Source of the DNA: Brachycybe producta | Taxonomy: Eukaryota; Arthropoda; Diplopoda; Playtdesmida; Andrognathidae | Reading direction: 5' to 3' | Assembly (NCBI GenBank): GCA_036925085.1 | Contig: JAUPFP010000171.1 | Location: forward strand, 1-64,000 | Length of the DNA stretch: 64,000 nt | In this document: positions 1-64,000 of the stretch, in pieces | Layout of the letters: each line of letters starts with the position of its first letter | How positions within the stretch are numbered: the stretch's first letter is position 1 | Program-made: the position numbers and the translations under genes | The notes under the pieces: generated by a model | The model's database searches: none | Told to the model about the DNA's origin: nothing | Seen by the model: only the letters and a program-made list of their open reading frames with translations

Positions 1-3000
1 CAACCTTAAACGTGAAACCTTAAACGTGTAACCTTAAACGTGAAACCTTAAACATGAAACCTTAAACGTGAAACCTTAAACGTTCAACCTTAAATGTTCA
101 ACCTTATACGTTCAACCTTAAACGTTCAACCTTAAATGTGAAAGCTTAAACGTGAAGACCTTAAACGTTCAACCTTAAACGTTCAACCTTAAACGTTCAA
201 CATTAAACGTGTCCATCTTAAACATTAAACCTTAAACGTTCAACCGTAAATGTTCAACCTTAAACGTGAAACCTTAAACGTTCAACCTTAAACGTGAAAC
301 CTTAGAACGTGTAACCTTAAAACGTGAAACCTTAAACATGAAACCTTAAACGTGAAACCTTAAACGTTCAACCTTAATGTGAAAGCTTAAACGTGAAACC
401 TTAAACGTTCAACCTTAAACGTTCAACCTTAAACGTTCAACCTTAAACGTTCAAGCTTAAACGTTCAACCTTAAATTTCAACCTAAACGTTCAACCTTAA
501 ACGTTCAACCTTAAACGTTTAAACCTTAAACGTGTAACCTTAAACGTGAAACCTTAAACGTGAAACCTTAAACGTTCAACCTTAAATGTTCAACCTTAAA
601 CGTTTAACCTTAAACATTCAACCTTAAATGTGAAAGCTTAAACGTGAAACCTTATACGTTCATACTTTAAAGCATTCAACCTTAAGCGTGAAACCTTAAA
701 CGTGAAACTTTAAATGTGAAACTTTAAACGTGAAACCTTAAATGTTCAACCTTAAACGTTCAACCTTAAACGTGAAATCTTAAAGAGTTCAAACATAAAC
801 GTGAAACCTTAAACGTGTAACCTTAAACGTGAAACCTTAAACGTGAAACCTTAAACGTGAAACCTTAAACGTTCAACCTTAAATGTTCAACCTTAAACGT
901 TCAACCTTAAACGTTCGAACCTTAAATGTTCAACTGTAAACATTCAACCTTAAACATTCAACCTTAAACATTCAACCTTAAACGTGAAACCTTAAACGTG
1001 AAACCTTAAACGTTCAACCTTAAACGTTCAACCTTAAACGTCCAACCTTAAATGTTCAACATTAAACGTTCAACCTTAAACGTTCAACCTTAAACGTTAA
1101 ACCTTAAACGTTCAACCGTAAACATTCAACCTTAAAACGTGAAACCTTAAATGTTCAACCTTAAACGTTCAACCTTAAACGTGAAACCTTAAACGTGTAA
1201 CCTTAAACGTGAAACCTTAAACGTGAAACCTTAAACGTTCAACCTTAAATGTTCAACCTTAAACGTTCAACCTTAAACGTTCAATCTTAAACGTTCAACC
1301 TTAAATGTGAAAGCTTAAACGTGAAACCTTATAAGGTTCAACTTTAAACATTCAACCTTAAGCGTGGAAACCTTAAACGTGAAACTTTAAATGTGAAACT
1401 TTAAACATGAAACCTTAAATGTTCAACCTTAAACGTTCAACCTTAAACGTTCAACCTTAAACGTTCAACCTTAAAAGTTCAACCTTAAACGTTCAACCTT
1501 AAACGTTAATCCTTAAACGTTCAACCTTAAACGTTCCACCTTAAACATGAAACCTTAAACGTTCAACCGTAAACGTTCAAGCTTAAACGTGAAATCTTAA
1601 ACATTCAAACATAAACGTGAAACCTTAAACGTGTAACCTAAAACGTGAAACCTTAAACGGTGAAACCTTAAAACGTGAAACCTTGAACGTTCAACCTTAA
1701 ATGTTCAACCTTAAACATTCAACCTTAAACATTCAACCTTAAACGTTCAACCTTAAACTTCAACCTTAATCGTTCAACCGTTAAACGTTCAATCCTTAAA
1801 CGTTCAACCTTAAACGTTCAACATTAAACGTTCAACCTTAAACGTTAATCCTTAAACGTTCAACCTTAAACGTTCAACCTTAAACGTTCAACCTTAAACG
1901 TTCAACCTTAAACGTTCAACCTTAAATGTGAAAGCTTAAACGTGAAACCTTAAACGTTCAACCTTAAACGTTCAACCTTAAACGTCAACCTTACAACGTC
2001 CAACCTTAAATGTTCAACCTTAAACGTTCAACCTTAAACGTTCAACCTTAAACGTTCAACCTTAAAAGTTAAACCTTAAACGTTCAACCGTAAACGTTCA
2101 ACCTTAACGTGAAACTTAAACGTTCAACCTTAAACGTGAAACCTTAAACGTGTAACCTTAAACGTGAAACCTTAAACGTGAAACCTTAAACGTTCAACCT
2201 TAAATGTTCAATCTTAAACGTTCAAGCCTTAAACGTTCAATCTTAAACGTTCAACCTTAAATGTGAAAAGCTTAAACGTGAAACCTTATACGTTCAACTT
2301 TAAACATTCAACCTTAAGCGTGAAACCTTAAACGTGAAACTTTAAATGTGAAACTTTAAACGTGAAACCTTAAATGTTCAACCTTAAACGTTCAACCTTA
2401 AACATTCAACCTTAAACGTTCAACCTTAAACGTTCAACCTTAAACGTTCAACCTTAAAAGTTTCAACCTTAAACGTTCAACCTTAATCGTTCAACCTTAA
2501 ACGTTCAACCTTAAACGTTCAACCTTAAACGTTCAACCTTAAACGTTCAACCTTAAACGTTAATCCTTAAACGTTCAACCTTAAACGTTCAAGCCTTAAA
2601 CGTTCAACCTTAAACGTTCAACCTTAAAACGTTCAACCTTAAATGTGAAAGCTTAAACGTGAAACCTTAAACGTTCAACCTTAAACGTTCAACCTTAAAC
2701 GTTCAACATTAAACGTCCAACCTTAAATGTTCAACCTAAACGTGTAACCTTAAACGTGAAACCTTAAATGTGAAACCTTGAACGTTCAACCTTGAACGTT
2801 AAACCTTAAACGTTCAACCTTAAATGTTCAACCTTAAATGTTCAACCATAAACGTTCAACCTTAAACGTGAAACCTTAAATGTTCAACCTTAAACATTCA
2901 ACCTTAAACGTGAAACCTAAACGTGAAACCTTAAACGTGAAACCTTAAACGTGAAACCTTAAACGTGAAACTTAAACGTGAAACCTTAAACGTGAAACCT

Positions 3001-6000
3001 TAAACATGAAACCTTAAACGTGAAACCTTAAACGTGAAACCTTAAACGTGAAACTTAAGCGTGAAACCTTAAACATTCAACCTTAAACGTGAAACCTTAA
3101 ACGTGAAACCTTAAATGTGAAATCTTAAACGTTCAACCTTAAACGTGAAACCTTAAACGTGAAACCTTAAACGTTCAACCTTAAACGTGAAACCTAAAAC
3201 GTTCAACCTTAAACGTTCAACCTTAAATGTTCAACCGTAAATGTTCAACCTTAAACATTAAACCTTAAACGTTCAACCTTAAATGTTCAACCTTAAACAT
3301 GAAACCTTAAATGTTCAACCTTAAATGTGAAACCTTAAATGTGAAACCTTAAACGTGAAACCTAAATGTGAAATCTTAAATATTCAACCTTAAACGTGAA
3401 ACCTTAAACGTGAAACCTTAGAACGTGAAACCTTAAACTTTCAACCTTAAACGTGAAACCTTAAACGTTCAGACCTTAAATGATCAACCTTAAACGTTCA
3501 AACCTTAAAACGTTCAACCTTAAATGTTCAACTTTAAACTTTCAACCTTAAACAGTTCAACCTTAAATGTGAAACCTTAAACGTGAAACCTTAAACGTTC
3601 AACCATAAACGTTCAACCTTAAACGTTCAACCTTAAATGTTCAACCTTAAACGTTCAAGCCATAAACGTTCAACCTTAAACGTGAAACCTTAAATGTTCA
3701 ACCTTAAACATTCAACCTTAAACGTGAAACCTTAAACGTGAAACCTTAAACGTGAAACCTTAAACGTGAAACCTTAAACGTGAAACCTTAAACGTGAAAC
3801 CTTAAACGTGAAACCTTAAACGTTCAACCTTAAATGTTCAACCTTAAACGTTCAACCTTAAACGTTCAACCTTAAACATTCAACCTTAAACGTGAAACCT
3901 TAAACATTCAACCTTAAACATGAAACCTTAAACGTGAAACCTTAAACGTTCAACCTTAAATGTTCAACCTTATACGTTCAACCTTAAACGTTCAACCTTA
4001 TACGTTCAACCTTAAACGTTGCAACCTTAAACGTGAAACCTTAAACGTGAAACCTTAAATGTGAAACCTTAAACGTGAAACCTTAAACGTGAAACCTTAA
4101 ACGTGAAACCTTAAACGTGAACCTTAAACGTGAAACCTTAAACGTTCAACCTTAAATGTTCAACCTTAAACGTTCAACCTTAAACGTTCAAGCCTTAAAC
4201 ATTCAACCTTAAACGTGAAACCTTAAACATTCAACCTTAAACATGAAACCTTAAACGTGAAACCTTAAACGTGAAACCTTAAACGTGAAACCTTAAACAT
4301 TCAACCTTAAACGTGAAACCTTAAACGTAAAACCTTAAATGTGAAATCTTAAACGTCAACGCTTAAACATGAAACCTTAAACGTTCAAGCCTTAAACGTG
4401 AAACCTTAAATGTTCAACCTTAGAACGTTCAACCTTAAATGTTCAACCTTAAACGTTCAAACCTTAAACGTTCAACCTTAAATGTTCAACCTTAAACGTT
4501 AATCCTTAAACGTTCAACCTTAAACGTCCCACCTTAAACATGAAACCTTAAACGTTCAACCTTAAACGTTCAACCTTATATGTTCAACTGTAAACATTCA
4601 CCTTTAAACATTCAACCTTAAACATTCAAACTTAAACATTCAAACTTAACGTGAAACCTTAAACGTGAAACCTTAAACGTTCAACCTTAAACGTTCAACC
4701 GTTAACGTTCAACCATAAACGTTCAACCTTAAACATGAAACCTTAAACATTCAACCTTAAACGTGAAACCTTAAACGTGAAACCTTAAACGTGAAACCTT
4801 AAACGTGAAACCTTAAACGTGAAACCTTAAACGGTGAAACCTTAAACGTGAAACCTTAAACGTGAAACCTTAAACATTCAACCTTAAACGTGAAACCTTA
4901 AACGTGAAACCTTAAATGTGAAATCTTAAACGTTCAACCTTAAACGTGAAACCTTAAACGTGAAACCTTAAACGTGAAACCTTAAACGTGAAACCTTAAA
5001 CGTGAAACCTTAAACGTGAAACCTTAAACGTTCAACCTTAAACGTTCAACCTGTAAATGTGAAACCTTAAACATGAAACCTTAAACGTGAAACCTTAAAA
5101 CGTGAAACCTTAAACATTCAACCTTAAACGTGAAACATTAAACGTACCAACCTTAAACGTTAAACCTAAACGTTCAACCTTAAACGTTCAACCTTAAATG
5201 TTCAACCTTAAACATTCAACCTTAAACGTTCAACCTTAAACGTTCAACCTTAAACGTGAAAACCTTAAACGTGAAACCTTAAACGCGAAACTTTAAACGT
5301 GAAACCTTAAACGTTCAACCTTAAACGTTCAACCTTAAACGTTCAACCTTAAACGTTCAACCTTAAACGTTCAACCTTAAACGTTCAACCTTAAACTTCA
5401 ACCTTAAACGTTCAACCTTAAATGTTCAACCTTAAACGTTCAACCTTAAACGTTCAACCTTAAACGTTCAACCTTAAACGTTCAACCTTAAACGTTCAAC
5501 CTTAAACGTTCAACCTTAATCGTTCAACCTTAATCGTTCAACCTTAAACGTTCCATCTTAAACGTTCAACCTTAAACGTTCAACCTAAATGTTAATCCTT
5601 AAACGTTCAACATTAAACGTTCCATCTTAAACATTAAACCTTAAACGTTCAACCTTAAATGTGACACCTTAAACGTGAAACCTTAAACGTGAAACTTTAA
5701 ACGTGAAACCTTAAAACGTTCAACCTTAAACGTTCAACCTTAAACGTTCAACCTTAAACGTTCAACCTTAAACGTTCAACCTTAAAACGTTCAACCTTAA
5801 ACGTTCAACCTTAAACGTTCAACCTTAAACGTTCAACCTTAAACGTTCAACCTTAAACGTTCAACCTTAATCGTTCAACCTTAAACGTTCAACCTAAACA
5901 TTCAACCTTAAACATTCAACCTTAAACGTTCAACCTTAAACGTTCAACCTTAAACGTTCAACCTTAAACGTTCAACCTTAAACGTTAATCCTTAAACGTT

Positions 6001-9000
6001 CAACCTTAAACGTTCAACCTTAAACGTTCAACCTTAAACGTTAATCCTTAAACGTTTCAACATTAAACGTTCCATCTTAAACATTAAACCTTAAACGTTC
6101 AACCGTAAACATGAAACCTTAAACGTGAAACCTTAAACATGAAACCTAAACGTTCATCCTTAAACGTGAAACCTTAAACTGTAACCTTAAACGTGAAACC
6201 TTAACGTGAAACCTTAAACGTGAAACCTTAAACGTGAAACCTTAAACGTTCAACTTTAAATGTTCAAGCCTTAAACGTTCAATCCTTAAACGTTCAACCT
6301 TAAATGTGAAAGCTTAAACGTGAAACCTTAAACGTTTAACTTTAAACGTTCACCTTAAACGTTCAACCTTAAACGTTCAACCTTAAACATTCAACCTTAA
6401 ATGTTGAACCTTAAACGTTCAACCTTAAACATGTCAACCTTAAACGTTAAACCTTAAACGTTCAATCCGTAAACGTTCAACCTTAAACGTGAAACCTTAA
6501 ACGTTCAACCTTAAACGTGAAACCTTAAAACGTGTAACCTTAAACGTGAAACCTTAAATGTGAAACCTTAAACGTTCAACCTTAAATGTTCAACCTTAAA
6601 CGTTCAACCTTAAATGTTCAACCTTAAACGTTCAACCTTAAACGTTCAACCTTAAATGTGGAAAGCTTAAACGTGAAACCTTATACGTTCAACTTTAAAC
6701 ATTCAACCTTAAGCGTGAAACCTTAAACGTGAAACTTTAAACGTGAAACCTTAAACGTTCAACCTTAAACGTTCAACCTTAAACGTTCAACCTTAAACGT
6801 TCAACCTTAAACGTTCAACCTTAAACGTTAATCCTTAAACGTTCAACCTTAAACGTCCCACCTTAAACTTGAAACCTTAAACGTTCAACCTTAAACGTTA
6901 AACCTTTAAACGTTCAACCGTAAACGTTCAACCTTAAACGTGAAACCTTAAACGTTCAACCTTAAATGTGAAACCTTAAACGTGTAACCTTAAACGTGAT
7001 ACCTTAAACGTGAAACCTTAAACGTTCAACCTTAAATGTTCAACCTTAAACGTTCAACCTTAAACATTCAACCTTAACTGTGAAAGCTTAAACGTGAAAC
7101 CTTATACGTTCAACTTAAACATTCAACCTTAAGCGTGAAACCTTAAACGTGAAACTTTAAATGTGAAACTTGTAAACGTGAAAACCTTAAATGTTCAACC
7201 TTAAACGTTCAACCTTAAACGTTCAACTTAGAACGTTCAACCTTAAACGTTCAACCTTAAACGTTCAACCTTAAAAGTTCAACCTTAAATGTTCAAAATT
7301 AAATGTTCAAGCCATAAACGTTCAACCTTAAACGTGAACCCTTAAATGTTCAAACCTTAAACATTCAACCTTAAACGTGAAACCTTAAACGTGAAACCTT
7401 AAACGTGAAACCTTAAACGTGAAACCTTAAACGTGAAACTTTAAACGTGAAACCTTAAACGTGAAACCTTAAACGTGAAACCGTTAAACGTGAAACCTTA
7501 AACATGAAACCTTAAACGTGAAACCTTAAACTTGAAACCTTAAACGTGAAACCTTAAACGTTCAACCTTAAATGTTCAACCTTAAACGTTCAACCTTAAA
7601 ACGTTCAACCTTAAACATTCAACCTTAAACGTTCAACCTTAAACATTCAACCTTAAACATGAAACCTTAAACATGAAACCTTAAATCGTTCAACCTTAAA
7701 TGTTCAACCTTATACGTTCAACCTTAAACGTTCAACCTTATACTTTCAACCTTAAACAATCAACCTTAAACTTTCAACCTTATACGTTCAACCTTAAACG
7801 TTCAACCTTATACGTTCATCCTTAAACGTTCAACCTTAAACGTTCAACCTTAAACGTTCAACCTTAAACATTCAACCTTAAATGTTCAACTTTAAATGTT
7901 CAACCTTAAACGTGAAACCTTAAACATGAAACCTTAAATGTTCAACCTTAAATGTGAAACCTTAAACGTAAAACCTTAAAACTGAAACCTTAAACATTCA
8001 AGCCTTAAACGTTCAACCTTAAACGTTCAACCTTAAACGTTCAACTTAAACGTGAAACCTTAAACGTGAAAACTTAAATGTGAAATCTTAAACGTTCAAA
8101 CTTAAACGTTCAAGCCTTAAACTAAAAAACCTTAAATGTTCTACCTTAAACGTTCAACCGTAAACGTTCATCCTTAAACGTTTCAACCTTAAACGTGAAA
8201 CCTTAAACGTGAAACCTTAAACGTGAAACCTTAAACGTGAAACCTTAAACGTGTAACCTTAAACGTGAAACTTTAAACGTGAAACCTTAAACGTGAAACC
8301 TTAAACGTGAAACCTTAAACGTGAAACCTTAAACATGAAACCTTAAACGTGAAACCTTAAACGTGAAACCTTAAACATTCAAGCCTAAAACGTGAAACAT
8401 TAAACGTACCAACCTTAAACGTTAAACCTAAACGTTCAACCTTAAATGTTCAACCTTAAACATTCAACCTTAAACGTTCAACCTTAAACGTTCAAACCTT
8501 AAACGTGAAACCTTAAACGTAAAACCTTAAACTGTGGAAACCTTAAACGCGAAACTTTAAACGTGAAACCTTAAACGTTCAACCTTAAACGTTCAACCTT
8601 AAACGTTCATCCTTAAACGTTCAACCTTAAACGTTCAAGCCTTAAACGTTCAAGCCTTAAACGTTCAACCTTAAACGTTCAACCTTAAACGTTCAACCTT
8701 AAACGTTCAAGCCTTAAACGTTCAACCTTAAACGTTCAACCTTAAACGTTCAACCTTAAACGTTCAACCTTAAACGTTCAACCTTAAACGTTCAACCTTA
8801 AACGTTCAACCTTAAACGTTCAACCTTAATCGTTCAACCTTAAACGTTCAACCTTAAACGTTCAACCTTAAACGTTCCATCTTAAACGTTCAACCTTAAA
8901 ACGTTCAAGCCTTAAACGTTAATCCTTAAACGTTCAACATTAAACGTTCCATCTTAAACATTAAACCTTAAACGTTCAAACCTTAAACGTGACACCTTAA

Positions 9001-12000
9001 ACGTGAAACCTTAAACGTGAAACTTTAAAAGTGAAACCTTAAACGTTCAACCTTAAACGTTCAAGCCTTAAACGTTCAAGCCTTAAACGTTCAACCTTAA
9101 ACGTTCAACCTTAAATGTTCAACCTTAAACGTTCAACCTTAAACGTTCAACCTTAAACGTTCAACCTTAAACGTTCAACCTTAAACGTTCAACCTTAAAC
9201 GTTCAACCTTAAACGTTCAACCTTAATCGTTCAACCTTAAACGTTCAACCTTAAACGTTCAACCTTAAACGTTCAACCTTAAACGTGAAACCTTAAACGT
9301 GAAAACTTAAATGTGAAATCTTAAACGTTCAACCTTAAAACGTTCAACCTTAAACTAAAAAACCTTAAATGTTCAACCTTAAACGTTCAAGCCGTAAACG
9401 TTCAACCTTAAACGTTCAACCTTAAACGTGAAACCTTAAACGTGAAACCTTAAACGTGAAACCTTAAACGTGAAACCTTAAACGTGTAACCTTAAACGTG
9501 AAATTTTAAACGTGAAACCTTAAACGTGAAACCTTAAACGTGAAACCTTAAACGTGAAACCTTAAACATGAAACCTTAAACGTGAAACCTTAAACGTGAA
9601 ACCTTAAACATTCAACCTAAAAACGTGAAACATTAAACGTACCAACCTTAAACGTTAAACCTAAACGTTCAACCTTAAATGTTCAACCTTAAACATTCAA
9701 CCTTAAACGTTCAACCTTAAACGTTCAACCTTAAACGTGAAACCTTAAACGTAAAACCTTAAACGTGAAACCTTAAACGCGAAACTTTAAACGTGAAACC
9801 TTAAACGTTCAACCTTAAACGGTTCAACCTTAAACGTTCATCCTTAAACGTTCAACCTTAAACGTTCAACCTTAAACGTTCAACCTTAAACGTTCAACCT
9901 TAAACGTTCAACCTTAAACGTTCAACCTTAAACGTTCAACCTTAAACGTTCAACCTTAAACGTTCAACCTTAAACGTTCAACCTTAAACGTTCAACCTTA
10001 AACGTTCAACCTTAAACGTTCAACCTTAAACGGTTCAACCTTAATCGTTCAACCTTAAACGTTCAAGCCTTAAACGTTCAACCTTAAACTTCCATCTTAA
10101 ACGTTCAACCTTAAACGTTCAACCTTAAACGTTAATCCTTAAACGTTCAACATTAAACGTTCCATCTTAAACATTAAACCTTAAACGTTCAACCTTAAAC
10201 GTGACACCTTAAACGTGAAACCTTAAACGTGAAACTTTAAAAGTGAAACCTTAAACGTTCAACCTTAAACGTTCAACCTTAAACGTTCAACCTTAAACGT
10301 TCAACCTTAAACGTTCAACCTTAAATGTTCAACCTTAAACGTTCAACCTTAAACGTTCAACCTTAAACGTTCAACCTTAAAACGTTCAACCTTAAACGTT
10401 CAACCTTAAACGTTCAACCTTAAACGTTCAATCCTTAATCGTTCAACCTTAAACGTTCAACCTTAAACGTTCAACCTTAAACGTTCAACCTTAAACGTTC
10501 AACCTTAAACATTCAACCTTAAACGTTCAACCTTAAACGTTAATCCTTAAACGTTCAACCTTAAACGTTCAACCTTAAACGTTCAACCTTAAACGTTAAT
10601 CCTTAAACGTTCAACATTAAACGTTCCATCTTAAACATTAAACCTTAAACGTTCAACCGTAAACGTGAAACCTTAAACATGAAACCTTAAACGTTCAACC
10701 TTAAACGTGAAACCTTAAACGTGTAACCTTAAACGTGAAACCTTAAACGTGAAAACCTTAAACGTGAAACCTTAAACGTGAAACCTTAAACGTTCAACTT
10801 TAAATGTTCAACCTTAAACGTTCAACCTTAGAAGCGTTCAGACCTTAAATGTGAAAGCTTAAACGTGAAACCTTAAACATTTAACTTTAAACGTTCAACC
10901 TTAAACGTTCAAACCTTAAACGTTCAACCTTAAACGTTCAACCTTAAATGTTGAACCTTAAACGTTCAACCTTAGAACATTCAACCTTAAACGTTAAACC
11001 TTAAACGTTCAAAGCCGGTAAACGTTCAACCTTAAATGTGAAACCTTAAACGTTCAACCTTAAACGTGAAACCTTAAACGTGTAACCTTAAACGTGAAAC
11101 CTTAAACGTGAAACCTTAAACGTTCAACCTTAAATGTTCAACCTTAAACGTTCCACCTTAAACGTTCAACCTTAAATGTGAAAGCTTAAACGTGAAACCT
11201 TATACGTTCAACTTTAAACATTCAACCTAAGCGTGAAACCTTAAACGTGAAACTTTAAACGTTCAACCTTAAACGTTCAAGCCTTAAACGTTCAACCTTA
11301 ACGTTCAACCTTAAACATTCAACCTTAAACGTTCAACCTTAAACGTTAATCCTTAAACGTTCAACCTTAAACGTCCCACCTTAAACATGAAACCTTAAAC
11401 GTTCAACCTTAAACGTGAAATCTTAAACATTCAAACATAAACGTGGAAACCTTAAATGTGTAACCTTAAACGTGAAACCTTAAACGGTGTGAGTGGGTGT
11501 GGGTGGGAGATCATGTCCTTACAAACCTTTAAACGTGAAACCTTAAACGTTCAACCTTAAATGTTCAACCTTAAACGTTCAACCTTAAACGTTCAACCTT
11601 AAATGTTCAACTGTAAACATTCAACCTTAAACATTCAACCTTAAACATTCAACTTTAAACGTGAAACCTTAAACGTGAAACCTTAAATGTTCAACCTTAA
11701 ACGTTCAATCTTAAACGTTCAACCTTAAATGTTCAACCTTAAATGTTCAACCTTAAATGTTCAACCATAAACATTCAACCTTAAACGTGAAACCTTAAAC
11801 ATTCAACCTTAAACGTGAAACCTTAAACGTGAAACCTTAAACGTAAAACCTTAAACGTGAAACCTTAAACGTGAAACCTTAAACGTGAAACCTTAAACGT
11901 GAAACCTTAAAACATTGAACCTTAAACGTGAAACCTTAAACGTAAAACCTTAAATGTGGAATCTTAAACGTTCAACCTTAAACATGAAACCTTAAACGTT

Positions 12001-15000
12001 CAACCTTAAACGTGAAACCTTAAATGTTCAACCTTAAACGTTCAACCTTAAACGTTCAACCTTAAACGTTCAACCTTAAATGTTCAACCTTAAACGTTAA
12101 TCCTTAAACGTTCAACCTTAAACGTCCCACCTTAAACATGAAACCTTAAACGTTCAACCTTAAACGTTCAAACCTTAAATGTTCAACTGTAAACATTCAC
12201 CTTTAAACATTCAACCTTAAACATTCAACCGTTAAACATTCAAACTTAAACGTGAAACCTTAAACGTGAAACCTTAAACGTTCAACCTTAAACGTTCAAC
12301 CTTAAACGTTCAACCTTAAATGTTCAACCTTAAACGTTCAAGCCATAAACGTTCAACCTTAAACGTGAAACCTTAAACATTCAACCTTAAACGTGAAACC
12401 TTAAACGTGAAACCTTAAACGTGAAACCTTATACGTGAAACCTTAAACGTGAAACTTAAACGTGAAACCTTAAACGTGAAACCTTAAACGTGAAACCTTA
12501 AACATTCAACCTTAAACGTGAAACCTTAAACGTGAAACCTTAAATGTGAAATCTTAAACGTTCAACCTTAAACGTGAAACGTTAAACGTGAAACCTTTAA
12601 ACGTGAAACCTTAAACGTGAAACCTTAAACGTTCAACCTTAAACGTTGAACCTTAAATTGTGAAACGTTAAACGTGAAAACTTAAATGTGAAATCTTAAA
12701 CATTCAACCTTAAACGTTCAACCTTAAACTAAAAAACCTTAAATTTTCAACCTTAAACGTTCAAACCGTAAACGTTCAAGCTTAAACGTTCAAACCTTAA
12801 AACGTGAAACCTTAAACGTGAAACCTTAAACGTGATACCTTAAACGTGAAACCTTAAACGTGAAACCTTAAACGTGTAACCTTAAACGTGAAACCTTAAA
12901 CGTGAAACTTTAAACGTTCAAGCCTTAAACGTTCAACCTTAAACGTTCAACCTTAAACGTTCAACCTTAAACGTTCAACCTTAAACGTTCAACCTTAAAC
13001 TTAATCCTTAAACGTTCAACCTTAAACGTCGCCACCTTAAACATGAAACCTTAAACGTTCAGACCTTAAACGTGAAATCTTAAACATTCAAACATAAACG
13101 TGAAACCTTAAACGTGTAACCTTAAACGTGAAACCTTAAAACGTGAAACCTTAAACGTGAAACCTTAAACGTTCAACCTTAAATGTTCAACCTTAAACGT
13201 TCAACCTTAAACGTTCAACCTTAAATGTTCAACTGTAAACATTCAACCTTAAACATTCAACCTTAAACGTTCAAACCTTAAACGTTAATCCTTAAACGTT
13301 CAACCTTAAACGTCCCACCTTAAACATGAAACCTTAAACGTTCAACCTTAAACGTGAAATCTTAAACATTCAAACATAAACGTGAAACCTTAAATGTGTA
13401 ACCTTAAACGTGAAACCTTAAACGTGAAACCTTAAACGTGAAACCTTAAACGTTCAACCTTAAATGTTCAACCTTAAACGGTTCAACCTTAAACGTTCAA
13501 CCTTAGAATGTTCAACTGTAAACATTCAACCTTAAACATTCAACCTTAAACATTCAACTTAAACGTGAAACCTTAAACGTGAAACCTTAAATGTTCAACC
13601 TTAAACGTTCAATCTTAAACGTTCAACCTTAAATGTTCAACCTTAAATGTTCAACCATAAACATTCAACCTTAAACGTGAAACCTTAAACATTCAACCTT
13701 AAACGTGAAACCTTAAACGTGAAACCTTAAACGTGAGAACCTTAAACGTGAAACCTTAAACGTGAAACCTTAAACGTGAAACCTTAAACGTGAAACCTTA
13801 AACATTGAACCTTAAACGTGAAACCTTAAACGTAAAACCTTAAATGTGGAATCTTAAACGTTCAACCTTAAACATGAAACCTTAAACTTTCAACCTTAAA
13901 CGTGAAACCTTAAATGTTCAACCTTAAAACGTTCAACCTTAAACGTTCAACCTTAAACGTTCAACCTTAAACGTTCAAACCTTAAACGTTCAACCTTAAA
14001 TGTTCAAGCCTTAAACGTTAATCCTTAAACGTTCAACCTTAAACGTCCCACCTTAAACATGAAACCTTAAACGTTCAAACCTTAAACGTTCAACCTTAAA
14101 TGTTCAACTGTAAACATTCACCTTTAAACATTCAACCTTAAACATTCAACCTTAAACATTCAAACTTAAACGTGAAACCTTAAACGTGAAACCTTAAAAC
14201 GTTCAACCTTAAACGTTCAACCTTAAACGTTCAACCTTAAATGTTCAACCTTAAACGTTCAACCATAAACGTTCAACCTTAAACGTGAAACCTTAAACAT
14301 TCAACCTTAAATGTGAAACCTTAAACGTGAAACCTTAAACGTGAAACCTTATACGTGAAACCTTAAACGTGAAACCTTAAACGTGAAACCTTAAACGTGA
14401 AACCTTAAACGTGAAACCTTAAACATTCAACCTTAAACGTGAAACCTTAAACGTGAAACCTTAAATGTGAAATCTTAAACGTTCAACCTTAAACGTGAAA
14501 CCTTAAACGTGAAACCTTAAACGTGAAACCTTAAACGTTCAACCTTAAACGTTCAACCTTAAATGTGAAACGTTAAACGTGAAAACTTAAATGTGAAATC
14601 TTAAACATTCAACCTTAAACGTTCAACCTCAAACTAAAAAACCTTAAATGTTCAACCTTAAACGTTCAACCGTAAACGTTCAAGCTTAAAACGTTCAACC
14701 TTAAACGTGAAACCTTAAACGTGAAACCTTAAACGTGAAACCTTAAACGTGAAACCTTAAACGTGAAACCTTAAACGTGTAACCTTAAACGTGAAACCTT
14801 AAACGTGAAACTTTAAAACGTTCAACCTTAAACGTTCAACCTTAAACGTTCAACCTTAAACGTTCAACCTTAAACGTTCAACCTTAAACGTTCAACCTTA
14901 AACGTTAATCCTTAAACGTTCATCCTTAAACGTCCCACCTTAAACATGAAACCTTAAACGTTCAACCTTAAACGTGAAATCTTAAACATTCAAACATAAA

Positions 15001-15699
15001 CGTGAAACCTTAAACGTGTAACCTTAAACGTGAAACCTTAAACGTGAAACCTTAAACGTGAAACCTTAAACGTTCAACCTTAAATGGTTCAACCTTAAAC
15101 GTTCAACCTTAAACGTTCAAGCCTTAAATGTTCAACTGTAAACATTCAACCTTAAACATTCAAACTTAAACATTCAACCTTAAACGTGAAACCTTAAATG
15201 TTCAACCTTAAACGTTCAACCTTAAAACGTTCAACCTTAAATGTTCAACCTTAAATGTTCAACCATAAACATTCAACCTTAAACGTGAAACCTTAAACAT
15301 TCAACCTTAAACGTGAAACCTTAAACGTGAAACCTTAAACGTGAAACCTTAAACGTGAAACCTTAAACGTGAAACCTTAAACGTGAAACCTTAAACATTC
15401 AACCTTAAACGTGAAACCTTAAACGTAAAACCTTAAATGTGAAATCTTAAACGTTCAACCTTAAACATGAAACCTTAAACGTTCAACCTTAAACGTGAAA
15501 CCTTAAATGTTCAACCTTAAACGTTCAACCTTAAACGTTCAACCTTAAACGTTCAACCTTAAACGTTCAACCTTAAACGTTCAACCTTAAACGTTCAACC
15601 TTAAATGGTTCAACCTTAAACGTTAATCCTTAAACGTTCAACCTTAAAACGTCCCACCTTAAACATGAAACCTTAAACGTTCAACCTTAAATGTTCAAC
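1..15699 (-). repeat. 14-bp satellite array, left (inverted) arm
   Basis: Continuous tandem array of a 14-bp monomer, read on the + strand as AACCTTAAACGT followed by TC or GA. There is no gene in it. Compared with the array right of 15704 it is in reverse-complement orientation. It is also noisier: extra single bases (for example AAGCC for AACC, TTAGAACG, TAAAACG) and short losses occur throughout. The order of variant monomers mirrors the right arm all the way to position 1. The array continues beyond the window. Confidence 0.97.
11487..11522. other. 36-bp non-satellite insert in the left arm
   Basis: A G/T-rich stretch (contains GAGTGGGTGTGGGTGGGAGA) that matches no satellite monomer interrupts the array in the middle of a unit. 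The mirror position in the right arm, near 19870, is uninterrupted satellite. It is the only sizeable non-satellite sequence in the first 35 kb. Confidence 0.85.
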
Positions 15700-18600
15700 T
15701 GTAGTTGAACATTTAAGGTTGAACGTTTAAGGTTTCATGTTTAAGGTGGGACGTTTAAGGTTGAACGTTTAAGGATTAACGTTTAAGGTTGAACATTTAA
15801 GGTTGAACGTTTAAGGTTGAACGTTTAAGGTTGAACGTTTAAGGTTGAACGTTTAAGGTTGAACGTTTAAGGTTGAACGTTTAAGGTTGAACATTTAAGG
15901 TTTCACGTTTAAGGTTGAACGTTTAAGGTTTCATGTTTAAGGTTGAACGTTTAAGATTTCACATTTAAGGTTTTACGTTTAAGGTTTCACGTTTAAGGTT
16001 GAATGTTTAAGGTTTCACGTTTAAGGTTTCACGTTTAAGGTTTCACGTTTAAGGTTTCACGTTTAAGGTTTCACGTTTAAGGGTTCACGTTTAAGGTTGA
16101 ATGTTTAAGGTTTCACGTTTAAGGTTGAATGTTTATGGTTGAACATTTAAGGTTGAACATTTAAGGTTGAACGTTTAAGGTTGAACGTTTAAGGTTGAAC
16201 ATTTAAGGTTTCACGTTTAAGGTTGAATGTTTAAGTTTGAATGTTTAAGGTTGAATGTTTACAGTTGAACATTTAAGGTTGAACGTTTAAGGTTGAACGT
16301 TTAAGGTTGAACATTTAAGGTTGAACGTTTAAGGTTTCACGTTTAAGGTTTCACGTTTAAGGTTTCACGTTTAAGGTTACACGTTTAAGGTTTCACGTTT
16401 ATGTTTGAATGTTTAAGATTTCACGTTTAAGGGTTGAACGTTTAAGGTTTCATGTTTAAGGTGGGACGTTTAAGGTTGAACGTTTAAGGATTAACGTTTA
16501 AGGTTGAACGTTTAAGGTTGAACGTTTAAGGTTGAACGTTTAAGGTTGAACGTTTAAGGTTGAACGTTTAAGGTTGAACGTTTAAAGTTTCACGTTTAAG
16601 GTTTCACGTTTAAGGTTACACGTTTAAGGTTTCACGTTTAAGGTTTCACGTTTAAGGTTTCACGTTTAAGGTTTCACGTTTAAGGTTTCACGTTTAAGGT
16701 TGAACGTTTAAGCTTGAACGTTTACGGTTGAACGTTTAAGGTTGAACATTTAAGGTTTTTTAGTTTGAGGTTGAACGTTTAAGGTTGAATGTTTAAGATT
16801 TCACATTTAAGTTTTCACGTTTAACGTTTCACATTTAAGGTTGAACGTTTAAGGTTGAACGTTTAAGGGTTTCACGTTTAAGGTTTCACGTTTAAGGTTT
16901 CACGTTTAAGGTTGAACGTTTAAGATTTCACATTTAAGGTTTCACGTTAAGGTTTCACGTTTAAGGTTGAATGTTTAAGGTTTCACGTTTAAGGTTTCAC
17001 GTTTAAGGTTTCACGTTTAAGGTTTCACGTTTAAGGTTTCACGTATAAGGTTTCACGTTTAAGGTTTCACGTTTAAGGTTTCACATTTAAGGTTGAATGT
17101 TTAAGGTTTCACGTTTAAGGTTGAACGTTTATGGTTGAACGTTTAAGGTTGAACATTTAAGGTTGAACGTTTAAGGTTGAACGTTTAAGGTTGAACGTTT
17201 AAGGTTTCACGTTTAAGGTTTCACGTTTAAGTTTGAATGTTTAAGGTTGAATGTTTAAGGTTGAATGTTTAAAGGTGAATGTTTACAGTTGAACATTTAA
17301 GGTTGAACGTTTAAGGTTGAACGTTTAAGGTTTCATGTTTAAGGTGGGACGTTTAAGGTTGAACGTTTAAGGATTAACGTTTAAGGTTGAACATTTAAGG
17401 TTGAACGTTTAAGGTTGAACGTTTAAGGTTGAACGTTTAAGGTTGAACGTTTAAGGTTGAACGTTTAAGGTTGAACATTTAAGGTTTCACGTTTAAGGTT
17501 GAAAGTTTAAGGTTTCATGTTTAAGGTTGAACGTTTAAGATTCCACATTTAAGGTTTTACGTTTAAGGTTTCACGTTTAAGGTTCAATGTTTAAGGTTTC
17601 ACGTTTAAGGTTTCACGTTTAAGGTTTCACGTTTAAGGTTTCACGTTTAAGGTTTCACGTTTAAGGTTTCACGTTTAAGGTTTCACGTTTTAAGGTTGAA
17701 TGTTTAAGGTTTCACGTTTAAGGGTTGAATGTTTATGGTTGAACATTTAAGGTTGAACATTTAAGGTTGAACGTTTAAGATTGAACGTTTAAGGTTGAAC
17801 ATTTAAGGTTTCACGTTTAAGGTTTCACGTTTAAAGTTGAATGTTTTAAGGTTGAATGTTTAAGGTTGAATGTTTACAGTTGAACATTTAAGGTTGAACG
17901 TTTAAGGTTGAACGTTTAAGGTTGAACATTTAAGGTTGAACGTTTAAGGTTTCACGTTTAAGGTTTCACGTTTAAGGTTTCACGTTTAAGGTTACACATT
18001 TAAGGTTTCACGTTTATGTTTGAATGTTTAAGATTTCACGTTTAAGGTTGAACGTTTAAGGTTTCATGTTTAAGGTGGGACGTTTAAGGTTGAACGTTTA
18101 AGGATTAACGTTTAAGGTTGAACGTTTAAGGTTGAATGTTTAAGGTTGAATGTTTACAGTTGAACATTTAAGGTTGAACGTTAAGGTTGAACGTTTTAAG
18201 GTTGAACATTTAAGGTTGAACGTTTAAGGTTTCACGTTTAAGGTTTCACGTTTAAGGTTTCACGTTTAAGGTTACACGTTTAAGGTTTCACGTTTATGTT
18301 TGAATGTTTAAGATTTCACGTTTAAGGTTGAACGTTTAAGGTTTCATGTTTAAGGTGGGACGTTTAAGGTTGAACGTTTAAGGATTAACGTTTAAGGTTG
18401 AACGTTTAAGGTTGAACGTTTAAGGTTGAACGTTTAAGGTTGAACGTTTAAGGTTGAACGTTTAAGGTTGAACGTTTAAAGTTTCACGTTTAAGGTTTCA
18501 CGTTTAAGGTTACACGTTTAAGGTTTCACGTTTAAGGTTTCACGTTTAAGGTTTCACGTTTAAGGTTTCACGTTTAAGGTTTCACGTTTAAGGTTGAACG

Positions 18601-20889
18601 TTTAAGCTTGAACGTTTACGGTTGAACGTTTAAGGTTGAACATTTAAGGTTTTTTAGTTTAAGGTTGAACGTTTAAGGTTGAATGTTTAAGATTTCACAT
18701 TTAAGTTTTCACGTTTAACGTTTCACATTTAAGGTTCAACGTTTAAGGTTGAACGTTTAAGGTTTCACGTTTAAGGTTTCACGTTTAAAGGTTTCACGTT
18801 TAACGTTTCACGTTTAAGGTTGAACGTTTAAGATTTCACATTTAAGGTTTCACGTTTAAGGTTTCACGTTTAAGGTTGAATGTTTAAGGTTTCACGTTTA
18901 AGGTTTCACGTTTAAGGTTTCACGTTTAAGGTTTCACGTTTAAGGTTTCACGTATAAGGTTTCACGTTTAAGGTTTCACGTTTAAGGTTTCACGTTTAAG
19001 GTTGAATGTTTAAGGTTTCACGTTTAAGGTTGAACGTTTATGGTTGAACGTTTAAGGTTGAACATTTAAGGTTGAACGTTTAAGGTTGAACGTTTAAGGT
19101 TGAACGTTTAAGGTTTCACGTTTAAGGTTTCACGTTTAAGTTTGAATGTTTAAGGTTGAATGTTTAAGGTTGAATGTTTAAAGGTGAATGTTTACAGTTG
19201 AACATTTAAGGTTGAACGTTTAAGGTTGAACGTTTAAGGTTTCATGTTTAAGGTGGGACGTTTAAGGTTGAACGTTTAAGGATTAACGTTTAAGGTTGAA
19301 CATTTAAGGTTGAACGTTTAAGGTTGAACGTTTAAGGTTGAACGTTTAAGGTTGAACATTTAAGGTTTCACGTTTAAGGTTGAACGTTTAAGGTTTCATG
19401 TTTAAGGTTGAACGTTTAAGATTCCACATTTAAGGTTTTACGTTTAAGGTTTCACGTTTAAGGTTCAATGTTTAAGGTTTCACGTTTAAGGTTTCACGTT
19501 TAAGGTTTCACGTTTAAGGTTTCACGTTTAAGGTTTTACGTTTAAGGTTTCACGTTTAAGGTTTCACGTTTAAGGTTGAATGTTTAAGGTTTCACGTTTA
19601 AGGTTGAATGTTTATGGTTGAACATTTAAGGTTGAACATTTAAGGTTGAACATTTAAGGTTGAACGTTTAAGATTGAACGTTTAAGGTTGAACATTTAAG
19701 GTTTCACGTTTAAGGTTTCACGTTTAAAGTTGAATGTTTAAGGTTGAATGTTTAAGGTTGAATGTTTACAGTTGAACATTTAAGGTTGAACGTTTAAGGT
19801 TGAACGTTTAAGGTTGAACATTTAAGGTTGAACGTTTAAGGTTTCACGTTTAAGGTTTCACGTTTAAGGTTTCACGTTTAAGGTTACACATTTAAGGTTT
19901 CACGTTTATGTTTGAATGTTTAAGATTTCACGTTTAAGGTTGAACGTTTAAGGTTTCATGTTTAAGGTGGGACGTTTAAGGTTGAACGTTTAAGGATTAA
20001 CGTTTAAGGTTGAACGTTTAAGGTTGAATGTTTAAGGTTGAACGTTTAAGGTTGAACGTTTAAGGTTGAACGTTTAAGGTTGAACGTTTAAAGTTTCACG
20101 TTTAAGGTTTCACGCTTAAGGTTGAATGTTTAAAGTTGAACGTATAAGGTTTCACGTTTAAGCTTTCACATTTAAGGTTGAACGTTTAAGGTGGAACGTT
20201 TAAGGTTGAACATTTAAGGTTGAACGTTTAAGGTTTCACGTTTAAGGTTTCACGTTTAAGGTTACACGTTTAAGGTTTCACGTTTAAGGTTGAACGTTTA
20301 AGGTTTCACATTTAAGGTTGAACGTTTACGGTTGAACGTTTAAGGTTTAACGTTTAAGGTTGAATGTTTAAGGTTGAACGTTTAAGGTTCAACATTTAAG
20401 GTTGAACGTTTAAGGTTGAACGTTTAAGGTTGAACGTTTAAGGTTGAACGTTTAAAGTTAAATGTTTAAGGTTTCACGTTTAAGCTTTCACATTTAAGGT
20501 TGAACGTTTAAGGTTGAACGTTTAAGGTTGAACATTTAAAGTTGAACGTTTAAGGTTTCACGTTTAAGGTTTCACGTTTAAGGTTTCACGTTTAAGGTTT
20601 CACGTTTAAGGTTACACGTTTAAGGTTTCACGTTTAAGGTTGAACGTTTAAGGTTTCATGTTTAAGGTTTCACGTTTACGGTTGAACGTTTAAGGTTTAA
20701 TGTTTAAGATGGAACGTTTAATGTTGAACGTTTAAGGATTAACGTTTAAGGTTGAACGTTTAAGGTTGAACGTTTAAGGTTGAACGTTTAAGGATTAACG
20801 TTTAAGGTTGAACGTTTAAGGTTGAATGTTTAAGGTTGAACGTTTAAGGTTGAACGTTTAAGGTTGAACGTTTAAGGTTGAACGTTTAA

Positions 20890-23290
20890 GGTTGAACGAT
20901 TAAGGTTGAACGTTTAAGGTTGAACGTTTAAGGTTGAACGTTTAAGGTTGAACGTTTAAGGTTGAACGTTTAAGGTTGAACGTTTAAGGTTGAACGTTTA
21001 AGGTTGAACATTTAAGGTTGAACGTTTAAGGTTGAACGTTTAAGGTTGAACGTTTAAGGTTGAACGTTTAAGGTTGAACGTTTAAGGTTTCACTTTTAAA
21101 GTTTCACGTTTAAGGTTTCACGTTTAAGGTGTCACGTTTAAGGTTGAACGTTTAAGGTTTAATGTTTAAGATGGAACGTTTAATGTTGAACGTTTAAGGA
21201 TTAACGTTTAAGGTTGAACGTTTAAGGTTGAACGTTTAAGATGGAACGTTTAAGGTTGAACGTTTAAGGTTGAACGTTTAAGGTTGAACGATTAAGGTTG
21301 AACGTTTAAGGTTGAACGTTTAAGGTTGAACGTTTAAGGTTGAACGTTTAAGGTTGAACGTTTAAGGTTGAACGTTTAAGGTTGAACGTTTAAGGTTGAA
21401 CGTTTAAGGTTGAACGTTTAAGGTTGAACGTTTAAGGTTGAACGTTTAAGGTTGAACGTTTAAGGTTGAACGTTTAAGGTTGAACGTTTAAGGATGAACG
21501 TTTAAGGTTGAACGTTTAAGGTTGAACGTTTAAGGTTTCACGTTTAAAGTTTCGCGTTTAAGGTTTCACGTTTAAGGTTTTACGTTTAAGGTTTCACGTT
21601 TAAGGTTGAACGTTTAAGGTTGAACGTTTAAGGTTGAATGTTTAAGGTTGAACATTTAAGGTTGAACGTTTAGGTTTAACGTTTAAGGTTGGTACGTTTA
21701 ATGTTTCACGTTTTAGGTTGAATGTTTAAGGTTTCACGTTTAAGGTTTCACGTTTAAGGTTTCATGTTTAAGGTTTCACGTTTAAGGTTTCACGTTTAAG
21801 GTTTCACGTTTAAGGTTTCACGTTTAAAATTTCACGTTTAAGGTTACACGTTTAAGGTTTCACGTTTAAGGTTTCACGTTTAAGGTTTCACGTTTAAGGT
21901 TTCACGTTTAAGGTTGAACGTTTAAGGTTGAACGTTTACGGTTGAACGTTTAAGGTTGAACATTTAAGGTTTTTTAGTTTAAGGTTGAACGTTTAAGGTT
22001 GAACGTTTAAGATTTCACATTTAAGTTTTCACGTTTAAGGTTTCACGTTTAAGGTTGAACGTTTAAGGTTGAACGTTTAAGGTTGAACGTTTAAGGTTGA
22101 ACGATTAAGGTTGAACGTTTAAGGTTGAACGTTTAAGGTTGAACGTTTAAGGTTGAACGTTTAAGGTTGAACGTTTAAGGTTGAACGTTTAAGGTTGAAC
22201 GTTTAAGGTTGAACATTTAAGGTTGAACGTTTAAGGTTGAACGTTTAAGGTTGAACGTTTAAGGTTGAACGTTTAAGGTTGAACGTTTAAGGTTTCACTT
22301 TTAAAGTTTCACGTTTAAGGTTTCACGTTTAAGGTGTCACGTTTAAGGTTGAACGTTTAAGGTTTAATGTTTAAGATGGAACGTTTAATGTTGAACGTTT
22401 AAGGATTAACGTTTAAGGTTGAACGTTTAAGGTTGAACGTTTAAGATGGAACGTTTAAGGTTGAACGTTTAAGGTTGAACGTTTAAGGTTGAACGATTAA
22501 GGTTGAACGTTTAAGGTTGAACGTTTAAGGTTGAACGTTTAAGGTTGAACGTTTAAGGTTGAACGTTTAAGGTTGAACGTTTAAGGTTGAACGTTTAAGG
22601 TTGAACGTTTAAGGTTGAACGTTTAAGGTTGAACGTTTAAGGTTGAACGTTTAAGGTTGAACGTTTAAGGTTGAACGTTTAAGGTTGAACGTTTAAGGTT
22701 GAACGTTTAAGGATGAACGTTTAAGGTTGAACGTTTAAGGTTGAACGTTTAAGGTTTCACGTTTAAAGTTTCGCGTTTAAGGTTTCACGTTTAAGGTTTT
22801 ACGTTTAAGGTTTCACGTTTAAGGTTGAACGTTTAAGGTTGAACGTTTAAGGTTGAATGTTTAAGGTTGAACATTTAAGGTTGAACGTTTAGGTTTAACG
22901 TTTAAGGTTGGTACGTTTAATGTTTCACGTTTTAGGTTGAATGTTTAAGGTTTCACGTTTAAGGTTTCACGTTTAAGGTTTCATGTTTAAGGTTTCACGT
23001 TTAAGGTTTCACGTTTAAGGTTTCACGTTTAAGGTTTCACGTTTAAAGTTTCACGTTTAAGGTTACACGTTTAAGGTTTCACGTTTAAGGTTTCACGTTT
23101 AAGGTTTCACGTTTAAGGTTTCACGTTTAAGGTTGAACGTTTAAGGTTGAACGTTTACGGTTGAACGTTTAAGGTAGAACATTTAAGGTTTTTTAGTTTA
23201 AGGTTGAACGTTTAAGGTTGAACGTTTAAGATTTCACATTTAAGTTTTCACGTTTAAGGTTTCACGTTTAAGGTTGAACGTTTAAGGTTG
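20890..23290 (+). repeat. Tandem pair of about 1.2-kb higher-order satellite repeats
   Basis: Two successive blocks of about 1205-1220 bp carry the same order of marker monomers: the GAACGATT, GGTGTCACG, AAGATGGAACG, GGATGAACG, GGTTGGTACG and TTTTTTAGTTT variants occur at about 20895, 21129, 21180, 21490, 21691 and 21970 and again about 1210 bp later. The mirror copy lies at roughly 8.1-10.5 kb. A separate block of about 1.3-1.4 kb is shared between about 26560-27830 and about 60750-62160. Confidence 0.75.
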
Positions 23291-26200
23291 AACGTTTAAG
23301 GTTGAACGTTTAAGGTTGAATGTTTAAGGTTTCACGTTTAAGGTTTTACGTTTAAGGTTTCACATTTAAGGTTGAACATTTAAGGTTTCATGTTTAAGGT
23401 TTCACGTTTAAGGTTGAACATTTAAAGTTGAACATTTAAGGTTGAATGTTTAAGGTTGAACGTTTAAGGTTGAACGTTTAAGGTTGAACGTTTAAGGATG
23501 AACGTATAAGGTTGAACGTTTAAGGTTGAACGTATAAGGTTGAAAGTTTAAGGTTGATTGTTTAAGGTTGAAAGTATAAGGTTGAACGTTTAAGGTTGAA
23601 CGTATAAGGTTGAACATTTAAGGTTGAACGTTTAAGGTTTCATGTTTAAGGTTTCATGTTTAAGGTTGAATGTTTAAGGTTGAACGTTTAAGGTTGAATG
23701 TTTAAGGTTGAACGTTTAAGGTTGAACGTTTAAGGTTGAACATTTAAGGTTGAACGTTTAAGGTTTCACGTTTAAGGTTTCAAGTTTAAGGTTTCACGTT
23801 TAAGGTTTCATGTTTAAGGTTTCACGTTTAAGGTTTCACGTTTAAGGTTTCACGTTTAAGGTTTCACGTTTAAAGTTTCACGTTTAAGGTTTCACGTTTA
23901 AGGTTTCACGTTTAAGGTTTCACGTTTAAGGTTTCACGTTTAAGGTTGAATGTTTAAGGTTGAACATTTAAGGGTTCACGTTTAAGGTTGAACGTTTATG
24001 GTTGAACATTTAATTTTGAACATTTAAGGTTGAACTTTTAAGGTTGAACGTTTAAGGTTGAACGTTTAAGGTTGAACGTTTAAGGTTGAACGTTTAAGGT
24101 TGAACGTTTAAGGTTGAACATTTAAGGTTTCACGTTTAAAGTTTCACATTTAAAGTTTCACGTTTAAGGTTTCACGCTTAAGGTTGAATGTTTAAAGTTG
24201 AACGTATAAGGTTTCACGTTTAAGCTTTCACAGTTAAGGTTGAATGTTTAAGGTTGAACGTTTAAGGTTGAACATTTAAGGTTGAACGTTTAAGGTTTCA
24301 CGTTTAAGGTTTCACGTTTAAGGTTACACGTTTAAGGTTTCACATTTAAGGTTGAACGTTTAAGGTTTCACGTTTAAGGTTGAACGTTTACGGTTGAACG
24401 TTTAAGGTTTAACGTTTAAGGTTGAACGTTTAAGGTTTCATGTTTAAGGTGGGACGTTTAAGGTTGAACGTTTAAGGATTAACGTTTAAGGTTGAACGTT
24501 TAAGGTTGAACGTTTAAGGTTGAACGTTTAAGGTTGAACGTTTAAGGTTGAACGTTTAAGGTTTCACGTTTAAAGTTTCACGTTTAAGGTTTCACGCTTA
24601 AGGTTGAATGTTTAAAGTTGAACGTATAAGGTTTCACGTTTAAGCTTTCACATTTAAGGTTGAACGTTTAAGGTTGAACGTTTAAGGTTGAACATTTAAG
24701 GTTGAACGTTTAAGGTTGAACATTTAAGGTTGAACGTTTAAGGTTTCACATTTAAGGTTTCACGTTTAAGGTTACACGTTTAAGGTTTCACGTTTAAGGT
24801 TGAACGTTTAAGGTTTCACGTTTAAGGTTGAACGTTTACGGTTGAACGTTTAAGGTTTAACGTTTAAGGTTGAATGTTTAAGGTTGAACGTTTAAGGTTC
24901 AACATTTAAGGTTGAATGTTTAAGGTTGAACGTTTAAGGTTGAACGTTTAAGGTTGAACGTTTAAAGTTAAACGTTTAAGGTTTCACGTTTAAGCTTTCA
25001 CATTTAAGGTTGAACGTTTAAGGTTGAACGTTTAAGGTTGAACATTTAAAGTTGAACGTTTAAGGTTTCACGTTTAAGGTTTCACGTTTAAGGTTTCACG
25101 TTTAAGGTTTCACGTTTAAGGTTACACGTTTAAGGTTTCACGTTTAAGGTTGAACGTTTAAGGTTTCATGTTTAAGGTTTCACGTTTAAGGTTTCATGTT
25201 TACGGTTGAACGTTTAAGGTTTAATGTTTAAGATGGAACGTTTAATGTTGAACGTTTAAGGATTAACGTTTAAGGTTGAACGTTTAAGGTTGAACGTTTA
25301 AGGTTGAACGTTTAAGGATTAACGTTTAAGGTTGAACGTTTAAGGTTGAACGTTTAAGGTTGAACGTTTAAGGTTGAACGTTTAAGGTTGAATGTTTAAG
25401 GTTGAATGTTTAAGGTTGAACGTTTAAGGTTGAACGATTAAGGTTGAACGTTTAAGGTTGAACGTTTAAGGTTGAACGTTTAAGGTTGAACGTTTAAGGT
25501 TGAACGTTTAAGGTTGAACGTTTAAGGTTGAACGTTTAAGGTTGAACGTTTAAGGTTGAACGTTTAAGGTTGAACGTTTAAGGTTGAACGTTTAAGGTTT
25601 CACGTTTAAAGTTTCACGTTTAAGGTTTCACGTTTAAGGTGTCACATTTAAGGTTGAACGTTTAAGGTTTAATGTTTAAGATGGAACGTTTAATGTTGAA
25701 CGTTTAAGGATTAACATTTAAGGTTGAACGTTTAAGGTTGAACGTTTAAGATGGAACGTTTAAGGTTGAACGATTAAGGTTGAACGATTAAGGTTGAACG
25801 TTTAAGGTTGAACGTTTAAGGTTGAACGTTTAAGGTTGAACGTTTAAGGTTGAACGTTTAAGGTTGAACGTTTAAGGTTGAACATTTAAGGTTGAACGTT
25901 TAAGGTTGAACGTTTAAGGTTGAACGTTTAAGGTTGAACGTTTAAGGTTGAACGTTTAAGGTTGAACGTTTAAGGTTGAACGTTTAAGGTTGAACGTTTA
26001 AGGTTTCACGTTTAAAGTTTCGCGTTTAAGGTTTCACGTTTAAGGTTTCACGTTTAAGGTTGAACGTTTAAGGTTGAACGTTTAAGGTTGAATGTTTAAG
26101 GTTGAACATTTAAGGTTGAACGTTTAAGGTTGAACGTTTAGGTTTAACGTTTAAGGTTGGTACGTTTAATGTTTCACGTTTAAGGTTGAATGTTTAAGGT

Positions 26201-29200
26201 TTCACGTTTAAGGTTTCACGTTTAAGGTTTCATGTTTAAGGTTTCACATTTAAGGTTGAACGTTTAAGGTTGAACGTTTAAGGTTTCACGTTTAAGGTTT
26301 CACGTTTAAGGTTTCACGTTTAAGGTTTCACGTTTAAGGTTTCACGTTTAAGGTTTCACGTTTAAGGTTGAACGTTTAAGATTTCACATTTAAGGTTTCA
26401 CGTTTAAGGTTTCACGTTTAAGGTTGAATGTTTAAGGTTTCACGTTTAAGGTTTCACGTTTAAGGTTTCACGTTTAAGGTTTCACGTTTAAGGTTTCACG
26501 TTTAAGGTTTCACGTTTAAGGTTTCACGTTTAAGGTTTCACGTTTAAGGTTGAATGTTTAAGGTTTCATGTTTAAGGTTGAACGTTTATGGTTGAACGTT
26601 TAAGGTTGAACGTTTAAGGTTGAACGTTTAAGGTTTCACGTTTAAGGTTTCACGTTTAAGTTTGAATGTTTAAGTTTGAATGTTTAAGGTTGAATGTTTA
26701 AAGGTGAATGTTTACAGTTGAACATATAAGGTTGAACGTTTAAGGTTGAACGTTTAAGGTTTCATGTTTAAGGTGGGACGTTTAAGGTTGAACGTTTAAG
26801 GATTAACGTTTAAGGTTGAACATTTAAGGTTGAACGTTTAAGGTTGAACGTTTAAGGTTGAACATTTAAGGTTGAACGTTTAAGGTTGAACATTTAAGGT
26901 TTCACGTTTAAGGTTGAACGTTTAAGGTTTCATGTTTAAGGTTGAACGTTTAAGATTTCACATTTAAGGTTTTACGTTTAAGGTTTCACGTTTAAGGTTG
27001 AATGTTTAAGGTTTCACGTTTAAGGTTTCACGTTTAAGGTTTCACGTTTAAGGTTTCATGTTTAAGGTTGAATGTTTAAGGTTTCACGTTTAAGGTTGAA
27101 TGTTTAAGGTTGAACGTTTAAGGTTGAACGTTTAAGGTTGAACATTTAAGGTTGAACGTTTAAGGTTTCACGTTTAAGGTTTCACGTTTAAGGTTTCACG
27201 TTTAAGGTTTCACGTTTAAGGTTTCACGTTTAAGGTTTCACATTTAAGGTTTCACGTTTAAGGTTTCACGTTTAAGGTTGAACGTTTAAGGTTGAACGTA
27301 TAAGGTTGAACGTTTAAGGTTGAACGTATAAGGTTGAACATTTAAGGTTGAACGTTTAAGGTTTCACGTTTAAGGTTTCATGTTTAAGGTTGAATGTTTA
27401 AGGTTTCACGTTTAAGGTTGAATGTTTAAGGTTGAACGTTTAAGGTTGAACGTTTAAGGTTGAACATTTAAGGTTGAACGTTTAAGGTTTCACGTTTAAG
27501 GTTTCACGTTTAAGGTTTCACGTTTAAGGTTTCACGTTTAAGGTTTCACGTTTAAGGTTTCACGTTTAAGGTTTCACGTTTAAGGTTGAATGTTTAAGGT
27601 TGAACATTTAAGGTTTCACGTTTAAGGTTGAACGTTTATGGTTGAACGTTTAAGGTTGAACATTTAAGGTTGAACGTTTAAGGTTGAACGTTTATGGTTG
27701 AACGTTTAAGGTTTCACGTTTAAGGTTTCACATTTAAGGTTGAATGTTTAAGGTTGAAAGTTTAAAGTTGAACATTTAAGGTTGAACGTTTAAGGTTGAA
27801 CGTTTAAGGTTGATCATTTAAGGTTGAACGTTTAAGGTTTCACGTTTAAGGTTGAAAGTTTAAGGTTTCACGTTTAAGGTTTCACGTTTAAGGTTTCACG
27901 TTTAAGGTTGAATATTTAAGATTTCACATTTAAGGTTTCACGTTTAAGGTTTCACATTTAAGGTTTCACATTTAAGGTTGAACATTTAAGGTTTCATGTT
28001 TAAGGTTGAACATTTAAGGTTGAACGTTTAAGGTTTAATGTTTAAGGTTGAACATTTACGGTTGAACATTTAAGGTTGAACGTTTAAGGTTGAACGTTTT
28101 AGGTTTCACGTTTAAGGTTGAACGTTTAAGGTTTCACGTTTAAGGTTTCACGTTTAAGGTTGAACGTTTAAGATTTCACATTTAAGGTTTCACGTTTAAG
28201 GTTTCACGTTTAAGGTTGAATGTTTAAGGTTTCACGCTTAAGGTTTCACGTTTAAGGTTTCACGTTTAAGGTTTCACGTTTAAGGTTTCATGTTTAAGGT
28301 TTCACGTTTAAGGTTTCACGTTTAAGGTTTCACGTTTAAGGTTTCACGTTTAAGGTTTCACGTTTAAGGTTTCACGTTTAAGGTTTCACGTTTAAGGTTG
28401 AATGTTTAAGGTTGAACATTTAAGGTTTCACGTTTAAGGTTGAACGTTTATGGTTGAACATTTAAGGTTGAACATTTAAGGTTGAACGTTTAAGGTTTAA
28501 CGTTCAAGGTTGAACGTTCAAGGTTTCACATTTAAGGTTTCACGTTTAAGGTTACACGTTTAAGGTTGAACATTTAAGGTTGGACGTTTAATGTTGAACG
28601 TTTAAGGTTGAACGTTTAAGGTTGAACGTTTAAGGTTTCACGTTTAAGCTTTCACATTTAAGGTTGAACGTTTAAGGTTGAACGTTTAAGGTTGAACGTT
28701 TAAGGTTGAACGTTTAAGGTTGAACGTTTAAGGATTAACGTTTAAGGTTGAACGTTTAAGGTTGAACGTTTAAGGTTGAACGTTTAAGGTTGAACGTTTA
28801 AGGTTGAACGATTAAGGTTGAACGTTTAAGGTTGAACTTTTAAGGTTGAACGTTTAAGGTTGAACGTTTAAGGTTGAACGTTTAAGGTTGAATGTTTAAG
28901 GTTGAACGTTTAAGGTTGAACATTTAAGGTTTCACGTTTAAAGTTTCACATTTAAAGTTTCACGTTTAAGGTTTCACGCTTAAGGTTGAATGTTTAAAGT
29001 TGAACGTATAAGGTTTCACGTTTAAGCTTTCACATTTAAGGTTGAACGTTTAAGATTGAACGTTTAAGGTTGAACGTTTAAGATTGAACATTTAAGGTTG
29101 AACGTTTAAGGTTTCACGTTTAAGGTTTCACGTTTAAGGTTACACGTTTAAGGTTTCACGTTTAAGGTTGAACGTTTAAGGTTTCACGTTTAAGGTTGAA

Positions 29201-32200
29201 CGTTTACGGTTGAACGTTTAAGGTTTAACTTTTAAGGTTGAACGTTTAAGGTTGAACGTTTAAGGTTGAACGTTTAAGGTTGAACATTTAAGGTTGGACG
29301 TGTAAGGTTGACGTTTAAGGTTGAACGTTTAAGGTTGAACGTTTAAGGTTTCACGTTTAAGCTTTCACATTTAAGGTTGAACGTTTAAGGTTGAACGTTT
29401 AAGGTTGAACGTTTAAGGTTGAACGTTTAAGGTTGAACGTTTAAGGATTAACGTTTAAGGTTGAACGTTTAATGTTGAACGTTTAAGGTTGAACGTTTAA
29501 GGTTGAACGTTTAAGGTTGAACGATTAAGGTTGAACGTTTAAGGTTGAACGTTTAAGGTTGAATGTTTAAGGTTGAATGTTTAAGGTTGAACATTTAAGG
29601 TTGAACGTTCAAGGTTTCACGTTTAAGGTTTCACGTTTAAGGTTTCACGTTTAAGGTTACACGTTTAAGGTTTCACGTTTATGTTTGAATGTTTAAGATT
29701 TCACGTTTAAGGTTGAACGTTTACGGTTGAACGTTTAAGGTTTCATGTTTAAGGTGGAACGTTTAAGGTTGAACGTTTAAGGATTAACGTTTAAGGTTGA
29801 ACGTTTAAGGTTGAACTTTTAAGGTTGAACGTTTAAGGTTGAACGTTTAAGGTTGAACGTTTAAGGTTGAACATTTAAGGTTTCATGTTTAAAGTTTCAC
29901 ATTTAAAGTTTCACGTTTAAGGTTTCACGCTTAAGGTTGAATGTTTAAAGTTGAACTTATAAGGTTTCACGTTTAAGCTTTCACATTTAAGGTTGAACGT
30001 TTAAGATTGAACGTTTAAGGTTGAACGTTTAAGGTTGAACATTTAAGGTTGAACGTTTAAGGTTTCACGTTTAAGGTTTCACGTTTAAGGTTACACGTTT
30101 AAGGTTTCACGTTTAAGGTTGAACGTTTAAGGTTGAACATTTAAGGTTTCACGTTTAAGGTTGAATGTTTACGGTTGAACGTTTAAGGTTTAACGTTTAA
30201 GGTTGAACGTTTAAGGTTGAACGTTTAATGTTGAACATTTAAGGTTGGACGTTTAAGGTTGAACGTTTAAGGTTGAACGTTTAAGGTTTCACGTTTAAGG
30301 TTTCACGTTTAAGGTTGAATGTTTAAGGTTGAATGTTTAAGGTTGAATGTTTACAGTTGAACATTTAAGGTTGAACGTTTAAGGTTGAACGTTTAAGGTT
30401 GAACATTTAAGGTTGAACGTTTAAGGTTTCACGTTTAAGGTTTCACGTTTAAGGTTTCACGTTTAAGGTTACACGTTTAAGGTTTCACGTTTATGTTTGA
30501 ATCTTTAAGATTTCACGTTTAAGGTTGAACGTTTAAGGTTGAACATTTAAGGTTTCACGTTTAAAGTTTCACATTTAAAGTTTCACGTTTAAGGTTTCAC
30601 GCTTAAGGTTGAATGTTTAAAGTTGAACGTATAAGGTTTCACGTTTAAGCTTTCACATTTAAGGTTGAATGTTTAAGGTTAAACGTTTAAGGTTGAACAT
30701 TTAAGGTTGAACGTTTAAGGTTTCACGTTTAAGGTTTCACGTTTAAGGTTACACGTTTAAGGTTTAACGTTTAAGGTTGAACGTTTAAGGTTGAACGTTT
30801 AAGGTTGAAAATTTAAGGTTGAACGTTTAAGCTTGAACGTTTAAGGTTGAACGTTTAAGGTTGAACGTTTAAGGTTGAACGTTTAAGGTTTCACGTTTAA
30901 GCTTTCACATTTAAGGTTGAACGTTTAAGGTTTCACGTTTAAGGTTTCATGTTTAAGGTTTCACGTTTAAGGTTACACGTTTAAGGTTTCACGTTTAAGG
31001 TTGAACGTTTAAGGTTTCACGTTTAAGGTTGAACATTTACGGTTGAACGTTTAAGGTTTAATGTTTAAGATGGAACGTTTAATGTTGAACGTTTAAGGTT
31101 GAACGTTTAAGGTTGAACGTTTAAGGTTTCACGTTTAAGCTTTCACATTTAAGGTTGAACGTTTAAGGTTGAACGTATAAGGTTGAACATTTAAGGTTGA
31201 ACGTTTAAGGTTTCACGTTTAAGGTTTCATGTTTAAGGTTTCACGTTTAAGGTTACACGTTTAAGGTTTCACGTTTAAGGTTGAACGTTTAAGGTTTCAC
31301 GTTTAAGGTTGAACGTTTACGGTTGAACGTTTAAGGTTTAATGTTTAAGATGGAACGTTTAATGTTGAAGTTTAAGGTTGAACGTTTAAGGTTGAACGTT
31401 TAAGGTTGAACGTTTAAGGTTGAACATTTAAGGTTGAACGTTTAAGGTTGAACGATTAAGGTTGAACGTTTAAGGTTGAACGTTTAAGGTTGAACATTTA
31501 AGGTTGAACGTTTAAGGTTGAACGTTTAAGGTTTCACGTTTAAGGTTTCACGTTTAAGGTTACACGTTTAAGGTTTCACGTTTATATTTGAATGTTTAAG
31601 ATTTCACGTTTAAGGTTGAACGTTTACGGTTGAACGTTTAAGGTTTCATGTTTAAGGTGGGACGTTTAAGGTTGAACGTTAAGGATTAACGTTAAGGTTG
31701 AACATTAAAGGTTGAACGTTTAAGGTTGAACGTTTAAGGTTGAACGTTTAAGGTTGAACGTTTAAGGTTGAACGTTTAAGGTTGAACATTTAAGGTTGAA
31801 CGTTTAAGGTTGAACGTTTAAGGTTTCATGTTTAAGGTTGAACGTTTAAGATTTCACATTTAAGGTTTCACGTTTAAGGTTTCACGTTTAAAGGTTGAAT
31901 GTTAAGGTTTCACGTTTAAGGTTTCACGTTTAAGGTTTCACGTTTAAGGTTTCACGTTTAAGGTTTCACGTTTAAGGTTTCACGTTTAAGGTTTCACGTT
32001 TAAGGTTGATTGTTTAAGATTTCACATTTAAGGTGAATGTTTATGGTTGAACATTTAAGGTTGAACATTTAAGGTTGAACGTTTAAGGTTGAACGTTTAA
32101 GGTTGAACATTTAAGGTTTCACGTTTAAGGTTTCACGTTTAAGGTTGAATGTTTAAGGTTGAATGTTTACAGTTGAACATTTAAGGTTGACCGTTTAAGG

Positions 32201-35100
32201 TTGAACGTTTAAGGTTGAACATTTAAGGTTGAACGTTTAAGGTTTCACGTTTAAGGGTTCACGTTTAAGGTTTCACGTTTAAGGTTACACGTTTAAGGTT
32301 TCACGTTTATGTTTGAATGTTTAAGATTTCACGTTTAAGGTTAAACGTTTACGGTTGAACGTTTAAGGTTTCATGTTTAAGGTGGGACGTTTAAGGTTGA
32401 ACGTTTAAGGATTAACGTTTAAGGTTGAACGTTTAAGGTTGAACGTTTAAGGTTGAACGTTTAAGGTTGAACGTTTAAGGTTGAACGTTTAAAGTTTCAC
32501 GTTTAAGGTTTCACGCTTAAGGTTGAATGTTTAAAGTTGAACGTATAAGGTTTCACGTTTAAGCTTTCACATTTAAGGTTGAACGTTTAAGGTTGAACGT
32601 TTAAGGTTGAACATTTAAGGTTGAACGTTTAAGGTTTCACGTTTAAGGTTTCACGTTTAAGGTTGAACGTTTAAGGTTTAACGTTTAAGGTTGAATGTTT
32701 AAGGTTGAACGTTTAAGGTTCAACATTTAAGGTTGAACGTTTAAGGTTGAACGTTTAAGGTTGAACGTTTAAGGTTGAACGTTTAAAGTTAAACATTTAA
32801 GGTTTCACGTTTAAGCTTTCACATTTAAGGTTAAACGTTTAAGGTTGAACGTTTAAGGTTGAACGTTTAAGGTTGAACATTTAAAGTTGAACGTTTAAGG
32901 TTTCACGTTTAAGGTTTCACGTTTAAGGTTTCACGTTTAAGGTTTCATGTTTAAGGTTTCACGTTTACGGTTGAACGTTTAAGGTTTAATGTTTAAGATG
33001 GAACGTTTAATGTTGAATGTTTAAGGATTAACGTTTAAGGTTGAACGTTTAAGGTTGAACGTTTAAGGTTGAACGTTTAAGGTTGAACGTTTAAGGTTGA
33101 ACGTTTAAGGATTAACGTTTAAGGTTGAACGTTTAAGGTTGAACGTTTAAGGTTGAACGTTTAAGGTTGAACGTTTAAGGTTGAACGTTTAAGGTTGAAC
33201 GATTAAGGTTGAACGTTTAAGGTTGAACGTTTAAGGTTGAACGTTTAAGGTTGAACGTTTAAGGTTGAACGTTTAAGGTTGAACGTTTAAGGTTGAACGT
33301 TTAAGGTTGAACGTTTAAGGTTGAATGTTTAAGGTTGAACGTTTAAGGTTGAACGTTTAAGGTTGAACGTTTAAGGTTGAACGTTTAAGGTTGAACATTT
33401 AAGGTTGAACGTTTAAGGTTTCACGTTTAAAGTTTCACGTTTAAGGTTTCACGTTTAAGGTGTCACGTTTAAGGTTGAACGTTTAAGGTTTAATGTTTAA
33501 GATGGAACGTTTAATGTTGAACGTTTAAGGATTAACGTTTAAGGTTGAACGTTTAAGGTTGAACGTTTAAGATGGAACGTTTAAGGTTGAACGTTTAAGG
33601 TTGAACGATTAAGGTTGAACGTTTAAGGTTGAACGTTTAAGGTTGAACGTTTAAGGTTGAACGTTTAAGGTTGAACGTTTAAGGTTGAACGTTTAAGGTT
33701 GAACGTTTAAGGTTGAACGTTTAAGGTTGAACGTTTAAGGTTGAACGTTTAAGGTTGAACGTTTAAGGTTGAACGTTTAAGGTTGAACGTTTAAGGTTGA
33801 ACGTTTAAGGTTGAACGTTTAAGGTTTCACGTTTAAAGTTTCGCGTTTAAGGTTTCACGTTTAAGGTTTCACGTTTAAGGTTGAACATTTAAGGTTGAAC
33901 GTTTAAGGTTGAACGTTTAAGGTTTCACGTTTAAGGTTTCACGTTTAAGGTTACACGTTTAAGGTTTCACGTTTATGTTTGAATGTTTAAGATTTCACGT
34001 TTAAGGTTGAACGTTTACGGTTGAACGTTTAAGGTTTCATGTTTAAGGTGGAACGTTTAAGGTTGAACGTTTAAGGATTAACGTTTAAGGTTGAACGTTT
34101 AAGGTTGAACGTTTAAGGTTGAACTTTTAAGGTTGAACGTTTAAGGTTGAACGTTTAAGGTTGAACGTTTAAGGTTGAACATTTAAGGTTTCATGTTTAA
34201 AGTTTCACATTTAAAGTTTCACGTTTAAGGTTTCACGCTTAAGGTTGAATGTTTAAAGTTGAACTTATAAGGTTTCACGTTTAAGCTTTCACATTTAAGG
34301 TTGAACGTTTAAGATTGAACGTTTAAGGTTGAACGTTTAAGGTTGAACATTTAAGGTTGAACGTTTAAGGTTTCACGTTTAAGGTTTCACATTTAAGGTT
34401 ACACGTTTAAGGTTTCACGTTTAAGGTTTCACGTTTAAGGTTTCACGTTTAAGGTTGAATGTTTACGGTTGAACGTTTAAGGTTTAACGTTTAAGGTTGA
34501 ACGTTTAAGGTTGAACGTTTAATGTTGAACATTTAAGGTTGGACGTTTAAGGTTGAACGTTTAAGGTTGAACGTTTAAGGTTTCACGTTTAAGGTTTCAC
34601 GTTTAAGGTTGAATGTTTAAGGTTGAATGTTTAAGGTTGAATGTTTACAGTTGAACATTTAAGGTTGAACGTTTAAGGTTGAACGTTTAAGGTTGAACAT
34701 TTAAGGTTGAACGTTTAAGGTTTCACGTTTAAGGTTTCACGTTTAAGGTTTCACGTTTAAGGTTACACGTTTAAGGTTTCACGTTTATGTTTGAATCTTT
34801 AAGATTTCACGTTTAAGGTTGAACGTTTATGGTTGAACATTTAATTTTGAACATTTAAGGTTGAACGTTTAAGGTTGAACGTTTAAGGTTTAACGTTTAA
34901 GGTTTAACGTTTAAGGTTTAACGTTTAATGTTTCACGTTTAAGGTTTTACGTTTAAGGTTGAATGTTTAAGGTTGAATGTTTAAGTTGAACATTTAAGGT
35001 TGAACGTTTAAGGTTGAACGTTTAAGGTTGAACATTTAAGGTTGAACGTTTAAGGTCTCACGTTTAAGGTTTCACGTTTAAGGTTACACGTTTAAGGTTT

Positions 35101-35106
35101 CACGTT
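35101..35106. repeat. Polinton target site duplication, left (CACGTT)
   Basis: CACGTT precedes the left end and follows the right end at 58752-58757. Closing the flanks around one copy restores an ordinary satellite run (GGTTTCACGTTTATGTTTG), a variant also present near 34785, so this was the insertion target. Confidence 0.9.
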
Positions 35107-35455
35107 AGTAGTATAGGGAAATACATTACTGCATCACTTTTCTCCATAGACTACCATTAGAGGTACATTTTGAGCTCCACATTCCAATCTCCCATAGACT
35201 TTCATTGAGTCATTTCTGCACCACAAGACCAACCAGTTTATAAGCTATAGAAACATAGCTTCACTATTATTTTTTAATGTTTTATCATAACAGAGAGAAA
35301 AACTTTGACCTAGTTTTTTTGCTTCTCAGAGAAAAAAGTTTAAAACTTTCTTTAACCACCTGCTGAGATAATAAAAAAACTTGTTTTCACGACTTTGTTG
35401 TTTTGTATATAGAAGATAAGAAATTTTATTTTATACTCTGAATATATACATATAC
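35107..35455 (+). repeat. Polinton left terminal inverted repeat
   Basis: It matches the reverse complement of 58399-58751. The outer roughly 230 bp is essentially identical; the inner part diverges gradually up to the A/T-rich stretch in which the right copy is interrupted by the nested LTR element. It begins with AG, as Polinton ends usually do. Confidence 0.93.
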
Positions 35456-36480
35456 ATTCAGATTTTAACTACATTTCTTCTTATAGAATACACAATTTCC
35501 ACACCCCAATACAATCTCCCATAGACTATCATTGAGTCATTTCTGCACCACAAGGCCAATCAGTTTATAAGCTATAGAAACATAGCTTCACTATTATTTT
35601 TTAATGTTTTATCATAACAGAGAGAAAAACTTTGACCTAGTTTTTTTGCTTCTCAGAGAAAGAAGTTTAAAACTTTCTTTAACCACCTGCTGAGATAATA
35701 AAAAAAACTTGTTTTCACGACTTTGTTGTTTTGTATATAGAAGGTAAGAAATTTTATTTTATACTCTGAATATATACATATACATTCAGATTTTAACTAC
35801 ATTTCTTCTTATAGAATACACAATTTCCACACCCCAATACAATCTCCCATAGACTATCATTGAGTCATTTCTGCACCACAAGGCCAACCAGTTTATAAGC
35901 TATAGAAACATAGCTTCACTATTATTTTTTTAATGTTTTATCATAACAGAGAGAAAAACTTTGACCTAGTTTTTTGCTTCTCAGAGAAAGAAGTTTAAAA
36001 CTTTCTTTAACCACCTGCTGAAATAATAAAAAAAAACTTGTTTTCACGACTTTGTTGTTTTGTATATAGAAGGTAAGAAATTTTATTTTATACTCTGAAT
36101 ATATACATACACATTCAGATTTTAACTACATTTCTTCTTCTAGAATGCACAATTTCCACACCCCAATACAATCTCCCATAGACTATCATTGAGTTATTTC
36201 TACACCACTTGTTTTAAAGCTATTTTAATGCTTCATCAGAGAGAAAAAACTTTGACCCAGTTTTTTTTGCTTCCCAGAGAAAGAAGTTTAAAACTTTCTC
36301 ATACCACCTGCTGAGATGATAAAAAACTTGTTTTCACGACTGTATATAGAATAAATTAAACATTTTGTATATAGAAAGTAAGAAATTTTATTTCATACTC
36401 TGAATATATACATATATATTTAATTTTAACTACATTTTTTTTACAGAATACACATTTTCCACACCACATTACAATCTCTC
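35191..36480 (+). repeat. About 328-bp tandem repeats extending the left Polinton end
   Basis: A unit of about 327-329 bp that is itself the inner part of the terminal repeat (CCCATAGACT, the GAGAGAAAAACTTTGACC motif, then CTCTGAATATATACATA) is repeated with starts near 35191, 35518, 35846, 36175 and a more diverged, shorter copy ending near 36480. The right end has only one copy, so the two ends are unequal. No coding potential is seen. Confidence 0.9.
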
Positions 36481-37104
36481 TTAGTCTATGATGTGGTCAT
36501 TTCTGGGTCATAGCAGGAAGACCAACATTTTTATTTAACTTAAAATTAAAAATGATGACAACGCATTTCAAAATCACAAAATAATTTCTTTTATATTTAT
36601 CACATAAAACATGTATTTATTTTTAGCTTTCATATTTTTAGTAGATTATATCACTATAGTATTGCTTAGTACCCTGAACCTATTTCTATTTCTTGTAGTG
36701 ATGTCTTCCATAGTTTTGTTCTATTTCTATTGGCCTCTTTCATAGTCATGCTCCTTTTCTATTGGCTTCTTTCATAGTCATGCTCCTTTTCTATTGGCTT
36801 CTTTCATAGTCATGCTCCTTTTCTATTGCCCTCTTTTATAACCATGCTGCTTTTTATTGGCTTCTTTCATAGTCATGCTCCTTTTCTATTGGCTTCTTTC
36901 ATAGTCATGCTCCTTTTCTATTGCCCTCTTTTATAACCATGCTGCTTTTTATTGGCTTCTTTCTTAGCTTTTTTTTTGTCTTTCATAACATGGTTTCATT
37001 TTTATTTATGTCTTTTGTAATCTTAACTTAATATTATTGGTGTTTTATTGTAATATCTGAGTAGTTTCATTGGCTACTATTTTTAATCGAGGACACTATT
37101 TCAG
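36481..37104. other. A/T-rich non-coding leader with ATTGG repeat block
   Basis: Non-coding, strongly A/T-rich DNA between the left end repeats and the first gene. It contains the ATTGG tandem block annotated separately and one more isolated ATTGG near 37069. No ORF of note. By position it is the regulatory region of the rightward unit. Confidence 0.6.
36723..36975 (+). repeat. About 32-bp tandem repeats carrying ATTGG (inverted CCAAT)
   Basis: Roughly eight copies of a unit of about 30-32 bp, TTCTATTGGCTTCTTTCATA followed by GTCATGCTCCTT. Most copies include ATTGG, the reverse complement of a CCAAT box, and some have drifted to ATTGCC. The spacing of about three helical turns puts the motifs on the same DNA face. 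The array lies about 130-380 bp upstream of a good TATA box, so an enhancer or origin-proximal role is plausible but inferred. Confidence 0.7.
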
Positions 37105-37113
37105 TATAAAAAG
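37105..37113 (+). promoter_or_regulatory. Probable TATA box of the rightward unit
   Basis: TATAAAAAG stands alone in a suitable place: downstream of the ATTGG array and upstream of the first rightward gene. It would drive the PC4-like, polymerase and dUTPase genes. Prediction from sequence only. Confidence 0.55.
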
Positions 37114-37538
37114 AGCAAAAAGTTCTCATAAAATTCACACATCAACTTCTATTCTGAATCTTCTCAGACAACAGTTGGTCTGATCATTCATTTCTAACAT
37201 CATTACAGCAAAATACTACAACTTTAAAGTTTTTTACTGTGGTTAATCTTATAAATAGTTTTTCACTTTGTGCAAGACATTTATTACATCAAAAACTCCC
37301 CATCTATAACCAATTTTTGTAAAGTCATTTACATCATAATGCAGGACAATCAAGACATCATTGGTGAGTATTTCTTTTTAAACTATCAAATAGCCTAAGA
37401 AACGTAAATGCCCATTTTACAAATCACTAGAAGCTATTTTTTATATTGGTAAATTTTCATTATTAGTATTTGAAGTCCTATACACAGTATCTTAGCTTAC
37501 AAAGTCAATATTGTTTCTTAGAAAAATTCTGAAAAATA

Positions 37539-37952
37539 TTGATAGACTTGACGGTAGAAACCGCAGTAACTGGTCGAAAGACAAAAAGAAAAGCCGCACC
37601 AAAATCTGAAGTTGCAAAGCGTCAAGCAAAGGCAATCAATGAGGCTGAGCCATCTTCAGCTGTAGCGGAAGACACGATCAAGGAATGGTTTGGACGTCAT
37701 CTTAGTAAATCCGAGGAAAACAGCACTTTACCAGACTTCAAAGTTCACGAAACTATCCCCGTTGAGGACAATTGGAAACTACGTATTCTCGAAAGTAATG
37801 AGAATTGGTTCATCGACATTCGTAAATATAGCATAGAAAATAAATTTACTAAAGGGGCTTGTATTCCAGTTCATATTTACCCCAAATTAATCACCAAACT
37901 TAATCAAGTTCCTACTGTTTTGGGTAAATTGGGATTTGATTTTGAAAAATGA
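37539..37952 (+). CDS. PC4-like single-stranded-DNA-binding protein (probable)
   Basis: Small basic protein of about 137 residues in the open frame. The N-terminal third is Lys/Arg/Ala-rich and disordered-looking (KTKRKAAPKSE). The C-terminal part has a PC4/Sub1-like pattern: a strand ending NWFIDIRKY, a short loop with KGACIPV, then a helix HIYPKLITKLNQV, comparable with the IDIREY, KGISL and W..LK stretches of human PC4. Such folds bind ssDNA, which fits a gene directly in front of a protein-primed DNA polymerase. Its stop overlaps the polymerase start in an ATGA. The frame has no ATG at its beginning (it opens at TTG), so the true start is uncertain; a short spliced leader exon is possible and is not modelled here. 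Residues 2-6 (IDLTV) look like a SUMO-interacting motif. Confidence 0.55.
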   Translation: MIDLTVETAVTGRKTKRKAAPKSEVAKRQAKAINEAEPSSAVAEDTIKEWFGRHLSKSEENSTLPDFKVHETIPVEDNWKLRILESNENWFIDIRKYSIENKFTKGACIPVHIYPKLITKLNQVPTVLGKLGFDFEK

Positions 37953-40900
37953 GCTGTTTCATATGTGGGGAGCCAGATAACTCCATGGAGCATTTTCTCA
38001 ATGCCCATGTTATCGGACCAATCAAAGAAAAATGCAATCTCTGCAATTCACAATTTAATACTAAAACAGAATGGCTAGCTCATTTAAATAATACTCACGA
38101 AATATTTTTACCTGATTCTTTTGTTGTACATAAAACGGGATTTGGGGGCTTATTAGTTACATTAAAACACATTAATGGGGAAAATATTCAGGATCCAAGG
38201 GGCTATTTTCAACACGTCTATAATGATGTTACGAATTTGTTGGAGGGATGGTCTAATAAAATGAGATTTAAATTTCAATTATGTTTACGCATTCATTTTA
38301 TCAAGCCAAAAATCATTTACGAAAACAATGAGGCAATAATGACATACGAAACCAATGATTCTTATTTTTGTAGTAATATGAAACTTATTATGCATCATTC
38401 AGAAATAAAACAGTACTTGCGAGAGTGTGAAATGCAAATCTTAGGCGCAATAGAAGCTTTCATTAATAGAGGTTCGGGCTGGGTGATCGATTCCATCGAA
38501 GATGTGGAAATCAAAATTGGTAAATACAGACCATATAAAGGGGGATGTTCGGGGAAACTTCCCGTTTCATTAAAAAATAAGAAATCTATTTTAAATATCA
38601 CATCTAAAGATGCCAAATGTTTTTTATGGTGTATATTAGCTCATTTACATCCGGTCACGAGGGACAACAATCCAAATAGATTGAGTCACTATAAAAAATT
38701 AGAAGGCTCGCTCGATACATCCATGCTTGACTACCCAGTAGCTTTAAACCAAATTTCAAAATTTGAAATTGCAAATAATCTCAAAATTAATGTTTTCGGA
38801 TACGATAAGTACATTGTTCCTCTTCAGTTGAGTAGTTCCAACTCAAATAGAGAAATTAATCTTCTTCTCCATGACAAACATTATTTTCTCATTCGAAATA
38901 TTGCGCGATTAATGGGACATGATGGATTTAAAAGGAAATTTTTTTGTTATCGATGCTGCCAAGGGTTTACAGTTGAAAGTGCTTTAGAAAGGCATAAAAT
39001 GGCCAAAATTCGGTTACCCAGCAAAGAGGATTGTGTTTTAAAATTTAACGAGTTTCATAAAGCCTTGCGGTGCCCTTACGTAGCTTATTTTGATTTCGAA
39101 AGCCTCATCCAAAAAGTCAGTGGTCCAACTCAAAATCCGAGTACCTCCTATACCAAAACCACCCAAAAACACGAAGCTTGCTCGTATTCTTACGTTATCG
39201 TTGATTATCATGGTAAGGTTGTAGCTCACGAATGTAAAAGGTCCCAAGATCCTGCTTACGAGCTTGTCATGACTTTAAGAGACAAAGCCAGTGCATTGTT
39301 GAAATCAGCCCCAATAGAGCCTATGATCATGACGAACGAAGATGAGGAAAATTTTCAGAAAGCCACCCACTGTTACGCGTGTCATACGGAGTTCAATGAG
39401 TTTATTACGGGAAAAGTAAGAGATCACGACCACCATCTTCCGGGAAACAATTACAGGGGTGCCGCGTGCTTCAGTTGCAATGCCACTTTACGTGATCGCT
39501 CTTACTTGCCGTGTTTCGCTCATTGTTTACGTTCGTACGACGAGCACTTTATCGTTAAAGCCCTAGGTAGGATTAAAATGGAAAAGCCCATTAACATTAT
39601 TCCATTAAATATTGAGCGCTATACGAGTTTCATCGTCGATGATCTCGTGTTCTTAGATAGTTTTCAATTCTTGTCCGCTCCACTCGCAACCCTCGCCCAA
39701 AATCTTTCTAAAGATAAATTTAATTGCATTTCGTCGTTTTTCGAGGACCCTTCAAAAATTGATCTCATGACACAAAAAGGGCATTTTCCTTATGAATACT
39801 TGGACAGTCACTCAAAATTTGATGCAGTAGGCATTCCGGATAAAGCTTGTTTCAACAATACACTGAATGAAGAAGTGATCTCTGATAAAGATTACGAGCA
39901 CGTGAAAAAGGTATGGGAGACATTTGGATGTGAAACTTTAGGCGATTATCACGATATTTACTTAAGAAGCGATTGTCTCATTTTGGCGGATGTTTTCGAA
40001 AATTTCCGAACTATTTCTTTTAAAAGTTTTGGACTAGATCCCGCGCATTATTTCACTTTGCCCATGTACGCATGGTCCGCCGCTTTGAAATACACTGAAG
40101 TTGAGTTGGAGCTACTTACGGATTATGATATGCACTTATTTATCGAAAAAGGTATTCGAGGAGGTGTTTCTGTCGCCAGCCACAGATACGCAAAAGCGAA
40201 CAATCCCTATCTAAATGATTACGATCCATCAAAGCCTAAATCTTATTTAGCCTATTGGGACTACAATTCCTTGTATGCTACGGCAATGTGCGAGCCCATG
40301 CCCATGAAAGATTTTTGTTGGTTAGATGAAAATGAGATCAAAACTTTCGACATCCATTCCATAAATCCAGATGACAAAGAGGGATACATATTAGAAGTGG
40401 ATCTCGATTATCCCACCGAGTTACATTTTGATCATAGTGACTACCCTCTTTGTCCAGAAAGGCTCGATATTCGCCTCGATATGCTATCTCCTTATGCTAA
40501 AGACCTTCTAAAAAAAGTAAAAGGAAAAGAACCCAAAAACTACAAGACAAAAAAACTCGCACCAAATCTTTATCATAAAAAACATTATGTTATTCATGTT
40601 AGAAATTTACAATGCTACTTAAACCTGGGGATGAAATTAATCAAAATTCATCGTGTTCTTTCTTTTACCCAAGGTAAGTGGTTAAAGCCCTATATAGAAT
40701 TTAACATTGCCATGCGTAAACTAGCAAAAGATGATTTCGAAAAAGACTTTTTCAAATTAATGAACAATGCCGTTTTCGGGAAAACGATGGAAAATCAAAA
40801 AAAAAAAATTAATGCCGAACTCGTTAATGAAAAAGAACGCTGTCTAAAATTACTCAGTCGCGCAAATTTAGACTGATTTCACATTATCGATAAAAACCTC

Positions 40901-41527
40901 ACTGTTTTTAAAATGAAAAAATGGTCTATTTATTTTAACAAACCATTGTATACGGGTTTTACTGTGCTAGAAATATCGAAGTTGTTCATGTATGAATTTT
41001 ATTATTATGTTCTGAAATCAAATTATCCCGAAAATAGATTGAAATTGTTGTATACCGATACAGATAGTTTCATCATGCATATTCAAACGAAAGATCTGTA
41101 CCATGACATGCAGCGTTATCAATACCATTTGGATACGAGTGACTATCCAAAAAGTCACTTTCTGCACACACTTAAAAACAAAAAAGTTATGGGAAAATTT
41201 AAAGATGAAATGAATGGTGAACCTATTTCGGAATTTGTGGCCCTAAAATCTAAAATGTATTCTGTACTGTTAAATAGCCATAAGTATAAATGTAAAGCTA
41301 AAGGTATTAAGAAACAGATCGTTAAATCTCACTTCAATCATGATATGTACATTGAATCTTTGCATCAGTCTATTCCGAATAGGGTGATTCAACGGCAAAT
41401 CATGTCTAAAATGCATGATATTTACACTCTAGAAGTGAACAAAATCAGTCTTACCGCATTCGATGATAAACGTTATATTGAGAATGACGGAATTACTACC
41501 CTTGCTTATGGCTATTTTTCAATTTAA
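37949..41527 (+). pseudogene. Protein-primed family B DNA polymerase (POLB), broken
   Basis: This is the Polinton replicative polymerase, which copies the linear element using a terminal protein as primer. Visible parts in order: N-terminal zinc-finger-like segments (CFIC..., CNLC...H....H), a further CYRC segment, the exonuclease region with YFDFES, a Cys/His-rich segment typical of Polinton polymerases (around DHDHHLPGNNYRG), YLRSDCLILADVFE, palm motif A (DYNSLYA), motif B (NNAVFGKTMEN) and motif C (YTDTDS). The combined span of about 3.6 kb is normal for the family. The gene does not lie in one open frame and looks broken about once. It starts within the stop of the PC4-like gene (ATGA) and is followed at once by the dUTPase. 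Confidence 0.93.
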
Positions 41528-41575
41528 ACAAAATTTAGATAAAATCATTTGTTGTTCATTATAGAACCTACCATA

Positions 41576-41995
41576 ATGGTTAAGAGATTAAGCGATGCAT
41601 GTGTCATCCCGAAGAAAATGAATATGGGTGATGCCGGATATGATCTGTATTCTGCGGTGAACTGCACTATTAAACCTGGAGATAGAATGCTCTGTGCGAC
41701 AGACTTATCCATGGCTATACCATATAATTCCTATGGAAGAATCGCACCAAGATCGGGCCCCGCGCTTCATTTTGGAATCGATGTTTTGGCCGGTGTCATT
41801 GATTCCAGCTACAGGGGAGCTATTAATGTTCTGTTAATAAATTTCGGAACCTATGATTTTTCTATTAAAAAAGGGGATAGAATTGCGCAAATCATTTTTG
41901 AAAAAATATACCCCGATGTGGAATTTGCAGAGTGCGATGTTGAACTCCCTCCAAGCACCCGTGGTGAGCTTGGGTTTGGCTCTACGGGAAAATAA
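41576..41995 (+). CDS. dUTPase (trimeric type)
   Basis: Hydrolyses dUTP to dUMP and pyrophosphate, keeping uracil out of newly made DNA. With the ATG at 41576 the protein has 139 residues, normal for a trimeric dUTPase. All five motifs are present: DAGYDLYS (about 19-26), PRSGPA (58-63), GVIDSSYRG (73-81, with the catalytic Asp and the Tyr that excludes ribose), GDRIAQIIFE (100-109) and the C-terminal Gly-rich arm RGELGFGSTGK (129-139). A few in-frame codons upstream lack an ATG. It is the third gene of the rightward unit, next to the polymerase, and is not part of the core Polinton set. Several DNA viruses and retroviruses have acquired dUTPases independently. Confidence 0.95.
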   Translation: MVKRLSDACVIPKKMNMGDAGYDLYSAVNCTIKPGDRMLCATDLSMAIPYNSYGRIAPRSGPALHFGIDVLAGVIDSSYRGAINVLLINFGTYDFSIKKGDRIAQIIFEKIYPDVEFAECDVELPPSTRGELGFGSTGK

Positions 41996-42141
41996 GTATT
42001 TACTCGATGTAGTCCTATAAATGTTTATTCAAGATTGTATACATCCCATAATGTTACATATACCCATTTTAATATATTTACTTTATATAAATAATATAAT
42101 AATACATGTATTGAAAAGGTAAAGGGTAAATAAAAATGTAA
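41996..42141. terminator. Convergent 3' ends with overlapping poly(A) signals
   Basis: A 146-bp A/T-rich gap between the rightward dUTPase and the leftward protease. An AATAAA for the rightward unit is at 42129-42134, and one for the leftward unit (TTTATT on +) is at 42024-42029. Each signal lies beyond the other, so the two 3' untranslated regions would overlap by about 100 bp. Confidence 0.55.
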
Positions 42142-42612
42142 TTAAAAAGCATACAGTGGTAAATATTTTTTTAGATTATAATTAATAAATGCGTGAACAA
42201 TTTTATCATTTCGCAAATAATTGTGTCGATGAAACGCAGAAACGATACTTTTCATAGATACATTAGAACATCTTAAAATAGAATAAAAAATACAATATTG
42301 GCCACATACGGCCGTTCTCGAATGTTGGAGTCTACGTGCATTGTAAGTCCAGGAGAGACTGTTTCTCGTAATGAACTGATTTATCTCGTCCGTCATTGGC
42401 TTCATTCCGTAACTGTCAAAATATTCAGCCATTCCATTATTGAAATAAATAGTGATCCAGTGAGATCCAGGCTCCGACCGCGCGTCCAGATTAACGATAT
42501 AAAGTTTATGATTCACTCTAAAAGGAAGTTGGTCCCGTGCGAATACACCGGCAAACACAAAATGCGTGGCTGGATGATGAAATAATAAATATTCCAGTTG
42601 ACTAGAATCCAT
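42142..42612 (-). CDS. Adenain-like cysteine protease (PRO)
   Basis: Maturation protease of Polinton virions, related to adenovirus endopeptidase. 156 residues. His51 (GSHWI), Asp66 (FDSYG), Gln96 (RLQH) and Cys103 (VCGQYC) are in the adenain order, and the Gln-to-Cys spacing of seven equals that of adenovirus protease (Gln115, Cys122). It is the last gene of the leftward unit and starts one base after the capsid gene stop. Confidence 0.93.
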   Translation of the reverse strand: MDSSQLEYLLFHHPATHFVFAGVFARDQLPFRVNHKLYIVNLDARSEPGSHWITIYFNNGMAEYFDSYGMKPMTDEINQFITRNSLSWTYNARRLQHSRTAVCGQYCIFYSILRCSNVSMKSIVSAFHRHNYLRNDKIVHAFINYNLKKYLPLYAF

Positions 42613-42613
42613 T

Positions 42614-43939
42614 TTAATAATCTATGATAACATTGCGATGATGATCCACTTCGATAATGGACTGGTAGATGGAATAAACGATGACATTCACCGTTGTGTT
42701 CAATGGATTTTTAAATTTCATATTGAGACGTAAAGATCCGTTTTTACTCAAGTTGAAATGGGATCCTGATAGAGCACTTTGATCATTGGTGAGATCGAAG
42801 GCATAAAGAGAATAGCCGTTTTTAAATTCCTCGAACGTCACATCTACACCGTCTGTGCCATAATACTTGCGGCACGCAGAAAATAGCTGCTGATAAAGAT
42901 GACCGTATTCTTTCGTACTGAAATTTGGACTGAACTGTATCCCCGGAAACTGGGTACCATCTACCTGTAGCTCGAGAAAACTAAGGTCCTTGTAATGAAA
43001 ATGAAAAGGATTCTTTTTTAAATTTCCAGCTCGTGCATCACTATCAACGAGTCCAATCATAACGAAACTCGGTAATATGCCATTACAAATGTTGATGTTA
43101 ATATCGTGGCCGCCGCTAGGTTCACTGAAAGAAGTGCATTTGATTCGGTTGATGGGATAAATAAAATTAGACTTCAACGACTGCTCAATATGCGTTTTAA
43201 TGATAGATGGATTTGGTATCACTTTTCGTACATAGAGGGTAGCAGATCTAATATCCACTTTGTAATCATTTTTGTCACTATCTGGTTTCAGTAAACAAAA
43301 GGCATCTTTTTGACGAATTAATTTAATGGAGAGATCGAGCATATTAGGTAAGAGCCGCCCCTGATGAAAAATATCTCCGTGAAGACGTCCGCACATATCC
43401 ATAATAGCACTCGCTTTTGATCTTTCGAAGCGTTGCGCTAATCCATCTGCCGGATCGGCGGTGGATGGTTTACGATCTTTAAAGGCAGCGATGGTGTCTT
43501 TGTAGAACATCTCCAGAGATAAATAAGGTTTATTCCCGGTGTTTTCGCTGCCTAGAAGGGTCGTTAAATAAGCTTTATATCCATAATCGTGATCAGTGGA
43601 ACTAATAATCGTATGCCCGAGAGTAACCGTAATTTCACTAAAAAGTGAGTGAAAAAACCCATTTATAGGTGTGACTTCGCAAGTAGCGTCCAATGGTTTT
43701 CCGTCCGCTTTTAAGATTCTTGCCTTCACATTCAGGTAAATATCAGAAGGATCTATGTATTCATCGGCATTTCCCATGATATTGAACTCTATCGTATTTT
43801 GGTCTTCGATACTGTTCACGGGATGGTATTCCTTAATGCAGTCATCCCGATTACTCGTTTGTGTCGCGGGCACGGTAAAAATATCCAATTCACAGCTCAT
43901 CCCGGGCCCCGAGTCATGATGTACGAGAAAGCCGCTCAT
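42614..43939 (-). CDS. Major capsid protein (double jelly roll)
   Basis: 441-residue protein of the Polinton/adintovirus hexon-like family, which builds the pseudo-hexagonal capsid shell. Recognised from the N-terminal signature FTVPATQTS, EYHPVNSIED, then IEFNIMGNADEYIDPSDIYL and a VKARILKADG stretch near residues 50-80, followed by PINGFFHSLFSEITVTLG. The size fits the usual 400-500 residues. Its start lies two bases after the stop of the basic core-like protein and its stop is one base before the protease start, so the three are tightly packed. The assignment to the major rather than another capsid protein rests on remembered family signatures. Confidence 0.85.
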   Translation of the reverse strand: MSGFLVHHDSGPGMSCELDIFTVPATQTSNRDDCIKEYHPVNSIEDQNTIEFNIMGNADEYIDPSDIYLNVKARILKADGKPLDATCEVTPINGFFHSLFSEITVTLGHTIISSTDHDYGYKAYLTTLLGSENTGNKPYLSLEMFYKDTIAAFKDRKPSTADPADGLAQRFERSKASAIMDMCGRLHGDIFHQGRLLPNMLDLSIKLIRQKDAFCLLKPDSDKNDYKVDIRSATLYVRKVIPNPSIIKTHIEQSLKSNFIYPINRIKCTSFSEPSGGHDININICNGILPSFVMIGLVDSDARAGNLKKNPFHFHYKDLSFLELQVDGTQFPGIQFSPNFSTKEYGHLYQQLFSACRKYYGTDGVDVTFEEFKNGYSLYAFDLTNDQSALSGSHFNLSKNGSLRLNMKFKNPLNTTVNVIVYSIYQSIIEVDHHRNVIIDY

Positions 43940-43941
43940 GT

Positions 43942-44418
43942 TTATAGGAGATTCACGAAATTGCTAGTTTTTCTTTTTTTACCCGAAGCTTTCTTTGCTG
44001 CGGTTTTCCTTTTCTTAGCGACTTTCTTCTTCGATGCTTTCCTTTTCACTGTACGCTTCGTACTGGCCACGGTTCTTCTATTTCCAGATGTTTTAGTTTT
44101 TTTCCGGCGCTTAGCTCCACCTGTCATTGTCTTCAAAAATTCATGCCCGGCTTCCGTTCCACGCCTTTTTAAGGCACTTTTGAAAAATTCCCCCGCTTCA
44201 ATATCGGATACGACGTTAGTTCCAGACTTTAACAACTGCTTACTTGCTGAGAGGGCTCCTTTTTTCAAAAAAGGGATCACGAAACGATATAACGAAGAGA
44301 AAAATCCGTGTCCCCGCTGATATTGAGATCCCACGAAGACGGGTAAAGAGGATCCAATTTGTTTATGATAATTATAACACGGATCAGACGCTGATCCACA
44401 ATAGTAAGGCACCCTCAT
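43942..44418 (-). CDS. Basic virion core-like protein
   Basis: About 158 residues from the ATG at 44418, chosen because it overlaps the minor capsid stop as ATGA; an ATG six codons earlier is also open. The N-terminal half has YYCGS, GSSLPVFVGSQYQRGHG and a hydrophobic stretch, FSSLYRFVIPFLKKGA, that could be membrane-active. The C-terminal half is extremely Lys/Arg-rich (KRKASKKKVAKKRKTAAKK), like DNA-condensing core proteins of adenovirus (pVII, pX). Similar small basic proteins sit between capsid genes in other Polintons. A role in packing DNA is inferred from composition and position. Confidence 0.65.
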   Translation of the reverse strand: MRVPYYCGSASDPCYNYHKQIGSSLPVFVGSQYQRGHGFFSSLYRFVIPFLKKGALSASKQLLKSGTNVVSDIEAGEFFKSALKRRGTEAGHEFLKTMTGGAKRRKKTKTSGNRRTVASTKRTVKRKASKKKVAKKRKTAAKKASGKKRKTSNFVNLL

Positions 44419-45680
44419 TTGTGAAAAATGGAACACGGACGAAAATGAACTGTGGCTATCACTACGTCTCCACTGGTAAATAAAATTTTACGTCCAAAGA
44501 CATCGCTTATACGCACTTCGATACTATGTATACTATCACGTGATACTCTTTTGTACTGTAGTTGATTGTAGATTTTGGTAACTCTCATTCCATCAGAATC
44601 CTGAAGATGAACGGGCCTCAATAAAGGTGAAAGTATATCCCCCACCGGCTGGTACTCGATGCAGTCGATATACACGAATAAGGAATGAATATCACGCTGA
44701 ATATCCGAAAGAAAGTCGGCCACCTTAATAATGGGAAGTTCCGACGTATTCCGATATTTGAACCAAGGATTCTTTTCACTATTTAATCTCGGATTAGCGA
44801 TATTGTCCATTCGTGTTTTGCTTTCTAACAATTGCTGATGATAATCTTTCATATTTTGTAGATCTTGTTTTGACTTGGCTAAATTTTCTTTTTTTTCATC
44901 ATACGAGGACTTTAAAATATTGTAATTAAATTCATTCGCTTCTTTTTGTAAACGAACCGGATTGATGAGTTTATCTTTGGTATCTTTATCGTCAGTCTTC
45001 TTTTTTTGTTCGTCTTGTATTTTTTGTTGTAAGACATTAACGAGACGCTGAATGGCTTCATCCCGTTTTCCATCGGGCCCAGGTATGAGGCCTTTTTGAT
45101 GTTGTAATTGATTTTCGAGCTCGTTTATTTTGTTTTGATATTCCATTTGGCTGGTATTCTTATCCTTAATGAGATTCTGATAGTTGGTGCGTGATTCCTC
45201 GCACGTTTTGAACATGACATTCACATTGTCCGCAGTTGTTTGCACCCTGGCTTCTTCTATTACCATATTTTCTTCCTCTTTGTCTATATTAGCTGTAGAT
45301 TTGTCTATTTTTTTAATCAATTCATTTTTGCTCGATTGAATCGAAGGATGCCTCAAATGAAGGGGCCCGAAATATTCATCGATATGAGAGTTGATGGCAT
45401 TCACGAGAAATCCGGGAGAATGATACGCCCCGCTAGGAACGCTAATATTGATGCTTAGGCTCCGCTCCAGATCTCTGATAATAATTTCACCTTCCTTTTC
45501 ATCCGCAATCTTTAACCAGGTACGTGAAAAATGAATCTCAGCCAAGGCAACTTCGTAATCTCCAGTAATTTCGATGGGTTTTGGGAGTTTCACGGTGTAA
45601 TTCGTTAAAGTGTTGTCCGGATAATATTTCATACTGCTATTACTCGGCAGTGTCACGTAAAAGTCTTGAGACTCGGTCAT
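44415..45680 (-). CDS. Minor (penton-like) capsid protein with coiled-coil insert
   Basis: 421 residues. The N-terminus carries the Polinton minor-capsid signature (FYVTLPSNSSMKYYPDNT, then LTNYTVKLPKPIEI and EVALAEIHFSRTW). The C-terminus, about 315-421, has the matching second half (VYIDCIEYQPVGDILSPLLR, YKRVSRDSIHSIEVRISD, VVIATVHFRP). Family members are regarded as penton-base-like single jelly rolls that form the capsid vertices. Residues about 115-310 are an unusual, highly charged Lys/Glu/Gln-rich stretch with coiled-coil appearance between these halves. The start overlaps the integrase stop and the stop overlaps the next start, both as ATGA. Confidence 0.85.
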   Translation of the reverse strand: MTESQDFYVTLPSNSSMKYYPDNTLTNYTVKLPKPIEITGDYEVALAEIHFSRTWLKIADEKEGEIIIRDLERSLSINISVPSGAYHSPGFLVNAINSHIDEYFGPLHLRHPSIQSSKNELIKKIDKSTANIDKEEENMVIEEARVQTTADNVNVMFKTCEESRTNYQNLIKDKNTSQMEYQNKINELENQLQHQKGLIPGPDGKRDEAIQRLVNVLQQKIQDEQKKKTDDKDTKDKLINPVRLQKEANEFNYNILKSSYDEKKENLAKSKQDLQNMKDYHQQLLESKTRMDNIANPRLNSEKNPWFKYRNTSELPIIKVADFLSDIQRDIHSLFVYIDCIEYQPVGDILSPLLRPVHLQDSDGMRVTKIYNQLQYKRVSRDSIHSIEVRISDVFGRKILFTSGDVVIATVHFRPCSIFHK

Positions 45681-46741
45681 TTTTGTAGTTGTTTCAAATC
45701 TCCCGCTTTAATCCAACTGTTGTGTTTATCAGCGTATCCTTTCCACTTCACCAAAAGTTGCCGGTGCCGTCCTTTTCCTTTTTCAGCTACAACTTTTTCT
45801 ACCCTCCAAAAATCGCTGTCTTTCTTGTCAATTTTTTGAAGTTCTTCCTCGTAAAACGTACCTTCTAATAGTTCTCCATCAATATCCACGAGACGGTATA
45901 CCGAAGGTATTCGGTCGATACGCGCAGAGATGGTGAAAACTTCGTCCGACCAATTGGGTAAGTAACCTTTTTCGAAAGTTAGCTTCGTCTTGGAAATACG
46001 AACACGGTCACCTACTTTGAACTTGGGCAATCTACTATTGGCTGATGGAAACAATCGTTTAAATACATCTTTTTCATTGGTAGATGAGACTTTCTCCGGA
46101 GCCATGCCAATGCTTCTATGATACGATGCATTGTATCCTTTCACCAGATGACTCAACTTATCAATGTACTGATAATTCCCTTTCGCTGTAAAATACCTCC
46201 ACATGCGTGATTTCAAAGTTCTATTAAAACGTTCGACAACGGCAGCTTTGACTTCGTTAAAAGTGGTATAAAATCCAATACCATTTTCTTTGAGAAAGGT
46301 CTGAAAGTTCTTATTCAGGAATTCTTTACCCCTATCCGATTGAATTTTTCTCGGCTTCCTTCCATCTTGCAGAATAATTTTTGAAGCAGCGATCATTTCC
46401 TTTCCAGTTTTTTGTTTTAATGGTTGAACCCAAGCATGTTTTGAAAAAACATCGATACAAGTTAAAAGATAGTTGTAACCCTTATTCTCTTTTTTGTAAG
46501 ACTGCATATCCACGAGATCCATCTGCCATACATCGTCTATTTTACTGACCAATGTTATATTTCTCGTAAATGTTCTTCTCACTGGTTTATGTAAAGTGTA
46601 GACATCTTGCGTTCGTAACCAGGCTTCAATTTCACCCCGAGTAAATTTCTTTCCAGTTGCCGCATGAAGGCGGTCCACACCTCCGAAAGACCCGCTGGAG
46701 GATGGATCGTAATAAATTTTTTTGAGTTCTTTGTTTTTCAT
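45677..46741 (-). CDS. Polinton integrase with C-terminal chromodomain (INT)
   Basis: Retroviral-type DDE integrase that inserts the element and makes the 6-bp target duplication. From the ATG at 46741 it has 354 residues; this start is preferred because it overlaps the previous stop as ATGA, and a start four codons earlier is open. The N-terminal segment has YYDPSSSGSFGGVDRL, typical of Polinton integrases. The catalytic triad is at about Asp75 (WQMDLVD), Asp136 (QSDRGKEF) and Glu170 (VVERFNRT). An SH3-like segment (KVGDRVRISK) follows. The last roughly 50 residues form a chromodomain (FWRVEKVVAEK, LLVKWKGY, NSWIKAGDL), which could steer integration to methylated-histone chromatin. That would fit its location in satellite DNA. 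Confidence 0.95.
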   Translation of the reverse strand: MKNKELKKIYYDPSSSGSFGGVDRLHAATGKKFTRGEIEAWLRTQDVYTLHKPVRRTFTRNITLVSKIDDVWQMDLVDMQSYKKENKGYNYLLTCIDVFSKHAWVQPLKQKTGKEMIAASKIILQDGRKPRKIQSDRGKEFLNKNFQTFLKENGIGFYTTFNEVKAAVVERFNRTLKSRMWRYFTAKGNYQYIDKLSHLVKGYNASYHRSIGMAPEKVSSTNEKDVFKRLFPSANSRLPKFKVGDRVRISKTKLTFEKGYLPNWSDEVFTISARIDRIPSVYRLVDIDGELLEGTFYEEELQKIDKKDSDFWRVEKVVAEKGKGRHRQLLVKWKGYADKHNSWIKAGDLKQLQK

Positions 46742-47340
46742 GATTCTTCCCATACGGGACGGTTAGATTCTTTGGTTTCTGGATGATAATCCCATCGCTT
46801 GTCGTTAGCTATGAGAGATCGAGGTACGTTCATTTTTTTCAGCTCCGTGATAAATGGCTCCCATCCTGGGGGGTCGTATCTAGTTTTACTGATAACGAGA
46901 TCTCTAGTAAGGTCCATAATATTGGTATTCGGCACGACTTGACCATTTATCAGAAGCTGATGCGATGAATTCCAACTCAATGGCCCTCTACCATCTTTTA
47001 TCAAATTGAGAAGACGACCGGCCTTCTTCTGTTGTGTCTTCGGCAGTTGGTTAACTATATCGCTGATACCTGATGATTGTTTTTCTTCAATGGGACTCGA
47101 AAAACCAGGGTCCTCTAATGTCACTTTCGTTACCTCTTTGGGTCTGTTCTCATAAATGGATTTATACCGGTGTTGTAATTGTCCTAGAAGTAAAACCTTA
47201 TTGAAGTTATCCAAGTTTTCTTCTTCTAAAATACGTTGAATGGCCTTTTCAATGTCTCTTAGAGTACGTTGAACGGGCGTTTTATTTTCTTGTCTTTCTC
47301 GATATTCAGCTTCCCAAGATTCAGCGGGGATGAGGATCAT
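46738..47340 (-). CDS. Conserved Polinton protein, function unknown
   Basis: About 200 residues from the ATG at 47340, chosen because it overlaps the upstream stop as ATGA and gives an N-terminus MILIPAESWEAEY. An open extension of 23 codons is possible but would run through the neighbouring gene. The C-terminal half (GPLSWNSSHQLLINGQVVP, then NIMDLTRDLV and PPGWEPFITELKKMNVPRSL) resembles a family I remember from many Polintons between the ATPase and integrase genes. No catalytic motif is seen. A virion protein is likely from its place among structural genes. Confidence 0.7.
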   Translation of the reverse strand: MILIPAESWEAEYRERQENKTPVQRTLRDIEKAIQRILEEENLDNFNKVLLLGQLQHRYKSIYENRPKEVTKVTLEDPGFSSPIEEKQSSGISDIVNQLPKTQQKKAGRLLNLIKDGRGPLSWNSSHQLLINGQVVPNTNIMDLTRDLVISKTRYDPPGWEPFITELKKMNVPRSLIANDKRWDYHPETKESNRPVWEES

Positions 47341-47696
47341 TTTCTCGGCCATGATGTTATTAAACCCGTTAACATCGACAATACGGGAGAAATTAACAGC
47401 GGAAGCCAACCCCCTTTTTGTTTGACGAGAAAGTTTTTCTTCGACTTTGGAGATGCTTTCGTAGTCACTAATTTATTCAGTACATGCCTATAGGGTCGTA
47501 ACTTTCTTTTTTCACGTTCACTCAGTACAATGTTAGAGTTCCCAATATTATGCGCGCAATCACACAAACACTGAATAAAATCCAAGTTGGAGTTCTTTAG
47601 AAGTTCTTTTTGAAGTCGCGGATTACTTTCCACAGCTACGTGTAATCTGTGAATGTTACGATCGAGACGTGAAGGAATTTTTTGACTTACTTTCAT
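47337..47696 (-). CDS. Small conserved Polinton protein with hydrophobic C-terminus
   Basis: 119 residues. Helical N-terminal part (RLDRNIHRLHVAVESNPRLQ, CDCAHNIGNSNIVLSEREKR), then a basic patch and a short hydrophobic, possibly amphipathic tail (GGWLPLLISPVLSMLTGLIT). The pattern of Asn-rich loop, basic patch and GG plus hydrophobic tail recurs in Polinton and adintovirus genomes at this place. Comparison with membrane-active adenovirus proteins (pVI or pX) is tempting but unproven. It is linked by ATGA overlaps to the ATPase upstream and the next gene downstream. Confidence 0.65.
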   Translation of the reverse strand: MKVSQKIPSRLDRNIHRLHVAVESNPRLQKELLKNSNLDFIQCLCDCAHNIGNSNIVLSEREKRKLRPYRHVLNKLVTTKASPKSKKNFLVKQKGGWLPLLISPVLSMLTGLITSWPRK

Positions 47697-48529
47697 CGTT
47701 GTTTAGGTAAAAATACAGCGGTATACTCTCCCGGAAATATATTCGTTCTGAGCCTAGAATTGTCATCCGCATTCTGCGTGAGATCAATCATCAAGTAACT
47801 GTACGGATCACGAGTACTCTGGTTAAAGGCATCGATCATAAACTTGGTGTTACCAGGATACATCTGATGAGACAAATGAGCAATTTGAGATTTGTCACGA
47901 GGGTTTTTAAAAAGAACCAGATAAGAGGCATTCAAAGAAATGGTGCGCTGATACGGGTTCTTGTCAAAAATATTTTGAGTAATAAATATAACACTTATAT
48001 TTCTATGATGCGAATCACACGTAAAGAGCTGAGAAACACCCCTATCCACATCTTGAAACAGATCGTCGAGTACAATAAGCTGGTTTCTATCGCATCTTAG
48101 AGTCTTCATGTCAGGCATTCCTTTTAGAAATGTGGCTCGAGTCCCATAAAGTGAATACCAGTCTTGATATTGAGAATAGTACCACGTTACTCTTTCCGGT
48201 GGGGGTTTAATCATTCCCCTGGCATGATCCAAAATTTTCTTAACGAAGGTTGTTTTCCCGCAATTGCTGGGACCGGCAATAATCATCCTAAACGGTGCCT
48301 TCAATGGAATGAAGGAACCCTCTTTTTCCATGATCGATACGGAATGTTGCGGTAGTTGTATATTGGCAGGTGCTTCCGTTTTAGTAGAAATAGCGATGTT
48401 CGTTGTTTCGAGGATAAGCATAAGAGCCCCTATGCAGCCCATAACGATGTATTTTATACTCGGTTTCCTTTTTTGCGGCATCACCGTTTCCTCTATCGTT
48501 AAGCGCGATATTTCATCTTGCTCTACCAT
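47693..48529 (-). CDS. Packaging ATPase, FtsK/HerA type (ATP)
   Basis: 278 residues. Walker A is GPSNCGKT at about 86-93 and Walker B is LIVLDDLF at about 151-158, followed by HHRNISVIFITQN, as in genome-packaging ATPases of Polintons and related viruses. It would pump DNA into the capsid. The N-terminus has a likely membrane segment (about 27-42, YIVMGCIGALMLILET), an unusual addition to a packaging ATPase. The stop overlaps the following start as ATGA. It heads the tightly packed structural gene block, with a 44-bp gap upstream. Confidence 0.93.
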   Translation of the reverse strand: MVEQDEISRLTIEETVMPQKRKPSIKYIVMGCIGALMLILETTNIAISTKTEAPANIQLPQHSVSIMEKEGSFIPLKAPFRMIIAGPSNCGKTTFVKKILDHARGMIKPPPERVTWYYSQYQDWYSLYGTRATFLKGMPDMKTLRCDRNQLIVLDDLFQDVDRGVSQLFTCDSHHRNISVIFITQNIFDKNPYQRTISLNASYLVLFKNPRDKSQIAHLSHQMYPGNTKFMIDAFNQSTRDPYSYLMIDLTQNADDNSRLRTNIFPGEYTAVFLPKQR

Positions 48530-48573
48530 TTTAGCTTCAAGAATGTAATGAGAATGAGTACATAACGTGATAT

Positions 48574-48942
48574 TTATTCAGTATTAGTACAAGCTTTGAA
48601 AATTTCACATCGCCACTCATATTCTAACCAATGGTCGATCAGATACAAAATTCCTTGAATGATGACGCTTCTAATCGGTTTGGCATATTCGATCCAGCGG
48701 TTTAACACAAATAAGACATTCACACTCTCGAATAAATCATTTATTTTTTTCCTTTCGTATTCCTCGGGATACATCGTACAAAAATGAGACGGAACTTGAC
48801 TTCCATCACCCGCTTTTAGGAGTTCGTCTTGATGAACACAGTCAGCACACGCTTTATTCCAACCTGGTAATTTTATCATGGTTTTTATCGCATCACGAGC
48901 TTGTGCGCGAATACCAGGAAAATCCGTTGGCGTATACAACAT
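48574..48942 (-). CDS. Unknown small Polinton protein, Cys-containing
   Basis: 122 residues with no family I recognise. It has a CADCVHQDE motif near residues 32-40, a further SHFC near 52-55 and two Cys near the C-terminus, so metal binding is possible. The middle is hydrophobic and helical (VNVLFVLNRWIEY, SVIIQGILYLIDHWLEYEW). It lies between the exonuclease-like gene and the ATPase on the same strand, with short gaps on both sides (88 and 44 bp). Confidence 0.55.
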   Translation of the reverse strand: MLYTPTDFPGIRAQARDAIKTMIKLPGWNKACADCVHQDELLKAGDGSQVPSHFCTMYPEEYERKKINDLFESVNVLFVLNRWIEYAKPIRSVIIQGILYLIDHWLEYEWRCEIFKACTNTE

Positions 48943-49030
48943 TCTGAGTAAAATAAATTGTACATATTAGCTTATTTCTGTTTTTGTACCCATAATCCAA
49001 AAATATAAGCCTCATTTTTTGCACAATGTG

Positions 49031-49531
49031 CTATTCCATTTCTCCGTTTTTATGACGACTACATGTAAAGTCAACTTCTTGAGGGCCAAAGATTGTCAGT
49101 AAATTCTCATATTTCATACAAAGGCCTAGTTTCTCGAGGTTTATGCTAGGAATATTTAATTTCATTAATACATTTTTTTCCACAGTGCCCCCTTTATAAG
49201 CAAATAAGGCATTTGAATTTTTCTCAGAGGCATGCGTATACAAGCTACGTAAAACTTTCAGTAATGTTGAAAATGCAACATCATCGGTATCATTTCTGTA
49301 AGAAAGACCATGAATATGTGCCGTCACGAATTGCATTGTTCTGACATCCTTTTCAGTAAACAGTCTATTTTGAGGAAGTCGAATAAACATATTATTCGGG
49401 TGTGAATCACTGATAGTATAGTATCCCAATTCCTTAATGTAAAAATCACTTCCAATTTGAAATCCATCACAATCAATAACGGTGGATATATTGCCGAAAA
49501 TAGGCATTCTGGAAATTAATTTTTCATTCAT
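49031..49531 (-). CDS. RNase-H-fold exonuclease-like protein (tentative)
   Basis: 166 residues. The order of segments VIDCDGFQIG..FYIKELGYY, IRLPQNRLF, a Q..THIHGLSY-like helix and FAYKGGTVEKNVLMKLNIPS followed by NLEKLG resembles a group of proteins common in invertebrate genomes and mobile elements that look like degenerate DEDD 3'-5' exonucleases (Asp-x-Asp/Glu-Gly-Phe as first motif). I cannot confirm the later acidic residues, so activity is uncertain. The C-terminus (DFTCSRHKNGEME) is short of the Cys/His tail that relatives often have. It is divergent from the RING gene across a 370-bp region with p53-type sites. Confidence 0.4.
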   Translation of the reverse strand: MNEKLISRMPIFGNISTVIDCDGFQIGSDFYIKELGYYTISDSHPNNMFIRLPQNRLFTEKDVRTMQFVTAHIHGLSYRNDTDDVAFSTLLKVLRSLYTHASEKNSNALFAYKGGTVEKNVLMKLNIPSINLEKLGLCMKYENLLTIFGPQEVDFTCSRHKNGEME

Positions 49532-49710
49532 AAGGCTGAATCAAACCGAGAAAAGAAAAAACATACCTAATGCCGTGAAATCCGAGGCTTCGGCTAATGA
49601 GTATATCTTGCCATAGCGGATACGTTTCTCCAAGTACTTATACCCCTTAGCTTATTCCATTCTAGTTTCCAAGGGGTGTAAATAAATATCGACATTGACA
49701 AAACAAGAAT

Positions 49711-49750
49711 AAACATGTTCAGACATGTTTAGGCTTGTTCAAACATGCCT
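49711..49750. promoter_or_regulatory. Four contiguous p53 half-sites (p53 response element)
   Basis: Four decamers in direct succession, no spacer, each matching RRRCWWGYYY at all ten positions. The first is AAACATGTTC. The four differ among themselves at degenerate positions only. A p53-family tetramer binds two such half-sites, so this is two abutting full sites. The preceding decamer (49701-49710) matches 8 of 10. The chance of one decamer is 1/4096 under equal base use. p53 family proteins of vertebrates and insects are known to share this consensus. Confidence 0.85.
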
Positions 49751-49791
49751 CGATGTGATCCAAAGGGTGTGTCTAAATCATGAACTTATGA

Positions 49792-49811
49792 AAACATGTA
49801 TAGACATGATG
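49792..49811. promoter_or_regulatory. Second, degenerate p53-like site
   Basis: Two abutting decamers with intact RRRCWWG cores (AAACATG, AGACATG) but imperfect YYY ends, 9 of 10 and 8 of 10. It lies 41 bp to the right of the perfect cluster and nearer the RING gene. Confidence 0.5.
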
Positions 49812-49904
49812 ACTCATCTGTCTAATCTGTCCTACTGAAATACTCCTGAGGATGTACCATGTCTGGCCCCGTTAACACTATTTCTCATACCTAATGGTAA
49901 TCTT

Positions 49905-50464
49905 TTGGAACATGATAATTCCCGAGCCTATTGTCAAACCTTGGTTGGGCATGATGCAACTATGTCTTCTTATAATTCATGTATTTCATTTGTAGACATT
50001 GCATCTGATTCTGAAACGGAGCCTGAAACTGTATCGAATGCCTCTACTAGAAGTGCTGCAGTTAATAGGCATCCAATTGTCTATCTCGATGACTCCAGTA
50101 AGTAATTAGATTGGTCGTAAAAAAATTTAAAAAAAATAATGAAATTGCAACTGCAGATGACACGACCGATAGTGAAATTCTCCTCGAACTGATGGGAAAT
50201 CCACCTGTAAGCCGAAAAGAAGAACTTCTGGAGAAACTACTATCCTACGATGATGAAGAAACGGCGACTATCAAATATTGTACTATTTGTTTAGTGAAGG
50301 GTGCACGGGTTGTATTTGACCCTTGTAAGCATCAAGCTGCCTGTAAGGCATGTACAACAACGTTATTAGAAATGGAAAGTTTTTTATGCCCAGTGTGTAG
50401 AAACCCCATTTCAAATGTAATTGATGTTTACCAGCCCTTAACAGACTTATTGCCAATTCAATGA
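49905..50464 (+). CDS. RING-finger protein, probable E3 ubiquitin ligase
   Basis: The C-terminal region carries a complete C3HC4 RING: CTIC, VVFDPCKHQAACKAC, CPVC, with spacing C-x2-C-x11-C-x-H-x3-C-x2-C-x11-C-x2-C, then a short tail ISNVIDVYQPL. This placement at the extreme C-terminus and the VVF.PC.H...C..C pattern are typical of IAP-type and MDM2-like ligases. The region before it is acidic and Ser/Thr-rich and includes SIM-like stretches (FVDIASDSE, IVYLDD), as in SUMO-targeted ligases. No BIR domain is visible. The locus is not one continuous open frame, through about one break or an unrecognised intron, and the start is uncertain. It faces the p53-type cluster and converges on the Bcl-2-like gene. 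Confidence 0.7.
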
Positions 50465-50475
50465 ATATCATCTAA

Positions 50476-50481
50476 AATAAA
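50476..50481 (+). terminator. Poly(A) signal of the RING gene
   Basis: AATAAA 12 bp after the RING stop codon, followed within about 25 bp by a long hairpin. Confidence 0.6.
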
Positions 50482-50506
50482 ACCTGAAGTTCTTTTATAT
50501 ATTGAA

Positions 50507-50590
50507 CACTTCTGCAACAGACCTCTGCCTGCCTTGGGATACCAAGTTTGCTATTCCTAAGCAGGCAGAGGTCTGTGGAATGCAGAAGTG
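50507..50590. repeat. Long near-perfect hairpin between convergent genes
   Basis: Inverted repeat with arms at 50507-50532 and 50561-50590: CACTTCTGCA then ACAGACCTCTGCCTGC pairs with its reverse complement, apart from a 4-nt bulge, around a 28-nt loop. It sits exactly between the 3' ends of the RING (+) and Bcl-2-like (-) genes. Shape and arm length of about 26 bp would allow a stable RNA hairpin from either strand. Confidence 0.85.
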
Positions 50591-50647
50591 TCATGAGTTA
50601 TTATAAAGAAATGAAACAATACTGCAAAAAATTTCAGCATGTAACAT

Positions 50648-50653
50648 TTTATT
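50648..50653 (-). terminator. Poly(A) signal overlapping the Bcl-2-like stop codon
   Basis: AATAAA on the minus strand shares bases with the TAA stop of the leftward gene. The extreme compactness matches the rest of the element. Confidence 0.5.
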
Positions 50654-51158
50654 GCATTCGTATTAATAAATATAACAAAGTGCTAATCATCAGTAATTGC
50701 GGAACCACATGAATAACGTTACTCGGAGTGTCGTTAGGTGTTGCGTAGACATCCTGCATCGCAGCCCATGATCCATTATCTCGAAGCCACGATGCTGATG
50801 ACTTGAACACGTATTCACCAATATGCACTGCCGTTGCTTCCTCGAATCCGGATCTTGCCAGTTGGAGGACGAGTGCGTAAGTCACTATAATTTTACCGAA
50901 TGATGGTGATCCTCGATAAATTTCGTCCAACAAGAAGGTTAATTCTTGGTTCAGATGTGACACAGTTTTTAAAGTTGTTGCTATGGATTCGAAAGCTTGA
51001 ATATCCTTATTTCGAGCTTGTTCGGCGAGTTTGTAAATTGTTCGTGAAAAGTTGGAATTCACGGTTTCGTGCGATTGTTTGGCTATATGATACACATCAA
51101 TGGCAATTTTAGTAGATTCCTGCATGTTGAACACCTTATTCGTAAAAGCTAAGCACAA
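50649..51158 (-). CDS. Bcl-2-like apoptosis regulator
   Basis: 169 residues, or 158 from a second ATG at 51125. BH1-like segment at about 86-101 (SFGKIIVTYALVLQLA, compare NWGRIVALFAFGGVLA of Bcl-2 relatives; Trp-Gly-Arg replaced by Phe-Gly-Lys). BH2-like segment at about 124-138 (WLRDNGSWAAMQDVY, compare WIQDNGGWDAFVELY). Hydrophobic tail anchor at about 151-166 (VVPQLLMISTLLYLLI). All-helical prediction and total length fit small viral Bcl-2 proteins such as adenovirus E1B-19K. It would act at the outer mitochondrial membrane, holding BH3 proteins; pro-survival is the usual role of viral copies but is inferred. It converges on the RING gene, and an LTR lies just upstream. Confidence 0.82.
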   Translation of the reverse strand: MCLAFTNKVFNMQESTKIAIDVYHIAKQSHETVNSNFSRTIYKLAEQARNKDIQAFESIATTLKTVSHLNQELTFLLDEIYRGSPSFGKIIVTYALVLQLARSGFEEATAVHIGEYVFKSSASWLRDNGSWAAMQDVYATPNDTPSNVIHVVPQLLMISTLLYLLIRMQ

Positions 51159-51204
51159 CTAACATTAAAAAGTATAAAAGTGGTTGGCCTTCATATATAT
51201 ATAT

Positions 51205-52102
51205 TGTAACGAACCACATTCAGGGGTCTAATAGACTTATCAAAAAGTATCGTAGCGCTCTTTCGGGCGATCGGAAAGTGGTTGGCTAGGCCACTAATTC
51301 TATTATGGTCCGGGAGGAAGGGAACAAATTAGTCCCATACGTTTCCTCACAAGTTCCTCTTTCAAGAACCTTTACAGTTTTAAGGATCTTTTGTTGTCTG
51401 CTACTCCCCGGGCTTTCGCCCGTAAAAAGCTGGTTGATCGTGCTGTCTTCAGAAGTCTCATCTAGTACTGGAGAGCCAGGTTTACACCTGGGTTGACAGT
51501 GCTAGATGACAAAATGTTGAAGTCCTTCGTTTTGTTTTTAAAAGATAAAAATAACTTCAACAACTTTTTAACTATAATTTCCAGTTTATTTACATCTCAT
51601 CATCTCTAGGCAAATTTGGGCATAATGTCTGTGTCCAAAGAATGCTTTCAAGACTGCTTCTTCAAGTCTCCTTTACACAAAAATACATGGTTATTTATAC
51701 CCAAAAAGAGGATACTGAGAACACTTTCTCAGTATTCTCTGATTGGGCAAAATCAAACTTAAAAACCAAACTGGCCAATCAACATGATTGACCAGTGGTC
51801 ACTAAAATATAGACAAGTGATTCATCGTAATCAAAACAAAATTACAAAAGAAAGTTTTCACCCCATAGACCCAATGCTGAGGCTTATCAAGTCGATCTCT
51901 TTGTATTAAGGGGTGGGACTGGGAGGAAAAAGGGACCCAAGACCCAAGACAGGATATTGGCATCGTCATCAGCTGATGGAACTGGGTCAATCCTCTGTAC
52001 GTGAGTACAGAGGGTTGACAAAGTTCCAGGCCACTCTAAAAATAAACAAACGATCCAAAAATAACTAAACGAGCCAGGGTCGCTCCTGGACGTATCGTTT
52101 CA
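51205..52102 (-). repeat. 3' LTR of the nested element
   Basis: 898 bp, about 99.5% identical to 57501-58398. On the minus strand it runs TGAAACG...CGTTACA. It ends 46 bp upstream of the Bcl-2-like frame and in the same orientation. It contains a TATAAATA near 51692-51699 (minus strand) and an AATAAA downstream of it. Confidence 0.97.
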
Positions 52103-52110
52103 CCCCCCCC
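52103..52110 (-). other. Polypurine tract
   Basis: Eight G on the minus strand directly abutting the 3' LTR, the expected place for plus-strand DNA priming. Confidence 0.8.
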
Positions 52111-52855
52111 AACTAAGATGGAAGTTCACCCTGAACTTACGTCAAATAACTTAGGGGACCTTGATAAGCCACCGCAAAAAGGTTGTCTACAAAACCCAAA
52201 AACAAAATACTGTATCACAATTTGCATACAAAAAAAACGATAAAAAATTTTCGAATTTGAAAATAAAATATCACAATAAAAATCACAGGTTTTCATTATT
52301 CGATTTGATCACAACAGGATGACAAACCCCCAACCCTCAAATTTCCGTTTTACTCAATTACTATTTTAATTTATTCGACTAGAATATTCCACCCAAAATT
52401 TGTAATTAATCTCAGTACTCTTCATAAAATAACGAAAACTTCCCCAAAATAAAAACAAGGAGTTAAATAAAAATTTCTTTAAAATAAACATTTAAAAAGG
52501 AATCACAACCCCCCCTTTCCCAAGCTGGACCTAGCTATCACATCTCTGCCCACAGAGACAACAATTTTAAAAGAAAAACCCCCCTCTTTAATCTTTAAGG
52601 CAGATCTGACTAAATAATAATAAAAAAAACGCTTAAAAGAGAAATAATTTTGTTCATTAAATTAACCCTTTTTTGACCACAATTTTGACTAAAATACCCA
52701 AGTTAAAAACCCTTTTTAACCCTCAAGAAAACGAAAATTAAAAATATTTATCAATAAATGAAATGATACGCTTCCTCGCTGCATCCCGTTCCTCCGGTTT
52801 CTTCGGCGTGGGTCGGAACTGGTCCACGTCAATCCGTTGTCGTTCCTGGTCGTTT
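52111..52855 (-). other. Non-coding 3' region of the LTR element
   Basis: About 745 bp, very A/T-rich, between the second ORF and the polypurine tract. No open frame or known motif is seen. In an autonomous relative, coding sequence would be expected before this point. Confidence 0.6.
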
Positions 52856-55800
52856 CTAATGATCCGGTTCCAGATGGCCCTGTTGGTCCCTGGCTCCTGG
52901 TTCTGCCTCCGTTGTCAAGATGTTCAGGTCTTCCAGCATACGCAGCGGGACGACTTGAGATTGTGGGATTGCTCCCAAAACGATGGACTCCATAAAGTCG
53001 AGCTGCTGTGTGGCCAGGTGAGCGTTCCCATCCTGCTCGGTCAATCTGTTGTGGACGACGTTCCTATGTCCTCTGCTGCTCGGAATCAAGGTGGCCACCA
53101 TCGACGAGATAACCACCTCCAGAATGCCGCACGTTGATTTATCCCATGGTTGTGGATATACTAGCTGAAGGGTCCCTGGCTCGGCGTTGTTGTGAAGGAC
53201 AACGACGGGCCAGTGATCCAACACCTGGATGATCACCGCTGTCCATGGCCTGTCCAATCGCGGACGGATTCTGTCTTCCTTGATCCCATCGTTGCTATGG
53301 AAGAAACCTAAATATCGGAATGAATTTCTGCCCCAACGACGACTAAAAGATACCAAACCGTTACGCAACAGCCGAAACTGTTGCCGGTTGGACAACTTCC
53401 CATCGGACATGTCCAGTGTTCCTTTCGGCCATTGTTGCGGGGGCGGCGGTGGTGAGATCTTCGGGATCGCTCCCGTGGCTGGTCCAGACGTTGCTTTGCT
53501 GGGATGGCCACGTTCTCCCTCGAAGATCGCATCTCGTCGCTGCCTCCTCCTCTCTGTGGCACCTTGTCCTTTCCGGGGTTGTCCCGGGATGTGAGGATGA
53601 CGACCTGAATGGCTTCTGGATGTCTCGATCCTTGGCTGCTCGTATCTCGTTTCCCTTCTTGTTTCCTCATGAGGTCGGCTCCTGACGACATCTGGCTGGC
53701 GTCTGGGATCCGTAGGCCTCTCACTGATGAATTTATCTCGCTGGGCCCTAGCGGGATTGCTCGCCGCAGGCGGGCGAGTGTCTCTCGTAGGCACCACGAC
53801 TTTTGAGGAAATGGAGACCTTCTCCATTGCTGTGGGTAAGTTAAGAGGTTTATTAGGCCGGTGAACATACCCACGGACGATTGGCTGGTCCACGGTGACC
53901 CAGCTGTTGGACGGAGAGACCTCCCTTGACGATTTCCTTTTCGTTAACGTCTCTCCTACCTCCGGAACTCTTATCGGAGATCGCCCTCGAGCTGCCAATT
54001 CTCGATTCTGGCCATCGACCCATTCTTTCATGGCCAGTTTGTCCGCATTTCTTTCGCCTTTCGTTCGGCCGCTTCTTCTGGATCCTCCCATCTCTGCAGG
54101 CAGACATCCATCCAAGAGGCTACCTGGAGGAGTATCCATCTCCTCAGGGGGTCTTGGGAACTGCAACTTAGGATCCCTTGCTGGCCCATCATATACAGTA
54201 TCTGGCTCCGGATTGACATTTCGGCGTCGCTCCGGAGGAGAATGAACAAGAGGAACGAAATTAGTTGGCTCACCCTCGGGTTGTTTCCGTTTTTTCGTTT
54301 GAGCAGATCCTGAGGCTTTTTCCGTAGAAGGCATCGAAGGCGCGGCATTGCTGCCGGAGGAAACCCCTGCAGCGATGGCGTTGTCGTCATCCTCTTCTCC
54401 AAAAAGCAGCCTCAACCACTCCGGTGTCATTTCACCGGCTTCCAAAAACTGCTCCACTTCAAACATCTCCTCACTTCCAGATTTTCCACTGCCATTAGAT
54501 TCAGCCATCCTCTTTTCAAATTTATCCAAATTAAACGCTGACACTTTTTTTTCTTTGACAAAATTCAAACCGCGACTATTCTTTGCAGAATGAAGATTCG
54601 AAGTGGCATCAAAAATGGCGGTCGTCTTCTCACGTGATCCTGTGGGGTTCTCACTTTCAATTTCCGGCCGGAAGTGGGAGGAGCTTTTCTTCTTAGAAAA
54701 TTCTCTCTCCTCTTTTTTCCTCACTAGGCGGTGCTCCGTATAGCGGCAAATTTGAATTTTTGCCGTTTCTACATCCAATTCAGACATTAATTCATCTTTT
54801 AAGATGGTTTTAGCGCTGGATTTCTTTTTCCCCACTCCTGAATGATGCTTTCTATCATCTATTCCAGGTCCTACACGTGTCTGCACACGGGAAGCTGTAG
54901 ATGTCTCTTTCTTAGAGACATTTTTGGCCATCCCATGTGTTTCCTCTCTTTCCTTTTTCACTGAAGTTTCTTCCGAAATTTCACTGGATTGTTTGTCGAC
55001 AGTGATTTCAGCTAGGCCTTTTTTACTCTTATCTTCATGAGGATTATTTCGGTCAATCCTGACTGAGATTAGTCCTCTCCTTCGAAGATCCACAGTTTCT
55101 TCTTGAAACTCTTTTTTCTCAATGGCGGTTACTCCAAATTTCACCGTCATCTCATTTCCAATTTTCACAGGGGTGGTTACTCCAGATTTCACTGCCACCT
55201 GCTCCACAGGGATGGGTACTCCAAATTTCGCCATCACCTGATCATGTTCCACAGGGATGGGTACTCCAAATTTCGCCATCACCTGATCATTTTCCACAGG
55301 GATGGGTACTCCAAATTTCGCCATCACCTGATCATTTTCCACAGGGATGGGTACTCCAAATTTCGCCATCACCTGATCATCACCGAGTTTTGGTACGATA
55401 TCCGTTTTGGATGTCATAGTAAACTCACTTTGCAGTGGCACTGTTTGCTGACCTTTCCCAGAAATAGTCTGAAACCCTTCACTCACAAAGTTACCCTTTT
55501 CAGGTGAAGTTACTCCAAATTTCGCTTCAACCTGCATTTTCTTCACCATGGGTTTAACCTCGAAATCCATCTTGGCTTTCCCACTTTGCAGTGGTTTCTT
55601 TAGTTGACCTTCCCCTTGGATGGTTTGACTTCGGATTCCAACTGCAACTCTCCCAGATGTCAGCCTTGTTGATTCTTCTTGTTCTGCTGTGCCCCAACTC
55701 CTTTGTATCGTTGCTTCCGCCGTATGTCGATCATCTTGGCACAGGGCTGTGGATTTTTCGGACGTCTCTAGCTGTCGTTTCCATTGACACAGACCTTTGG

Positions 55801-55954
55801 ACTCCGCCTTGTTTCCTCCCTGTCGGACCTTGATGCACATAACCCTTGGTTGCTCAGAAATTTCCTCTTGTTGATCAGCAGCCTGAACCTCTTGAAGTCT
55901 CTCCAAAATGACATCGTTTTCTTCTTCCTTATTCACAACTACTTCGGGCGTCAC
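52856..55954 (-). CDS. Large second ORF of the LTR element, unknown function
   Basis: About 1,032 residues in a frame different from gag, beginning close to the gag stop; the frame is open a little upstream of its first usable codon, so access by ribosomal frameshift or read-through, as in gag-pol elements, is plausible. It has no protease (D-T/S-G), reverse transcriptase (YxDD) or integrase signature. The N-terminal third carries tandem 15-residue repeats (core AKFGVPIPVE). The middle is charged, Ser/Pro/Arg-rich and disordered-looking. The C-terminal roughly 150 residues look folded (YLGFFHSNDGIK, WTAVIIQVLDHWPVVVLHN, PWDKSTCGILEVVISSMVAT). It replaces pol in position but not in sequence. 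Confidence 0.7.
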   Translation of the reverse strand: MTPEVVVNKEEENDVILERLQEVQAADQQEEISEQPRVMCIKVRQGGNKAESKGLCQWKRQLETSEKSTALCQDDRHTAEATIQRSWGTAEQEESTRLTSGRVAVGIRSQTIQGEGQLKKPLQSGKAKMDFEVKPMVKKMQVEAKFGVTSPEKGNFVSEGFQTISGKGQQTVPLQSEFTMTSKTDIVPKLGDDQVMAKFGVPIPVENDQVMAKFGVPIPVENDQVMAKFGVPIPVEHDQVMAKFGVPIPVEQVAVKSGVTTPVKIGNEMTVKFGVTAIEKKEFQEETVDLRRRGLISVRIDRNNPHEDKSKKGLAEITVDKQSSEISEETSVKKEREETHGMAKNVSKKETSTASRVQTRVGPGIDDRKHHSGVGKKKSSAKTILKDELMSELDVETAKIQICRYTEHRLVRKKEEREFSKKKSSSHFRPEIESENPTGSREKTTAIFDATSNLHSAKNSRGLNFVKEKKVSAFNLDKFEKRMAESNGSGKSGSEEMFEVEQFLEAGEMTPEWLRLLFGEEDDDNAIAAGVSSGSNAAPSMPSTEKASGSAQTKKRKQPEGEPTNFVPLVHSPPERRRNVNPEPDTVYDGPARDPKLQFPRPPEEMDTPPGSLLDGCLPAEMGGSRRSGRTKGERNADKLAMKEWVDGQNRELAARGRSPIRVPEVGETLTKRKSSREVSPSNSWVTVDQPIVRGYVHRPNKPLNLPTAMEKVSISSKVVVPTRDTRPPAASNPARAQRDKFISERPTDPRRQPDVVRSRPHEETRRETRYEQPRIETSRSHSGRHPHIPGQPRKGQGATERRRQRRDAIFEGERGHPSKATSGPATGAIPKISPPPPPQQWPKGTLDMSDGKLSNRQQFRLLRNGLVSFSRRWGRNSFRYLGFFHSNDGIKEDRIRPRLDRPWTAVIIQVLDHWPVVVLHNNAEPGTLQLVYPQPWDKSTCGILEVVISSMVATLIPSSRGHRNVVHNRLTEQDGNAHLATQQLDFMESIVLGAIPQSQVVPLRMLEDLNILTTEAEPGARDQQGHLEPDH
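55204..55380 (-). repeat. 45-bp coding tandem repeat in the second ORF
   Basis: About four near-identical 45-bp units (starts near 55204, 55249, 55294, 55339) encode a 15-residue repeat. More diverged relatives with the core A/VKFGVT/P lie on both sides, about nine in all. The period is a multiple of three, so the frame is kept. Confidence 0.92.
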
Positions 55955-55977
55955 TACTTTGGGGCTGAGTGGCGCCC

Positions 55978-57399
55978 TTAGCAGTTTAAAGCCTCTTCTG
56001 TTAGATTTTCCTCATGAAAATAGTGTGTCACTCCATTGATATCGACCGGCACCATTCTCATACCATTCGGCAGGACGTGAGTTTCATAAACCTCAACAGT
56101 ATTTGAAAACTTCGTTGCCGTCGTTGCCAATGGTTCGTCGATCCTGCTTACAGTGGTCGATGTTACCGTTGGAACGTTCCTTTGTTCAGTCCTTGGTTTT
56201 CCGGGGTTTGGGCAAGCACGTGCAATGTGGCCCGCCTCCCCACATCGGTAACAGGTGAGCGGCCCTTGGTATTGATTTCGCCAAGGAGCCCTCTGCTTGT
56301 TTTGATGCTCATTTGTCTGTTTCGATTCCTGGTAAGCCTTTTCAGGCGGGTTCGACATCTTGTCTTGTCCGCTTGAAGTTCTAGGTTGACTCTGCTGTTT
56401 TGGTTGACTTCCTTGATTCGGCTGGCTTACGCCCGCTCTGGTTGTAGTCCCAGCCGACGTTTTGTAAACCAACTCTCTCTCATCCACCAGTTCCCCTTCA
56501 GTTTGAGTACTGAAGCGCACAAACTCATGGTAATGATCTTTTGGTGCTCCATACAAATGTTTTCTTAGTGCTGGTAGCAGACTCTTTCGGAGCGTAGCTA
56601 TCAGCAACGATTCATCGTCATGTGGATGAATTCTTCGATACATCTCGGCGTATTTTTCAGCATAGACTCTGAAAGTTTCATGGTCTTGCTGACGCCGTTC
56701 CACCAATTCTCGACTCATGCGGACCTTCTGGTCAGGCAGGAGGAATTCAGCAATGATTCCCTCCTTCATGGCCGTCCACGTAATCTCTTTTCCCTCATAA
56801 GCAGAGCGGAAGTGTGCGAGCCATTTGATTGCACGCTTCCTCAAGAGCCCTGCAAAGTGCCTGCATCTCTGCAGGGAGTTCCAGTCGTGCGCCGTAGCGA
56901 TGTCTTCAAATTCTTCTATGTAGAGGAGGATGTTGTCATCACCGTCGTACTTCGAAAATCCCTGCAGAGGATGTAACGAATTTCTCTCAGAGTATGGCGT
57001 AGGTCCCAGGTCCGGTGTCCATTTGGTAGTTTCATCCGGACCGAGCTTTCGCCCGGGTTCAATCGATTCCAATTCAGTGTTGATTGAGCCCGCTCTGCTC
57101 CGTTCGTCGCCCATAATCTGACGAACCAACTCATCCTGTTTCTCTTTAGACAGTTTCCCAATGATGTCGGCAATGGCGGCGTGTTCTGGCGTCTTGCTTC
57201 CATCGTTGGACTGTACCTCAGGCTTGACAGCAACAGGAGTCGGTGGAAGTACATTAGCTTCGTCCTTGGCCTCCTCCAGTTGAGTACGTTGCCTCTTCAC
57301 GATCTTCTTCAACGCGGCAGTCTTCTTCTTTCGACGTCTTTCCTCCCTCAGTCTCTCGAGATCCCTCAAGTCCTTGAGTAGTTTCTGTAGACTGGTCAT
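55978..57399 (-). CDS. Gag protein with CCHC zinc knuckle
   Basis: 473 residues. Lys/Arg/Glu-rich N-terminal helix (about 1-60). The central part, about 145-300, has the Ty3/gypsy gag pattern (LQGFSKYDGDDNILLYIEEF, RCRHFAGLLRKRAIKWLAHF, LPDQKVRMSRELVERRQ...ETFRVYAEKYAEMYRRI), which forms the capsid shell. Then comes a Gln/Pro/Ser-rich linker and one zinc knuckle, CYRCGEAGHIARAC, at about 383-396 for RNA binding. The start ATG lies about 100 bp inside the 5' LTR and primer site. Gag would assemble particles that package the element RNA. Confidence 0.93.
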   Translation of the reverse strand: MTSLQKLLKDLRDLERLREERRRKKKTAALKKIVKRQRTQLEEAKDEANVLPPTPVAVKPEVQSNDGSKTPEHAAIADIIGKLSKEKQDELVRQIMGDERSRAGSINTELESIEPGRKLGPDETTKWTPDLGPTPYSERNSLHPLQGFSKYDGDDNILLYIEEFEDIATAHDWNSLQRCRHFAGLLRKRAIKWLAHFRSAYEGKEITWTAMKEGIIAEFLLPDQKVRMSRELVERRQQDHETFRVYAEKYAEMYRRIHPHDDESLLIATLRKSLLPALRKHLYGAPKDHYHEFVRFSTQTEGELVDERELVYKTSAGTTTRAGVSQPNQGSQPKQQSQPRTSSGQDKMSNPPEKAYQESKQTNEHQNKQRAPWRNQYQGPLTCYRCGEAGHIARACPNPGKPRTEQRNVPTVTSTTVSRIDEPLATTATKFSNTVEVYETHVLPNGMRMVPVDINGVTHYFHEENLTEEALNC

Positions 57400-57480
57400 T
57401 TCTGACGTCGATGTTTTCTCTATGCCGCGTGCTTTTCAACACGATCTTTGTAGCTTATGGAGTAACAAGGTATTCAACTA

Positions 57481-57496
57481 CCCCGCACCTCCACCA
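57481..57496 (-). other. tRNA primer-binding site
   Basis: Four bases inside the 5' LTR, the + strand reads CCCCGCACCTCCACCA, the look of a tRNA 3' end with CCA. The minus strand (TGGTGGAGGTGCGGGG) would therefore pair with that tRNA to prime reverse transcription. I do not assign the tRNA. Confidence 0.7.
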
Positions 57497-57500
57497 AATT

Positions 57501-58398
57501 TGTAACGAACCACATTCAGGGGTCTAATAGAATTATCAAAAAGTATCGTAGCGCTCTTTCGGGCGATCGGAAAGTGGTTGGCTAGGCCACTAATTCTATT
57601 ATGGTCCGGGAGGAAGGGAACAAATTAGTCCCATACGTTTCCTCACAAGTTCCTCTTTCAAGAACCTTTACAGTTTTAAGGATCTTTTGTTGTCTGCTAC
57701 TCCCCGGGCTTTCGCCCGTAAAAAGCTGGTTGATCGTGCTGTCTTCAGAAGTCTCATCTAGTACTGGAGAGCCAGGTTTACACCTGGGTTGACAGTGCTA
57801 GATGACAAAATGTTGAAGTCCTTCGTTTTGTTTTTAAAAGATAAAAATAACTTCAACAACTTTTTAACTATAATTTCCAGTTTATTTACATCTCATCATC
57901 TCTAGGCAAATTTGGGCATAATGTCTGTGTCCAAAGAATGCTTTCAAGACTGCTTCTTCAAGTCTCCTTTACACAAAAATACATGGTTATTTATACCCAA
58001 AAAGAGGATACTGAGAACACTTTCTCAGTATTCTCTGATTGGGCAAAATCAAACTTAAAAACCAAACTGGCCAATCAACATGATTGACCAGTGGTCACTA
58101 AAATATAGACAAGTGATTCATCGTAATCAAAACAAAATTACAAAAGAAAGTTTTCACCCCAAAGACCCAATGCTGAGGCTTATCAAGTCGATCTCTTTGT
58201 ATTAAGGGGTGGGACTGGGAGGAAAAAGGGACCCAAGACCCAAGACAGGATATTGGCATCGTCATCAGCTGATGGAACTGGGTCAATCCTCTGTACGTGA
58301 GTACAGAGGGTTGACAAAGTTCCAGGCCACTCTAAAAATAAACAAACGATCCAAAAATAACTAAACGAGCCAGGATCGCTCCTGGGCGTATCGTTTCA
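57501..58398 (-). repeat. 5' LTR of the nested element
   Basis: 898 bp, same length as the other LTR. On the minus strand TATAAATA at 57988-57995 is a likely promoter, and AATAAA at 57881-57886 a likely poly(A) signal about 100 bp downstream, consistent with a U3-R-U5 order. Confidence 0.97.
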
Positions 58399-58751
58399 AT
58401 ATATATATTCATAGTATGAATTAAAGTTTCTTACCTTCTATATACAAAACAACAAAGTCGTGAAAACAAGTTTCTTTATCAACACAGTAGGTGGAAAGGT
58501 GGTAGAAAGAAGTTTTAAACTTCTTTCTCTGGGAAGCAAAAAAACTAGGTCAAAGTTTTTCTCTCTGTTATGATAAAACATTAAAAAATAATAGTGAAGC
58601 TATGTTTCTATAGCTTATAAACTGGTTGGTCTTGTGGTGCAGAAATGACTCAATGAAAGTCTATGGGAGATTGGAATGTGGAGCTCAAAATGTACCTCTA
58701 ATGGTAGTCTATGGAGAAAAGTGATGCAGTAATGTATTTCCCTATACTACT
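58399..58751 (-). repeat. Polinton right terminal inverted repeat
   Basis: Inverted copy of 35107-35455, ending CCCTATACTACT. The nested LTR element inserted at its inner, A/T-rich border. Only one copy of the internal unit is present, against about four at the left end. Confidence 0.93.
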
Positions 58752-58757
58752 CACGTT
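58752..58757. repeat. Polinton target site duplication, right (CACGTT)
   Basis: Same six bases as 35101-35106; the satellite continues directly after it. Confidence 0.9.
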
Positions 58758-61700
58758 TATGTTTGAATGTTTAAGATTTCACGTTTAAGGTTGAACGTTT
58801 ACGGTTGAACGTTTAAGGTTTCATGTTTAAGGTGGAACGTTTAAGGTTTCATGTTTAAGGTGGAACGTTTAAGGTTGAACGTTTAAGGATTAACGTTTAA
58901 GGTTGAACGTTTAAGGTTGAACGTTTAAGGTTGAACGTTTAAGGTTGAACTTTTAAGGTTGAACGTTTAAGGTTGAACGTTTAAGGTTGAACGTTTAAGG
59001 TTGAACGTTTAAGGTTGAATGTTTAAGGTTGAACGTTTAAGGTTGAACATTTAAGGTTTCACGTTTAAGGTTACACGTTTAAGGTTTCACATTTAAGGTT
59101 GAACGTTTAAGGTTTCACGTTTAAGGTTGAACGTTTACGGTTGAACGTTTAAGGTTTAACGTTTAAGGTTGAACGTTTAAGGTTTCATGTTTAAGGTGGG
59201 ACGTTTAAGGTTGAACATTTAAGGATTAACGTTTAAGGTTGAACGTTTAAGGTTGAACGTTTAAGGTTGAACGTTTAAGGTTGAACGTTTAAGGTTGAAC
59301 GTTTAAGGTTGAACGTTTAAGGTTTCACGTTTAAAGTTTCACGTTTAAGGTTTCACGCTTAAGGTTGAATGTTTAAAGTTGAACGTATAAGGTTTCACGT
59401 TTAAGCTTTCACATTTAAGGTTGAAAGTTTAAGGTTGAACGTTTAAGGTTGAACATTTAAGGTTGAACGTTTAAGGTTTCACGTTTAAGGTTACACGTTT
59501 AAGGTTTCACGTTTAAGGTTGAACGTTTAAGGTTTCACGTTTAAGGTTGAACGTTTACGGTTGAACGTTTAAGGTTTAACGTTTAAGGTTGAACGTTTAA
59601 GGATTAACGTTTAAGGTTGAACGTTTAAGGTTGAACGTTTAAGGTTGAACGTTTAAGGTTGAACGTTTAAGGTTGAATGTTTAAGGTTGAACGTTTAAGA
59701 TTGAACGATTAAGGTTGAACGTTTAAGGTTGAACGTTTAAGGTTGAACGTTTAAGGTTGAACGTTTAAGGTTGAACGTTTAAGGTTGAACGTTTAAGGTT
59801 GAACGTTTAAGGTTGAACGTTTAAGGTTGAACGTTTAAGGTTGAACGTTTAAGGTTGAACGTTTAAGGTTGAACGTTAAAGGTTGACTGTTTAAGGTTGA
59901 ACGTTTAAGGTTGAACGTTTAAGGTTGAACGTTTAAGGTTGAACGTTTAAGGTTGAACGTTTAAGGTTTCACGTTTAAAGTTTCACGTTTAAGGTTTCAC
60001 GTTTAAGGTGTCACGTTTAAGGTTGAACGTTTAAGGTTTAATGTTTAAGATGGAACGTTTAATGTTGAACGTTTAAGGATTAACATTTAAGGTTGAACGT
60101 TTAAGGTTGAACGTTTAAGATGGAACGTTTAAGGTTGAACGTTTAAGGTTGAACAATTAAGGTTGAACGTTTAAGGTTGAACGTTTAAGGTTGAACGTTT
60201 AAGGTTGAACGTTTAAGGTTGAACGTTTAAGGTTGAACGTTTAAGGTTGAACGTTTAAGGTTGAACGTTTAAGGTTGAACGTTTAAGGTTGAACGTTTAA
60301 GGTTGAACGTTTAAGGTTGAACGTTTAAGGTTGAACGTTTAAGGTTGAACGTTTAAGGTTGAACGTTTACGGTTGAACGTTTAAGGTTGAACATTTAAGG
60401 TTTTTTAGTTTAAGGTTGAACGTTTAAGGTTGAACGTTTAAGATTTCACATTTAAGTTTTCACGTTTAACGTTTCACATTTAAGGTTGAACGTTTAAGGT
60501 TTCACGTTTAAGGTTTCACGTTTAAGGTTTCACGTTTAAGGTTTCACGTTTAAGGTTTCACGTTTAAGGTTTCACGTTTAAGGTTTCACGTTTAAGGTTG
60601 AATGTTTAAGGTTTCACGTTTAAGGTTTCACGTTTAAGGTTTCACGTTTAAGGTTTCACGTTTAAGGTTTCACGTTTAAGGTTTCACGTTTAAGGTTTCA
60701 CGTTTAAGGTTTCACGTTTAAGGTTTCACGTTCAAGGTTGAATGTTTAAGGTTGAACGTTTAAGGTTGAACGTTTATGGTTGAACGTTTAAGGTTGAACA
60801 TTTAAGGTTGAACGTTTAAGGTTGAACGTTTAAGGTTGAACGTTTAAGGTTTCACGTTTAAGGTTTCACGTTTAAGTTTGAATGTTTAAGGTTGAATGTT
60901 TAAGGTTGAATGTTTAAAGGTGAATGTTTACAGTTGAACATTTAAGGTTGAACGTTTAAGGTTGAACGTTTAAGGTTTCATGTTTAAGGTGGGACGTTTA
61001 AGGTTGAACGTTTAAGGATTAACGTTTAAGGTTGAACATTTAAGGTTGAACGTTTAAGGTTGAACGTTTAAGGTTGAACGTTTAAGGTTGAACGTTTAAG
61101 GTTGAACGTTTAAGGTTGAACGTTTAAGGTTGAACATTTAAGGTTTCACGTTTAAGGTTGAACGTTTAAGGTTTCATGTTTAAGGTTGAACGTTTAAGAT
61201 TTCACATTTAAGGTTTTACGTTTAAGGTTTCACGTTTAAGGTTGAATGTTTAAGGTTTCACGTTTAAGGTTTCACGTTTAAGGTTTCACGTTTAAGGTTT
61301 CATGTTTAAGGTTGAATGTTTAAGGTTTCACGTTTAAGGTTGAATGTTTAAGGTTGAACGTTTAAGGTTGAACGTTTAAGGTTGAACATTTAAGGTTGAA
61401 CGTTGAAGGTTTCACGTTTAAGGTTTCACGTTTAAGGTTTCACGTTTAAGGTTTCACGTTTAAGGTTTCACGTTTAAGGTTTCACGTTTAAGGTTTCACG
61501 TTTAAGGTTGAACGTTTAAGGTTGAACGTATAAGGTTGAACGTTTAAGGTTGAACGTATAAGGTTGAAAGTATAAGGTTGATTGTTTAAGGTTGAACGTA
61601 TAAGGTTGAACGTTTAAGGTTGAATGTATAAGGTTGAACATTTAAGGTTGAACGTTTAAGGTTTCACGTTTAAGGTTTCATGTTTAAGGTTGAATGTTTA

Positions 61701-64000
61701 AGGTTTCACGTTTAAGGTTGAATGTTTAAGGTTGAACGTTTAAGGTTGAACGTTTAAGGTTGAACATTTAAGGTTGAACGTTTAAGGTTTCAAGTTTAAG
61801 GTTTCACGTTTAAGGTTTCACGTTTAAGGTTTCACGTTTAAGGTTTCACGTTTAAGGTTTCACGTTTAAGGTTTCACGTTTAAGGTTTCACGTTTAAGGT
61901 TTCACGTTTAAGGTTGAATGTTTAAGGTTGAACATTTAAGGTTTCACGTTTAAGGTTGAACGTTTATGGTTGAACGTTTAAGGTTGAACATTTAAGGTTG
62001 AACGTTTAAGGTTGAACGTTTATGGTTGAACGTTTAAGGTTTCACGTTTAAGGTTTCACATTTAAGGTTGAATGTTTAAGGTTGAAAGTTTAAAGTTGAA
62101 CATTTAAGGTTGAACGTTTAAGGTTGAACGTTTAAGGTTGATCATTTAAGGTTTCACGTTTAAGGTTGAACGTTTAAGGTTTCATGTTTAAGGTTGAACG
62201 TTTAAGATTTCACATTTAAGGTTTCACGTTTAAGGTTTCACGTTTAAGGTTGAATGTTTAAGGTTTCACGTTTAAGGTTTCACGTTTAAGGTTTCACGTT
62301 TAAGGTTTCACGTTTAAGGTTTCACGTTTAAGGTTTCACGTTTAAGGTTTCACGTTTAAGGTTGATTGTTTAAGATTTCACGTTTAAGGTTGAATGTTTA
62401 TGGTTGAACATTTAAGGTTGAACATTTAAGGTTGAACGTTTAAGGTTGAACGTTTAAGGTTGAACATTTAAGGTTTCACGTTTAAGGTTTCACGTTTAAG
62501 GTTGAATGTTTAAGGTTGAATGTTTACAGTTGAACATTTAAGGTTGACCGTTTAAGGTTGAACGTTTAAGGTTGAACATTTAAGGTTGAACGTTTAAGGT
62601 TTCACGTTTAAGGTTTCACGTTTAAGGTTTCACGTTTAAGGTTACACGTTTAAGGTTTCACGTTTAAGGTTGAATGTTTAAGGTTGAATGTTTACAGTTG
62701 AACATTTATGGTTGACCGTTTAAGGTTGAACGTTTAAGGTTGAACGTTTAAGGTTGAACGTTTAAGGTTGAACGTTTAAGGTTAAACGTTTAAGGTTGAA
62801 CGTTTAAAGTTTCACGTTTAAGGTTTCACGCTTAAGGTTGAATGTTTAAAGTTGAACGTATAAGGTTTCACGTTTAAGCTTTCACATTTAAGGTTGAACG
62901 TTTAAGGTTGAACGTTTAAGGTTGAACATTTAAGGTTGAACGTTTAAGGTTTCACGTTTAAGGTTTCACGTTTAAGGTTGAACGTTTAAGGTTTAACGTT
63001 TAAGGTTGAATGTTTAAGGTTGAACGTTTAAGGTTCAACATTTAAGGTTGAACGTTTAAGGTTGAACGTTTAAGGTTGAACGTTTAAGGTTGAACGTTTA
63101 AAGTTAAACATTTAAGGTTTCACGTTTAAGCTTTCACATTTAAGGTTAAACGTTTAAGGTTGAACGTTTAAGGTTGAACGTTTAAGGTTGAACATTTAAA
63201 GTTGAACGTTTAAGGTTTCACGTTTAAGGTTTCACGTTTAAGGTTTCACGTTTATGGTTTCATGTTTAAGGTTTCACGTTTACGGTTGAACGTTTAAGGT
63301 TTAATGTTTAAGGTTGAACGTTTAAGGTTGAACGTTTAAGGTTGAACGATTAAGGTTGAACGTTTAAGGTTGCACGTTTAAGGTTGAACGTTTAAGGTTG
63401 AACGTTTAAGGTTGAACGTTTAAGGTTGAACGTTTAAGGTTGAACGTTTAAGGTTGAACGTTTAAGGTTGAACGTTTAAGGTTGAACGTTTAAGGTTGAA
63501 CGTTTAAGGTTGAACGTTTAAGGTTGAACGTTTAAGGTTGAACATTTAAGGTTGAACGTTTAAAGTTTCACGTTTAAGGTTTCACGCTTAAGGTTGAATG
63601 TTTAAAGTTGAACGTATAAGGTTTCACGTTTAAGCTTTCACATTTAAGGTTGAACGTTTAAGGTTGAACGTTTAAGGTTGAACATTTAAGGTTGAACGTT
63701 TAAGGTTTCACATTTAAGGTTTCACGTTTAAGGTTACACGTTTAAGGTTTCACGTTTAAGGTTGAACGTTTAAGGTTTCACGTTTAAGGTTGAACGTTTA
63801 CGGTTGAACGTTTAAGGTTTAACGTTTAAGGTTGAATGTTTAAGGTTGAACGTTTAAGGTTCAACATTTAAGGTTGAACGTTTAAGGTTGAACGTTTAAG
63901 GTTGAACGTTTAAGGTTGAACGTTTAAAGTTAAACGTTTAAGGTTTCACGTTTAAGCTTTCACATTTAAGGTTGAACGTTTAAGGTTGAACGTTTAAGGT
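58752..64000 (+). repeat. 14-bp satellite array right of the Polinton
   Basis: Same monomers and same orientation as the array left of the Polinton, with the same marker monomers (GGTGTCACG near 60008, AAGATGGAACG near 60050 and 60118, TTTTTTAGTTT near 60400). No gene is seen. It runs to the end of the window. Confidence 0.97.

Follow-up and report, generated by a model that had tools for sequence, protein, structure and literature searches.

The cellular p53-MDM2 feedback loop places a p53 element beside the gene of a RING ubiquitin ligase, a p53 response element being two or more RRRCWWGYYY half-sites with a spacer of 0-13. Mobile elements can carry such sites as well: passages of two studies report them in human endogenous retrovirus LTRs (LTR10b/MER61), including a non-canonical site of five half-sites in a subtelomeric element, and in LINE-1 promoters, which bind p53 (PMC5580475, PMC5031199). 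Adintoviruses are defined, in passages of PMC11071296, by a PolB with an N-terminal OTU-like domain, a BLASTp-recognisable hexon and an integrase with a chromodomain, and anti-apoptotic genes are mentioned in them; the main text of that paper nowhere contains “response element” and names p53 once, about an adenovirus oncoprotein. The Burro giant Gypsy elements of planarians are mobile elements with BIR, RING and BCL2-like motifs, but they are LTR retrotransposons, unlike a Polinton, and a p53 site is not mentioned in passages of PMC6431247. The locus described here lies in a window of 64,000 nucleotides (the whole stretch of DNA that was analysed). It resembles LTR10b/MER61 and LINE-1 as a mobile element with p53 half-sites; however, those are human retroelements, whereas this is a protein-coding DNA virus-like element of an arthropod with its half-sites beside apoptosis-type genes. 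With adintoviruses and animal Polintons that have anti-apoptotic genes it has in common an integrase with a chromodomain and adenovirus-like genes. No earlier report of a p53 response element in a Polinton was found in searches of an open-access collection of papers, in agreement with a preliminary description of this DNA, which knew of none. To our knowledge, the signals that wake Polintons, which are widespread virus-like elements, are largely unknown. If the promoter described below is read by p53, the host damage alarm may be both trigger and target for one Polinton lineage, and p53-responsive mobile elements would extend from human retroelements to an arthropod DNA virus-like element, with many diverged copies in one genome as natural replicates.

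The Polinton and its accessory genes

By most features tested the element is a Polinton, as the preliminary description had it: terminal inverted repeats, a 6-bp target duplication, an rve integrase with chromodomain, a packaging ATPase, a capsid homologue and a weakly matched protease were all found. Its features are as follows.

35107..58751, unstranded: complete Polinton with termini AGTAGT...ACTACT, inverted repeats, read directly
35101-35106 and 58752-58757: 6-bp target duplication CACGTT, read directly
37949..41527, plus strand: presumed DNA polymerase B region, in-frame stop at 40874-40876, two pieces searched apart
41576..41995, plus strand: dUTPase (Pfam, E = 4.9e-34)
42142..42612, minus strand: adenovirus-type protease (Peptidase_C5, E = 0.0062, below cut-off)
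42614..43939, minus strand: presumed major capsid protein homologue, at least 60 homologues, best 52% identity among the matches listed
45677..46753, minus strand: rve integrase with C-terminal chromodomain (Pfam)
47693..48529, minus strand: packaging ATPase (Pox_A32 above the Pfam cut-off, Adeno_IVa2 below)
49031..49531, minus strand: left gene, 166 aa, on one side of the divergent promoter
49962..50097, plus strand: RING gene, predicted first coding exon, acidic
50157..50464, plus strand: RING gene, second exon, C-terminal C3HC4 RING; predicted protein 147 aa
50649..51125, minus strand: Bcl-2-like gene, 158 aa, convergent with the RING gene; BH1-/BH2-like motifs and a hydrophobic C-terminus
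51201..58398, minus strand: Gypsy-type LTR retrotransposon inserted in the Polinton, 902-bp LTRs with 6 mismatches; Retrotrans_gag, zinc knuckle

The capsid label is taken by us from knowledge of the protein family; the homologue had no meaningful Pfam match, and a search of viral contigs with the protein and its alignment returned no related loci. The name PolB is likewise our assumption, from position and recall, and a Pfam search of both pieces of the region gave no PolB and only a weak Endonuclease_7 match. Of the features that define adintoviruses, the chromodomain on the integrase is present (Pfam). The window copy is not intact, because of the Gypsy-type insertion in its right part and the in-frame stop. 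The Gypsy-type element is richer in GC than the DNA around it, and its coding part contains a 45-bp tandem repeat (55203-55380). The whole Polinton is embedded in a very long 14-bp satellite array of the GTTGAACGTTTAAG type (1-35100 and 58758-64000), the strand orientation of which flips near position 15,700.

An exonuclease-like and a RING gene had been proposed on either side of the divergent promoter; the divergent arrangement and the RING were found, whereas the exonuclease-like label gained no support from Pfam or PHROGs, and searches placed the left gene in no family (best Pfam E = 0.23, none in PHROGs). The dN/dS of the left gene was 0.28 to 0.55 in 11 of 12 loci compared and undefined in the twelfth. 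Three genes at 12 loci gave 36 comparisons, with coverage low or gapped at some loci; 33 of the ratios fell between 0.18 and 0.59, and the three exceptions (0.73, 1.15 and one undefined) all came from one close copy (L024). These ratios suggest purifying selection on the genes.

The right gene, which carries a predicted 59-bp intron, is a predicted IAP-type RING ubiquitin ligase by its C-terminal zf-C3HC4_3-type RING (Pfam, E = 9.3e-12). Its nearest RINGs in the PDB were those of BIRC3 (1.1e-5) and BIRC2 (3e-5), followed by CBL, MYLIP and others; the MDM2 RINGs matched at 8.8e-4 and weaker. The likeness to the p53-MDM2 loop consists of a p53-type element beside a RING gene, with MDM2 RINGs among the PDB matches; the Polinton protein is short, however, and IAPs, CBL and MYLIP all match its RING better than MDM2 does. 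In the piece searched with Pfam, no BIR was reported beside RING-type domains and chance-level matches, so the protein is not an IAP proper. We take its N-terminal half (49962-50156) to contain two acidic SUMO-interaction-like stretches, which together with the C-terminal RING would recall RNF4-type SUMO-targeted ligases. The Bcl-2-like protein matched Pfam Bcl-2 with E = 4.8e-4 (21.1 bits, below the 31.4 cut-off) and Bcl-w in the PDB at 0.0027; its AlphaFold model is all-helical and poor (pLDDT 43), and a homologous-protein search with it found none. An IAP-type RING and a Bcl-2-like protein as neighbors would fit a p53 circuit.

The decamer array and the host p53-family gene

Direct reading and consensus scoring confirmed four abutting decamers (dec1-dec4) with spacer 0, each a 10/10 match to RRRCWWGYYY, and the weaker decamer and degenerate pair reported on either side of them are as described.

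49633..49642, minus strand: TATA box of the leftward promoter, TATAAGTACT; core string in 54/55 family loci
49701..49710, unstranded: dec0, the decamer preceding the array, AAACAAGAAT, 8/10; identical in four distant loci compared
49711..49750, unstranded: dec1-dec4, AAACATGTTC AGACATGTTT AGGCTTGTTC AAACATGCCT, read directly
49792..49811, unstranded: degenerate second pair, AAACATGTAT AGACATGATG, 9+8

The degenerate pair is probably the remnant of a second promoter unit, which is fuller in diverged copies. In sequence terms the array thus fits the definition of a p53 response element. The 20-mer RRRCWWGYYYRRRCWWGYYY occurs in the 64-kb window at three places without mismatch and at one with 2 mismatches, all in the 49711-49750 cluster; four matches at ≤2 mismatches were reached by 9 of 100 shuffles, so the count alone is not special, and what sets the array apart is its perfect matches. 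When the 23.6-kb element was simulated 150 times under a first-order Markov model, no run of four abutting decamers scored above 34/40, against 40/40 in the element itself, and no abutting pair above 19/20; all abutting pairs of ≥18/20 in the element lie inside the array cluster. Chance alone as the origin of the array is ruled out by this simulation. The probability of 1 in 2.8e14 given earlier nevertheless overstates the case, because a promoter unit of ~91-95 bp is tandemly repeated in relatives and the decamers need not be independent.

When 320 palindromic permutations of the consensus were scored on the array, the p53 consensus ranked first, and several runners-up (scores 38 and 37) merely read the array in a shifted register or with similar letters. 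Palindromes of the glucocorticoid type and plain CATG palindromes, judged by eye, were set aside, since dec3 has a CTTG core and the register is exactly 10 bp; p53 fits better.

The genome searched comprises 295 Mb in 442 contigs. By its COX1 (contig C442) the host is a millipede: the best 6 of 120 matches listed are Diplopoda, with Antrokoreana gracilipes and Abacion at the top (85%). Nuclear contigs also contain COX1-like stretches (C1:12697422 and C17:4027709, ~79-81% to an insect query), probably mitochondrial DNA copied into the nucleus. The host has a p53-family gene at C133:148028-148899, with three PF00870 matches above cut-off (E = 8.3e-12); among the best 60 of 102 PDB matches, its joined exons matched p63, p73 and p53 domains at 1e-53 to 1e-43, with chain 7pc6 the best at 1e-58. 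The DNA-contact residues R248, R273, A276, C277, R280 and S241, in what we take to be human p53 numbering, are kept in the host protein (CFGSCVGGLNRRPI, RVRICACPGRDR). An open frame near the gene contains HYDILNKIKESLELADLVP, which presumably resembles the p63/p73 tetramerisation helix. We infer that the host p53-family protein would be able to read the array.

We give a probability of roughly 0.6 to the reading in which the array is a p53-family response element through which host p53 switches on the flanking genes, the RING and Bcl-2-like proteins then blunting the death response. The array stands at the center of a divergent promoter in a Polinton (an adintovirus-like provirus) of a millipede. 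DNA damage or the element's own replication would activate the host p53-family protein, which would bind the tandem half-sites as a tetramer. Binding would more plausibly activate than repress, driving the small conserved left gene leftwards and the small RING ubiquitin ligase gene rightwards, and would time both to DNA damage or to the replication of the element, during which the RING and Bcl-2-like proteins may restrain the death response in a protective role. This reading draws on the array and its retention through the family, on the scarcity of internal-branch changes at dec2-dec3, on the host p53-family gene and on the RING and Bcl-2 similarities. Reading of host p53 activity by the element, as proposed in the preliminary description, is thereby partly supported at the level of sequence, and the combination suggests a Polinton that senses and answers a host death signal. 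A more specific version, in which host p53 would induce a viral IAP-type RING protein with SUMO-interaction-like motifs that damps p53 or downstream apoptosis in the manner of the p53-MDM2 loop, with the viral Bcl-2-like protein guarding the mitochondrion, is doubtful.

The array in related copies and sister Polintons

A promoter DNA search yielded 68 candidates, of which 40 including the window were scored and the other 39 aligned. All four decamers are perfect in 11 of these 39 copies, while dec2 and dec3 are both perfect in 35; a group of 13 copies scores 9-10-10-9 across dec1-dec4, and in most of the diverged copies dec1 reads AGACATGTTG (9/10). A perfect dec1 is the state of part of the Polinton family. 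Addition of 16 loci through RING DNA and diverged promoters gave 55 family loci; a perfect 20/20 site is present in 48 of them and an abutting pair with both decamers ≥9/10 in 54, the sole locus without such a pair (L047) having no alignment to the window across the array. In the 39 aligned copies and in the diverged copies whose promoters were read, these sites fall within the array. Among the loci added through RING DNA (n = 3) the array is kept in two and the stretch is absent in one. The presence of the array in many loci is partly ascertainment, because they were found by promoter similarity; loci found through the RING gene are less biased towards the array.

A search with the RING protein (102 candidates scored, 88 matches listed) supplied 14 further loci for comparison; places of the family outside the loci compared include C19:2474435, C65:553509 and several short RING fragments. 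Arrays survive in six of the 14 distant loci (L072-L077); their best pairs score 19 or 20 of 20, and the left gene is 66-90% identical where alignable. In the other eight, no pair of ≥18 was found and the promoter stretch does not align to the window: four (L078, L079, L081, L085) align on the RING side only, two (L080, L082) only right of the array and one (L083) nowhere, and in L084 the left gene and RING are joined with the promoter missing.

Sister Polintons were located through the Bcl-2 family, for which the genome search listed 19 matches; sister-lineage copies above the cut-off were among them, the window family's own Bcl-2-like gene was absent from them, and five loci (L067-L071) were compared. 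L067 and L071 are copies of another Polinton; identity to the window element is 74% for the integrase, 65% for the ATPase, 54% for the left gene and 33% for Bcl-2 in L067, and 54% for the left gene and 45% for Bcl-2 in L070. In L067, L070 and L071, Bcl-2 lies directly upstream of the left gene on one strand, and no RING match and no array were found. RING and array are likewise absent from L068, a fragment that carries Bcl-2 and a portion of the left gene, and from L069, which belongs to a more distant Polinton and contains a Bcl-2-like frame. Across the five sister loci a single pair reaches ≥18, an isolated 8+10 at L070:1639 that does not lie between the two genes or in them. L067 (C17:1067500-1075500), together with nine places of equal score and frame length, represents a second multi-copy Polinton family; its Bcl-2 is above the Pfam cut-off, and the two of its copies that were read (L067, L071) have no RING and no p53-type array.

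The preliminary description had named, as what would refute a p53 site, sisters that share the accessory genes but have no p53-type cluster. Such sisters exist as far as the left gene and Bcl-2 are concerned, but they lack the RING gene too, so the array goes with RING. Either the two arrived as one module that inserted between Bcl-2 and the left gene, or the sisters lost them together. Capture of the RING gene and a p53-responsive promoter as one module, perhaps from a host p53-controlled gene, is a tentative proposal, given less than even odds and compatible with a p53-family response element. Bcl-2 adjoins the left gene in L067, L070 and L071, and RING plus array stand between the same two genes here, as capture would predict; the predicted intron of the RING gene and RING-like places at 27-40% identity elsewhere in the genome (among the matches listed) point the same way. 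An ancestor with RING and array, both lost in the sisters, fits equally, however, and the Bcl-2/left-gene interval of L067 contains a degenerate best pair of 17 of 20, a score that chance produces in 3% of intervals of this kind and that hints at a site of greater age; the searches identified no donor gene.

Change at the half-sites and other readings of the array

In 19 diverged loci, differences from the window amount to 4% in dec0, 23% in dec1, 4% in dec2, 4% in dec3 and 9% in dec4, against 11-21% in the flanks, dec1 varying as much as the flanks or more. In four of the six distant loci, where the flanks differ by 18-28%, the cells that differ number 0/40 in dec0, 2/40 in dec2, 8/40 in dec3 and 7/40 in dec4, the last two being nearly as variable as the flanks. 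These differences argue that dec0 to dec2 form the older core and that four perfect decamers are a recent refinement in part of the family.

Changes were counted on a tree of 48 unique loci. At dec2-dec3 the total is ordinary (17, where the median 20-bp window has 23; 110 of 410 windows stand below it), with 3 changes on internal branches versus a median of 9 per 20-bp window (12 of 410 as low) and 14 on terminal branches versus a median of 14. Over dec2-dec4 there are 6 internal changes, a count as low as this being seen in 26 of 400 windows, and 21 terminal ones, equal to the median. Over the whole 40 bp, 145 of 390 windows have as few internal changes (15), and the terminal count (33) exceeds the median of 28; owing to the variability of dec1, the whole array is not unusually conserved. 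Relative to 311 flanking noncoding sites with 153 internal and 215 terminal changes, the internal deficit at dec2-dec3, an interval chosen after looking, gave P = 0.039 (Fisher, one-sided) and P = 0.0135 (binomial). Few internal and normal terminal changes would be expected if selection acts as long as the element is alive and drift sets in once a copy has inserted, but the effect is modest. The TATA box of the leftward promoter falls in the lowest-change stretch, and this block is at least as constrained as the array. A TATAA box right of dec3, absent from the window, is present in 16 of 50 loci scored, 15 of which are diverged copies.

The preliminary description had also argued for selection from decamers that differ only where the consensus allows. 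In the window copy the differences are indeed confined to permitted positions, but on the 48-locus tree substitutions in dec2-dec4 had no bias toward permitted letters (internal 2/6, terminal 8/21; expected fraction 0.43). Changes that are not steered to p53-permitted letters would suit a real site for another factor, be it a host protein that prefers a related 10-bp palindromic repeat or one encoded by the element, with a likeness to p53 sites that arose by convergence. The same reading gains from dec0, which at 8/10 is kept as well as dec2 and more than a purely p53-based reading predicts, and from the change of CATG to CGTG in dec1, common among close copies, which lowers the p53 match. We consider it unlikely all the same, given that 40 bases in exact 10-bp register fit the p53 consensus above all 319 other palindromes tried and that the host p53-family protein has the contact residues.

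Still less probable is that the array is a tandem-duplication product of the promoter repeat with no p53-site function, its survival reflecting recent common ancestry. The ~91-95-bp unit does duplicate readily (fourfold in L059, more than once in L025, L050 and others), many copies are recent and nearly identical, and neither the total numbers of changes nor the internal count over 40 bp is out of the ordinary. Duplication of this kind, however, sits poorly with decamers that differ from each other at permitted positions only, with the different internal and terminal branch rates at dec2-dec3, and with dec0 and dec2 kept in distant loci while the flanks diverge as above.

In L059 (C1:10431300-10433600) the repeated unit of ~91 bp includes the array and the fourth array is less perfect, an arrangement that recalls the enhancer repeats of small DNA viruses. 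A promoter identical to that of the window is found in three further copies (C171:68047, C91:330243 and C77:607282; L001, L003 and L004). One of these lies 18.4 kb further along the contig of the window and may therefore stem from a segmental or satellite-borne duplication.
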